From Spirochaetaceae bacterium (GTDB taxonomy: Bacteria; Spirochaetota; Spirochaetia; Treponematales; Treponemataceae), in the NCBI GenBank assembly GCA_017936345.1, contig JAGBFT010000068.1, forward strand, positions 1 through 34,936: DNA of 34,936 bases. The letters run 5' to 3'. The notes beneath the pieces are model-generated. The model made no database searches, was not told the origin of the DNA, and worked only from the letters and a program-made list of their open reading frames with translations. How positions within the stretch are numbered: the first letter of the stretch is position 1; each line of letters begins with the position of its first letter. This document shows positions 1 to 34,936 of this stretch, one piece after another. The position numbers and the translations under genes were made by a program.

Positions 1-1283
<1,283 letters not shown>

Positions 1284-1292
1284 GGAGTGAGC

Positions 1293-2561
1293 ATGAGGAT
1301 CGAGACAGAATGCCTCCACGCAGGCTATACCCCCAAGAACGGGGAGCCCCGGGTGGTTCCCATTGTTCAGAGCACCACCTACTGCTTTGACTCCACCGAG
1401 CATATCGCAGACCTGTTCGATATGCCCACTGAGTTCATGTACTCCCGCTTTGCCAATCCCACCTGTGATGCGGTGGAAAAGAAGATTGCCGCCTTGGAGG
1501 GTGGTGTGGGTGCCATGCTGACCTCCAGCGGCCAGGCTGCCGTTCTCTGCACCATCCTGAACCTGTGCAAGGCGGGGGACAGTATCGTTGCCGTGTCCAC
1601 CATCTATGGCGGTGTCATCAACCTGCTGTCTGTCACCTTGAAGCGGCTGGGCATCGAGTGCAACTGGGTTTCCCCCGATGCCACTCCCGGCCAGATTCGT
1701 AAGGCTATCCGCAAGAACACCAAGCTGGTGTTCGGTGAGACCATTGCCAATCCGGCTCTGCGGGTGCTGGATATTGAGCGCTTTGCCAAGGCTGCCCACG
1801 AGAAGGGCGTGCCACTGGTGGTGGACAATACCTTTGCCACGCCAGCTTTGTGCCAGCCCCTGAAGTGGGGAGCCGATATTGTCATCCACTCTACCACCAA
1901 GTACATGGACGGCCATGCCCTGCAGGTGGGTGGTGTGATTGTGGACGGCGGCTCCTTTGACTGGGCAGCGGCAAGCGAGCGCTTCCCTGACTTTGTGACC
2001 CCCGATGAAAGCTACCATGGCGTTGTGTACACCCGTGACTTTGGCAATCTGGCCTTCATCATCAAGGCCCGGATGCAGATTATGCGTGACTTGGGCATCT
2101 ATCAGTCTGCCCACGCAGCCTTCCTGCTGAATCTGGGGCTGGAGACCCTGCCGGTGCGTATGCGGCAGTACAGCCTGAACGCCTCCGTTGTGGCGGAGTA
2201 CCTGAACTGCAGCGACAAGGTGGAGTCCGTGTACTATCCCGGTCTGCCCAAGAGCCCTGAGAAGAAGCTGGTGAAGAAGTACCTGCAGAACGGCTGCAGC
2301 GGTGTCATCACCTTTGTCATCAAGGGTGGCCGTGAGGCGGCGGTGCGTTTTATGGACGCCTTGCAGCTGGCCTCCCGTGTTGTCCACGTGGCGGACATCC
2401 GTACCTGCGTCCTGCATCCGGCCAGCTCCACCCATCGTCAGGCCACTGACCAGCAGCTGGAGGCAGCCGGAATCAATGCCGGCATGATCCGTCTGTCTGT
2501 GGGCCTTGAGCATGTGGAGGACATTATAGCCGACATCCAGCAGGCTTTGGAGAAGGTGTAA
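1293..2561 (+). CDS. metY: O-acetylhomoserine sulfhydrylase-type PLP enzyme
   Basis: A Cys/Met-metabolism PLP-dependent enzyme, most likely O-acetylhomoserine aminocarboxypropyltransferase, which makes homocysteine from O-acetylhomoserine and sulfide in the cytoplasm. Visible landmarks are YSRFANPT near residue 48, SSGQAA (cofactor phosphate region), VVDNTFATP (Asp that contacts the PLP ring nitrogen) and STTKYMDGH with the Schiff-base Lys at residue 203. The length (422 aa) and the LETLPVRM and RLSVGLEHVEDII motifs fit the 420-430 residue MetY branch rather than the shorter MetB/MetC branch. A GTG at 1287 is in frame, but AAGGAG (1282-1287) sits five bases before the ATG at 1293, so the ATG is chosen. 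The homocysteine product would feed the methionine synthase encoded at 4230-6908. A methionine gamma-lyase-like activity is the main alternative. Confidence 0.93.
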   Translation: MRIETECLHAGYTPKNGEPRVVPIVQSTTYCFDSTEHIADLFDMPTEFMYSRFANPTCDAVEKKIAALEGGVGAMLTSSGQAAVLCTILNLCKAGDSIVAVSTIYGGVINLLSVTLKRLGIECNWVSPDATPGQIRKAIRKNTKLVFGETIANPALRVLDIERFAKAAHEKGVPLVVDNTFATPALCQPLKWGADIVIHSTTKYMDGHALQVGGVIVDGGSFDWAAASERFPDFVTPDESYHGVVYTRDFGNLAFIIKARMQIMRDLGIYQSAHAAFLLNLGLETLPVRMRQYSLNASVVAEYLNCSDKVESVYYPGLPKSPEKKLVKKYLQNGCSGVITFVIKGGREAAVRFMDALQLASRVVHVADIRTCVLHPASSTHRQATDQQLEAAGINAGMIRLSVGLEHVEDIIADIQQALEKV

Positions 2562-3386
2562 TTGGCAGGAATCTCCAACTTCCACACTCATACCTATCTG
2601 TGCGGCCATGCGGAGGGCTGGGTTCCCGACTACGTTCGGGTGGCCCAGTCAGCGGGCTGTACTGCCCTGGGCTTTTCCGACCATTGCCCCTATCCTGAGC
2701 AGGACTCAAGGTTCTGGCTGATGGATGGCGGGAAGGGTGCGGCCCGGGGGCTGAATCTGTGGCCTGAAATCAGGATGGCGGAGGCCGACACTGAGGACTA
2801 TGTGGCCGCCGTGCGGCAGGCCGCAGAGACGGTGGACTTTCCCGTCTACTTGGGCTTTGAGTGCGAGTACGACAAGCGGCTCCACAGCTGGTACAAGGAC
2901 GAGCTTTTGGGCCGCTGGGGAGCGGACTACCTGGCCCTTGGCCCCCACTGGGTGGCTGGTGGTCAGGAGCTGCCCTACATTCCCGGTGTAGCCTCCCGGA
3001 AGGAAATCCTCCGGTACTTTGACGGGGTGGTGGAGGCCATTGCCAGCGGCCTCTTTGCCTTTGTTGCCCACCCGGACCTGATTATGGCCAACGGGCGGGA
3101 CTGGAACAGCGAGATTGAGGCAGGACTGGCGGCGGTGCTGGATGCCGCCATTGACTGCAAGCTGCCGGTGGAGGTGAACGGCCTGGGTCTTGCCCGCTCC
3201 ACGCAGGTGGGGCGTGCCGGGAGACTCTACCCCCACCACAAGTTCTGGGAGCTGGCAGCCCTTCGTGGAGCCACCGTCATCTGCAATTCCGACGCACACC
3301 AGAGCCAGAACACCATCATCCACGCCCAGCTTGCCAGGGACTATGCCGCAGAATTCGGGCTGGTTCCGGTGGAGGGGATTTTTTAG
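2562..3386 (+). CDS. PHP-domain phosphatase, histidinol-phosphatase (HisJ-type) family
   Basis: A PHP-superfamily metal-dependent phosphoesterase of 274 residues, matching the usual length of the HisJ-type histidinol-phosphatases that hydrolyse L-histidinol phosphate. Metal-ligand motifs are in order: H8-T-H10 plus H16 in the N-terminal NFHTHTYLCGH, GFSDHCP, the Glu of GFECEYD, FVAHPDL and NSDAHQ near the C-terminus. Translation starts at TTG (2562), directly after the TAA of the preceding gene, with GGAGAAGG at 2549-2556 as ribosome binding site, so translational coupling is likely. No other his genes are present, so the physiological substrate is not certain. A general phosphoesterase role is possible. 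It shares the GC-rich codon style of the two genes before it. Confidence 0.88.
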   Translation: MAGISNFHTHTYLCGHAEGWVPDYVRVAQSAGCTALGFSDHCPYPEQDSRFWLMDGGKGAARGLNLWPEIRMAEADTEDYVAAVRQAAETVDFPVYLGFECEYDKRLHSWYKDELLGRWGADYLALGPHWVAGGQELPYIPGVASRKEILRYFDGVVEAIASGLFAFVAHPDLIMANGRDWNSEIEAGLAAVLDAAIDCKLPVEVNGLGLARSTQVGRAGRLYPHHKFWELAALRGATVICNSDAHQSQNTIIHAQLARDYAAEFGLVPVEGIF

Positions 3387-3402
3387 GGAGAGGAGAGCAG
3401 GG

Positions 3403-3765
3403 CTAGTCCGGCTGGAAAAGTTCTGGATGTTCGTGCCGTTCCTTGTCGATTTCCAGGATTTCCTTGTTCAAGAAAAAGGACAAGACGGTACGCAATACTA
3501 CAACACCGCCAAGAATAGCTAGTTCATGGAGACCTGGCTCCACGATAGTTTTAAGAATGTCTGCGGCAATCAAAAGCTCCAAGGCTAAAAGCAGATAGGT
3601 TCCTAAATCCGCTCGCAACACTCGAAGCTTTTGAATATTGTGTTTTCCCCTTAACCGTGCCAGTTCTGTCTTTATAAAGGCTCCTGCGGCAATAAGAGTT
3701 CCGTACACCACAACGAAAATACTTATAAAACTGATGATAATGGCAAGTTCCTCAAGAAATTTCAT
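3403..3765 (-). CDS. DUF1622 family small membrane protein
   Basis: A 120-residue integral membrane protein. It has an N-terminal hydrophobic helix (about residues 6-28), a basic cytoplasmic stretch (LARLRGKHNIQKLRVLRADLG) and two further hydrophobic segments, ending in a charged tail. The LRADLGTYLLLALELLIAADI and VVLRTVLSFFLNKEI patterns are characteristic of DUF1622, whose function is unknown. A longer in-frame start exists at 3873, but AAGGAGA lies just before the ATG at 3765, and that ATG overlaps the stop of the thioesterase gene (ATGA), so the short form is chosen and coupled translation is expected. It is convergent with the PHP phosphatase gene, with only 16 bases between them and no clear terminator. 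Confidence 0.85.
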   Translation of the reverse strand: MKFLEELAIIISFISIFVVVYGTLIAAGAFIKTELARLRGKHNIQKLRVLRADLGTYLLLALELLIAADILKTIVEPGLHELAILGGVVVLRTVLSFFLNKEILEIDKERHEHPELFQPD

Positions 3766-4172
3766 TCTGTTCTCCTTGTTGGCATCAATCCTTCCACCAT
3801 AAATTCCTTGGGAATTGGTGCGGGACGACCTTCTTTTGTAACGCAGGCCCAGGTGACTTCTGCTTGGGCGCAAATTGTACCGTCTGACTTTTTTACTATC
3901 TGGCTAAAGGTACCGGAAATTGACTTGGTCTTGATTGGTTCCACTTCGATAAAAAGCTCATCCCCCAAGATGGCGGAGGCCTTGTAGTAGATATCCACAT
4001 GGGTAACATAAAGATAGTAGCCTGCTTCTATTACACCTTCATAGTCAAAGTTAACCGCCCGAAGGAATTCCATGCGGGCATACTCAAGGTAATTTAAGTA
4101 GACAGCATTGTTCACGTGGTTGTAAGAGTCGCACTCATAGGAACGAACGGTGAGGGTGGCTGTGTGTTTCAT
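3762..4172 (-). CDS. acyl-CoA thioesterase, hotdog fold (4HBT/YbgC-like)
   Basis: A 136-residue single hotdog-domain thioesterase that would hydrolyse an acyl-CoA or acyl-ACP thioester in the cytoplasm. The N-terminal beta strand and active-site region YECDSYNHVNNAVYLNYLEYAR carries the conserved Asp and the H-N pattern of the 4-hydroxybenzoyl-CoA thioesterase group. The HVDIYYKASAILGDEL and AEVTWACVTKEGRPAPIP strands complete the fold. The start has no Shine-Dalgarno. Instead a TATACT -10 element ends seven bases before the ATG, so the message may be leaderless. It is the first gene of a two-gene unit with the DUF1622 protein (ATGA overlap). Substrate chain length cannot be judged. Confidence 0.87.
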   Translation of the reverse strand: MKHTATLTVRSYECDSYNHVNNAVYLNYLEYARMEFLRAVNFDYEGVIEAGYYLYVTHVDIYYKASAILGDELFIEVEPIKTKSISGTFSQIVKKSDGTICAQAEVTWACVTKEGRPAPIPKEFMVEGLMPTRRTE

Positions 4173-4179
4173 GGTTTGC

Positions 4180-4207
4180 AGTATACCAGATGTAAACCAA
4201 TAGTAAA
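4180..4207 (-). promoter_or_regulatory. promoter of thioesterase-DUF1622 unit, leaderless-type
   Basis: Reading the minus strand: TTTACT, 16 bases, TATACT, then seven bases to the ATG at 4172. No purine-rich Shine-Dalgarno lies between. The -10 matches the consensus in 5/6 and the -35 in 4/6 positions. The layout is the same as at 13611, 25210 and 33660. Confidence 0.5.
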
Positions 4208-4229
4208 AGGGGGCTGGTTCTGCGCAGGA

Positions 4230-6908
4230 TTATTGTCTGCTGAAAAAGTCTTGGGCAAAGCGGACGGTTTCCAGTGCGTCCTTGCCGTAGAAGTCTGCTC
4301 CAATCATGTCTGCGTATTCCCTTGTCATAACAGCACCACCTACACAGACGGTGCAACCAGGAGCCTTTTCTCGCAATAGCTTGATGGTGGCCTCCATGGA
4401 GGGAACTGTGGTGGTCATAAGTGCGGACAATCCTACCAACTTGACATCTTCCCTTTCAACTGTTTCCAATATCTTTTCTGGAGCCACGTCTCGTCCTAGG
4501 TCAATGACGGTGAGATCGTAATTTTCCATCAGCACCTTTACGATGTTTTTGCCGATGTCGTGGATGTCCCCTTTTACTGTGGCCAAAATCACAGTACCCT
4601 TGGATTCTCCCTTGGTGCCAGTCTTAATCATGTGTTCTTTGATAAGCTCAAAGGAAACCTTGGCGGCTTCAGCACTCATTAAAAGCTGGGGCAAAAAGAG
4701 CTTTTTTGTCTCGAACCCCCTACCCACAATGTCCAGGGCAGGAATAAGGTGCTGATTGATGATATCCAGGGGAGGGATGGTTTCCAGCATGGTTGCCGTG
4801 TATTGGTGGGATTCTGGTTTCAGTCCCCGTACAACAGCATACTGCAGGCTGTTTTTTTTGAGTTGGGTGCCATCAGGGGCAATAATGGTGTTGTCGTCCT
4901 GTACTTCTGTAGCTGTTGCGCCAGTGCTGGCCTTGTTTGTTCCACTTTGGGTGACTTTTGAGCTCTGGACTTCTGCCTGTTCTTGATGCCTCAGGGCAAA
5001 GTCAATGTATTCTGTGCAGTTGGGGTCAAATCCCCGGAGGAGGCAGAAGCAGGTGTAGGCCTTCATCATTTCTGTAGAGTTTGGATTCATAATGGCGGCA
5101 CTTAGTCCCCGTTCCATGGCCATGGTAAAGAATGCTGCGGTAACCAGCTCCCTCTGGGGTAATCCGAAGGAAATGTTGGATACTCCCAGAATGCTTGTGC
5201 CGCCGAATCTTGTCTTTACCGTGTGGAGGGCATCAAGGGTGACTGCCGCTGCGGTGGTATCGGAGCTGATGGCCATAGCCAAGGGGTCAATAATAACGTC
5301 TTTTTTGCTGATGCCATAGGTGGCGGCGGTGGCATAAATCTTCTCTGCAATGGCAATGCGGCCCTCTGCTGTTTCAGGAATTCCCTCTTCATCCAAGGTG
5401 AGCCCAACTACAAGTCCACCGTATTTTTTTACCAAGGGAAAAATCTCTTCCATTACCTCAGCCTTGCCGTTCACCGAGTTTATGAGCGGCTTTCCGTTGT
5501 ACAGCCGCATGGCCTGTTCCATGGCCATTGGGTTGGAGGTGTCCAGCTGAAGGGGCAGTTCTGTTACACTTTGCAGCTCCTTTACCACAGTTTTAAGCAT
5601 GGCAACCTCATCTATCTCCGGCAGGCCCACATTTACATCCAAAACATGAACCCCCTTGTCTTCCTGGGCAAGCCCCTCGTTAATGATGTAGGGCAAGTCA
5701 TTTTCTTTTAGGGCCTGCTTAAATCGCTTCTTCCCCGTGGGATTGATTCTTTCCCCCACCAATATGGGGCTGCCTCCAAATTCCACTGTGCGGGTATAAC
5801 TGGTAATGCGAGAAAAGCCCTTGTCCGTGGTAACAGGACAGGTTTTGCCATGACAGGCATCCACTAGGCGGCAAATATGCTCCGGGGTGGTGCCACAGCA
5901 TCCTCCCACTATGGCAACTCCCTTGTCTATAAAACCTGAGACAATTTGCGCAAATTGTTCTGGGGAAATATCGTAGATGGTACGTCCATCCTCACTGCGG
6001 GGCAGCCCTGCATTGGGATTGACAATAAGAGGGGTGCTGGTTTCTTGAGCTAACATGCCTACGATGGGCTCCATTTGAACAGGGCCAAGGCTACAGTTCA
6101 TTCCAAGACCATCCACCCTCAATCCTTCTAGTATGGTGACCATCGTTTTTGGGTCGGAGCCAGTCAAAGACTTGGCAGTTTCATCGTAAACAGTGGTGAC
6201 AAAGATAGGGAATTCAGTGCCTGTTTCTTCCATTACTTCCTTGGCTGCAATAACGGCAGCCTTGGCTTCGTAACAATCGTTCATGGTTTCAATGAGGACT
6301 AAATCGAAGGGAAGTTTTTCCATGCCAGTTTTTTTCTGTGCGGAACTGTTCCTCGCTTTGCTGCCACTGCAAATTCCACAACGGATAATCTGGGCAAAGA
6401 GTTCCACCGCCTCATCAAAGGATAAATCTCCCAGGGGTTCCAGGAGTTTGCCCGCAGGTCCAATGTCCAGGGCAATAAAGTGGTGGCGGCTCTCTGGAGT
6501 GCTGTGGGTGGGAACCAAGCTTCTGGCTCTAAGTTCTTCCATCTTTTGGGGAGACAGTGCGTTTTCCTCAATGCGGCGGCGGGCTTCATTGGCATTTTCT
6601 AGGGCAGCCGTTATGATTTGTTCAAGGCTATAGTCCGTACATTCTGGCTGGAAAGAGGTGTCCGCTTCATTTGTAGAGCCTTTGTTCACAGAGAATTTAA
6701 GCCGATTCGCACCGAAGGTATTTGTCTTGATGATATTGGCTCCTGCCAAAAAGTAATTGTAGTGAAGCTGGATAATCTGCTCTTTGTGGGTAACATTCCA
6801 GGTTTCCGGCAATTCCCCGGGAGTCAGCCCCTGTGCCTGCAAAAGGGAGCCCGTTCCTCCGTCAAAAAAAAGTATTTCCTTTTCTAGTAAATCTTTAAGT
6901 GTAGCCAT
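4230..6908 (-). CDS. metH: cobalamin-dependent methionine synthase lacking the reactivation domain
   Basis: Transfers a methyl group from methyltetrahydrofolate to homocysteine through cob(I)alamin. It has 892 residues. Domains in order: homocysteine methyltransferase barrel (about 1-345) with zinc ligands C272, C337 and C338 (GMNCSLGP, GGCCGTTP); pterin-binding barrel (about 365-625; ERINPTGKK, DVNVGLPE, INSVNGK); a low-complexity Ser/Thr/Gln linker; the B12 cap; and the Rossmann B12-binding domain with GDIHDIGKNIV and lower-ligand His783. The sequence ends there, so the AdoMet-binding reactivation domain of the roughly 1230-residue E. coli enzyme is absent. The ATG at 6908 follows GGGGGAT. 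An upstream in-frame start at 6968 has no ribosome binding site. A TATACT at 6957-6962 could be its -10. It probably uses homocysteine from the sulfhydrylase encoded at 1293-2561. Confidence 0.94.
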   Translation of the reverse strand: MATLKDLLEKEILFFDGGTGSLLQAQGLTPGELPETWNVTHKEQIIQLHYNYFLAGANIIKTNTFGANRLKFSVNKGSTNEADTSFQPECTDYSLEQIITAALENANEARRRIEENALSPQKMEELRARSLVPTHSTPESRHHFIALDIGPAGKLLEPLGDLSFDEAVELFAQIIRCGICSGSKARNSSAQKKTGMEKLPFDLVLIETMNDCYEAKAAVIAAKEVMEETGTEFPIFVTTVYDETAKSLTGSDPKTMVTILEGLRVDGLGMNCSLGPVQMEPIVGMLAQETSTPLIVNPNAGLPRSEDGRTIYDISPEQFAQIVSGFIDKGVAIVGGCCGTTPEHICRLVDACHGKTCPVTTDKGFSRITSYTRTVEFGGSPILVGERINPTGKKRFKQALKENDLPYIINEGLAQEDKGVHVLDVNVGLPEIDEVAMLKTVVKELQSVTELPLQLDTSNPMAMEQAMRLYNGKPLINSVNGKAEVMEEIFPLVKKYGGLVVGLTLDEEGIPETAEGRIAIAEKIYATAATYGISKKDVIIDPLAMAISSDTTAAAVTLDALHTVKTRFGGTSILGVSNISFGLPQRELVTAAFFTMAMERGLSAAIMNPNSTEMMKAYTCFCLLRGFDPNCTEYIDFALRHQEQAEVQSSKVTQSGTNKASTGATATEVQDDNTIIAPDGTQLKKNSLQYAVVRGLKPESHQYTATMLETIPPLDIINQHLIPALDIVGRGFETKKLFLPQLLMSAEAAKVSFELIKEHMIKTGTKGESKGTVILATVKGDIHDIGKNIVKVLMENYDLTVIDLGRDVAPEKILETVEREDVKLVGLSALMTTTVPSMEATIKLLREKAPGCTVCVGGAVMTREYADMIGADFYGKDALETVRFAQDFFSRQ

Positions 6909-7044
6909 AAATCCCCCGATTTTTCTAGACATACGCAATAGCTTTGTGTGGGAAATAGTATACGACAAAATGTCACAGGGAGGGAAGGGTATTATTTTAA
7001 AAATTCATCTTCAGTTTTGTTGTCTTGAACAGTTTTCAGGAGAG

Positions 7045-7058
7045 TTCAATACATTGAA
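7045..7058. promoter_or_regulatory. palindrome TTCAAT-AC-ATTGAA over the -35 of the export operon
   Basis: A perfect 6+2+6 inverted repeat whose right arm overlaps the TTGAAA -35 at 7054-7059. This position suits a repressor site. The regulator is unknown. Confidence 0.4.
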
Positions 7059-7082
7059 ATAATGGTTTGTTTAATATATAAT
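7054..7082 (+). promoter_or_regulatory. sigma70-type promoter of the 7112-12870 operon
   Basis: TTGAAA (7054-7059), a 17-base spacer and a consensus TATAAT (7077-7082). The start of transcription would fall near 7089, giving a leader of about 20 bases that contains GGAG before the ATG at 7112. Confidence 0.7.
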
Positions 7083-7111
7083 TACAGATAATTATCCAAG
7101 ATGGAGTTTTT

Positions 7112-7996
7112 ATGGAAAATCAAATTGAAAACAATACAAACAATGAAGATGAGATAAGCCTTATTGATTTATTTGCAGTGTTAATTCGGTATAGAAAGTT
7201 GATTGTCATTGGAACCCTTGTGGTGTCTTTTCTGGTGGGAGTGTATTTGTTTATAGTTCCTGTCCTGTTTCCTTCATTCAGTGGGGCAAAATACGTGGTT
7301 TCATATTCTATTGGGGTGGATTCTTTGCCTTCAATGCTTGCTTCTGAATTTTCAACGGGAAAAGATAATGGGAATTATATCCTTCAGTTAGCCGTTAGTT
7401 CTTTTACAAATCCTCAAAGCTTTTCAGCCTTGTATCGGGAGCAGCCTATTTTCTCTAGAGACGGAAAATTGCCTGATAATAAGGTTGAATTCAACAAGAT
7501 GGTATCGGATTTCTTTGGAAAAGATATTACCATAGCAGAAAATAAAGTTGGTGGCATAGATATTGTTCTTGAAATTCCTGTTGTCAACGAAGATAAGGTG
7601 GACTCATTTATGAGCGCCTTTATTGCTGCTGCCAATAAGCAAATATCAGACTCTGTTTTACCCCAACTTACAAGTGTTGTATCCGTAGCGCAGCAGTCCG
7701 CTATTGCCGGAGCTAACTCAATGAAAGAGGAAAATATTGCAGCCATGCTGGATTTACAACTCCTGATAAATAGTGCAAATAGATTTTTGGCTGAAAATGT
7801 TTCTTTTGTTCATCAGGTTGGAGAGCCCTTTGTTGTTCCTTCTGCCCAAGGGAGACTTACAAAGCTTGTAATTGCTACATTTGCAGGATTTTTTGTCTTC
7901 GTGTTCATTGCCTTTGTGTTGAATGCAATTAGAAATGTCAAGGCGGATCCCCAGGTCAGCAAAGTCATTTCCGATGCATGGAAGGCCGGAAAATAG
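7112..7996 (+). CDS. Wzz-like (chain-length determinant-type) inner-membrane protein
   Basis: A 294-residue protein with the two-membrane-segment layout of Wzz/polysaccharide co-polymerases. It has a short cytoplasmic N-terminus (ISLIDLFAVLIRYRKLI, the usual Wzz N-terminal motif), a first membrane helix at about 32-55, a periplasmic domain of roughly 190 residues and a second membrane helix at about 248-270. A short cytoplasmic tail follows. It lacks the C-terminal tyrosine-kinase domain found in some relatives. Family members control length or export of surface polysaccharides. Here the gene leads an operon with two FtsX-type permeases, a LolA-like carrier and an outer-membrane protein, so a role in passing a glycan or lipid to the outer membrane is inferred, not shown. 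The next gene starts immediately after the stop codon. Confidence 0.75.
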   Translation: MENQIENNTNNEDEISLIDLFAVLIRYRKLIVIGTLVVSFLVGVYLFIVPVLFPSFSGAKYVVSYSIGVDSLPSMLASEFSTGKDNGNYILQLAVSSFTNPQSFSALYREQPIFSRDGKLPDNKVEFNKMVSDFFGKDITIAENKVGGIDIVLEIPVVNEDKVDSFMSAFIAAANKQISDSVLPQLTSVVSVAQQSAIAGANSMKEENIAAMLDLQLLINSANRFLAENVSFVHQVGEPFVVPSAQGRLTKLVIATFAGFFVFVFIAFVLNAIRNVKADPQVSKVISDAWKAGK

Positions 7997-9436
7997 ATGT
8001 TGTTTGAGCTGGCCATTAAAAACATTTTATCCCGAAGAAGTTCTGTAGTCATCATTCTTTTTATGAGTTTTGCTGCGGCGCTCCTTGTTGTTTCTAATGC
8101 CATATTTGACAGCACTGAAAAAGGTGTTCAAAGTAGTTTTACCGAAAGCTTTACAGGGGACTTCATTATCCGTCCCCACTCAAATATCCCGCTCAGTCTC
8201 TTTGGTGATGAAACTCCTGTTACAGGAGAGCTTTCGACCATAGAAAAGCTTGTTCCCTATGAATCAATCGTTGAAACTCTCTCAAACAATTCTGATATTT
8301 ATGGATTTATTCCCCAGGTTTCTGGTGTTGCCCTGCTGGAAAATGGTGGTGCAAGAAAAAGCATGAGCCTTTTTGGTGTCCAAGCGGATGCCTACCTTTC
8401 CTTGATGGATGGTGTCCAGCTGGTGGAAGGAAATCCTTATTCTGCCGGGGAAAAGGGATTGGTTGTATCGGATAGGGTCGCTGCGGAACTAGGAATTAGG
8501 GTGGGAGATACCGTTCAGTTTAGTATTGCGGACGGAACATCATTTAGAATCCGTGCCGTTCCTGTAACAGGAAAAATAACCTATATGAGTCCCAATGCAA
8601 TCTTTGAGCGGTTTGTTCTTGTTGATCCAGATACTGTGCGGGATATAATGGACATTTCAGATTCCTATTCATTTGAAGATGGCGACATAGATGAAAGCAA
8701 GGTCAATCTTTTGGATATGGACATGGATTTTGATGACTTGTTTTCATCAGCAGAGGATGTGTCTGCCATTTTTGAGGAGGACCAAGACGCAGCTGATGTC
8801 CTTGTTCAGGAAGAGGATTCTCACATCATGGTGGAAGAGGCGGAGAGCACCTCGTGGAATTACCTTGTATGCCGTTTGCAGGAAGGGGTTGACGCTAGTC
8901 AAGTTATAAGGAGACTGAACCGCGAATTCAAGGAAAATCAATGGCCGGTGGAGGCTGTTGATTGGCGAAATGCAGCGGGAAGCACTGCCTTGTATCTCTA
9001 CTGGATGAGGATGATTTTTAACATTGGTATACTTGTAGTTATGGCCGCAGGTTTTATCGTAGTAAACAATACCCTGGTAGTTAATGTACTGGATAGAACA
9101 CGTGAAATTGGAACTCTCCGTGCCATTGGTGCAACTCCAGTCTTTGTATCCTTGCAATGTATGATTGAAACTGTGTCTATGGCTCTCGTCTCTGGAATCA
9201 TAGGTTGCCTCTTGGGGGGATTGGTCGCATTGGTGCTTACTGGTGTGGAAATAACCTTTACCAACACCTTTTTGATTCAGCTGTTTGGAGAAGGTTCTCT
9301 TGTTGTTGCAGTTTCCTTTGGCAACATTATGAAGATTATGTTTCTAATGCTTTTCCTTGGCATTTTAGGGTGGGTATATCCTGTTATGACTGCCCTCAAG
9401 GTTCATCCTATAGAAGCAATTCAAGGTGTAAAATAA
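7997..9436 (+). CDS. FtsX/MacB-type ABC transporter permease with acidic periplasmic insert
   Basis: A 479-residue permease of the LolC/E-MacB-FtsX class: an N-terminal membrane helix (about 16-38), a large periplasmic domain (MacB_PCD-like, to about residue 330) and three C-terminal helices with the conserved REIGTLRAIGATPVFV coupling region that contacts the ATPase. The family extracts lipoproteins or other amphiphiles from the inner membrane. The ATG follows the TAG of the Wzz-like gene directly. The periplasmic domain has an unusual Asp/Glu-rich stretch of about 55 residues (codons at 8670-8850) with the motif DLFSSAEDVS, which recurs almost exactly in the outer-membrane protein encoded at 11536-12870. 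The second permease gene overlaps its stop by one base (TAATG). Confidence 0.9.
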   Translation: MLFELAIKNILSRRSSVVIILFMSFAAALLVVSNAIFDSTEKGVQSSFTESFTGDFIIRPHSNIPLSLFGDETPVTGELSTIEKLVPYESIVETLSNNSDIYGFIPQVSGVALLENGGARKSMSLFGVQADAYLSLMDGVQLVEGNPYSAGEKGLVVSDRVAAELGIRVGDTVQFSIADGTSFRIRAVPVTGKITYMSPNAIFERFVLVDPDTVRDIMDISDSYSFEDGDIDESKVNLLDMDMDFDDLFSSAEDVSAIFEEDQDAADVLVQEEDSHIMVEEAESTSWNYLVCRLQEGVDASQVIRRLNREFKENQWPVEAVDWRNAAGSTALYLYWMRMIFNIGILVVMAAGFIVVNNTLVVNVLDRTREIGTLRAIGATPVFVSLQCMIETVSMALVSGIIGCLLGGLVALVLTGVEITFTNTFLIQLFGEGSLVVAVSFGNIMKIMFLMLFLGILGWVYPVMTALKVHPIEAIQGVK

Positions 9437-10725
9437 TGTCTGTATTAAAGATGGGACTTCGTTCTCTGCTGTATAGAAGAAAACAATACGTTGCCTTGTT
9501 TTGGGTATGTGTGGTTGGAGTGGGAATCTCTCTTTTCTGTCTCTTTCTTGTGGAGGGAATGCTTGATTCTCTGGAGGGTAAGGCCAGATTATACTATGGT
9601 GGAGACTTTACCTTTATTGGTGGACAAAACGACCTTACTTTTGACAATGTTGATGACTTTATAAAAGAAATTGTTCCCATATTCCCCCCAGATACAGTAG
9701 TTTCTTCCCGTTTTGACTACGATGCAGACTACAGCTCCTTTTACTTTGAGGGAACTGAGGCTCGGCAGCGGGTGATTAAGGGGATTGATTTTTCCAAAGA
9801 GGTGGAACTTTTCCAGGAGTTCAACTACTTGGCTGGCAATCCCTCAAAAATGGCCGGTTCAAATGGTATTTTATTGTCAGAGCCAATTGCCAAAAATTTG
9901 GGAGTTCAGGTAGGTGACAGCATTACCTTTCTTTTAAGAACTGTGCAGGGATACACAAACACGGTGATACTGGAGGTGCAAGGAATTTTCCGTGATTCCA
10001 GCCTCTTTGGAATGTACACCTCCTACATGGATATCGATTGCTTGAGAGAAAGTTATGGGATGCCTTCTCACTGGGCAAATAGAATCTGCATATCTTTTCC
10101 AGGGAATTATACAGCGACCAAAGCCGATGTACAGGAATTCCAAGCTAGGCTGGAGCAAAAATTCACCATGTTTCCCCTGGTAGATGACAAAGAAATTTTT
10201 TATGAGCCTCTTACCACTGGTCAATTTTCAGAACCACATTATGCCCTTGTTGAGCTCTATGCAAACCTGGAAGACTTGAAGATTGTAATAGATGCAATGA
10301 ATATCATTGCTTTTTTTATAATCTGTCTCCTTGTTGTCATAATAATGGTGGGAGTGAGCAGTACCTATCGTGTTATTGTGATGAAGCGTATTAACGAAAT
10401 TGGTATTTACAAGTCCATTGGAATGAGAAGGCTTGGTATATTTTCCTTGCTTTTGTCAGAGACATCAATACTGATTTGTGTTGGTTGCTTGGTAGGCATG
10501 CTTTTTTCCTTGGCCCTGTGTCAGTTTGTTTCATTCTTCAATTTTTCGTTTATTCCAGCCTTCGATGTTTTCCTTGTAGATGGAAGACTTCTCCCAAGTT
10601 TTTCTCTTCTGCAATCACTGGGAATATCAGTGCTGGTGTATGTAACAACCACTTTTGCTGTATTGTTTTCTGTACAGAAATCAGTGAGAATGACTCCCGT
10701 GGAAGCGTTGGGAGTTACAGAGTGA
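9436..10725 (+). CDS. FtsX/MacB-type ABC transporter permease, second subunit
   Basis: A 429-residue partner permease with the same layout: N-terminal membrane helix (about 18-40), periplasmic domain, then three C-terminal helices with RINEIGIYKSIGMRRL as coupling motif. The start is the ATG at 9436 that overlaps the preceding TAA. Open frame extends further upstream but only inside the first permease gene. With the first permease it would form a LolCE-like heterodimer. It lacks the acidic insert of its partner. The only matching ATPase gene nearby is the convergent one at 12882-13604. Confidence 0.9.
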   Translation: MSVLKMGLRSLLYRRKQYVALFWVCVVGVGISLFCLFLVEGMLDSLEGKARLYYGGDFTFIGGQNDLTFDNVDDFIKEIVPIFPPDTVVSSRFDYDADYSSFYFEGTEARQRVIKGIDFSKEVELFQEFNYLAGNPSKMAGSNGILLSEPIAKNLGVQVGDSITFLLRTVQGYTNTVILEVQGIFRDSSLFGMYTSYMDIDCLRESYGMPSHWANRICISFPGNYTATKADVQEFQARLEQKFTMFPLVDDKEIFYEPLTTGQFSEPHYALVELYANLEDLKIVIDAMNIIAFFIICLLVVIIMVGVSSTYRVIVMKRINEIGIYKSIGMRRLGIFSLLLSETSILICVGCLVGMLFSLALCQFVSFFNFSFIPAFDVFLVDGRLLPSFSLLQSLGISVLVYVTTTFAVLFSVQKSVRMTPVEALGVTE

Positions 10726-10732
10726 GGTCAAT

Positions 10733-11536
10733 ATGAAGAAAAAATTTACAATCAGTTTCTTTGTTTTAATGTTGTGTGGAGGTGTTCTTGTTTCCACCTT
10801 GATTGCGCAAACGACACAATCTTCAGAGGAACTCCTAAAACTTGCTCAAGACAACACCGCCTTCTTTGACACCGACTTTTCCGGCAGATACACTGTAGTG
10901 CAGGATAAGCCTGGTGAGGGAAAAAGTCTAACTGAAGCAATTATGTACCGCAGGGATAAAACCAATCAGTGGACAATCCTGGTAACAGGACCTGCCAATG
11001 AAAAGGGCAAGGGCTACCTTCAATCTGCGGGCAGCATTTGGTTCTACGATCCGTCTGACAAACGATTTACCTTTACCAGCGCAAAGGATAAGTTTCAAAA
11101 TACAAATGCCAATAATTCAGATTTTGCCCCCCAGTACTACTACAGGGACTACTCCATAGAATCAGCTGAACGGGTTAAACTGGGGAATTATAATTGCGTT
11201 TTGTTTGACCTTGTCGCAAAGGTTGAAAGTGTGGATTATCCACGTTTAAAGCTTTGGGTTACTGAAAACGATGGACTTGTTCGCAAGAAGGAGGATTATA
11301 GCCTTTCTGGTCAACTTTTGCGTAGCACAGCCGTTCCTTCTTACCAGGTTGTGGAGTACGCAGGGAAAAAATATTCTGTTCCAGTCAGTATGCTGATTAT
11401 GGACAACCTTAGGGGCAAGAGAATTGGTGGAAAAATACAGTATGAGCGAACCCAAATTTCTATTTCAAATGTATCTTTCTCAAAAGTTGACGATATTGTA
11501 TATACAAAACCGTATTTGGAAATGATGGGTGATTGA
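10733..11536 (+). CDS. LolA-like outer-membrane lipoprotein-sorting protein
   Basis: A 267-residue exported protein. The signal peptide is MKKKF plus a hydrophobic core ending near LIAQ at residues 22-25, with no lipobox Cys, so the product is a soluble periplasmic protein. The body has the beta-rich pattern of the LolA-like family (PF17131 type): LTEAIMYRRDKTNQWTILV, GSIWFYDPSDKRFTFTS and RLKLWVTENDGLVRKKEDY, the strands of the half-barrel that shields acyl chains in LolA. Its position after two FtsX-type permeases and before an outer-membrane protein suggests it carries the transported amphiphile across the periplasm. The next gene starts at its stop codon (TGATG). Confidence 0.85.
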   Translation: MKKKFTISFFVLMLCGGVLVSTLIAQTTQSSEELLKLAQDNTAFFDTDFSGRYTVVQDKPGEGKSLTEAIMYRRDKTNQWTILVTGPANEKGKGYLQSAGSIWFYDPSDKRFTFTSAKDKFQNTNANNSDFAPQYYYRDYSIESAERVKLGNYNCVLFDLVAKVESVDYPRLKLWVTENDGLVRKKEDYSLSGQLLRSTAVPSYQVVEYAGKKYSVPVSMLIMDNLRGKRIGGKIQYERTQISISNVSFSKVDDIVYTKPYLEMMGD

Positions 11537-12870
11537 TGAGGAAGCTGGTAGTAGCGGTAGTGTGTATGTGTCTTTGTTGGAGGGGCTTTGCGCAAGAGGA
11601 GCCTTCTCCAACAGAGGGTGACTATAGTTTTGCAGGTGAAAATGCCTTGGCAGGAGTTCTAGAAGAGCCCCCTGTAGAAGAAGCCTTTGCAGATGAAGAC
11701 CCCTTTGCCGATTTGTTTACGGTAGCGGAGGATGTGTCTGTAGAAAATCAAGAGCCTGTCACACCAAATTCTGTTGCTGCTACAGAAGAGAAGGAAGAAC
11801 CCAAAAACTTTTTTTACAAGCCTCTTACTTTTTCCGGTCACTTGGAAGCCCAAGTTGGTGTGTCGGGGGAATTTAAACAAGATGAGGCGGATGCAACAGG
11901 ATTTTTGTTGTTCAAAAATGATTTGTTTGTATCTGCACGGACCTCAAAAAATTTAGGGATGAGCGGAACCTTGACGATTCAATATCCAGATTTTTCTCTG
12001 TTTGTCAAATCCCTTTATTTTGACTACTTGTTGCTGGACAAGGTATACGTTTCGGGCGGAAAGAAAACCATCAATTGGGGATATGTTCAGTTGTTCAGTG
12101 ATATGTCCATCTTTACCTTTGACTTCCATTATGAGTTGACCCAAGAAAAAAAATACATCCCCACAAATATTTTATCGGATAGCGGCAGCATGATTTCACT
12201 CCATGTTCAAGTTCCTGTTTGGACAGGTACTGTCAGTGGCGTAATGTTGTATCCCACAGGGAGGAAGTCAGTCCCCAGTATCCATGACTTTACCTTTGCT
12301 GGTTCTGTGGAAATGACAGTCTGGGAAACAGCCGTCAATGTTTTTGGACGAAAAAATCCCTCTGCTGAAAGTGAGCTGTCCCAAAATGGAGCTTATAAAC
12401 CTCCTGTTTTGGGAATGGAATTTAAAAGAACCCTGCTGGGCAACGATGTGTATGGTCAGGTTGTAGTGGCTGTACAGGACTTTAAATCCTTGGAAAGTCA
12501 AGCTGGATATGAATCTGTGGTTTCCACCGCAGGATTTTATAGGTACTGGGACGGAATTATACCCAAGGTGGGAATTAACCTTGAATATCAGCACGTGTAT
12601 ACACCTGGGGGAGGACGGATTCATACCCATAAAACCGCTTTTTTAGGCGGCTTGTCCGGGTTTGGCTCAAAAAAGAACATGAGATTCGCCCTTGCTTGGA
12701 ACCACGAGTATATGACGGATGATGGTAATTTAAAGCTGGGCTTTACGGTAAGCAATGTTCTGCCCCATGCAAACTGGAATGCTGGATTGGAAATGGTCTA
12801 TGGGGGAGAATTTTCTCCTGTGCCAAAGTTTACCCTTGCAACATCAGTGACATTGTTGATGGATTATTGA
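11536..12870 (+). CDS. outer-membrane beta-barrel-like protein with acidic N-terminal segment
   Basis: A 444-residue exported protein. The signal peptide ends at about residue 20 (RGFAQ). It is followed by about 70 residues very rich in Glu/Asp/Pro (EEPPVEEAFADEDPFADLF) and then a C-terminal domain of about 350 residues made of alternating amphipathic strands with many aromatic residues and Gly, ending in FTLATSVTLLMDY. A terminal aromatic residue is usual for outer-membrane barrels. The acidic segment contains DLFTVAEDVS, close to DLFSSAEDVS in the first permease. The ATG at 11536 overlaps the previous stop by one base. A TTG one codon earlier is possible. Probable role: outer-membrane acceptor or channel of this export system. 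I recognise no named family. Confidence 0.75.
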   Translation: MRKLVVAVVCMCLCWRGFAQEEPSPTEGDYSFAGENALAGVLEEPPVEEAFADEDPFADLFTVAEDVSVENQEPVTPNSVAATEEKEEPKNFFYKPLTFSGHLEAQVGVSGEFKQDEADATGFLLFKNDLFVSARTSKNLGMSGTLTIQYPDFSLFVKSLYFDYLLLDKVYVSGGKKTINWGYVQLFSDMSIFTFDFHYELTQEKKYIPTNILSDSGSMISLHVQVPVWTGTVSGVMLYPTGRKSVPSIHDFTFAGSVEMTVWETAVNVFGRKNPSAESELSQNGAYKPPVLGMEFKRTLLGNDVYGQVVVAVQDFKSLESQAGYESVVSTAGFYRYWDGIIPKVGINLEYQHVYTPGGGRIHTHKTAFLGGLSGFGSKKNMRFALAWNHEYMTDDGNLKLGFTVSNVLPHANWNAGLEMVYGGEFSPVPKFTLATSVTLLMDY

Positions 12871-12881
12871 GTGGTCTTAGG

Positions 12882-13604
12882 CTACTGAATCATTCCGTCT
12901 TTGATTTTTATGACGTGGTTGGACATTCCAACAATCTTTGCATCGTGAGTTGAAAAAATAAAGGTTGTATTCAGCTCCTTATTCAACCTTTGCATCAGCT
13001 CTAGAATTTGGTCACCCGTTTTGGAGTCCAGGTTTGCGGTGGGCTCATCTGCCAGAATGATGGGAGCCTTTGTCACAAGAGCCCGGGCAATTGCTGTTCT
13101 CTGCCTCTGGCCACCACTCAGCTCCGATGGAGTGTGTTTTTCCCAGTCTGTAAGACCTGTTGTCTCAAGGAGATAATCAATCCACTGGTTGATTTCAGTC
13201 TTGGACATAGAATCCTTGGCGGGTGAATTCCCCAAGTGAAGGGGAAGGGCAATGTTCTCCCGCACATTTAAAACAGGGATAAGGTTAAAGGTTTGAAAGA
13301 CAAACCCCAACTGGGTCCGACGCAGGTCTGTAAGGCTTGTATCCAGTTTGAGCGGAACCTTTGTCTTAACATCCAGTTTAACATCCTTATAAACATCAAT
13401 ACCATTGAGAATAACTGTGCCAGAGGTGGGCATATCAGTAAGCCCAATAACATTCAGCAGTGTGGATTTTCCCGAACCAGAAGGCCCTGATATAGCTGCA
13501 AATTCTCCCGCCTCAATGGAAAATGATGCCTCCCTTACTGCATGAACCTGCACCTTGTCCATTTGATATGTTTTGCTGACATTTCTCAATTCAACGATGA
13601 CCAT
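12882..13604 (-). CDS. LolD/MacB-type ABC transporter ATP-binding protein
   Basis: A 240-residue ATPase. Walker A is GPSGSGKST (residues 40-48), followed by Q-loop FVFQTFNLIP, signature LSGGQRQR, Walker B IILADEP and H-loop STHD, all intact. The FNLIPVLNVRENIALPL pattern is typical of the LolD/MacB/FtsE branch that energises FtsX-type permeases, so it very likely powers the two permeases encoded at 7997-10725, although it is transcribed toward them from the opposite strand. The ATG at 13604 has no Shine-Dalgarno but lies six bases after a TATACT -10. A TTG 18 codons upstream would add a hydrophobic extension unlike the family and would fall within the promoter. Confidence 0.9.
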   Translation of the reverse strand: MVIVELRNVSKTYQMDKVQVHAVREASFSIEAGEFAAISGPSGSGKSTLLNVIGLTDMPTSGTVILNGIDVYKDVKLDVKTKVPLKLDTSLTDLRRTQLGFVFQTFNLIPVLNVRENIALPLHLGNSPAKDSMSKTEINQWIDYLLETTGLTDWEKHTPSELSGGQRQRTAIARALVTKAPIILADEPTANLDSKTGDQILELMQRLNKELNTTFIFSTHDAKIVGMSNHVIKIKDGMIQ

Positions 13605-13610
13605 GAAAAA

Positions 13611-13639
13611 AGTATATAATATTGTGATGAAAATGCCAA
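13611..13639 (-). promoter_or_regulatory. promoter of the ABC ATPase gene, leaderless-type
   Basis: Minus strand: TTGGCA (13639-13634), a 17-base spacer, TATACT (13616-13611), then only six bases to the ATG. Transcription should begin at or within a base or two of the start codon, and there is no Shine-Dalgarno. Confidence 0.65.
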
Positions 13640-13707
13640 GGCTAGATGGAATGTTCAAAAAAAAGCTAGTTTTAAGAAAAAAAATCGCAAAATTCTGAAA
13701 AATTTAT

Positions 13708-13736
13708 TTGACATATTGGAAATTCCGTGAGAGAAT
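13708..13736 (+). promoter_or_regulatory. promoter of sialidase operon 1 (shared module, copy 1)
   Basis: TTGACA (13708-13713), a 17-base spacer, GAGAAT (13731-13736). The spacer contains the short palindrome GGAAATTCC. The block TGGAAATTCCGTGAGAGAAT is identical in the promoter of operon 2 at 21762-21781. Confidence 0.7.
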
Positions 13737-13771
13737 AATCTTGTATGCAAGTAGTTGTATACAAGATTATT
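13734..13771 (+). promoter_or_regulatory. long hairpin/palindrome between promoter and RBS of operon 1
   Basis: Arms AATAATCTTGTATGC (13734-13748) and GTATACAAGATTATT (13757-13771) pair over 15 bp with one G-T wobble around the 8-base loop AAGTAGTT. It starts at the -10 and ends eight bases before AGGAGG (13779-13784). The same structure with compensating base changes occurs at 21776-21818. It could act as a DNA operator or as a 5' mRNA stem; the sequence alone does not decide. Confidence 0.75.
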
Positions 13772-13790
13772 TTGATCCAGGAGGAATGGG

Positions 13791-14876
13791 ATGAGAAAAA
13801 AAATCTTTTTGCTGGTTCTGTTGACAAGTTGTGCGATTAGTTTGTTTGGACAAAACAGAGATATTGATATTTCGAGTGAAAATATAGGGGGGGGGTATAA
13901 CAGCCTTGTATTAAGCTTTGAGGCAAATACCGGAAGACTGTCTGATGATACGGACGGCGGCCCCTTTTCCGGGAATGCCTTTGATTTTGCTGCTGAGGGA
14001 AGCCACACCTTTGGTTCCCTTCCATGGCTTTCCCTGTACGGAAAAATAGATTTCCGCTCATCGATTAATGTAAATAATGAAAATTTAAGATCTAAGTATC
14101 CTGATGAGGATAAAACTAAACATCCTAATATTTATCCCATTTATATGATGAACGGCACAACAGGTTCAAGTTTTGGGCTGAATTATATTGACCTGGGTGC
14201 TCGTCTTGGTGGTTGGGGTTCTGTTGGATTCCGCCACAACCTGCTCCTCAAAGGGGAGGCTCGCATTCCGCTGACCATCCAGTTGTTGGGTTCTTCCGAT
14301 GAACCCACATTTGCCATTAACGGGAACGGCATGAAACTTGCTGTTGCTCCTAGTGGTGGAAATCCTGTATCTATCTCTGTTGCCCTTTATGGTGGTATTA
14401 ACGCTTTCCCATACCGTATCGGCAAATGGTGGGATGTTCTTCCTGGAGACAAGGTTGGAGTGGATGCAGCTGGGGAAAGAGGTAAAGCAAATGAACCTTC
14501 TATTACAGACTTGTATGGTGGTATTACCATTTCTACCAGCTTTGGCTGGACAGATGTTCCTGTTGTGGAAGATTTTGGTTTAGCCTTAGATGCTAGTTGG
14601 CATACCAATGGTAATACCATTAAGGATAATAGCAATGCAGGTTATACACCATGGGATTGTGATTCTGCGGAAGCCCTTAAGTACAACGGGTTTTTGAGAG
14701 CTCAGGCAACTCTTTCTTATGCACCGAACAGTAAATTCTCTGCTTATGCTCGCTGTAGATATGAATACACCAATATTTTGCCAACTCCTCAAGGAACATA
14801 TTCTATTCGTGACAGAATGCTTCATGATTTTTATGTAATGGCCGGTGTGTCCTACAAGCTTGGAGGTGAAAAATGA
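13791..14876 (+). CDS. phase-variable outer-membrane barrel-like protein, first gene of sialidase operon 1 (ON)
   Basis: A 361-residue exported protein with a signal peptide to about residue 20 (SLFGQ), followed by a Gly/aromatic-rich beta-strand pattern through to FYVMAGVSYKLGGEK, as in outer-membrane barrels. No named family is recognised. Codons 33-35 are three GGG codons in a run of nine G. At nine the frame is intact. At ten the next codons are GTA TAA, and at eight a TAA follows within six codons, so either slip ends translation near residue 35-40. The start follows AGGAGG by six bases. The stop overlaps the sialidase start (ATGA), so loss of translation here may also lower the downstream genes. 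Likely role: surface protein or porin for released sugars (inference). Confidence 0.75.
   Translation: MRKKIFLLVLLTSCAISLFGQNRDIDISSENIGGGYNSLVLSFEANTGRLSDDTDGGPFSGNAFDFAAEGSHTFGSLPWLSLYGKIDFRSSINVNNENLRSKYPDEDKTKHPNIYPIYMMNGTTGSSFGLNYIDLGARLGGWGSVGFRHNLLLKGEARIPLTIQLLGSSDEPTFAINGNGMKLAVAPSGGNPVSISVALYGGINAFPYRIGKWWDVLPGDKVGVDAAGERGKANEPSITDLYGGITISTSFGWTDVPVVEDFGLALDASWHTNGNTIKDNSNAGYTPWDCDSAEALKYNGFLRAQATLSYAPNSKFSAYARCRYEYTNILPTPQGTYSIRDRMLHDFYVMAGVSYKLGGEK
13887..13895 (+). repeat. poly-G tract (9 G) in the operon 1 lead gene
   Basis: Nine consecutive G encode Gly33-Gly35, just after the signal peptide. In-frame at nine. Slipped-strand change by one base in either direction leads to an immediate stop. 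Equivalent in length to the tract at 21897-21905. Confidence 0.9.
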
Positions 14877-16765
14877 TTTTTTTTAAGAAAAAAATAGCTA
14901 TAAGAACCCTCATCGCAGTTGGATTGGTAACTTTCGTGGCTGGTTGCTACAATGTAAGTTACGAGATTCTTGAAGTAACTACCCTGGCTACTAGTGCTAA
15001 AAAGGTTTTTAAGTCTTTGGGGGAAGTTGTTTTGTTTGAAAAAAACAATGGACAGGTAATGATTCAAGATAATGAAGATACAGCAGAGAATCTTGAATCC
15101 ATTGAATACAACAATGGGTTGCGTATTCCTACATCTGTTCTTATTCCTGCTGGTGCCGTATTGCCCAACGGTCAGAGAGTTGGTTCTCAGGGGCGTTTAG
15201 TTGCAGTAGGTGATGCCCGCTGGACTGGTAACAGCGACCTTCCTCAGAAGGCATCTGCCTGGTTACGGTACAGTGACGATGGTGGCAAGAACTGGAGTAA
15301 ACCTCAACTTGCAGTCCACTTTGATGACTACGATATGAGTACTGCAAGTGGATTGACTATGGATGGTGTAGTTACAGGAGATCCCACCATTGGTCGTACA
15401 GCAACTAATCGTCTCATTATGTTGAGTACATTTGGTGGAACTTCCACAGGAAACTGGACAGGTGGATGGTCAAATCGGGGGGATGGGCTCAATCAACCGG
15501 GAGATGCTTATTTTCAAGTTGGCAACTCAACCAATGACTGGAATGACACACAACATTATCTGAGACTGAGAAAAAATACTAAGGAATATTTTGATAAAGA
15601 TGATACATCATTGGAACCTGGAACAGACCCGGATATGGATGGAAAGTATACGGAACCAAAATCTGATGGAGAAGTGTATACTGGTGATTGGATGGCTGAA
15701 GAGTTTCCAGCAACTAATGACAACTACTGCTATTATGTAGATGTAAGAGGTGGAGAAATTAAGAAAGCATCTGCTAATGGGACTTGTGATCCTGAAAGTG
15801 ACCCAGGAACAGGGCTTTTTGTGGATGAAAATTATTTCTTGTATTTGGATAGACATTTTGAACATAAGTTCATGGTTAAACAGTTAAAGAAAGAGGGAGG
15901 AGTTGTTAAAAAAGGGGAAAAAGATGTTCATTGTCATTTGTTTATGGGCTTGTCTCCCTATCAGGTATGGAGAGGTTGTACATTTATTGGTATGAGTTAC
16001 AGTGACGATGGTGGAGTTACATGGAGTCCCCATCGTGATATAACTTACATGGTACGCCCGAAAGAACATTCCGATAGAACGAATCGTTATTTCTTTGTAA
16101 GCCCTTGTGGAGGATACCTTCATGATGGGATGAGTGATGAAGTGGCTGAAAAACAAGGTGGAAATAATCGTCTTTTATTTAGTGCCTACTGTAGTGCTGA
16201 AGCCCCTGTAGTATTCTGGACAGATGATAATGGAGAAACATGGGAACATGCAACAGATGGAGGAAAAGGAGATCAGTATATGGGTAATTCTTCTTCTTCT
16301 GAAACTACCATTGTAGGTCACCCTGATGGTGTTCTTATTGCTATTTCCAGAGGGACACCACCCCAGTGGGCAGTGTCTTTGGATGGTGGCGTAACCTGGC
16401 AACCCAAAGGAAACTTTAGAGATATTCTCCCTGAAGTAAGCGGAAGAAACCTTATGAGTGCCGTTGTCTTGGATTGGACAACAAACACAGCAGGAGATAC
16501 TCTAATTGCATTGAGTGCTGCATGTAGTGCTGGTAATGATCGTAAGAATGGGCATGTTTTTATTCTCTCAATAGAACCTGATGGTAGTGGTAGTTACACT
16601 TTGAATCCAGCATGGAATGGTACTACTGTAAAATCATCGGTTCATACTGGTGATTACGCTTATTCTTCTGTATGTGAACTTGCCAACGGTGATTTGGCCG
16701 TATTCTTTGAGGGGGAAAGTTCAAATTACCTTTTAAAGTTTGTGGATGTAACACATAACGACTAG
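14873..16765 (+). CDS. exo-alpha-sialidase lipoprotein (GH33), operon 1
   Basis: A 630-residue lipoprotein. The signal peptide ends in the lipobox VAGC, acylated Cys25, so it is membrane-anchored and probably surface-exposed. It has the GH33 marks: RIP motif (R84-I-P), candidate acid/base Asp114 in VAVGDARW, and four Asp-boxes, SDDGGKNW (134-141), SDDGGVTW (377-384), TDDNGETW (450-457) and SLDGGVTW (502-509). The C-terminal YAYSSVCELANGDLAVFFE carries the nucleophile Tyr and the terminal Glu. A loop of about 200 residues rich in Asp, Tyr and Cys between Asp-boxes 1 and 2 is large for the family. It should release terminal sialic acid from glycoconjugates. GGAGG precedes the ATG, which overlaps the previous stop. 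It is followed by a terminator-like hairpin. Confidence 0.9.
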   Translation: MIFFKKKIAIRTLIAVGLVTFVAGCYNVSYEILEVTTLATSAKKVFKSLGEVVLFEKNNGQVMIQDNEDTAENLESIEYNNGLRIPTSVLIPAGAVLPNGQRVGSQGRLVAVGDARWTGNSDLPQKASAWLRYSDDGGKNWSKPQLAVHFDDYDMSTASGLTMDGVVTGDPTIGRTATNRLIMLSTFGGTSTGNWTGGWSNRGDGLNQPGDAYFQVGNSTNDWNDTQHYLRLRKNTKEYFDKDDTSLEPGTDPDMDGKYTEPKSDGEVYTGDWMAEEFPATNDNYCYYVDVRGGEIKKASANGTCDPESDPGTGLFVDENYFLYLDRHFEHKFMVKQLKKEGGVVKKGEKDVHCHLFMGLSPYQVWRGCTFIGMSYSDDGGVTWSPHRDITYMVRPKEHSDRTNRYFFVSPCGGYLHDGMSDEVAEKQGGNNRLLFSAYCSAEAPVVFWTDDNGETWEHATDGGKGDQYMGNSSSSETTIVGHPDGVLIAISRGTPPQWAVSLDGGVTWQPKGNFRDILPEVSGRNLMSAVVLDWTTNTAGDTLIALSAACSAGNDRKNGHVFILSIEPDGSGSYTLNPAWNGTTVKSSVHTGDYAYSSVCELANGDLAVFFEGESSNYLLKFVDVTHND

Positions 16766-16769
16766 GTTT

Positions 16770-16810
16770 TGTTCCGTTCAGCCTCGCTAAGGGTTGGACG
16801 GAACATTTTT
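16770..16810 (+). terminator. operon-internal intrinsic terminator
   Basis: Arms TGTTCCGTTCAGCC (16770-16783) and GGTTGGACGGAACA (16792-16805) form a 14-bp stem with two G-T wobbles and an 8-base loop, followed by TTTTT. It lies right after the sialidase stop and inside operon 1, so it probably reduces rather than ends transcription into the three genes beyond. Confidence 0.75.
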
Positions 16811-16864
16811 AGGGAGTGTTTTAGAAAGTCGACTTGTTCGTTGGCTTTTTTATGGGAGATTGAA

Positions 16865-17977
16865 ATGAAAATATTTCTACATAAATTAACAGTATCTTGT
16901 ATGTTCTGTACAATGGTAGTCTGCTTTGCACTTGCCGGTTGTCAGGATGTAGTACGGAGAGTAGATGATAAATATCGCCCTGTAAAAGAACCTGGTTCTG
17001 TAACAGTGCTTGCTGACAGAGCTGATGATTTAGGGGTTCCTATTCAGATAAAAAATTTGAGTGTTGATGAATTAGAGTTAAAAGTTTCTTCCAGTGATAA
17101 TTCTCCAGTACCTTTTGTTCCCATTCTTGAGGAAGGTGTACAGTCTGGTTTTGGGCGTATCACAATAACACCTCCTAGCAATGATGAACCCTTTGGAAAT
17201 TTTACTGCAGTAATTGATGTATGTTCAAAAGAAACTGGAGAAGTATACGATAGTTATGAGTACACCGCCGACAGGTATCCCTACCGGATTTATCAGGTGG
17301 GTAATGAAACCTACAAGTTCGAGCTGGTAAAAATGTTTCACTTTGAACAGAATCGTGGCAATTTTGGAGCTGCCGTGGGAGGTGGAGATGGAATAGTGTC
17401 TCTTTTTACTGGCAATAATGATGAGAATAAGGATGTCAACGAGAAGGGAAGCACTGTTACCATCAAAGACACCAACACTGATAGCCAGAAAGGTACGGGA
17501 TTGACCTTTTATTACAATACCAGCGATACTGGGCAATTCAAGCAAGACCAGTATAACTATGTGGAAATTAAATTCAAATCGGGAGAAACACAGACTCCCG
17601 AATTTGCCTTGTTAGGAGAAGCTGCGGGTGGAGGAAAGTTCGGCTTCTGGTATGATGGGGGATGTATTGGTGCTGGAGAGGGGATTCAAGTGTCAAGTTT
17701 TAGGGTGAACGATTTCTCTTCTCTGTTGCCAGCCCACAGCAGTAGTAGCATTGATTTGACTTATGATGACAGTAGTACCGACTGGTGTGTAATCGGATTT
17801 CACAATAGAAAAGATGGAAAATGCTTGTTTACTGAGAATCTTGAAAACGCAACAGAAAAGACACTGAGTTCAACAAAAGACTTTGACTTTACCAAAGACT
17901 ATACGGTTTTTTATGTGGGACCTGGATCAACGTTGGAAATCGACTACATCGCCTTTTTCAAGCGAGTTGAACAATAG
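16865..17977 (+). CDS. beta-rich lipoprotein of unknown family in sialidase operon 1
   Basis: A 370-residue lipoprotein. The signal peptide ends at CFALAGC (LAGC lipobox). I do not recognise a family. The N-terminal third reads like an Ig-type beta sandwich (VTVLADRADDLGVPIQIKNLSV ... GRITITPP). The C-terminal two thirds look like a jelly-roll, ending in GSTLEIDYIAFF, a pattern seen in carbohydrate-binding modules, so a glycan-binding role fits the context. GGGAG before the ATG at 16865 fixes the start. An upstream in-frame extension would run through the terminator hairpin and lacks a signal sequence. Composition is AT-rich like the sialidase gene and unlike the two esterase genes downstream. 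Likely co-transcribed with them, ten bases apart. Confidence 0.7.
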   Translation: MKIFLHKLTVSCMFCTMVVCFALAGCQDVVRRVDDKYRPVKEPGSVTVLADRADDLGVPIQIKNLSVDELELKVSSSDNSPVPFVPILEEGVQSGFGRITITPPSNDEPFGNFTAVIDVCSKETGEVYDSYEYTADRYPYRIYQVGNETYKFELVKMFHFEQNRGNFGAAVGGGDGIVSLFTGNNDENKDVNEKGSTVTIKDTNTDSQKGTGLTFYYNTSDTGQFKQDQYNYVEIKFKSGETQTPEFALLGEAAGGGKFGFWYDGGCIGAGEGIQVSSFRVNDFSSLLPAHSSSSIDLTYDDSSTDWCVIGFHNRKDGKCLFTENLENATEKTLSSTKDFDFTKDYTVFYVGPGSTLEIDYIAFFKRVEQ

Positions 17978-17986
17978 GAGATTGCC

Positions 17987-19786
17987 ATGAAACGAATTCT
18001 AAAAGATTCGGCAAAGTGTATTTTTGTTTTCTGCTTTTTTGTGGGGCAGCTGCTTGGATGTTCACAAGAGGCTACCTTGGACAATACGGAAGGTGTTGGC
18101 GATGGAGTTGTAGCTCCAGTCTTGCCATTCCAGCAGCTGGTGACCTTTGCTTCTGGGGACAGCCAGCATCACGTCACCAAGGATTTTTCCCTGAGTCTGG
18201 ACAATGGCAGCTGGACTTCCAGCGATACCAGCGTCCTTTCGGTTGATTCCTCAGGCAGGGCAATTATAAAAGAGTATAGTGGGGGAGGATATTCCCGTGA
18301 TATTGAGCTCCGTAACGAGAGGGGTGGGGCTGCCGTGGTGACCGTGCGCTATCCACTGCCCCACGATGGCGTAGGCTACGACAAGCTCACCCTTCACGGA
18401 AAGTTCCGCAGCTACCGCCCGGACACCACTCGGGGAGACAGCATGACACACTGGTGTAGCGGAGAGTTGCTGAATGATGGCTCCACCTGTGCGGACTGTC
18501 CCAACGAGGACCGCTGCATTCCAGAGGGTGCAATCGTAGGTGGTGTGGAATATCCCACCTACTGGAGCCGTCTGCCCCTGTCCATCCATGCAGACAACCA
18601 CGATACCACCAAGGGCTTGTATGCCATTCAGGACAAGGGGACATCAGCTATCTTCCCTAACAATCAGCAGGGTCTGGGTGACAGAGCGGACAACAATATG
18701 AGGCAGTGTACCGCCGGTGTGTACATCGCCTTTGAGACTGACAGTACGAGCATCACCGTGGATGCGGAATATCTCCATTCTTCATCTACCAATGTTACCA
18801 ACGGACGAGCCTTCAGCGGGCTTGACCTGTACAGCAATGAGGGCAGCGGGTGGGTTTACAAGCATACCTTCAAAGACAACGACAAAGATGCCGTTCTGGA
18901 CGCAACTTATTCCTCGGCATCAGGAAAGATGACCAGCTACATCCTGATGCTGCCCACCTACAACGGCTTTGAATTCGGCAAGGAAGAAAACCCCAGTGGT
19001 CTGAAGCTTTTGTTCAGCGAGGGTGCAACTACCTACGAGATAGACCCATTCAACGAGCAGGTGCAAAAGCCCATCCTCATCTACGGAACCAGCATCACCC
19101 AGGGAGACGGTGCCAGTGGCTTGCGTCCCGGCGCCACCTACGCTGCCCAAATCATGTGGGCAACAGGCCGGGAGGTCATCAACATGGGTGTGGCTGGCTC
19201 CGCCCAGATGGAGTACAAGATGGCGGATTTCCTCTCTCAGATTGAAAGCGAGGTATTCGTCATTGACCCGGGCTGGAACTTGACCAGCACCTCCCTTGCT
19301 GCTACCTATTGCAATGCGAATGGTGACGCTGCTGCCATTACAAATGAGGAAGTTGTAAAGCGTGCTAAATACATGGTGGAAACGTATCGTAAGAAGCATC
19401 CGAATACACCCATCATCCTGTGTCCCAAATATCTGAAAAGCAATAACGTGGGTTCCATGGCCTCTACCAAATCTCCTGATACGATAGATATGCCGGTCAG
19501 TTTCGACAACACGGAGAACTATCTGTATGGACGTGAGAGCTTCCTTTTGTACAAGGCATTTCTGGAGCTACAGGCTGACGGTGTAAACAACCTGTACTGG
19601 GCGGAGCAGGGGGTGCCTGGAAATGAAAGTGGTCAGCCCACCAACACTGAAAATTTATTGTATGGTACTGACCTGCACCCGCCCATCCAGGGGATGACGG
19701 ACATTGCAAACTTTATCCTGCCAGCAATTACCGAGGCGGCTCCCCACGTGTATAGCGGGGGAAAGGTTTCCGTTCCAAGCAACTAA
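17987..19786 (+). CDS. SGNH/GDSL-type esterase lipoprotein
   Basis: A 599-residue lipoprotein (lipobox LLGC at about residue 25). After a short linker there is a bacterial Ig-like segment (about 40-120), a Cys-rich beta domain (about 130-350, including CADCPNEDRC) and a C-terminal SGNH hydrolase domain. The latter has nucleophile Ser369 in GTSITQG, the Gly block NMGVAGSAQ, IDPGWN for the Asn block, and DLHPP with candidate Asp562 and His564. The Asp-His spacing is DxH rather than the usual DxxH. Family members remove acyl, often acetyl, groups from sugars. Beside sialidases, a sialate O-acetylesterase-type role is the reasonable inference. GGAG precedes the ATG. From about 18120 the codon use becomes distinctly GC-rich, unlike the genes before it. 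Confidence 0.82.
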   Translation: MKRILKDSAKCIFVFCFFVGQLLGCSQEATLDNTEGVGDGVVAPVLPFQQLVTFASGDSQHHVTKDFSLSLDNGSWTSSDTSVLSVDSSGRAIIKEYSGGGYSRDIELRNERGGAAVVTVRYPLPHDGVGYDKLTLHGKFRSYRPDTTRGDSMTHWCSGELLNDGSTCADCPNEDRCIPEGAIVGGVEYPTYWSRLPLSIHADNHDTTKGLYAIQDKGTSAIFPNNQQGLGDRADNNMRQCTAGVYIAFETDSTSITVDAEYLHSSSTNVTNGRAFSGLDLYSNEGSGWVYKHTFKDNDKDAVLDATYSSASGKMTSYILMLPTYNGFEFGKEENPSGLKLLFSEGATTYEIDPFNEQVQKPILIYGTSITQGDGASGLRPGATYAAQIMWATGREVINMGVAGSAQMEYKMADFLSQIESEVFVIDPGWNLTSTSLAATYCNANGDAAAITNEEVVKRAKYMVETYRKKHPNTPIILCPKYLKSNNVGSMASTKSPDTIDMPVSFDNTENYLYGRESFLLYKAFLELQADGVNNLYWAEQGVPGNESGQPTNTENLLYGTDLHPPIQGMTDIANFILPAITEAAPHVYSGGKVSVPSN

Positions 19787-19801
19787 GGGGGTGAAAAGAT
19801 T

Positions 19802-21670
19802 ATGTCCAAGCTGAAGATATGTTTTTTTGCCACATTGATGGGCTTTGTCCTGCTGTTTGCCGGCGGATGCAAGACCGATGTGGAGCCAGCTTCAAGCAAG
19901 GGGAAGGAAGATGCCAAGACTCCTGTCCCTGTTTTGATAAGCTATGATTCCAGAGAATTGACCTGTTGTATAGATGAGGGGGTAGCAGTGCCAGGCTCTA
20001 CCGTCATGTCTGGGACGGAACTGACAATTATTCCAGCAGAGGGTGAGCCAGTGTTGTTCCTCACTGCCAACGGTCTGCCCTTGCCCTACTCTGGTGACGC
20101 TGCTACAATAACACTCCCGGACACCAGCCCCACGATGGAGCTGAAGGTGGAGAAACGGCAGGCTCTGGCGGAAGAAGCGGGACAGTACAATGTCCGCATT
20201 CTCTTTGGTGGTGAGGCAACCTTCCCCGTCTCCACAACGGAAAGGATTGACAATCTGTTCACTCAATTCAATTCGTACTTCAGCAAGGGGTCCTCCGACC
20301 GCTGGCAGGACTTCAAGCTTTGTAACGGTGCTTATCTGTCCAGTGGCAAGGGCTACAAGGACTGGCTGGACTCTTCCTACAGCGAGACCTTTGCACAGGC
20401 TCCCCATGCTGTTGTGGTAAGCTTGGGGCTTGCTGAACTTGAGGCGGAAAGCTTTGATGAGACAGCCTTTGCCTCTTGGTGTGCTGGCATCCTTTCGGGC
20501 TATGGGCGTGCTAGACCTGGGGCCGTTGTTGTCGCGGTGGGACTTCCTCCCTTGGCTATACTTCCCAGTGTGGAGAAATCCCGCTATGAGGCGGTGGACA
20601 GGGCAATTCGCAGTGCAGTTCGTTCCTCGGGGGCAATTCTGGTGGATGTGGCTGGTCTCTACGCTACTGACCCCAACCTTGCCTCCGATGCCACCAAGGC
20701 AAAGCGTCGTATTACCGAAGAAATCTTTCTGTCTTTCTATAGCAGGATTGAGGCACAGGCGGGCAACCCGGGAGACATGATGATTGATGGCAAGCCCATC
20801 ACCACTACGCCCCGCCAAAAGTGGAGCGGGACCGATGACGGAAACCAGGACACGGCCAAGAGGGAGCTGATTCAGACCATTGCAAGCGGGGACAAGACCA
20901 AGTGGCCCCAGGTTGTCTTCATTGGAGACAGCATCACCGATTTTTATGACGGAACCTACGATAACGACAGCAGAAAATTGAAGATGACCGACTGGTGGAA
21001 CAAGAACGTGGGCTGGGGCAACAACAAGGTTTTGGATGAATCCGGCTCCGCTGCCACCTATCGTGCCTTGAATCTGGGCAATTCCGGCGACTTTACCCAG
21101 TCCCTGCTGTACCGCCTCCAGAAGATTCCTGGGGACGATGGTTCCGGAGCCTATACCGGTGCCTTCCAGTTCAAGGACACGGTAAAGGCTGTGGTGCTGA
21201 TGATTGGAACCAACAACATCGGTGTCAGCAGTCCCAGTAGTACCGCTGTAGGCAACACCAAGTATCAGGAGCGTCCCATCAGCACGGTGGAGGCGGTGAA
21301 GGGCATTCAGGCTGTCATCGGTGTGCTGAAAAAAGGTTTCCCAAATGCCAAGATAATCCTTATGGGTGTCCTTCCAAGGGGAACAAAAACCCAAAGAGAC
21401 GATGTGGACTTTATCCGTCTGCAAGTACTTTCTACCAACCGCCAGCTGTATGACTTGTACGGCTCAGGGCAGGATTCCAGGGTGCAGCTGCTGGATTTGT
21501 ACGAGAACTTTGTGGACTCTGCCGGTGTTCAGAAGAGTGGAAGCTTGGAGGCTCTGGGAGATGTGGGGACTTGTGACAAGCTCTTCTTTGACACAGTTCA
21601 CCCTAACAACGCTGGGTATAAGGTGTGGTGGGACAATCTAAAACCTATTTTGGATGTTATTTTACAGTAA
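19802..21670 (+). CDS. lipoprotein with degenerate plus intact SGNH hydrolase domains
   Basis: A 622-residue lipoprotein (lipobox AGGC near residue 23). Domains: linker; small beta domain (about 40-115); an SGNH-like fold (about 120-320) that keeps the strand order (VRILFGGEA, AVVVSLGLAELE, VVVAVGLPPLA, ILVDVAGLY) but lacks the nucleophile Ser and the DxxH; then a complete SGNH domain (about 365-622) with Ser377 in GDSITD, NLGNSGD, GTNN and Asp597-Thr-Val-His600. The first copy may be a binding or scaffold domain. The intact one should deacylate a carbohydrate, perhaps O-acetyl sialic acid (inference). GGGGGTG precedes the ATG. The last 15 coding bases are part of the 80-bp repeat found again at 25114-25193. 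Confidence 0.83.
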   Translation: MSKLKICFFATLMGFVLLFAGGCKTDVEPASSKGKEDAKTPVPVLISYDSRELTCCIDEGVAVPGSTVMSGTELTIIPAEGEPVLFLTANGLPLPYSGDAATITLPDTSPTMELKVEKRQALAEEAGQYNVRILFGGEATFPVSTTERIDNLFTQFNSYFSKGSSDRWQDFKLCNGAYLSSGKGYKDWLDSSYSETFAQAPHAVVVSLGLAELEAESFDETAFASWCAGILSGYGRARPGAVVVAVGLPPLAILPSVEKSRYEAVDRAIRSAVRSSGAILVDVAGLYATDPNLASDATKAKRRITEEIFLSFYSRIEAQAGNPGDMMIDGKPITTTPRQKWSGTDDGNQDTAKRELIQTIASGDKTKWPQVVFIGDSITDFYDGTYDNDSRKLKMTDWWNKNVGWGNNKVLDESGSAATYRALNLGNSGDFTQSLLYRLQKIPGDDGSGAYTGAFQFKDTVKAVVLMIGTNNIGVSSPSSTAVGNTKYQERPISTVEAVKGIQAVIGVLKKGFPNAKIILMGVLPRGTKTQRDDVDFIRLQVLSTNRQLYDLYGSGQDSRVQLLDLYENFVDSAGVQKSGSLEALGDVGTCDKLFFDTVHPNNAGYKVWWDNLKPILDVILQ

Positions 21671-21735
21671 CATAAATTCTTTTCTTCCTTCCTAGTTTTG
21701 GCTGACCAGGAACATCTTCTTGGTCAGCCTTTTTT
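21656..21735 (+). repeat. 80-bp direct repeat, copy 1
   Basis: 79 of 80 bases match 25114-25193 (A at 21664, G at 25122). This copy covers the last five codons of the SGNH gene including the stop, and the terminator. The two copies bracket sialidase operon 2, with 3,458 bases from the end of one to the end of the other. Confidence 0.95.
21700..21735 (+). terminator. intrinsic terminator of sialidase operon 1
   Basis: Arms GGCTGACCAGGAA and TTCTTGGTCAGCC pair over 13 bp with one wobble around CATC, followed by six T. Identical to the terminator of operon 2. Confidence 0.92.
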
Positions 21736-21752
21736 AAATCAGAAAATTTAAT

Positions 21753-21781
21753 TTGACAAAATGGAAATTCCGTGAGAGAAT
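21753..21781 (+). promoter_or_regulatory. promoter of sialidase operon 2 (shared module, copy 2)
   Basis: TTGACA (21753-21758), a 17-base spacer ending in the same block as copy 1, and GAGAAT (21776-21781). Spacing and sequence match the operon 1 promoter. Confidence 0.7.
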
Positions 21782-21818
21782 TATCTTGTATGCAAGATGA
21801 TGTATACAAGATAATCTC
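21776..21818 (+). promoter_or_regulatory. long hairpin/palindrome between promoter and RBS of operon 2
   Basis: ATTATCTTGTATGC (21780-21793) pairs with GTATACAAGATAAT (21802-21815) around AAGATGAT. Three further pairs (GAG with CTC) extend it across one bulged A. Compared with operon 1, an A-T pair has become T-A on both arms, a compensatory change that argues the pairing itself is under selection. Confidence 0.75.
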
Positions 21819-21837
21819 AATTCAGGAGGAACATGAA

Positions 21838-23552
21838 ATGAAGAAGTTTGGAAGAATAATATATTATTCTTTATTATGTAGTGTTTTAGTTATATTGGGG
21901 GGGGGTGTAAACAAGAACCCTCTATAACGAAGCCCGAAGGAATTCGGGTGGACAATCCTTCAAATCAGCCAGGTGGAACAGGAGAAGAGGATTCCGTACC
22001 TGGAACTGATGGAGAAGTAAATGTTGTAATAGGTAATCCAGAAAAAGTATATAAAATTCCTGCCAATTTTAAAGATAATCTGAATAGTACAGAAAAAGAA
22101 GTGTCTGTTTGGAACAATGTGGCAAATACCCAACAAAGTGATATTTTAGGGCGTAATTATTCAATATTATTGGGTGACAATCCCAAAACTGATGGATACG
22201 TCATAAGCGGTTCAGCCACAGAGGAAAGGACTAACTTAAGTACAGGTCCAGGCTCATACCGTATCCCTGCTATAACAAAGGCCGTTGTGAACAATCAAGT
22301 GCGGTTGATTGCGGCATTTGATGTCCGTTATCGAGGGGGACACGATGGTGGAGGTGATACGGGGGCGGCGGCAAATGGTGGCAGCGATATCACTATCATG
22401 TATAGTGATGACGGTGGTGCAACGTGGACAGCAGCTAAGAATAAGGATACAGGAAAAAAACCTGCAATTGATGTGAAGAATCTCTACAATGACCGTGGCC
22501 TAGGTGATGGAACCCCAAGTCCGACTGATACATTTGATGTTTGTGATCCTCAACTTTCTGTGGCTCCTGATGGTATAGTGTATTGTGGTATGGCTGCTGG
22601 AAATGGGACTATTGGAACTGCTGGTGGCGGACCAAATTTCCGTATGTGGAAGAGTACTGATAATGGTGAGACATGGGAAGAGGTGGAAGGTTCCAGTGGA
22701 GATGGAACAACTGGAATCTTCAAGACTTGGAGCATTGAAGAAAGCAATGGGCTTTTGACCACTCCAGGTCACGGAATCATCCTTACAAAGGATGTCCCTG
22801 GTTCCAGCAATTTTACCAAGGGTAGAATGGTCATGCCAGTTTTTCAAAAACAAAAGAGTAATTCTGGAAATATTTTCAGGATGTATTTGGCAACTGGTAC
22901 TGGCAAGCCAGAAACTTGGGATAGCAGTACTTTTTCTGCCCCCTTCACAAGAAATTATGGTGTTGAGGAGGGGCAGATATGCCAGCTGGATGACGGTAGT
23001 CTGCTGATGTTTGCCAAGACATATGCTACTTCTGGCTCTGGCCAAGATGCCGTTGGTAGGTTTACTTTGTTCAAAGACAATAAATGGAATGAGGTGCATG
23101 AGTCGGATCAAAAGTTGATTGGCGGACAGTCTGGACAGGGAAGTATCCTGAAGGTTGCGGAGGGGGACGGTGATACAAAGGCAGGTGTTATTGCCTTCGC
23201 CTACACTGGGCAGAAGACCCAAAACCGGAACAATGGAAACTGGGGAAACATAGGGCGTGGAGATATTACAATCGCATTGACTCGGGATGTTAGTGCTTTG
23301 AACAGTAATGGTGAGCCACTTGATTCGGAAAGAGTATATTATCTCAAGATTCGAACCCCTCGTCAGGGTTATTTTGGGTACACGGATATGGTGATGATTG
23401 ATGACAAGACCCTTGGAATCTTGTATGAAAACTATAGTGGTGAAAAAGATTCTAATAAGGGAGACTTGGCACCAGATGGAACCAATGCTGTGAATGGTAT
23501 GAGGTTTTGTCGCATAGATATTGGTGAAATCATCAAAGATTTGCAGAACTAA
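21838..23552 (+). CDS. phase-variable exo-alpha-sialidase lipoprotein (GH33), operon 2; OFF as sequenced
   Basis: AGGAGGA (21824-21830) precedes ATG 21838. The signal peptide runs to a run of nine G; as sequenced the frame then stops at TAA 21925-21927. Adding one G (or removing two) joins it to the open frame running to 23552 and creates a lipobox Cys (LGGGC with ten G, LGGC with seven), giving about 571 residues. The restored body is a GH33 sialidase: SYRIP (about base 22258), Asp in AAFDVRY, Asp-boxes SDDGGATW and STDNGETW, and C-terminal GYTDMVMI with LGILYEN (Tyr nucleophile and Glu). The enzyme core is undamaged, which favours reversible switching over decay. A GTG at 21948 could start a leaderless-sequence cytoplasmic form but would lack the export signal. 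Confidence 0.87.
21897..21905 (+). repeat. poly-G tract (9 G) at the lipobox of sialidase 2
   Basis: Nine G directly before the TGT codon of the predicted lipidated Cys. Nine gives a stop 20 bases later; eight gives GTG TAA at once; ten or seven gives the full sialidase frame. Confidence 0.92.
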
Positions 23553-23625
23553 TCACCTTACTTTTTCTTGAATGACAGACAGTTGTTTTTGCCTGTCATT
23601 CTACTTTCATTACAGGAGAAACATA

Positions 23626-25098
23626 ATGAAGTATGTGGCCAAGAGATTTTTATTTTTTTCTTTGAGTTTTTTTCTTGTGAGTATACTGATTGCTCAACCA
23701 GCCTCACCTATGCACGAGGGAACCAATGGGTTGTTCGGTAATGATACTGATAGTGTAACTAGTACCACAGGCTGGAGTAGTGTGGATTTTGATAAATTTC
23801 TGTTCACTGGTGCGTATGGATATGTGCAGATTGATAGCTCAAATACAGGAGCCCTCATATTAAAAACACATATGTTGAATTTGGCAGGAATGTTCAAAAT
23901 GGGAAACTTGACACTTGGTCTTTCTTACCAAGGAGCATTGGGAGGGAATACTAGTAAAGGAATCTCATTTTCCAATAACATGAATGGTGACAGTAAGATA
24001 TCAACAAGTTCTTTCCCTCTTTTCCATAATATACGCTTGCTTGTTGGTATTCCGATGAATTCTGGTATGAATTTAGGGATTCGTGCTGGTGTTGACTTTG
24101 GGGGTGAAGTAGGAAAAACTAGTATGGACTCCCCAAAGACTTTGGCAGATTTGCGGAGTTACACTCGGACAGATACCTTTTCCTACAAGCCCCAGTTTTC
24201 TGTTGGAACCTCATTTGGTGTGGGAGATTATACCTTTACGCCAACCCTAGATTTTTCGTTGAGTAGCGTCAATGGTACTTCTGTCGGTCAAAGCTCAACT
24301 TCTGGATACCATTTAGGACCGATTGAGGCAGAAGATGGAAGTGTGTATGAGGCAAGTAGAAAGATACGTACGTATACACCTGCCTTTACCTTGGGTTTGA
24401 ATGTGGGGCTACCTTCTGACAACGAGGCAATCTCATGGAGCAGCAAGGTATCCTACGGATTTAGTGCAACTGTCCAGCCGGAAAAGTCTGAATATACGTA
24501 TGCTTATAATGGGCCATCAAAAACTTATACCGAGCTTTTGCATACTTATCGTCCAGACAAGATGTTTGCCCATACTGTTGCACTCAATATCGTGGGGTCT
24601 AAGATTGTGTCGCCTCGCCTCACGGTAAAGGGAAAGGCTCAGTTTGATGTAAGCTATACGGATTCATTGAGTGGAGGTACAACCAAGATTGATGGAACAG
24701 GGACTCCAGTGCAGTCAACCAGGACAAAGAATATCTATTTGGCCCCAGTGGTTTCTCTTGCCGCCAATGTGCAACTTTCAGAAATGGTGAACTGGTATAC
24801 GGGACTAGTTTGTATTCCTGTACGGTACACAACGACAAATACACGCAATTATGCCGAGTCTGGCATCGTTGTAGCTGGAAAGAGTGAGACTAAGTCTGTG
24901 ACGCACAACATCCACTATCCTATCATCAGTCAGTTTGGAACAGGAGTGCAGGTGCAGCCAGCGGATGAACTGACCATTTCTTTCGGGCTTCTCTTCGGCT
25001 CATCATCTGAACAGATTGAGCTTACAACCATCAGTTCCGTCCTGAGCAACGCCAACATCCGGCTGGGCTTGATCTGGAAAGATGTTCCCGACAAGTAA
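23626..25098 (+). CDS. outer-membrane barrel-like protein, second gene of sialidase operon 2
   Basis: A 490-residue exported protein with a signal peptide to about residue 24 (SILIAQ). The remainder shows alternating amphipathic beta strands with Gly/aromatic enrichment (LNLAGMFKMGNLTLGLSYQGALGG, FSVGTSFGVGDYTFTPTLDFSLSS, ELTISFGLLFGSSSEQIEL) and a final strand IRLGLIWKDVPDK. This suggests an outer-membrane barrel. No named family is recognised, and similarity to the operon 1 barrel-like protein is not obvious by eye. AGGAGA before ATG 23626 fixes the start. It lies 73 bases after the sialidase stop, across a 9-bp hairpin that lacks a T-run, so the two genes are likely co-transcribed. It ends shortly before the second copy of the 80-bp repeat. 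Confidence 0.75.
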   Translation: MKYVAKRFLFFSLSFFLVSILIAQPASPMHEGTNGLFGNDTDSVTSTTGWSSVDFDKFLFTGAYGYVQIDSSNTGALILKTHMLNLAGMFKMGNLTLGLSYQGALGGNTSKGISFSNNMNGDSKISTSSFPLFHNIRLLVGIPMNSGMNLGIRAGVDFGGEVGKTSMDSPKTLADLRSYTRTDTFSYKPQFSVGTSFGVGDYTFTPTLDFSLSSVNGTSVGQSSTSGYHLGPIEAEDGSVYEASRKIRTYTPAFTLGLNVGLPSDNEAISWSSKVSYGFSATVQPEKSEYTYAYNGPSKTYTELLHTYRPDKMFAHTVALNIVGSKIVSPRLTVKGKAQFDVSYTDSLSGGTTKIDGTGTPVQSTRTKNIYLAPVVSLAANVQLSEMVNWYTGLVCIPVRYTTTNTRNYAESGIVVAGKSETKSVTHNIHYPIISQFGTGVQVQPADELTISFGLLFGSSSEQIELTTISSVLSNANIRLGLIWKDVPDK

Positions 25099-25113
25099 TG
25101 CTTTCTGACACAG

Positions 25114-25193
25114 GTTATTTTGCAGTAACATAAATTCTTTTCTTCCTTCCTAGTTTTGGCTGACCAGGAACATCTTCTTGGTCAGCCTTTTTT
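25114..25193 (+). repeat. 80-bp direct repeat, copy 2
   Basis: Matches 21656-21735 in 79/80 bases. Here the part corresponding to the SGNH coding end (GTTATTTTGCAGTAA) is non-coding, so it is a relic of a duplicated SGNH gene 3' end. Confidence 0.95.
25158..25193 (+). terminator. intrinsic terminator of sialidase operon 2
   Basis: Same 13-bp stem, CATC loop and six T as at 21700-21735. Confidence 0.92.
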
Positions 25194-25209
25194 GTTCTCG
25201 TCCTCCCCC

Positions 25210-25238
25210 TGTACAAGATACACTTTGCTGACTATACT
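25210..25238 (+). promoter_or_regulatory. promoter of the Gx transporter gene, leaderless-type
   Basis: TGTACA, a 17-base spacer, TATACT (25233-25238), six bases, ATG 25245. No Shine-Dalgarno is present in the six bases AAAGCC. Confidence 0.6.
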
Positions 25239-25244
25239 AAAGCC

Positions 25245-25799
25245 ATGGAATCAACTTTTTCCAGGGTAGGGAGGGAAGAGCTGCGTTTTCGTCTCTTATT
25301 TTTTTCTGCTCTTTGTCTCTTTTTATCAATGATTGAATATGCTATCCCCAAGCCTCTTCCTTTCTTACGGCTGGGACTGGCAAATTTGCCGATTTTACTG
25401 GCTTTCCCAAAATTCCGATTGAAGGATATTGTTCTGTTGGTGGCGATAAAGACCCTTGGCCAGGGCTTGATTTCCGGAACTCTTTTTTCCTATGTGTTTC
25501 TTTTTTCCGCAGTTGGTTCCAGTGCCGCTGCCTTGGGCATGGGGATTATGTACCATCTTTTTGTAAAAAATCGAAAAAAGGTTCTGATTGGTTTTGTAGG
25601 TTTGAGCCTCGCTGGGGCTATGGCAAATAATGGCGCACAGTTGTTGGTTGCTCGGTACATTTTTTTTGGGGCAGCGGCCCGATACATTGCCCCGGTGCTT
25701 TTATGCAGCGGACTGATTACCGGTCTTTTACTTGGTTTTTTTGCCCAAAAATTTGTAGACACTTCTCGGTGGTATAAATCCCTGGAGGTCTTGCCGTGA
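25245..25799 (+). CDS. Gx transporter family protein (heptaprenyl diphosphate synthase component I type)
   Basis: A 184-residue membrane protein with about five hydrophobic helices. Landmarks are SMIEYAIPKPLPFLRLGLANLPILLAF near the N-terminus, the KTLGQGLISGTLFSYVFLFS segment and a C-terminal GLITGLLLGFF helix, typical of the Gx_transp family. These proteins resemble ECF-type S components and are often mislabelled as heptaprenyl diphosphate synthase component I; the substrate is not established. There is no Shine-Dalgarno, and the -10 lies six bases from the ATG. The next gene starts within its stop codon (GTGA overlap), indicating a tightly coupled pair. Confidence 0.85.
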   Translation: MESTFSRVGREELRFRLLFFSALCLFLSMIEYAIPKPLPFLRLGLANLPILLAFPKFRLKDIVLLVAIKTLGQGLISGTLFSYVFLFSAVGSSAAALGMGIMYHLFVKNRKKVLIGFVGLSLAGAMANNGAQLLVARYIFFGAAARYIAPVLLCSGLITGLLLGFFAQKFVDTSRWYKSLEVLP

Positions 25800-26509
25800 A
25801 GTTGCCCCAACCCCTTGCCCTGGCTTGTTCTCGGTTTTGGAGCTGGTTAATCTCACCCTCCCTGCTTTTTTTTGCTGTGATGGTAAGCTTTCCCGCCTTT
25901 CTTTTTCAAAAGAATTTACTGGTGCTAGTAGCAGAAGCCACCACCTTCTTTTTCCTTGCCCTTACTCGTCGGGGAAGACTACGAATTTTGCCCTCCCTTT
26001 TGATGATTTTTGGCATAGTGATTTTTGCCCTCCTTTCTCCCCATGGAGAGGTGGTGGCTCGGTTGGGCAATTTTACTGTAACCAGGGGAGCCTTGGAGGC
26101 GGGGCTGGCACGAGGAGTAACCTTGGCGGGGATGGTGTTTTTGTCCCAGCTGGCCCTGTCTCCCGGCTTGTCCCTGCCTGGTCGGGCTGGAAATTTTTTA
26201 GTGGATATGTTTGCTGTGCTGGATAGATTGGCCAGTGAACCAATTGCATTTGGGGAAGATTCAAAAAAACTCAAGGGTATTTTTACCCTTTTGGATGCAC
26301 GTTTGTATCAAGTCTATTGGAACGAGGAAAATTCCGGCAGAAATGAAGGGTGTGTTGGGGATGATAATGGGGATTCCAAGGACGTTCTTGTGAATTCTGC
26401 GAAAGAACCCCACAATGAACAAAAGCTAAATAGGGGTAGTTTTAGGGAGATTCTTACTGCCATCCTGTTGCCTTGTATTTTGTATTTTTTGCTCTGGAAA
26501 TCAATATAA
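25796..26509 (+). CDS. membrane protein, possibly EcfT-like partner of the Gx transporter protein
   Basis: A 237-residue protein starting at GTG 25796, overlapping the previous TGA by the GTGA junction. It has hydrophobic helices at about 18-60, then the segment RLGNFTVTRGALEAGLARGVTLAGMVFLSQLAL, which resembles the region of EcfT/CbiQ proteins where a Gly- and Thr-containing turn precedes a membrane helix. A cytoplasmic stretch rich in Asn/Asp/Glu (about 150-215) and a final membrane helix follow. The second, Arg-bearing coupling motif expected of EcfT is not evident. The family assignment is therefore inference from context and weak pattern. No ATPase gene adjoins it. Confidence 0.55.
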   Translation: MKLPQPLALACSRFWSWLISPSLLFFAVMVSFPAFLFQKNLLVLVAEATTFFFLALTRRGRLRILPSLLMIFGIVIFALLSPHGEVVARLGNFTVTRGALEAGLARGVTLAGMVFLSQLALSPGLSLPGRAGNFLVDMFAVLDRLASEPIAFGEDSKKLKGIFTLLDARLYQVYWNEENSGRNEGCVGDDNGDSKDVLVNSAKEPHNEQKLNRGSFREILTAILLPCILYFLLWKSI

Positions 26510-26551
26510 GGTGACCTGGTTACGTAAACGGAGTTGTTTGGAAAAAAATCC

Positions 26552-26580
26552 TTGTGGGGGCTTCATTTTTTTGTTAAAAT
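26552..26580 (+). promoter_or_regulatory. candidate promoter of the 104-residue protein gene
   Basis: TTGTGG, a 17-base spacer, TAAAAT, then AGGAGG before ATG 26599. The -35 is weak (3/6). Confidence 0.4.
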
Positions 26581-26598
26581 GGAAGTCAGGAGGAAAAG

Positions 26599-26913
26599 AT
26601 GGGTCTGTTTACAAAAAAAGAAACAATTTTTAGTGAAAGGAACAAGCCCCTTTGGGCAAAGATTAAGGAAGGCTTGAAGGCTGCCGGAGTTAAGGCTTCC
26701 TGCGGTTCCTATGATGTGGAGCCACCCTTTGTGGGGTGTGGATGCAAGCTTGATGTCCGTGATTTTAGCGGCAACGGAAAAGTTGACCGAAAAATGTATT
26801 ATATCGATGTCAAGGTTACGGAGTTGGAAAGGGCTCGTGCCATTATGGAAGAGGTTCGTTCACAAAATCTCGATTTGGAGTTGGGTGAAAAGATTAAAGT
26901 TAGTTATTACTAA
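26599..26913 (+). CDS. small conserved-type cytoplasmic protein with a Cys cluster
   Basis: A 104-residue protein with no signal or membrane segment. I do not recognise a family. AGGAGG six bases upstream makes the ATG secure. Notable are SCGSY and GCGCKLDVRDF, three Cys within 14 residues including a C-x-C pair that could bind a metal, and a charged C-terminal half (VTELERARAIMEEVRSQNLDLELGEKIKV) that looks like an alpha-beta unit. Its stop codon lies inside the first of four putative metal-regulation boxes, and the iron transporter operon follows after a terminator. A link with metal handling is only suggested by position. Confidence 0.7.
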   Translation: MGLFTKKETIFSERNKPLWAKIKEGLKAAGVKASCGSYDVEPPFVGCGCKLDVRDFSGNGKVDRKMYYIDVKVTELERARAIMEEVRSQNLDLELGEKIKVSYY

Positions 26914-26915
26914 CT
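26898..26915. promoter_or_regulatory. AGTTAG box 1 (putative metal-regulator operator)
   Basis: AGTTAGTTATTACTAACT, a perfect 7+4+7 palindrome. It ends one base before TTGACA at 26917. Similar boxes lie at 26953, 27004 and 30133. Confidence 0.65.
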
Positions 26916-26916
26916 C

Positions 26917-26945
26917 TTGACAAAACTTTTTTGATTCGTTATTTT
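26917..26945 (+). promoter_or_regulatory. candidate promoter between boxes 1 and 2
   Basis: Consensus TTGACA (26917-26922), a 17-base spacer, TATTTT (26940-26945). It would start near 26952, within box 2, and run straight into the terminator-like hairpin at 26949-26996, so it would yield a short attenuated RNA unless there is read-through. Confidence 0.4.
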
Positions 26946-26948
26946 TAT

Positions 26949-26996
26949 AGCTAGTTAGCATGGATTAACTTTATCTCTGCTGACTAGCTTTTTTTT
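26949..26996 (+). terminator. intrinsic terminator or attenuator before the iron transporter operon
   Basis: Arms AGCTAGTTAGCA (26949-26960) and TGCTGACTAGCT (26978-26989), 12 bp with one wobble, then seven T. It can end the transcript of the small Cys protein gene. Its left arm is shared with box 2. Confidence 0.8.
26953..26970. promoter_or_regulatory. AGTTAG box 2 (putative metal-regulator operator)
   Basis: AGTTAGCATGGATTAACT, with AGTTA/TAACT half-sites separated by eight bases, as in boxes 1 and 3. Confidence 0.55.
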
Positions 26997-27003
26997 CTCA
27001 TAA

Positions 27004-27021
27004 AGTTAGCCATTGATAACT
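27004..27021. promoter_or_regulatory. AGTTAG box 3 upstream of the iron permease gene
   Basis: AGTTAGCCATTGATAACT, 50 bases before the TTG start at 27072. It shares AGTTAGCC with box 4. Candidate -35 elements (TTGATA at 27013, TTGGCT at 27023) overlap or adjoin it, but no convincing -10 was found. Confidence 0.6.
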
Positions 27022-27071
27022 CTTGGCTGGTTCTGATAGAAAAGCGCTGAATAAAACCTTAGAGGAAAATA

Positions 27072-28124
27072 TTGCGTATTAAGGAAAATATTTGCACACT
27101 GGTACTTTTTGCATTGCTGGTGATTTTATCCACCGTTTCACTTTTTATAGGAGTCTTGGACATCAATCTCCTTGCCTTGCTGCAGGGTGACTCGCATCAA
27201 TTGGGTGTCTTTGTGATTTCGCGTCTTCCCCGCCTTTTAGCTATACTTTGTACTGGAATTGGCATGAGTGTTTCCGGTCTCATCATGCAGCAATTGTGCA
27301 TGAATAAGTTTGTTTCTCCCACAACTGGGGCAACCATCACTTCTGCAGAGCTGGGAATCTTGATTGCCCTCTTGTTTATGCCCCAGTCAACTCTGTGGAG
27401 CAGGGCACTTTTTGCCTTTGTTTGTGCCATTGCAGGAACTTGGATTTTTGTCTGGTTTATTCAAAGGATTCAGTTCAAGGATGTAATTATGGTTCCCCTC
27501 ATCGGTATTATGTTCAGCAACGTAATCGGAGGTGTCACTAGCTTTCTTGCCTACAAGTTTGAAATGACCCAATCCCTGTCGTCCTGGTTGGTGGGACATT
27601 TCTCCATGGTGCTTCAGGGCCGCTACGAATTGGTGTACATGGTAGTGCCGCTGGTAATTGCAGCCTTTGTCTTTGCAAATCATTTTAATATTGTTGGAAT
27701 GGGCAAGGATTTTTCAAAAAATCTTGGTGTGAACTACAACTTGGTGCTTTTTATGGGGCTTTCCATTGCGGCCCTTATTACCGCCAGTGTTGTGGTTGTA
27801 GTAGGGGCTATTTCCTATATCGGCCTCATTGTTCCCAATCTTGTTGCCATGTTCAAGGGTGACAAAATCCGTGGAACCTTGGTAGACACGGCACTCTTTG
27901 GAGCCCTCTTTGTGTTGGTTTGCGATATGTTGGCTCGTGTGGTAATTGCGCCCTATGAGCTTCCCATTGAACTGATAATTGGTGTAATTGGCAGCATCCT
28001 GTTTATAGGTCTGCTGTTTTATCGACTTAAAAATGGCCGCAGGTCTTTTAAGCTCAAGTCCCGCCTTCAGTCGCCCAGTGTTTCTGGGTGTTGTCAGACG
28101 GTAGCTAATCTAGGGGAAAATTAA
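27072..28124 (+). CDS. FecCD-type iron/siderophore ABC permease (YclN/CeuB-like)
   Basis: A 350-residue polytopic permease with the FecCD pattern: ISRLPRLLAILCTGIGMSVSGLIMQQLCMNKFVSPTT near the N-terminus and GAISYIGLIVPNLVAMFKG in the C-terminal half (ATPase-coupling region). The N-F-V-S-P-T-T wording is typical of the branch that serves catecholate siderophores such as petrobactin or enterobactin, but substrate is inference. The start is TTG 27072 with AGAGGA at 27061-27066. The last 25 residues are a hydrophilic tail. The next gene begins one base after its stop, and the ATPase and binding-protein genes follow, giving a complete importer. Expression is probably controlled through box 3. 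Confidence 0.92.
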   Translation: MRIKENICTLVLFALLVILSTVSLFIGVLDINLLALLQGDSHQLGVFVISRLPRLLAILCTGIGMSVSGLIMQQLCMNKFVSPTTGATITSAELGILIALLFMPQSTLWSRALFAFVCAIAGTWIFVWFIQRIQFKDVIMVPLIGIMFSNVIGGVTSFLAYKFEMTQSLSSWLVGHFSMVLQGRYELVYMVVPLVIAAFVFANHFNIVGMGKDFSKNLGVNYNLVLFMGLSIAALITASVVVVVGAISYIGLIVPNLVAMFKGDKIRGTLVDTALFGALFVLVCDMLARVVIAPYELPIELIIGVIGSILFIGLLFYRLKNGRRSFKLKSRLQSPSVSGCCQTVANLGEN

Positions 28125-28125
28125 T

Positions 28126-29301
28126 ATGGAAGAACAAACAACCTCTCCTCTTCAAGAGGAGTCAAAGAGTAAGTCTAGGCTAACCCTTCAAAATAGAATT
28201 TTGAGCCTGGGAAGGGCAACAGAGATACACCCTGTTGATGGTGAAAAGGATGTGGTTCTAGAGGCGATTGTCCCAGTGGTAGGGGATGTCTCTAAAAATC
28301 ACCACCTCAAAAAGACCTTGTCCTTTTCACAGAAAAGACTTTTGGCCGGAAGACGCAAGCTGGCTGCCTTGGGGTGCGTGGCGCTTGCCGCAATCCTGGC
28401 CTACCTCCTTGTTGGGGTGAATTTTGGCAACGAAAGGCTTTTTAACTTTGCCATGAAGATTCGCTTCCCCAAGGTGTTGGCCATGGTTATTGCTGCCACT
28501 GCCGTGGGCGGCGCTTCAATAGTCTTTCAGTCAGTTATTAACAATACCATCGTTACCCCCTGCTTGCTGGGAATGAATTCCTTGTACACCCTGATTCACA
28601 CAGGGGTTGTGTTTGTGGCAGGTTCTGCAAGTATCTTGGCCACCAACTCAAACCTCTCCTTTGCTGTGGACTTAACGGTGATGGCAGTTGTAGCAACCCT
28701 GCTGTATAGCTTCTTGTTTAAGAAAACTGGCCACAATGTGCTGTACGTTTTGTTGATTGGTACTGTCCTTACCTCCTTTTTTGGTAGCATTCAAAGCACC
28801 ATGGTTCGGGTGATGGATCCCAATGAATACGATAATCTATTGTCTTCCTTGGTGGCAAGCTTCAGCAATGTAAACGGAGAGATTATTCTCTTTTCTGTAA
28901 TTGTGCTGATAGCGGTGGTATTCTTTTTGCGAAGGGATCTGGCCTTGTTGGATGTACTTACCCTGGGAAAGCATCAGGCTATCAACCTCGGACTTGATTA
29001 CGATGCTAGTGTTCGTCGGCTCTTATTGGGAGTTTCCCTGTGCATTGCCACCGCCACTGCCATGGTGGGACCTATTTCCTTTTTGGGATTGATTATTGCA
29101 AATCTTGCCCGCCAGTTGATGAAAACCTTCCGCCACACTCACCTTGTTTTGGCTTCTGCCCTGCTGGGAGTTGTGGTTTTAGTGGGGGGACAGTTGATTG
29201 TTGAGCATCTGTTCTCTTATTCTGTACCCATCAGTGTGTTCATTACCTTTGGCGGCGGTTTATACTTCCTCTATCTATTGATGAAAAAGAAGCGAGGATA
29301 A
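28126..29301 (+). CDS. FecCD-type iron/siderophore ABC permease (YclO/CeuC-like) with N-terminal extension
   Basis: A 391-residue second permease. Residues 1 to about 80 are hydrophilic with no recognisable domain (TSPLQEESKSKSRLTL, GEKDVVLEAIVPVVGDV), unusual because related permeases begin close to the first membrane helix, which here starts near residue 81. The rest follows the family: KIRFPKVLAMVIAATAVGGASIVFQSVINN, LGKHQAINLGLDYD and GPISFLGLIIANLARQL. AGGGGAAA precedes the ATG. It should pair with the first permease as a heterodimer and use the ATPase encoded next. An internal start near the membrane part (Leu/Val codons around 28370) was considered, but none has a good ribosome binding site. 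Confidence 0.9.
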   Translation: MEEQTTSPLQEESKSKSRLTLQNRILSLGRATEIHPVDGEKDVVLEAIVPVVGDVSKNHHLKKTLSFSQKRLLAGRRKLAALGCVALAAILAYLLVGVNFGNERLFNFAMKIRFPKVLAMVIAATAVGGASIVFQSVINNTIVTPCLLGMNSLYTLIHTGVVFVAGSASILATNSNLSFAVDLTVMAVVATLLYSFLFKKTGHNVLYVLLIGTVLTSFFGSIQSTMVRVMDPNEYDNLLSSLVASFSNVNGEIILFSVIVLIAVVFFLRRDLALLDVLTLGKHQAINLGLDYDASVRRLLLGVSLCIATATAMVGPISFLGLIIANLARQLMKTFRHTHLVLASALLGVVVLVGGQLIVEHLFSYSVPISVFITFGGGLYFLYLLMKKKRG

Positions 29302-29311
29302 TGGAGCGAAT

Positions 29312-30064
29312 ATGAAAATTTTTAACCTGACAAAAAAATATGATGAAAAGACAGTTGTTGATTCTGTTGATTTTGAAATCCCCCGGGGAAAGGTTCTTTC
29401 CCTCATTGGTCCCAACGGAGCTGGAAAGTCCACCGTCATGGGAATGATTTCCCGTCTTATTGCCAGGGATTCCGGAAGGGTGGATTTTGAGGGCAAGGAT
29501 ATTAGCAAGTGGCAGGACAAGGAGTTGGCAAAGGAATTGGCCATTCTTACCCAACAGAACAATATCCAGATGAAGTTGACTGTGGAAGAGCTGGTTTGTT
29601 TTGGACGCTTTCCTCATTCTGGAAACCGGCTGTCAGAAAAGGACATGGAATTGGTAGATCAGGCTATTTCCTACATGGAGCTTGATGATTTTAGGGATAG
29701 CTTTTTGGATGAGCTTTCCGGGGGACAGCGACAGAGAGCCCTTATTGCCATGGTTATTGCTCAGGATACAAAGTACGTGCTGCTAGATGAACCCACTAAC
29801 AATCTTGACATCTACCATGCCTCCAATCTGATGAAAATGGTTCGTCGTCTCTGTGATGAATTAGGTAAGACTGTGATTCTTGTTCTCCATGAAATCAATT
29901 ATGCCGCTTCTTATTCAGACTATATCTGTGCATTTAAAGATGGCAAGATTGCAAAGTTTGGCACTGTAGAAGAAGTGATGACAAAGGATGTGTTGTCAGA
30001 AATTTACGGTGTGGATTTTGAGATTATGAACATTAGAGACAAGCCTCTGTGCATTTACTACTAG
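29312..30064 (+). CDS. iron/siderophore ABC transporter ATP-binding protein (YclP/CeuD-like)
   Basis: A 250-residue cytoplasmic ATPase with all motifs intact: Walker A GPNGAGKST, Q-loop LTQQNN, signature LSGGQRQR, Walker B YVLLDEP, H-loop LVLHEIN. The segment NIQMKLTVEELVCFGRFPHSGNRLS is typical of FepC/FhuC-type ATPases. GGAG precedes ATG 29312, ten bases after the stop of the second permease gene. A strong terminator follows, so the binding-protein gene downstream relies mainly on its own promoter. Confidence 0.94.
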   Translation: MKIFNLTKKYDEKTVVDSVDFEIPRGKVLSLIGPNGAGKSTVMGMISRLIARDSGRVDFEGKDISKWQDKELAKELAILTQQNNIQMKLTVEELVCFGRFPHSGNRLSEKDMELVDQAISYMELDDFRDSFLDELSGGQRQRALIAMVIAQDTKYVLLDEPTNNLDIYHASNLMKMVRRLCDELGKTVILVLHEINYAASYSDYICAFKDGKIAKFGTVEEVMTKDVLSEIYGVDFEIMNIRDKPLCIYY

Positions 30065-30086
30065 GGATGTTGTTGGTCTGTTCCGG

Positions 30087-30123
30087 GCGGAATCTCTAAG
30101 GAGATTCCGCTTGGGATTTTTTT
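30087..30123 (+). terminator. intrinsic terminator after the iron transporter ATPase gene
   Basis: GCGGAATCTC (30087-30096), loop TAAG, GAGATTCCGC (30101-30110), a perfect 10-bp stem. A run of seven T ends at 30123. Confidence 0.92.
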
Positions 30124-30132
30124 AACAGCTGG

Positions 30133-30150
30133 AGTTAGCCGTTGCTAATT
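30133..30150. promoter_or_regulatory. AGTTAG box 4 in the promoter of the binding-protein gene
   Basis: AGTTAGCCGTTGCTAATT lies exactly in front of, and shares one base with, the TATACT -10 at 30150-30155, so a bound protein would block the polymerase. Confidence 0.65.
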
Positions 30151-30155
30151 ATACT
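30150..30155 (+). promoter_or_regulatory. -10 element of the binding-protein gene
   Basis: TATACT, with no good -35 in the expected place (AGCTGG at 17 bases). The leader then contains a small CCACC/GGTGG hairpin (30164-30178) and the ribosome binding site TAGGAG before ATG 30197. Confidence 0.5.
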
Positions 30156-30196
30156 GGAAATTTCCACCGTTATGGTGGTGTATATAGGAGTTTTAA

Positions 30197-31153
30197 ATGA
30201 AAAGGATTTGTAGCCTTTTGGTTGCTGTTGGGCTGTTTGCCAGCCTGTTTGGTATGGGGGGAAAGGAAGCTGCCCCTGTTTCTGGAAAAACGGTAAGTGT
30301 TTCTACCTTGGACGGAAGTCGTGTTGCCACTACCATTGAGGTTCCCTACGACCCTCAGCGTATAGCAATTCTGGATATGGCAGCCTTGGATATTCTTGAT
30401 GCCTTGAATCTGGGAGATAGGGTTGTAGGTATGGCTGGCACCTCCTTGGCTTACTTGGACAAGTATTCTTCCAACAAGAATTTGGCAAACCTAGGAACTA
30501 TTAAAGAAGCTGATTTGGAAGCAGTAATGGCAAGCGAGCCAGACATTATCTTTATTGGTGGTCGATTAAGCGGTTCCTACGATGTATTGAGCGAAATTGC
30601 CCCTGTGGTGCAGTTGGCTGTAGACCGCAACCTTGGCGTTGTAGAAAGCGTCCGTCAAAATGCCACCACAATTGCCTCGATTTTTGGCAAAGAAGCTGAG
30701 GTTGCTACCCTCATGTCAGATTTTGACCAGAGGATTGCAGCTCTGGCTAGCTTTGCAGCAGGAAAAAATGCTGTTATTGGTCTTTGTACCAATGGTGGCT
30801 TTAACATATTGGGAAATGACGGCCGCTGCTCCATCATCGGTACAGAAATCGGTTTTGAAAACATTGGTGCCAGTGATGTTACCTCTACCCACGGTAATGA
30901 GAGCTCCTTTGAACTCATAGTGGAATTAAATCCCCAGTATCTCTTTGTTATGGATCGTGACGCTGCTATTCAGGCTAATGGTGCAAAGCTGGCAAAAGAA
31001 ATCATCGAAAACCAACTTGTAATGAAAACAGACGCTTACAAGAATGGCCGCATAGTATACTTGGAGAACCCCGCTGTTTGGTATACTGCAGAGGGTGGAA
31101 TTACTGCCCTGGACATTATGCTTCAGGATTTGGAAGGAGTCTTATTGAAATAA
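30197..31153 (+). CDS. periplasmic iron/siderophore-binding protein (YclQ/CeuE-like)
   Basis: A 318-residue exported cluster-A-1-type binding protein (two Rossmann-like lobes joined by a helix) that would deliver ferric siderophore to the FecCD-type permeases encoded upstream. The signal region is MKRICSLLVAVGLFASLFG. The usual lipobox Cys is missing (FGMGGKE), so membrane anchoring is doubtful. Family marks: IAILDMAALDILDALNLGDRVVGM, LEAVMASEPDIIFIGGRLSGSYDVLSEIAPVV and the C-terminal AVWYTAEGGITALDIMLQDL. The resemblance is to the catecholate-siderophore binders CeuE and YclQ. It is transcribed from its own box-controlled promoter and ends in a terminator at 31179-31224. Confidence 0.92.
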   Translation: MKRICSLLVAVGLFASLFGMGGKEAAPVSGKTVSVSTLDGSRVATTIEVPYDPQRIAILDMAALDILDALNLGDRVVGMAGTSLAYLDKYSSNKNLANLGTIKEADLEAVMASEPDIIFIGGRLSGSYDVLSEIAPVVQLAVDRNLGVVESVRQNATTIASIFGKEAEVATLMSDFDQRIAALASFAAGKNAVIGLCTNGGFNILGNDGRCSIIGTEIGFENIGASDVTSTHGNESSFELIVELNPQYLFVMDRDAAIQANGAKLAKEIIENQLVMKTDAYKNGRIVYLENPAVWYTAEGGITALDIMLQDLEGVLLK

Positions 31154-31178
31154 AGCGTCTGACACACCTTAAACTGAG

Positions 31179-31224
31179 CCTCGGCAGGTTTTCTTCTTGG
31201 ATAACTTGCCGAGGTTTATTTTTT
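31179..31224 (+). terminator. intrinsic terminator of the binding-protein gene
   Basis: CCTCGGCAGGTT (31179-31190) pairs with AACTTGCCGAGG (31203-31214), 12 bp with one wobble, then TTTATTTTTT. The T-run contains the reverse-strand stop codon of the convergent GH3 gene. Confidence 0.85.
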
Positions 31225-32916
31225 CACCAGCTCCTTGAACATGGCATGGCGGGTCTCGTCCTGCATCAACCGGTTCATCTTAAATTGAGCGTCTCTTGCA
31301 CCCTGAGCAACACACCTTTCCTTGAATTTTCTAAATGATTCCTCTTCCAATATATGGGTTAGGGGATGCTTGATACGGTGGGACTCCCGCTTTGCCTTGT
31401 ATTCCATATTTACTTCTTTCAGCTTGTTGTCCACGATGATGGTAAAGTCTTTTAATTGTTGCCGGGCGACAACATTATCTGCAAACTCGTAGTAGAAATG
31501 GTAGGTGGATGCCTCCAAATCTGCAAAGCCAACAAAGAAGTTCAGGTTCAGGTTCATCTCTTTTTGTGCCTCTTGGACAGCTTCTATGAATTGCCTCTCG
31601 TGGAGTTTTTCTCCTGTCATGGAGATGATGCCATTGATTTTTTGCACCATTTCAATGTTGGGAAGAGTGCCGTAAAATCCAGTTACCTCCACCAGGTCGT
31701 TCATGTTATAACGATACAAGCCGGCGTAGGTGGTAACGAACATGGCATATCGCCTGCCCTTTTGCAACTGACTGGGGCGAAGGAAGGTTTGCTGGGAACG
31801 AGGCAGTTCCAATTCTTCTTGCGGAACAAATTCCAGATAGTTCATGTGGGTAAAGAGGGTGGTGGCCTTTCCGTCATCTAAAACCTTGCCGGGACAGCAC
31901 TCTGTGGCAAAAAAGCCAAATTCCTGATGAAACATATCCTGTGGAAAGGCATTCTTTAGCTTGTCAAGATATACGTAGGTGTTTCCACACTTCCAGGTAG
32001 ACAATACTTGGAGATTTGGCCAATAGTGTTTGGGGAGAAGTGTACCATATTTTTCTTTTAAGGCTCTCAGTTCTGCCGCCCTTTTGGGATTTGGTTTTAG
32101 AACGGATGAAATGGATTTCCTGTACTCATCCTCAATATTGAGTTTCATGGAAAGGGTGCCATTTTCGATGTCTGAGACATAATCCTCAAAACTATCGTTG
32201 ACACTGTCCTGCAACTCGATGATGGTGGAAGGATTCGGGGTTACAAGGATACGAATGTCTCTTTCCAAACCCATACGGACAATACAATAGTATCGAGCCC
32301 TGTGGTCGTTGATGGCATACACATCATCGTGCTCTGCATAGATAGCCTTGATGAATTTAGGAAGGTCTCGCCGGACAATGCCAGAGACAGAACCACAGAT
32401 AGTGCCGTCAGGGGCATATCCCTCAATTACCTTTCCAACGATGGAAGTTCCTGCGTCGTCAAAGACACTAGGTTTGTATTTGTATGCTGAGTAAAGCCAT
32501 ATTTTAGAAATCTTGCTGTACACGTTTTTGTAATATTGCCTTGTGATGGGAATCCACTTTGGCTCCTTTGTAGTTCCACTGGTAGTAGCATACATCATTG
32601 GCTTGCCAGGAAAAAGAACATTGGCTTCTCCATTTTTATGACGCTCAATAAAAGGTGCTAAATCTTCATATTCTGCAGGAGGAACGTTTTCTTGCCACCG
32701 TTTGAATAGTTCTTCTGATGTGGGGGCTGCTAGAATGTGGTCAAAATTGTGAACTCGTCCCCATTCGGAGGACCTTGCAAATTGGAGAATGCCTCGTAAA
32801 GTTTTTTCCTCTGATACAGCACAGTTTTTAGATGCCTTGTTAACTGCTGTCATTAAAATCTTGCCAACGGTTCCGAGAGCCAAACGAACCTTCCAAGAAC
32901 CCTTCATTTCTGCCAA
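31216..32916 (-). CDS. GH3-family acyl-acid amido synthetase-like protein
   Basis: A 566-residue ANL-superfamily enzyme of the GH3 group, known in plants for adenylating acids and joining them to amino acids; bacterial members are mostly uncharacterised. ATP-binding motif ATTSGTTKEPKWIPIT is at about residues 109-124. LSTWKCGNTYVYLDKL, EFGFFATECCPG, RYAMFVTTYAGLYRYNMNDLVEVTGF and ISMTGEKLHERQF (the adenylate-forming A8-type region) follow in family order, so the enzyme appears complete. SD GGAGG (32923-32927, reverse strand) is six bases from TTG 32916 but 15 from ATG 32907, so TTG is preferred. The promoter carries a 31-bp inverted repeat. The substrate is unknown. Confidence 0.88.
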   Translation of the reverse strand: MAEMKGSWKVRLALGTVGKILMTAVNKASKNCAVSEEKTLRGILQFARSSEWGRVHNFDHILAAPTSEELFKRWQENVPPAEYEDLAPFIERHKNGEANVLFPGKPMMYATTSGTTKEPKWIPITRQYYKNVYSKISKIWLYSAYKYKPSVFDDAGTSIVGKVIEGYAPDGTICGSVSGIVRRDLPKFIKAIYAEHDDVYAINDHRARYYCIVRMGLERDIRILVTPNPSTIIELQDSVNDSFEDYVSDIENGTLSMKLNIEDEYRKSISSVLKPNPKRAAELRALKEKYGTLLPKHYWPNLQVLSTWKCGNTYVYLDKLKNAFPQDMFHQEFGFFATECCPGKVLDDGKATTLFTHMNYLEFVPQEELELPRSQQTFLRPSQLQKGRRYAMFVTTYAGLYRYNMNDLVEVTGFYGTLPNIEMVQKINGIISMTGEKLHERQFIEAVQEAQKEMNLNLNFFVGFADLEASTYHFYYEFADNVVARQQLKDFTIIVDNKLKEVNMEYKAKRESHRIKHPLTHILEEESFRKFKERCVAQGARDAQFKMNRLMQDETRHAMFKELVKK

Positions 32917-32930
32917 TTGTAACCTCCGTT

Positions 32931-32961
32931 ATTTTGACAATTATAACAAAAGTGTCAAAAT
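32931..32961. promoter_or_regulatory. 31-bp inverted repeat operator in the GH3 promoter
   Basis: ATTTTGACA (32931-32939), 13 bases, TGTCAAAAT (32953-32961), perfect 9-bp arms. It covers the -10 and most of the spacer of the promoter at 32940-32967, a placement expected for a repressor. Confidence 0.55.
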
Positions 32962-32967
32962 TGTTAA
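32940..32967 (-). promoter_or_regulatory. promoter of the GH3 gene
   Basis: Minus strand: TTAACA, a 16-base spacer, consensus TATAAT (32945-32940), then a short leader with GGAGG. Confidence 0.6.
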
Positions 32968-32996
32968 AGAGGTATTAAATTGTATCTGTGTTTTTT

Positions 32997-33653
32997 TCAC
33001 CAAATTTTTATCAGCAAAAGACAGCCTGTGCCTACAGTAATTTCTGCATTCTGGTTTGGCAAAACTTGATTGCTGATTGCATATTGATAGGTGGATTTTA
33101 TTTTAGCCTTATCTAGGGGATACTTTGCATTCCGAATGGTAACATCCCCTGCATCTCCCTTTATACTTAGCAGGGAAAAATAACTGAAACTACAAGAAAC
33201 TTTGACCGGTGTAGCACCTACAATTTCCATTTCAGAGTAATCATCAACTAAAAGGGCTGGTAATCCTTGTTCATAAAGATGGAGCAAGATGGAAAGGTTC
33301 CCCATGGTGTGGTCTAGCCGCTGCCCCGTCATGCCTATTAGTAAAAACTGGTCAAATCCACGGGTAATGGCTTCTTTTGCTGCGAACCATGTGTCTGTGT
33401 CATCTTTTTCGCAAGGAAGTTGAATAAGGGGGCAGGAAAGATTCTCTGGAGCTGGGTGAGAATCAAAATCTCCCACCACAAGATGGGGATTTAGGGGACA
33501 GCCTAATTGACGTTCCAATTTTTCTTGGTGAAAAAGACCGCCATCACAATAAATATAAAAGTCTTGAGAGGGGTTCAAGTAGGATGCAACCTTTGGGTAG
33601 TTAGCAATAGCTGCTGCACCAATAATAACAGCTCGTCCTGTTTTCTTTGTCAT
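32997..33653 (-). CDS. thiN: thiamine pyrophosphokinase
   Basis: A 218-residue cytoplasmic enzyme that transfers pyrophosphate from ATP to thiamine to make thiamine diphosphate. Family landmarks: YIYCDGGL, VVGDFDSHP, EKDDTDTWFAAKEA (acidic metal-binding motif) and LIGMTGQRLDHTMGNLSIL, then the C-terminal beta domain with LLSIKGDAGDVTIRNAKYPLD. It appears complete. The ATG at 33653 has no Shine-Dalgarno but follows a consensus TATAAT by six bases. No thiamine riboswitch or other thi genes are present. Confidence 0.93.
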   Translation of the reverse strand: MTKKTGRAVIIGAAAIANYPKVASYLNPSQDFYIYCDGGLFHQEKLERQLGCPLNPHLVVGDFDSHPAPENLSCPLIQLPCEKDDTDTWFAAKEAITRGFDQFLLIGMTGQRLDHTMGNLSILLHLYEQGLPALLVDDYSEMEIVGATPVKVSCSFSYFSLLSIKGDAGDVTIRNAKYPLDKAKIKSTYQYAISNQVLPNQNAEITVGTGCLLLIKIW

Positions 33654-33659
33654 GGATAA

Positions 33660-33688
33660 ATTATAGAAGGAAAACCATCTTTGGGCAA
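33660..33688 (-). promoter_or_regulatory. promoter of the thiamine pyrophosphokinase gene, leaderless-type
   Basis: Minus strand: TTGCCC (33688-33683), a 17-base spacer, TATAAT (33665-33660), six bases TTATCC, ATG. Confidence 0.65.
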
Positions 33689-33700
33689 TGTAAATACTCT

Positions 33701-34159
33701 TTACAATGGATTTGACGGAACGCTGACTTTATTTTCCGCAACAATTTCCTTTTTAACCTTTACAATCACTTTCTTTTGTGCTTTAGGAATTGCTTTAATG
33801 AGTCCATCTCTGGTACGAATGAGTCTTAGTTTGCCTCCCTGTAAATACTGTTTTCTCCACTTAGAAACAATTTCCATTCCCTTCAATTTAAATGTAACGG
33901 CAGTCTTTAGGTCGGATGCATCGTGAACTTGCTGCCAATACAGTACTTCGAGCTTAAATTTTAGTGGATGGGGAGATGCTTCTTGGTTTTCACTATTTGA
34001 ATTTGGAAGGCTATGGTTCTGCTTGTAGTAGGCAACCCACTGGATAAGGGCTCCCCGTGAAACATCGTAGTTTCGAGCAATTTGACGTATGCCTCCCTCT
34101 CCACTCATGTAGGCTTGTACTGCTGCCTGTATTTGCTCCTGTGAATATTTTGAACCCAT
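33701..34159 (-). CDS. orphan transposase-type helix-turn-helix protein
   Basis: A 152-residue protein. Residues 1-50 (KYSQEQIQAAVQAYMSGEGGIRQIARNYDVSRGALIQWVAYYK) form the HTH seen in OrfA-type proteins of IS3-like elements and in helix-turn-helix_28 proteins. A second, similar unit follows (HPLKFKLEVLYWQQVHDASDLKTAVTFKLKGMEIVSKWRKQYLQGG), then a basic tail (KAQKKVIVKVKKEIV). No catalytic OrfB, terminal inverted repeats or target duplication are seen nearby, so it is a lone remnant or an adopted DNA-binding protein. GGAGA before ATG 34159 is preferred over the ATG at 34174. Its promoter is overlaid by a 21-bp palindrome. It may be co-transcribed with the downstream thiamine pyrophosphokinase gene. 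Confidence 0.75.
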   Translation of the reverse strand: MGSKYSQEQIQAAVQAYMSGEGGIRQIARNYDVSRGALIQWVAYYKQNHSLPNSNSENQEASPHPLKFKLEVLYWQQVHDASDLKTAVTFKLKGMEIVSKWRKQYLQGGKLRLIRTRDGLIKAIPKAQKKVIVKVKKEIVAENKVSVPSNPL

Positions 34160-34174
34160 AATTTCTCCATCCAT

Positions 34175-34195
34175 TTCAAGTGTAAGTCACTTGAA
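34175..34195. promoter_or_regulatory. 21-bp palindrome over the promoter of the HTH gene
   Basis: TTCAAGTG, TAAGT, CACTTGAA: perfect 8-bp arms. It overlaps the -10 (TACACT, minus strand, 34184-34179) and the start of the spacer. Self-regulation by the HTH protein is a reasonable guess. Confidence 0.55.
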
Positions 34196-34208
34196 CACGA
34201 GAAATCAA
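34179..34208 (-). promoter_or_regulatory. promoter of the HTH gene
   Basis: Minus strand: TTGATT (34208-34203), an 18-base spacer, TACACT (34184-34179), with the leader carrying GGAGA before ATG 34159. Confidence 0.5.
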
Positions 34209-34238
34209 ATTTTACTGAAGGAGGATAAAATAATTCTT

Positions 34239-34277
34239 AAAAAAAAGACTGCCCTTTGAAATTTTCAAAGGGCAGTC
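34239..34277 (-). terminator. intrinsic terminator of the STAS-like protein gene
   Basis: Minus strand: GACTGCCCTTTGAAA and TTTCAAAGGGCAGTC, perfect complementary arms (the loop takes the central bases), followed by eight T (34246-34239). Confidence 0.93.
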
Positions 34278-34302
34278 AAAAACAAACTGGGAGGGGGGTA
34301 TG

Positions 34303-34701
34303 TTAAATGTGAATATCTTTCTGTAACCAGTCCAAGACCTCTGGTACCGTCGCGAAATGGCCTTCCATGACACCAGTATGTGACATCTGTGTGTTCTTCT
34401 GAGCCTGAATTTTGAGCATCAGAGAAGAACCTTCTGCAAAGCCAAATGCCTTGCAACCAGCCTCTACAAAGGCCTTGGTCATTTCAACCAGTTGACCACC
34501 TTCGTTTGGTCCCACCGGTCCCATCTCGGAACAGTCGGCAATATAGGCCCAGCCTGTGGCCTTCCATCCAGCTGCATGGCGTAAAACCGTTGACATGAGC
34601 CATTTCAAGTCATCAACAGTTGTCTGTCCCTTTCCTGCGGAAAGTATAATCTTCCTGCCGGCTACAACCTCAACTGTCTGTGTTCCATGGGTTTCTTTCA
34701 T
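34303..34701 (-). CDS. hypothetical protein, SpoIIAA/STAS-like fold suspected
   Basis: A 132-residue cytoplasmic protein with no signal peptide. AAGGAG upstream makes ATG 34701 clear; a longer in-frame reading has no ribosome binding site. I do not recognise a named family. The alternation of strands and helices (VEVVAGRKIILSAGKG, WAYIADCSEMG, LVEMTKAFVEAGCKAFGFAEG, then GHFATVPEVLDWLQKD at the end) resembles SpoIIAA-like STAS proteins. This is a pattern impression only. It is a single-gene unit with its own strong terminator, and a weak TATAGT -10 candidate lies at 34743-34748 (minus strand). Confidence 0.65.
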   Translation of the reverse strand: MKETHGTQTVEVVAGRKIILSAGKGQTTVDDLKWLMSTVLRHAAGWKATGWAYIADCSEMGPVGPNEGGQLVEMTKAFVEAGCKAFGFAEGSSLMLKIQAQKNTQMSHTGVMEGHFATVPEVLDWLQKDIHI

Positions 34702-34801
34702 ATTTCGACTCCTTAACTCTGAATCGCAATCAAGGCGCATTAACTATAGTGTTTAAAGCTTGTTAATCGTCTTTAGCTACCTTCTCTCATTGTACCCCCA
34801 T

Positions 34802-34826
34802 AAATCAAATCTGTCAAATTTGATTT
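34802..34826 (-). terminator. possible weak terminator after the truncated gene
   Basis: AAATCAAAT and ATTTGATTT pair over 9 AT-rich bp with a 7-base loop, just after the stop of the partial gene on the minus strand. There is no good T-run. Confidence 0.3.
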
Positions 34827-34827
34827 T

Positions 34828-34936
34828 TCAGTCATCATCAAAAAGATTGCGGAACAGGCGGGAATTGCGGGAAATGACCTTCATGTCGTCGGGATGGATG
34901 TTTTGCTTCAGCTGCTGGATGGCGGCATAGGGGTCG
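34828..34936 (-). CDS. 3' end of an unidentified gene (cut by window edge)
   Basis: The minus strand is open from the window edge to a TGA at 34830-34828 and reads DPYAAIQQLKQNIHPDDMK, then a short basic stretch ending FRNLFDDD. The GC-rich third positions (GCC, CAG, CTG, AAG, CCC, GAC) match the style of the genes at 1-3386 and support real coding. Only 35 residues are visible, so I name no function. Confidence 0.6.
   Translation of the reverse strand, partial: DPYAAIQQLKQNIHPDDMKVISRNSRLFRNLFDDD

What the first reader, a model, noticed from the sequence alone, without database searches (positions are those of the whole stretch)
13708..25193. Twin, phase-switchable sialidase operons in a spirochaete: a candidate sialoglycan-processing system
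Two adjacent operons encode two GH33 sialidase lipoproteins, two outer-membrane barrel-like proteins, two SGNH-esterase lipoproteins and one beta-rich, possibly glycan-binding lipoprotein. All have export signals. The set parallels, in logic but not in parts, the surface glycan loci of Bacteroidetes (surface enzyme plus outer-membrane pore). There is no SusC/SusD. Esterases beside sialidases suggest removal of O-acetyl groups that block sialidase. The first gene of each operon carries a 9-G tract, so the system can vary between ON/OFF combinations.
Basis: partly seen in the sequence, partly recalled or inferred. Interest (0 to 1): 0.88.

Follow-up and report, generated by a model that had tools for sequence, protein, structure and literature searches.

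The report
Switchable sialidase–barrel regulon in a treponeme
A host-associated spirochaete carries at least five separately switchable gene units, each pairing an exported enzyme that clips sialic acid off host sugars with an outer-membrane barrel, and all five carry a DNA site also found at its sialic-acid-eating operon, so a population could hold many mixtures of cells that do or do not forage host sialic acid.

Summary
The window has two adjacent operons: op1 (barrel A, GH33 sialidase, unknown lipoprotein, two SGNH esterase lipoproteins) and op2 (GH33 lipoprotein, barrel B). Each first gene has a G9 tract. op1 is in frame (ON). op2 is out of frame (OFF); G10 would restore it. The same draft genome holds three more GH33+barrel units elsewhere. 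All five have a G or C tract of 9-10 within ~100 nt of the start codon and one shared operator-like site, CTTGTATRC-N8-GTATACAAG. A congener has four orthologues plus an op1-like copy, with different tract lengths and ON/OFF states. OFF genes remain under purifying selection. The half-site also sits at the -10/+1 of a genus-wide nan operon (GntR-FCD regulator, ABC transporter, NanA-like lyase, AGE epimerase), suggesting one sialic-acid regulon. op2 is a cassette behind op1, between 80-nt direct repeats of op1's 3' end. Best reading: phase-variable sialic-acid scavenging with sialidase and cognate outer-membrane pore. Switching, operator binding, barrel transport and esterase substrate are inferred, not shown.

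The parts
13708..13736 (+). op1 promoter: TTGACA, 17 nt, GAGAAT
   Evidence: Consensus scan; similar element before all ten units.
13740..13765 (+). op1 operator-like inverted repeat CTTGTATGCAAGTAGTTGTATACAAG
   Evidence: Genome search: the five GH33 units plus one 2-mismatch stray; reversed-pattern control gives none in this genome.
13791..14876 (+). op1 gene 1: barrel A, 361 aa, signal peptide; in frame (ON) at G9
   Evidence: amphipathic excess z 2.9; four homologues; no family match.
13887..13895 (+). G9 tract, 96 nt after the start codon; ON at 6, 9, 12
14873..16765 (+). op1 gene 2: GH33a sialidase lipoprotein, 630 aa; start overlaps barrel A stop by 4 nt (ATGA)
   Evidence: R84, R116, D122, E477, R493, R557, Y597 invariant in five homologues.
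16770..16805 (+). terminator-like hairpin (15 pairs, T-run) between GH33a and the lipoprotein; possible attenuator
   Evidence: consensus match only.
16865..17977 (+). op1 gene 3: lipoprotein of unknown fold, 370 aa
   Evidence: Lipobox LAGC; two congener homologues 35-42% identical; no Pfam, NCBIfam or PDB match.
17987..19786 (+). op1 gene 4: SGNH esterase lipoprotein (GxDLY + Lipase_GDSL_3), 599 aa
   Evidence: PF14606 6e-27, PF14607 5e-13; PDB 4lhs 7e-13.
19802..21670 (+). op1 gene 5: SGNH esterase lipoprotein, 622 aa, catalytic domain at residues 373-608
   Evidence: PF13472 2e-19.
21656..21735 (+). left copy of 80-nt direct repeat: op1 3' end and terminator (stem 21700-21729)
21753..21781 (+). 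op2 promoter, same -35/-10 as op1
   Evidence: op1/op2 upstream regions 81% identical, op2 against its orthologue 65%.
21785..21810 (+). op2 operator-like inverted repeat CTTGTATGCAAGATGATGTATACAAG
21839..23552 (+). op2 gene 1: GH33b sialidase lipoprotein; OFF at G9 (stop after 29 codons), about 570 aa at G7/G10/G13; one arginine of the catalytic triad is lysine
21897..21905 (+). G9 tract 59 nt after the start; encodes the Gly run just before the lipid-attachment Cys (LGGGC at G10)
23626..25098 (+). op2 gene 2: barrel B, 490 aa, TDE2508-type outer-membrane beta-barrel
25114..25193 (+). right copy of 80-nt direct repeat with the same terminator (25158-25187), 79 of 80 identical

Best explanation
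This is part of a multi-locus, phase-variable sialic-acid scavenging regulon. Each unit makes an exported GH33 sialidase and an outer-membrane beta-barrel. A GntR/FCD regulator encoded beside the nan operon most likely binds CTTGTATAC/GTATACAAG sites that overlap the transcription start and couples the units to sialic acid. Slipped-strand changes in the G or C tract near the start of each first gene turn each unit ON or OFF on its own. The sialidase frees sialic acid, the barrel admits it (or sialo-oligosaccharide) to the periplasm, and an ABC transporter, NanA-like lyase and AGE epimerase (the Bacteroides fragilis-type route; no NanE) lead to GlcNAc and on to NagA. The SGNH esterases in op1 probably remove acyl groups that hinder sialidase. 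Shown by sequence: gene families, five units, tracts, shared inverted repeat, nan operon, frame states, purifying selection on OFF genes. Inferred: actual switching, regulator binding, barrel transport, surface location, esterase substrate, silencing of downstream genes through lost translational coupling.
For: Five GH33 genes at four contigs, each beside a barrel. All five carry the operator-like site; the only other hit has 2 mismatches. All five carry a tract of 9-10 in the first gene; co-location P about 7e-14. Congener G024 has five units with tracts G11, G10, G10, G11, C10 and a different ON/OFF pattern. Genes OFF in one or both assemblies are full length beyond the tract and constrained, pN/pS 0.17-0.39. 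nan operon found: GntR-FCD, SBP, two permeases, NanA-like (best NCBIfam models are N-acetylneuraminate lyases, 223 bits but below the 281 cut-off) and GlcNAc 2-epimerase; NanA in 8 of 10 congeners; NanE in none. CTTGTAT half-site at -10/+1 of the nan promoter in six genomes, a perfect palindrome in G036. Seven catalytic residues kept in GH33a. nagA lies close to the C55 unit.
Against: No reads or expression data: tract lengths are assembly consensus. No binding data for the operator; each nan-promoter match is individually modest (P 0.002-0.024), and the inverted repeat also folds as a stable 5' RNA hairpin. Barrel A has no family match. The nan operon is present in congeners without GH33a/b, so the sialidases are an add-on. 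GH33b has Lys in place of one triad Arg. Draft genome 75% complete.
Confidence: 0.62

Rival explanations
1. The units serve host interaction rather than feeding: surface sialidases strip sialic acid from host proteins (complement, mucin, receptors), and switching hides immunogenic surface proteins.
For: A dual-domain bacterial sialidase is reported to protect from complement killing by desialylation (abstract of PMC10553830; from general knowledge this is T. denticola TDE0471); the C47 GH33 is a distant relative of that family (110 bits against NF052328). Tract switching of surface proteins is typical of immune evasion, as in T. pallidum Tpr proteins (PMC10600179).
Against: The shared half-site and the nan operon tie the units to sialic-acid use. 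The two roles do not exclude each other.
Confidence: 0.25
2. The tracts are ordinary G runs or assembly errors, and the out-of-frame genes are pseudogenes; no phase variation.
For: Poly-G count in the window alone is not above chance; the genome is a fragmented draft.
Against: Ten of ten units in two species carry a tract of 9-11 at the same place; co-location P about 7e-14; OFF genes have no other lesion and are under purifying selection.
Confidence: 0.08
3. The 26-bp inverted repeat is an mRNA 5' hairpin controlling stability or translation, not a repressor operator.
For: The element folds well as RNA, -8.5 to -13.2 kcal/mol, z about -5 to -6.7.
Against: The sequence itself, not only the pairing, is conserved; most nan promoters carry the half-site without the full hairpin; in one congener unit the repeat is tripled.
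Confidence: 0.15

Closest known systems
Bacteroides fragilis nan system (NanO/NanU, AGE-type NanE-II, RokA; PMC10017367)
   Same: Outer-membrane entry, lyase plus AGE epimerase route.
   Different: Here the outer-membrane proteins are not SusC/SusD (no such family match), inner uptake is an ABC transporter, and the units are scattered and tract-switched.
E. coli nanCMS / NanC sialoporin (KdgM family; PMC10017367)
   Same: A barrel gene heads the operon, with an esterase in it; sialic-acid-linked control by a GntR-type regulator (last point from general knowledge).
   Different: Barrels A/B are larger and not KdgM members (one homologue matches PF06178 only at E 0.22).
Treponema denticola TDE0471 sialidase (NF052328)
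   Same: Treponemal exported GH33; C47 GH33 scores 110 bits.
   Different: Far below the 900-bit equivalog cut-off; GH33a 19 bits; GH33b no match.
Gardnerella NanH3 slipped-strand sialidase (cited in PMC11868660)
   Same: Sialidase reported as phase-variable by a simple repeat.
   Different: One gene in an actinobacterium, against five units with a shared operator-like site here.
Treponema pallidum phase-variable outer-membrane proteins (tpr; PMC7864442, PMC10600179)
   Same: Homopolymeric G tracts and outer-membrane proteins in a treponeme.
   Different: Here tracts lie inside reading frames of enzyme-plus-barrel units; no sialidase link found there.

Membership tests
GH33 sialidase (GH33a, window 14873-16765) | RIP Arg, second and third triad Arg, acid/base Asp, Glu, nucleophile Tyr, Asp boxes | tested here: met
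   All invariant in five homologues; BNR 5e-10; PDB sialidases to 1.9e-21. Activity not tested.
GH33 sialidase (GH33b, window 21839-23552) | Same catalytic set | tested here: inconclusive
   RIP Arg, D-x-R, Asp, Glu341, R437, Y478 present; the Arg expected 16 residues after Glu is Lys357 in all four homologues; BNR_2 below cut-off.
Intramolecular trans-sialidase (R. gnavus NanH type) | Trp about 21 residues after the nucleophile Tyr (recalled, used as a lead) | tested here: inconclusive
   Absent in window GH33a, aligned Trp present in C55 GH33; activity not testable.
SGNH/GDSL esterase | Family match with the nucleophile-Ser block and D-x-x-H block | tested here: met
   PF14606 95 bits, PF13472 71 bits, over cut-off; GTSITQG..DLHP and GDSIT..GTNN..DTVHP in the sequences.
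Sialate O-acetylesterase (NanS/SASA, PF03629) | SASA domain match | tested here: not met
   No PF03629 hit at E up to 1. Function could still converge.
TDE2508 outer-membrane barrel (NF049865) | Score over curated cut-off | tested here: not met
   Window barrel B 62.6 bits against 125, so a relative, not a member by that cut-off; all five homologues match, best 3e-35.
SusCD-type polysaccharide utilisation locus | SusC and SusD homologues | tested here: not met
   No such Pfam or NCBIfam match among the cluster proteins.
Simple-sequence-repeat phase-variable gene | Homopolymer tract in the reading frame; tract length differs between related genomes; intact gene beyond the tract | tested here: met
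Simple-sequence-repeat phase-variable gene | Tract length varies within one population with matching expression | not testable with these tools
   No reads.
NanR-type sialic-acid regulon | GntR/FCD regulator adjacent to nan genes and shared operator | tested here: inconclusive
   GntR 76 bits, FCD 50 bits beside nan genes; half-site shared; binding untested.

The most novel reading that the evidence does not exclude
A combinatorial bet-hedging system: at least five independently switching sialidase plus outer-membrane barrel units under one sialic-acid regulator (up to 32 states), with cassettes that move behind one another, and barrels that form a third class of outer-membrane sialic-acid entry beside NanC and NanOU.
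Probability: 0.35. Interest if true: 0.78.

Novelty: new variant of a known kind. Interest (0 to 1): 0.62.

Why it matters
A review in the library counts only two outer-membrane sialic-acid uptake systems (NanC and NanOU, PMC10017367); these barrels are a testable third candidate. Phase variation is mostly discussed for antigens; here it would govern a nutrient-acquisition regulon enzyme by enzyme, and the sequence gives exact ON/OFF tract lengths that reads can check at once.

Tried and rejected
Naming the species: the genome scan left out near records and returned no spirochaete. Operator pattern with wrong spacing (9 N) in G024: discarded, repeated correctly. NanE route: rejected, absent in ten congeners. 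Homology of barrels A and B: not supported (hhalign 23%). A script that picked wrong start codons for three units was replaced. The ABC transporter beside the C47 unit (with a PdxA-like gene) was considered as a sialic-acid importer and set aside: it is on the opposite strand and nothing ties it to sialic acid.

Full report
WHAT IS THERE. The window (contig C117 of a 1.84-Mb, 75%-complete draft genome) holds two adjacent operons on the + strand. op1: barrel A (13791-14876), GH33a (14873-16765), a lipoprotein of unknown fold (ATG 16865 to 17977), and two SGNH esterase lipoproteins (17987-19786, 19802-21670). op2: GH33b (ATG 21839 to 23552) and barrel B (23626-25098). Each ends in an intrinsic-terminator-like hairpin (21700-21729, 25158-25187).

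FRAME STATES. Both first genes carry G9. In op1 it lies 96 nt after the start and is in frame: ON at 6, 9, 12. In op2 it lies 59 nt after the start and encodes the glycines in front of the lipid-attachment cysteine; at G9 translation stops after 29 codons, at G10 the product is an about 570-residue lipoprotein. So the assembly shows op1 ON, op2 OFF. In op1 the GH33a start overlaps the barrel stop (ATGA), as in two G024 copies, so a frameshift in the barrel should reduce GH33a by lost translational coupling (inference).

IT IS A REGULON. The two operons share a promoter and a 26-bp inverted repeat, CTTGTATRC-N8-GTATACAAG. Across the genome this repeat (up to 2 mismatches) occurs at five gene units and one stray; the reversed-pattern control gives none in this genome. 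All five are GH33+barrel units: the two here; C55 (barrel A type + GH33a type); C47 (barrel B type + a third GH33 related to PDB sialidases at 2e-51); C71 (GH33b type with an LRR-bearing front + barrel B type). All five first genes have a tract of 9-10 (G; C in C71). The genome has 16 tracts of 9 or more; five falling within 160 bp of five operators has probability about 7e-14. States: op1 ON, op2 OFF, C55 OFF, C47 ON, C71 OFF.

COMPARISON. In 245-274 genomes of the family, GH33a and GH33b relatives occur only in this genome and one congener, G024, apart from one distant GH33 hit. G024 (99% complete) has five units with tracts of 10-11 and states OFF, ON, ON, OFF, ON: orthologues of op1, op2, C55 and C71, plus an op1-like copy; a C47 orthologue was not searched for. 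Genes that are OFF in one or both assemblies are otherwise intact and constrained: pN/pS 0.36 for op2 GH33b (OFF in both), 0.32 for C71 GH33, 0.17 for the C55 barrel, at near-saturated synonymous sites. This argues against pseudogenes.

LINK TO SIALIC ACID. Contig C7 carries a divergent GntR/FCD regulator, a solute-binding protein, two permeases, a NanA-like lyase and a GlcNAc 2-epimerase. NanA orthologues are in 8 of 10 congeners; NanE is in none, so the route resembles the B. fragilis lyase/AGE pathway (PMC10017367). The promoter of this operon in six genomes carries the same CTTGTAT half-site directly after the -10; G036 has CTTGTATAC-TA-GTATACAAG. I take this as the likely operator of the GntR protein; the alternative, an RNA hairpin, is not excluded. 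nagA lies close to the C55 unit.

ENZYMES AND BARRELS. GH33a keeps all seven expected catalytic residues. GH33b keeps six; one triad arginine is lysine in all four homologues, so activity or specificity may differ. Barrel B is a relative of NF049865. Barrel A has no family; only the two barrels show excess alternating amphipathic segments. The SGNH proteins are not SASA-family esterases; de-O-acetylation is plausible by analogy with NanS and EstA (PMC5512079), untested.

CASSETTE MOVEMENT. op2 lies between 80-nt direct repeats (21656-21735, 25114-25193; 79 of 80 identical). The repeat is the 3' end and terminator of op1. In G024 the syntenic op1 is followed directly by the same downstream gene, with a single diverged copy and no op2; the op2 orthologue lies on another contig. 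op2's upstream region is 81% identical to op1's, 65% to its own orthologue's. So op2 genes seem to have been placed into a copy of op1's ends. The 'twin' is local and comparatively recent, and could be lost again by recombination (inference).

LIMITS. No reads, no expression, no binding data. Known precedents: a slipped-strand sialidase in Gardnerella (cited in PMC11868660) and tract switching in T. pallidum.

Noticed in passing
L050 (G000:C30) 1479-1489 and L055 (G000:C107) 4812-4822, - strand: G11 tracts lie exactly between -35 TTGACA and -10 TAGAAT (spacer 18) of two promoters, upstream of a lipoprotein and a trypsin-like secreted protease gene: likely promoter-spacer phase variation.
   Followed up: partly
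L046 (G000:C11) 1963-1973, - strand: G11 near the start of another lipoprotein gene, OFF as assembled, ON at G12.
   Followed up: no
window 21656-21735 and 25114-25193: 80-nt direct repeat flanking the op2 cassette; the congener lacks op2 at this site.
   Followed up: yes
L068 (G024:C30) 653-5145 and 8867-10237: A row of related lipoproteins (GGxLVI..PGxRA) beside the sialidase unit, one with a G9 tract just before its start codon.
   Followed up: no
L069 (G024:C71) 11217-13271: Another SGNH lipoprotein divergent from op1 in the congener.
   Followed up: no
L054 (G000:C83) 1681-5028: Type II CRISPR Cas9 (TIGR01865, 578 bits) with a G9 tract nearby.
   Followed up: no
window 16770-16805: Strong terminator-like hairpin inside op1 after GH33a, possibly limiting expression of the lipoprotein and esterases.
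   Followed up: no

Follow-up and report, generated by a model that had tools for sequence, protein, structure and literature searches.

A nine-G tract between signal peptide and enzyme in a treponemal sialidase gene: a probable phase-variation switch within an apparent five-gene regulon

The DNA analysed here (the window) is a stretch of 34,936 nucleotides, contig C117 of a metagenome bin (1.84 Mb, 75% complete) from an uncultured Treponema. We conclude that the run of guanines near the start of its second sialidase gene (sialidase 2) is very probably a translational phase-variation (contingency) tract, and that the gene belongs to a set whose members have a common type of promoter and a common probable operator and would be switched individually, each by its own tract. 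The original prediction concerned sialidase 2 and did not include a second G9 tract at 13887–13895, the promoter and palindrome common to both genes, or the orthologous G11 run of a related species; it covered only one gene of what looks, from the sequence, like a five-gene regulon. The elements of the sialidase 2 unit are the following:

21700–21729, plus strand: terminator-like hairpin with a T-run (13-bp stem followed by TTTTTT), dividing the upstream esterase gene from sialidase 2
21753–21781, plus strand: predicted sigma-70-type promoter, TTGACA - 17 nt - GAGAAT (10/12 matches, TG before the −10)
21785–21810: palindrome CTTGTATGC-N8-GTATACAAG, a probable operator situated close to the transcription start, five copies in the genome
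21824–21829, plus strand: ribosome-binding site AGGAGG, read from the sequence
21838–21896, plus strand: signal-peptide coding segment MKKFGRIIYYSLLCSVLVI, ending where the tract begins
21897–21905, plus strand: nine-G tract; at its present length the signal peptide and the enzyme are in different frames
21906–23552, plus strand: GH33-like sialidase frame, open from Cys, 548 codons plus stop
21925–21927, plus strand: TAA stop at which the frame opened by ATG 21838 ends when the tract has nine G
23626–25098, plus strand: TDE2508-family-like outer-membrane beta-barrel gene downstream of sialidase 2, probably in the same transcription unit

The ribosome-binding site lies 8 nt upstream of ATG 21838, and translation from this codon as written gives MKKFGRIIYYSLLCSVLVILGGGVNKNPL, which terminates at the TAA at 21925–21927. 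As it stands, the sialidase 2 gene is out of frame, and its predicted product is the 29-residue leader peptide only. A TGT codon (Cys) at 21906 directly follows the tract, and the enzyme frame that it opens closes at the TAA at 23550–23552. Since the distance from the ATG to the tract is 59 nt, tract lengths of 3k+1 fuse the leader and enzyme halves, while the third frame terminates immediately after the tract (GTG TAA). These coordinates reproduce what had been read earlier, namely a ribosome-binding site and a signal peptide leading to the G-run, a nine-G frame that ends at 21925, continuation into the enzyme with ten or seven G, and an immediate stop with eight; the enzyme frame, described then as about 540 codons, contains 548.

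The sequence matches of sialidase 2 are exo-alpha-sialidases (E 4e-7), and sialidases are also the best fold matches to its AlphaFold model (E about 1e-11), which is of low confidence (mean pLDDT 54.5, pTM 0.67) and from which the fold-level match alone was used. The protein contains a YRIP motif at residues 118–121 and the Asp-box-like sequences SDDGGATW and STDNGETW, and its Pfam BNR score falls narrowly under the cut-off. By sequence and predicted fold, with the YRIP/FRIP motif and the Asp-boxes, it is GH33-like, and we treat it as a predicted sialidase. An orthologue with 62% identity across the whole frame was found in Treponema sp. RGIG7474, a bin from water-buffalo colon (genome G003, locus L024). 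In the alignment of the two genes (541 codons), codon positions 1, 2 and 3 differ at 167, 122 and 304 sites, respectively, and the NG86 estimates are dN 0.32 and dS 2.48, the latter close to saturation, with a dN/dS of about 0.13. This pattern indicates that the enzyme frame is under purifying selection.

In the relative, the corresponding position is taken by a G11 run; the distance from the ATG is again 59 nt, the conserved Cys comes next, and the gene is likewise out of frame, with an offset opposite to that of the G9 run. An in-frame (ON) allele was not present among the two alleles compared, both of which are OFF; each species is represented by one consensus sequence from a metagenome bin, in which homopolymer counts may be off by one. 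In a search of 274 Treponemataceae genomes, sialidase 2 was found in its own genome and G003 only, and the family of the outer-membrane protein (OMP) encoded at 13791 is likewise confined to these two. A tract that is fixed in position, variable in length and placed so as to interrupt a conserved frame has, judged from the two genes, the appearance of a contingency locus. The comparison of related strains that had been proposed as a check, made here with a related species, revealed a tract that is not uniformly nine, being G9 in one species and G11 in the other.

The length of the tract also sets it apart from ordinary runs. In the window, six G or C runs have length 6 and two have length 9, with no run of length 7 or 8. 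In the whole genome to which it belongs, 250 runs of exactly G6 and three of G8 were counted, with a decrease of about ninefold per added base; extrapolation of this decay (lengths 6 to 8) leads to an expectation of ~0.4 runs of 9 or more, against 16 observed, the longest being 13. The single-contig 3.06-Mb genome of another member of the genus (G001) contains 53 runs of G6, none of G8, and then 19 runs of 9–15. The run-length spectrum is two-humped in both genomes, and the long runs are beyond genome expectation; a good share of them are located at the N-terminal ends of genes or in the spacer between a −35 and a −10 hexamer, and others are without evident role. The sialidase 2 tract combines several properties expected of a contingency locus: a slip-prone length, a position at which a length change alters expression, an excess over expectation and a length difference between species. 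Across the genus, G10 runs mostly have an A on the 5' side and a T on the 3' side, often as TATA-Gn-TATAA, which exceeds what composition predicts.

A second unit with the same layout is found upstream in the window:

13708–13736, plus strand: promoter TTGACA - 17 nt - GAGAAT, nearly identical to that of sialidase 2
13740–13765: second copy of the palindrome, upstream of gene 13791
13791–14876, plus strand: OMP-like gene of 361 aa (OMP-A), G9 in frame (ON); orthologue L051 with G11, out of frame
13887–13895, plus strand: nine-G tract of gene 13791, encoding Gly-Gly-Gly
14873–16765, plus strand: sialidase 1, GH33-like, without a G tract; the stop of gene 13791 and the start of sialidase 1 overlap

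When up to three mismatches were allowed, the palindrome CTTGTATAC-N8-GTATACAAG was detected at five sites in the genome, and at all five a G9 or C10 run lies in a gene N-terminus 70–121 nt downstream. Two of the genes encode sialidases and three encode predicted outer-membrane proteins:

OMP-like gene 13791 (window): G9, in frame
Sialidase 2 (window): G9, out of frame
Third sialidase (C71): C10, out of frame
TDE2508-like OMP (C47): G9, in frame
OMP related to 13791 (C55): G9, out of frame

Because the chance that a given site falls less than 150 bp from a run is ~0.003 (16 runs in 1.84 Mb), the pairing of palindrome and tract in five of five cases is not attributable to chance. Descent from one cassette was considered and is not a simple explanation, because no fewer than three unrelated families are represented in the set, and the place of the tract in the leader varies: it may precede the signal peptide, coincide with it or follow it. 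The palindrome is absent from eight other genomes of the genus (two mismatches), no regulator gene for it was found, and an Rfam scan of the window gave no match; from its position and recurrence, it is probably an operator to which a regulator would bind. The promoter spacer GGAAATTCCGTGAGA (within 13708–13765 and 21753–21810 of the window) is strongly conserved in the set, beyond what sigma-70 needs, and may represent a second protein site. The C10 run of the third sialidase, which has the same palindrome, is N-terminal and out of frame (L020:2057–2066 / L055, C71:6656–6665 of the same genome).

All five tract genes have tract-bearing orthologues in G003, with the runs at the same position across 60–80% protein identity, unequal lengths in four of the five pairs, and a mixture of ON and OFF states. 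OMP-A is ON with G9 here and OFF with G11 in G003; the third sialidase is OFF with C10 here and ON with C10 in G003 (L043:1495–1504). Sialidase 2 (G11) is out of frame in G003, and the OMP genes L054 and L042, as well as a sixth member, L040, are in frame with G10. The six G003 members all retain the TTTGACA promoter, and their palindromes are intact or degraded. Upstream of L051 (G003 C71:11076–11115), a 12-bp unit, CTTGTATWCAAG, is present three times in tandem at a 14-bp spacing, an arrangement that favours a protein-binding site rather than an RNA hairpin. The phase switch of an intact GH33 enzyme that had been predicted is therefore supported by the G11 tract of the relative, by purifying selection, by a genus rich in G9–G15 runs and by the mixed states of the sister genes; length variation within a population and the lipoprotein nature of the product, which were part of the same claim, stand as expectations.

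The promoters of the five genes are of one type and similar in layout, and the palindrome at their start sites would act as an operator occupied by a protein. Within or next to its signal peptide, soon after the start, each gene has a G or C run of its own. We propose that slipped-strand mispairing would alter the length of each run, bringing each gene in or out of frame independently. An in-frame length would allow the export of sialidase 2, as a candidate lipoprotein, with the Gly residues before the Cys encoded by the tract, while in the OFF state the early stop of translation might lower the expression of the downstream outer-membrane gene by polarity. The result would be a mixed population under one common signal, in which the combination of sialidases and outer-membrane proteins differs from cell to cell; chance probably decides in each cell which surface proteins and which enzymes for mucus sugars are on or off. 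A fuller version, to which we assign an even chance, is that a single regulator acts through one operator over the whole set, each member being subject to slippage in a tract of its own, that induction by host signals would then activate a random combination of surface genes in each cell, and that the sialidase 2 tract may also tune anchoring.

Other readings of the tract were weighed against this switch. Programmed slippage of the RNA polymerase or the ribosome on the G-run would provide a constant low fraction of full-length protein with no need of DNA switching. In bacteria, slippage during the transcription of homopolymers has been described for A/T runs (PMC1088944), and the sialidase 2 consensus of both species is one base off an in-frame length, which a slippage-dependent gene could tolerate. 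However, sister genes behind the same promoter have an in-frame tract of G9 (13791, L017) or G10 (L040, L042, L054), the states of OMP-A and the third sialidase differ between orthologues, and the DNA itself differs in tract length in most pairs; we consider this explanation unlikely, although slippage could leak some product in OFF cells. An assembly or consensus error that conceals an invariant, in-frame length is very unlikely. The sequences do come from metagenome bins, and G-runs are hard to sequence and assemble (PMC9187656), but an error accounts neither for the existence of the runs nor for their conserved position, their placement in N-termini and promoter spacers, or the five of five palindromes, and a miscounted G would still leave the switch in place.

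The two remaining alternatives concern the enzyme frame. An internal start at GTG 21948, which is in frame, has AAGGA a few nucleotides 5' and opens an ORF of 534 aa, would produce a cytoplasmic sialidase whatever the tract length; this codon is not conserved, since the matching Val is GTA in the relative, and a non-exported sialidase would be of little obvious use, which makes this start highly improbable. That both available sequences of sialidase 2 are out of frame would suit a decaying pseudogene, but 548 and 551 codons are open in the two species without further lesion, dN/dS is about 0.13, and the promoter, the ribosome site and the Cys are all intact, so that decay appears extremely improbable. 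The earlier argument from the undamaged enzyme frame is borne out by the selection estimate and the two codon counts, and the further inactivating changes in relatives that could have spoken against it were not found in L024 (551 open codons).

With regard to the ON product of the phase-variable gene, the Cys adjoining the 3' end of the tract is conserved in both species, and each tract is one base away from the same in-frame length, which encodes Gly-Gly-Gly-Cys and places Gly at positions −1 to −3. The residue at −3 of a lipobox is usually hydrophobic. Because spirochaete lipoboxes are plastic and loosely defined (PMC12457778), lipidation is plausible, and the product can be regarded as a candidate lipoprotein in which Gly at −3 is unusual. 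The proposal that tract length tunes the number of Gly residues before the Cys is sound in its arithmetic, which works in steps of three; nevertheless, no tuning is visible, since both species sit beside one and the same in-frame length.

In the syphilis agent, in which culture and genetics are hard, the poly-G-switched genes are surface antigens. The poly-G runs of T. pallidum (tprE/G/J, tp0126, tprL) are about 7–11 long, variable in length and tied to outer-membrane protein genes, in the same bacterial lineage (PMC7864442). Unlike the tracts described here, which lie at the coding start and alter the frame, the best-studied ones are in the promoter and alter transcription; in addition, an operator-like palindrome accompanies the tract here, and sialidases are affected as well as OMPs. 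A T. pallidum-type promoter switch was rejected for sialidase 2, whose tract is inside the coding sequence and whose promoter spacer has an ordinary 17 nt. Elsewhere, G10–G15 runs were observed between TTGACA and a −10-like hexamer, with spacers of about 17–21 nt (L016, L022, L045, L061, L069). Two of them are in the same genome as the window, preceding an uncharacterised protein (L016:1479–1489, C30) and a trypsin-like protease (L022:2013–2023, C107), and the other three are in the genomes of relatives; judging from their placement, these are probable transcriptional switches resembling that of tp0126. In three species a G run is also retained in the region preceding a gene for a WecA-like glycosyltransferase, with lengths of G10, G10 and G12 (C121 of the same genome as the window, L023; G003 C55, L047; G001, L061).

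Switches of related kinds are known in other bacteria. Slipped-strand mispairing is reported for the nanH3 sialidase of Gardnerella (PMC11868660, citing Kurukulasuriya et al. 2021), which resembles sialidase 2 as a sialidase gene switched by slippage in a simple repeat, in an unrelated actinobacterial genus; the sources consulted on it mention neither a shared operator nor linked OMP switches. In a Bifidobacterium breve pilus locus, the first gene of an operon, which encodes a surface protein, is divided by a G-tract into a signal-peptide part and the body, and polarity is expected, but the gene encodes a pilin instead of an enzyme, there is no lipobox, and few clusters only are involved (PMC9187656). 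In Neisseria hmbR and hpuAB, poly-G tracts within the reading frame likewise frameshift surface proteins for nutrient acquisition, in that case haem uptake as opposed to sialic acid release (PMC3786947). A short search of the open literature yielded no report of an operator-defined set with a frame switch in every member, or of a tract that forms the lipobox. To our knowledge, no palindrome common to all switched genes is known in Neisseria. Poly-G switching in treponemes and repeat-switched sialidases were already known, and the new element is the set of tract genes defined by a palindrome. Gut treponemes appear to apply poly-G switching to mucus-degrading enzymes and to a whole palindrome-defined set, in a layout that joins a common transcription signal with an independent random switch for each member gene. 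This points to a further role of phase variation in the family, the diversification of how its members feed on host glycans.

The gene order around sialidase 2 is conserved, as the beta-barrel gene also has an orthologue (60% identity) 3' of sialidase 2 in L024. The cluster at 13791–23552 of the window, which comprises the OMP gene, sialidase 1, a gene for a 402-aa protein, two GDSL esterase genes and sialidase 2, looks like a locus for the release of host glycans (sialic acid), and the GDSL esterases are possible sialate O-acetylesterases. Through the overlap of the two genes, translation of sialidase 1 may be coupled to the switch of gene 13791. The start of sialidase 1 (14873–14884) reads ATGATTTTTTTT, with a T8 run at codons 2–4 that constitutes a possible slippage site.
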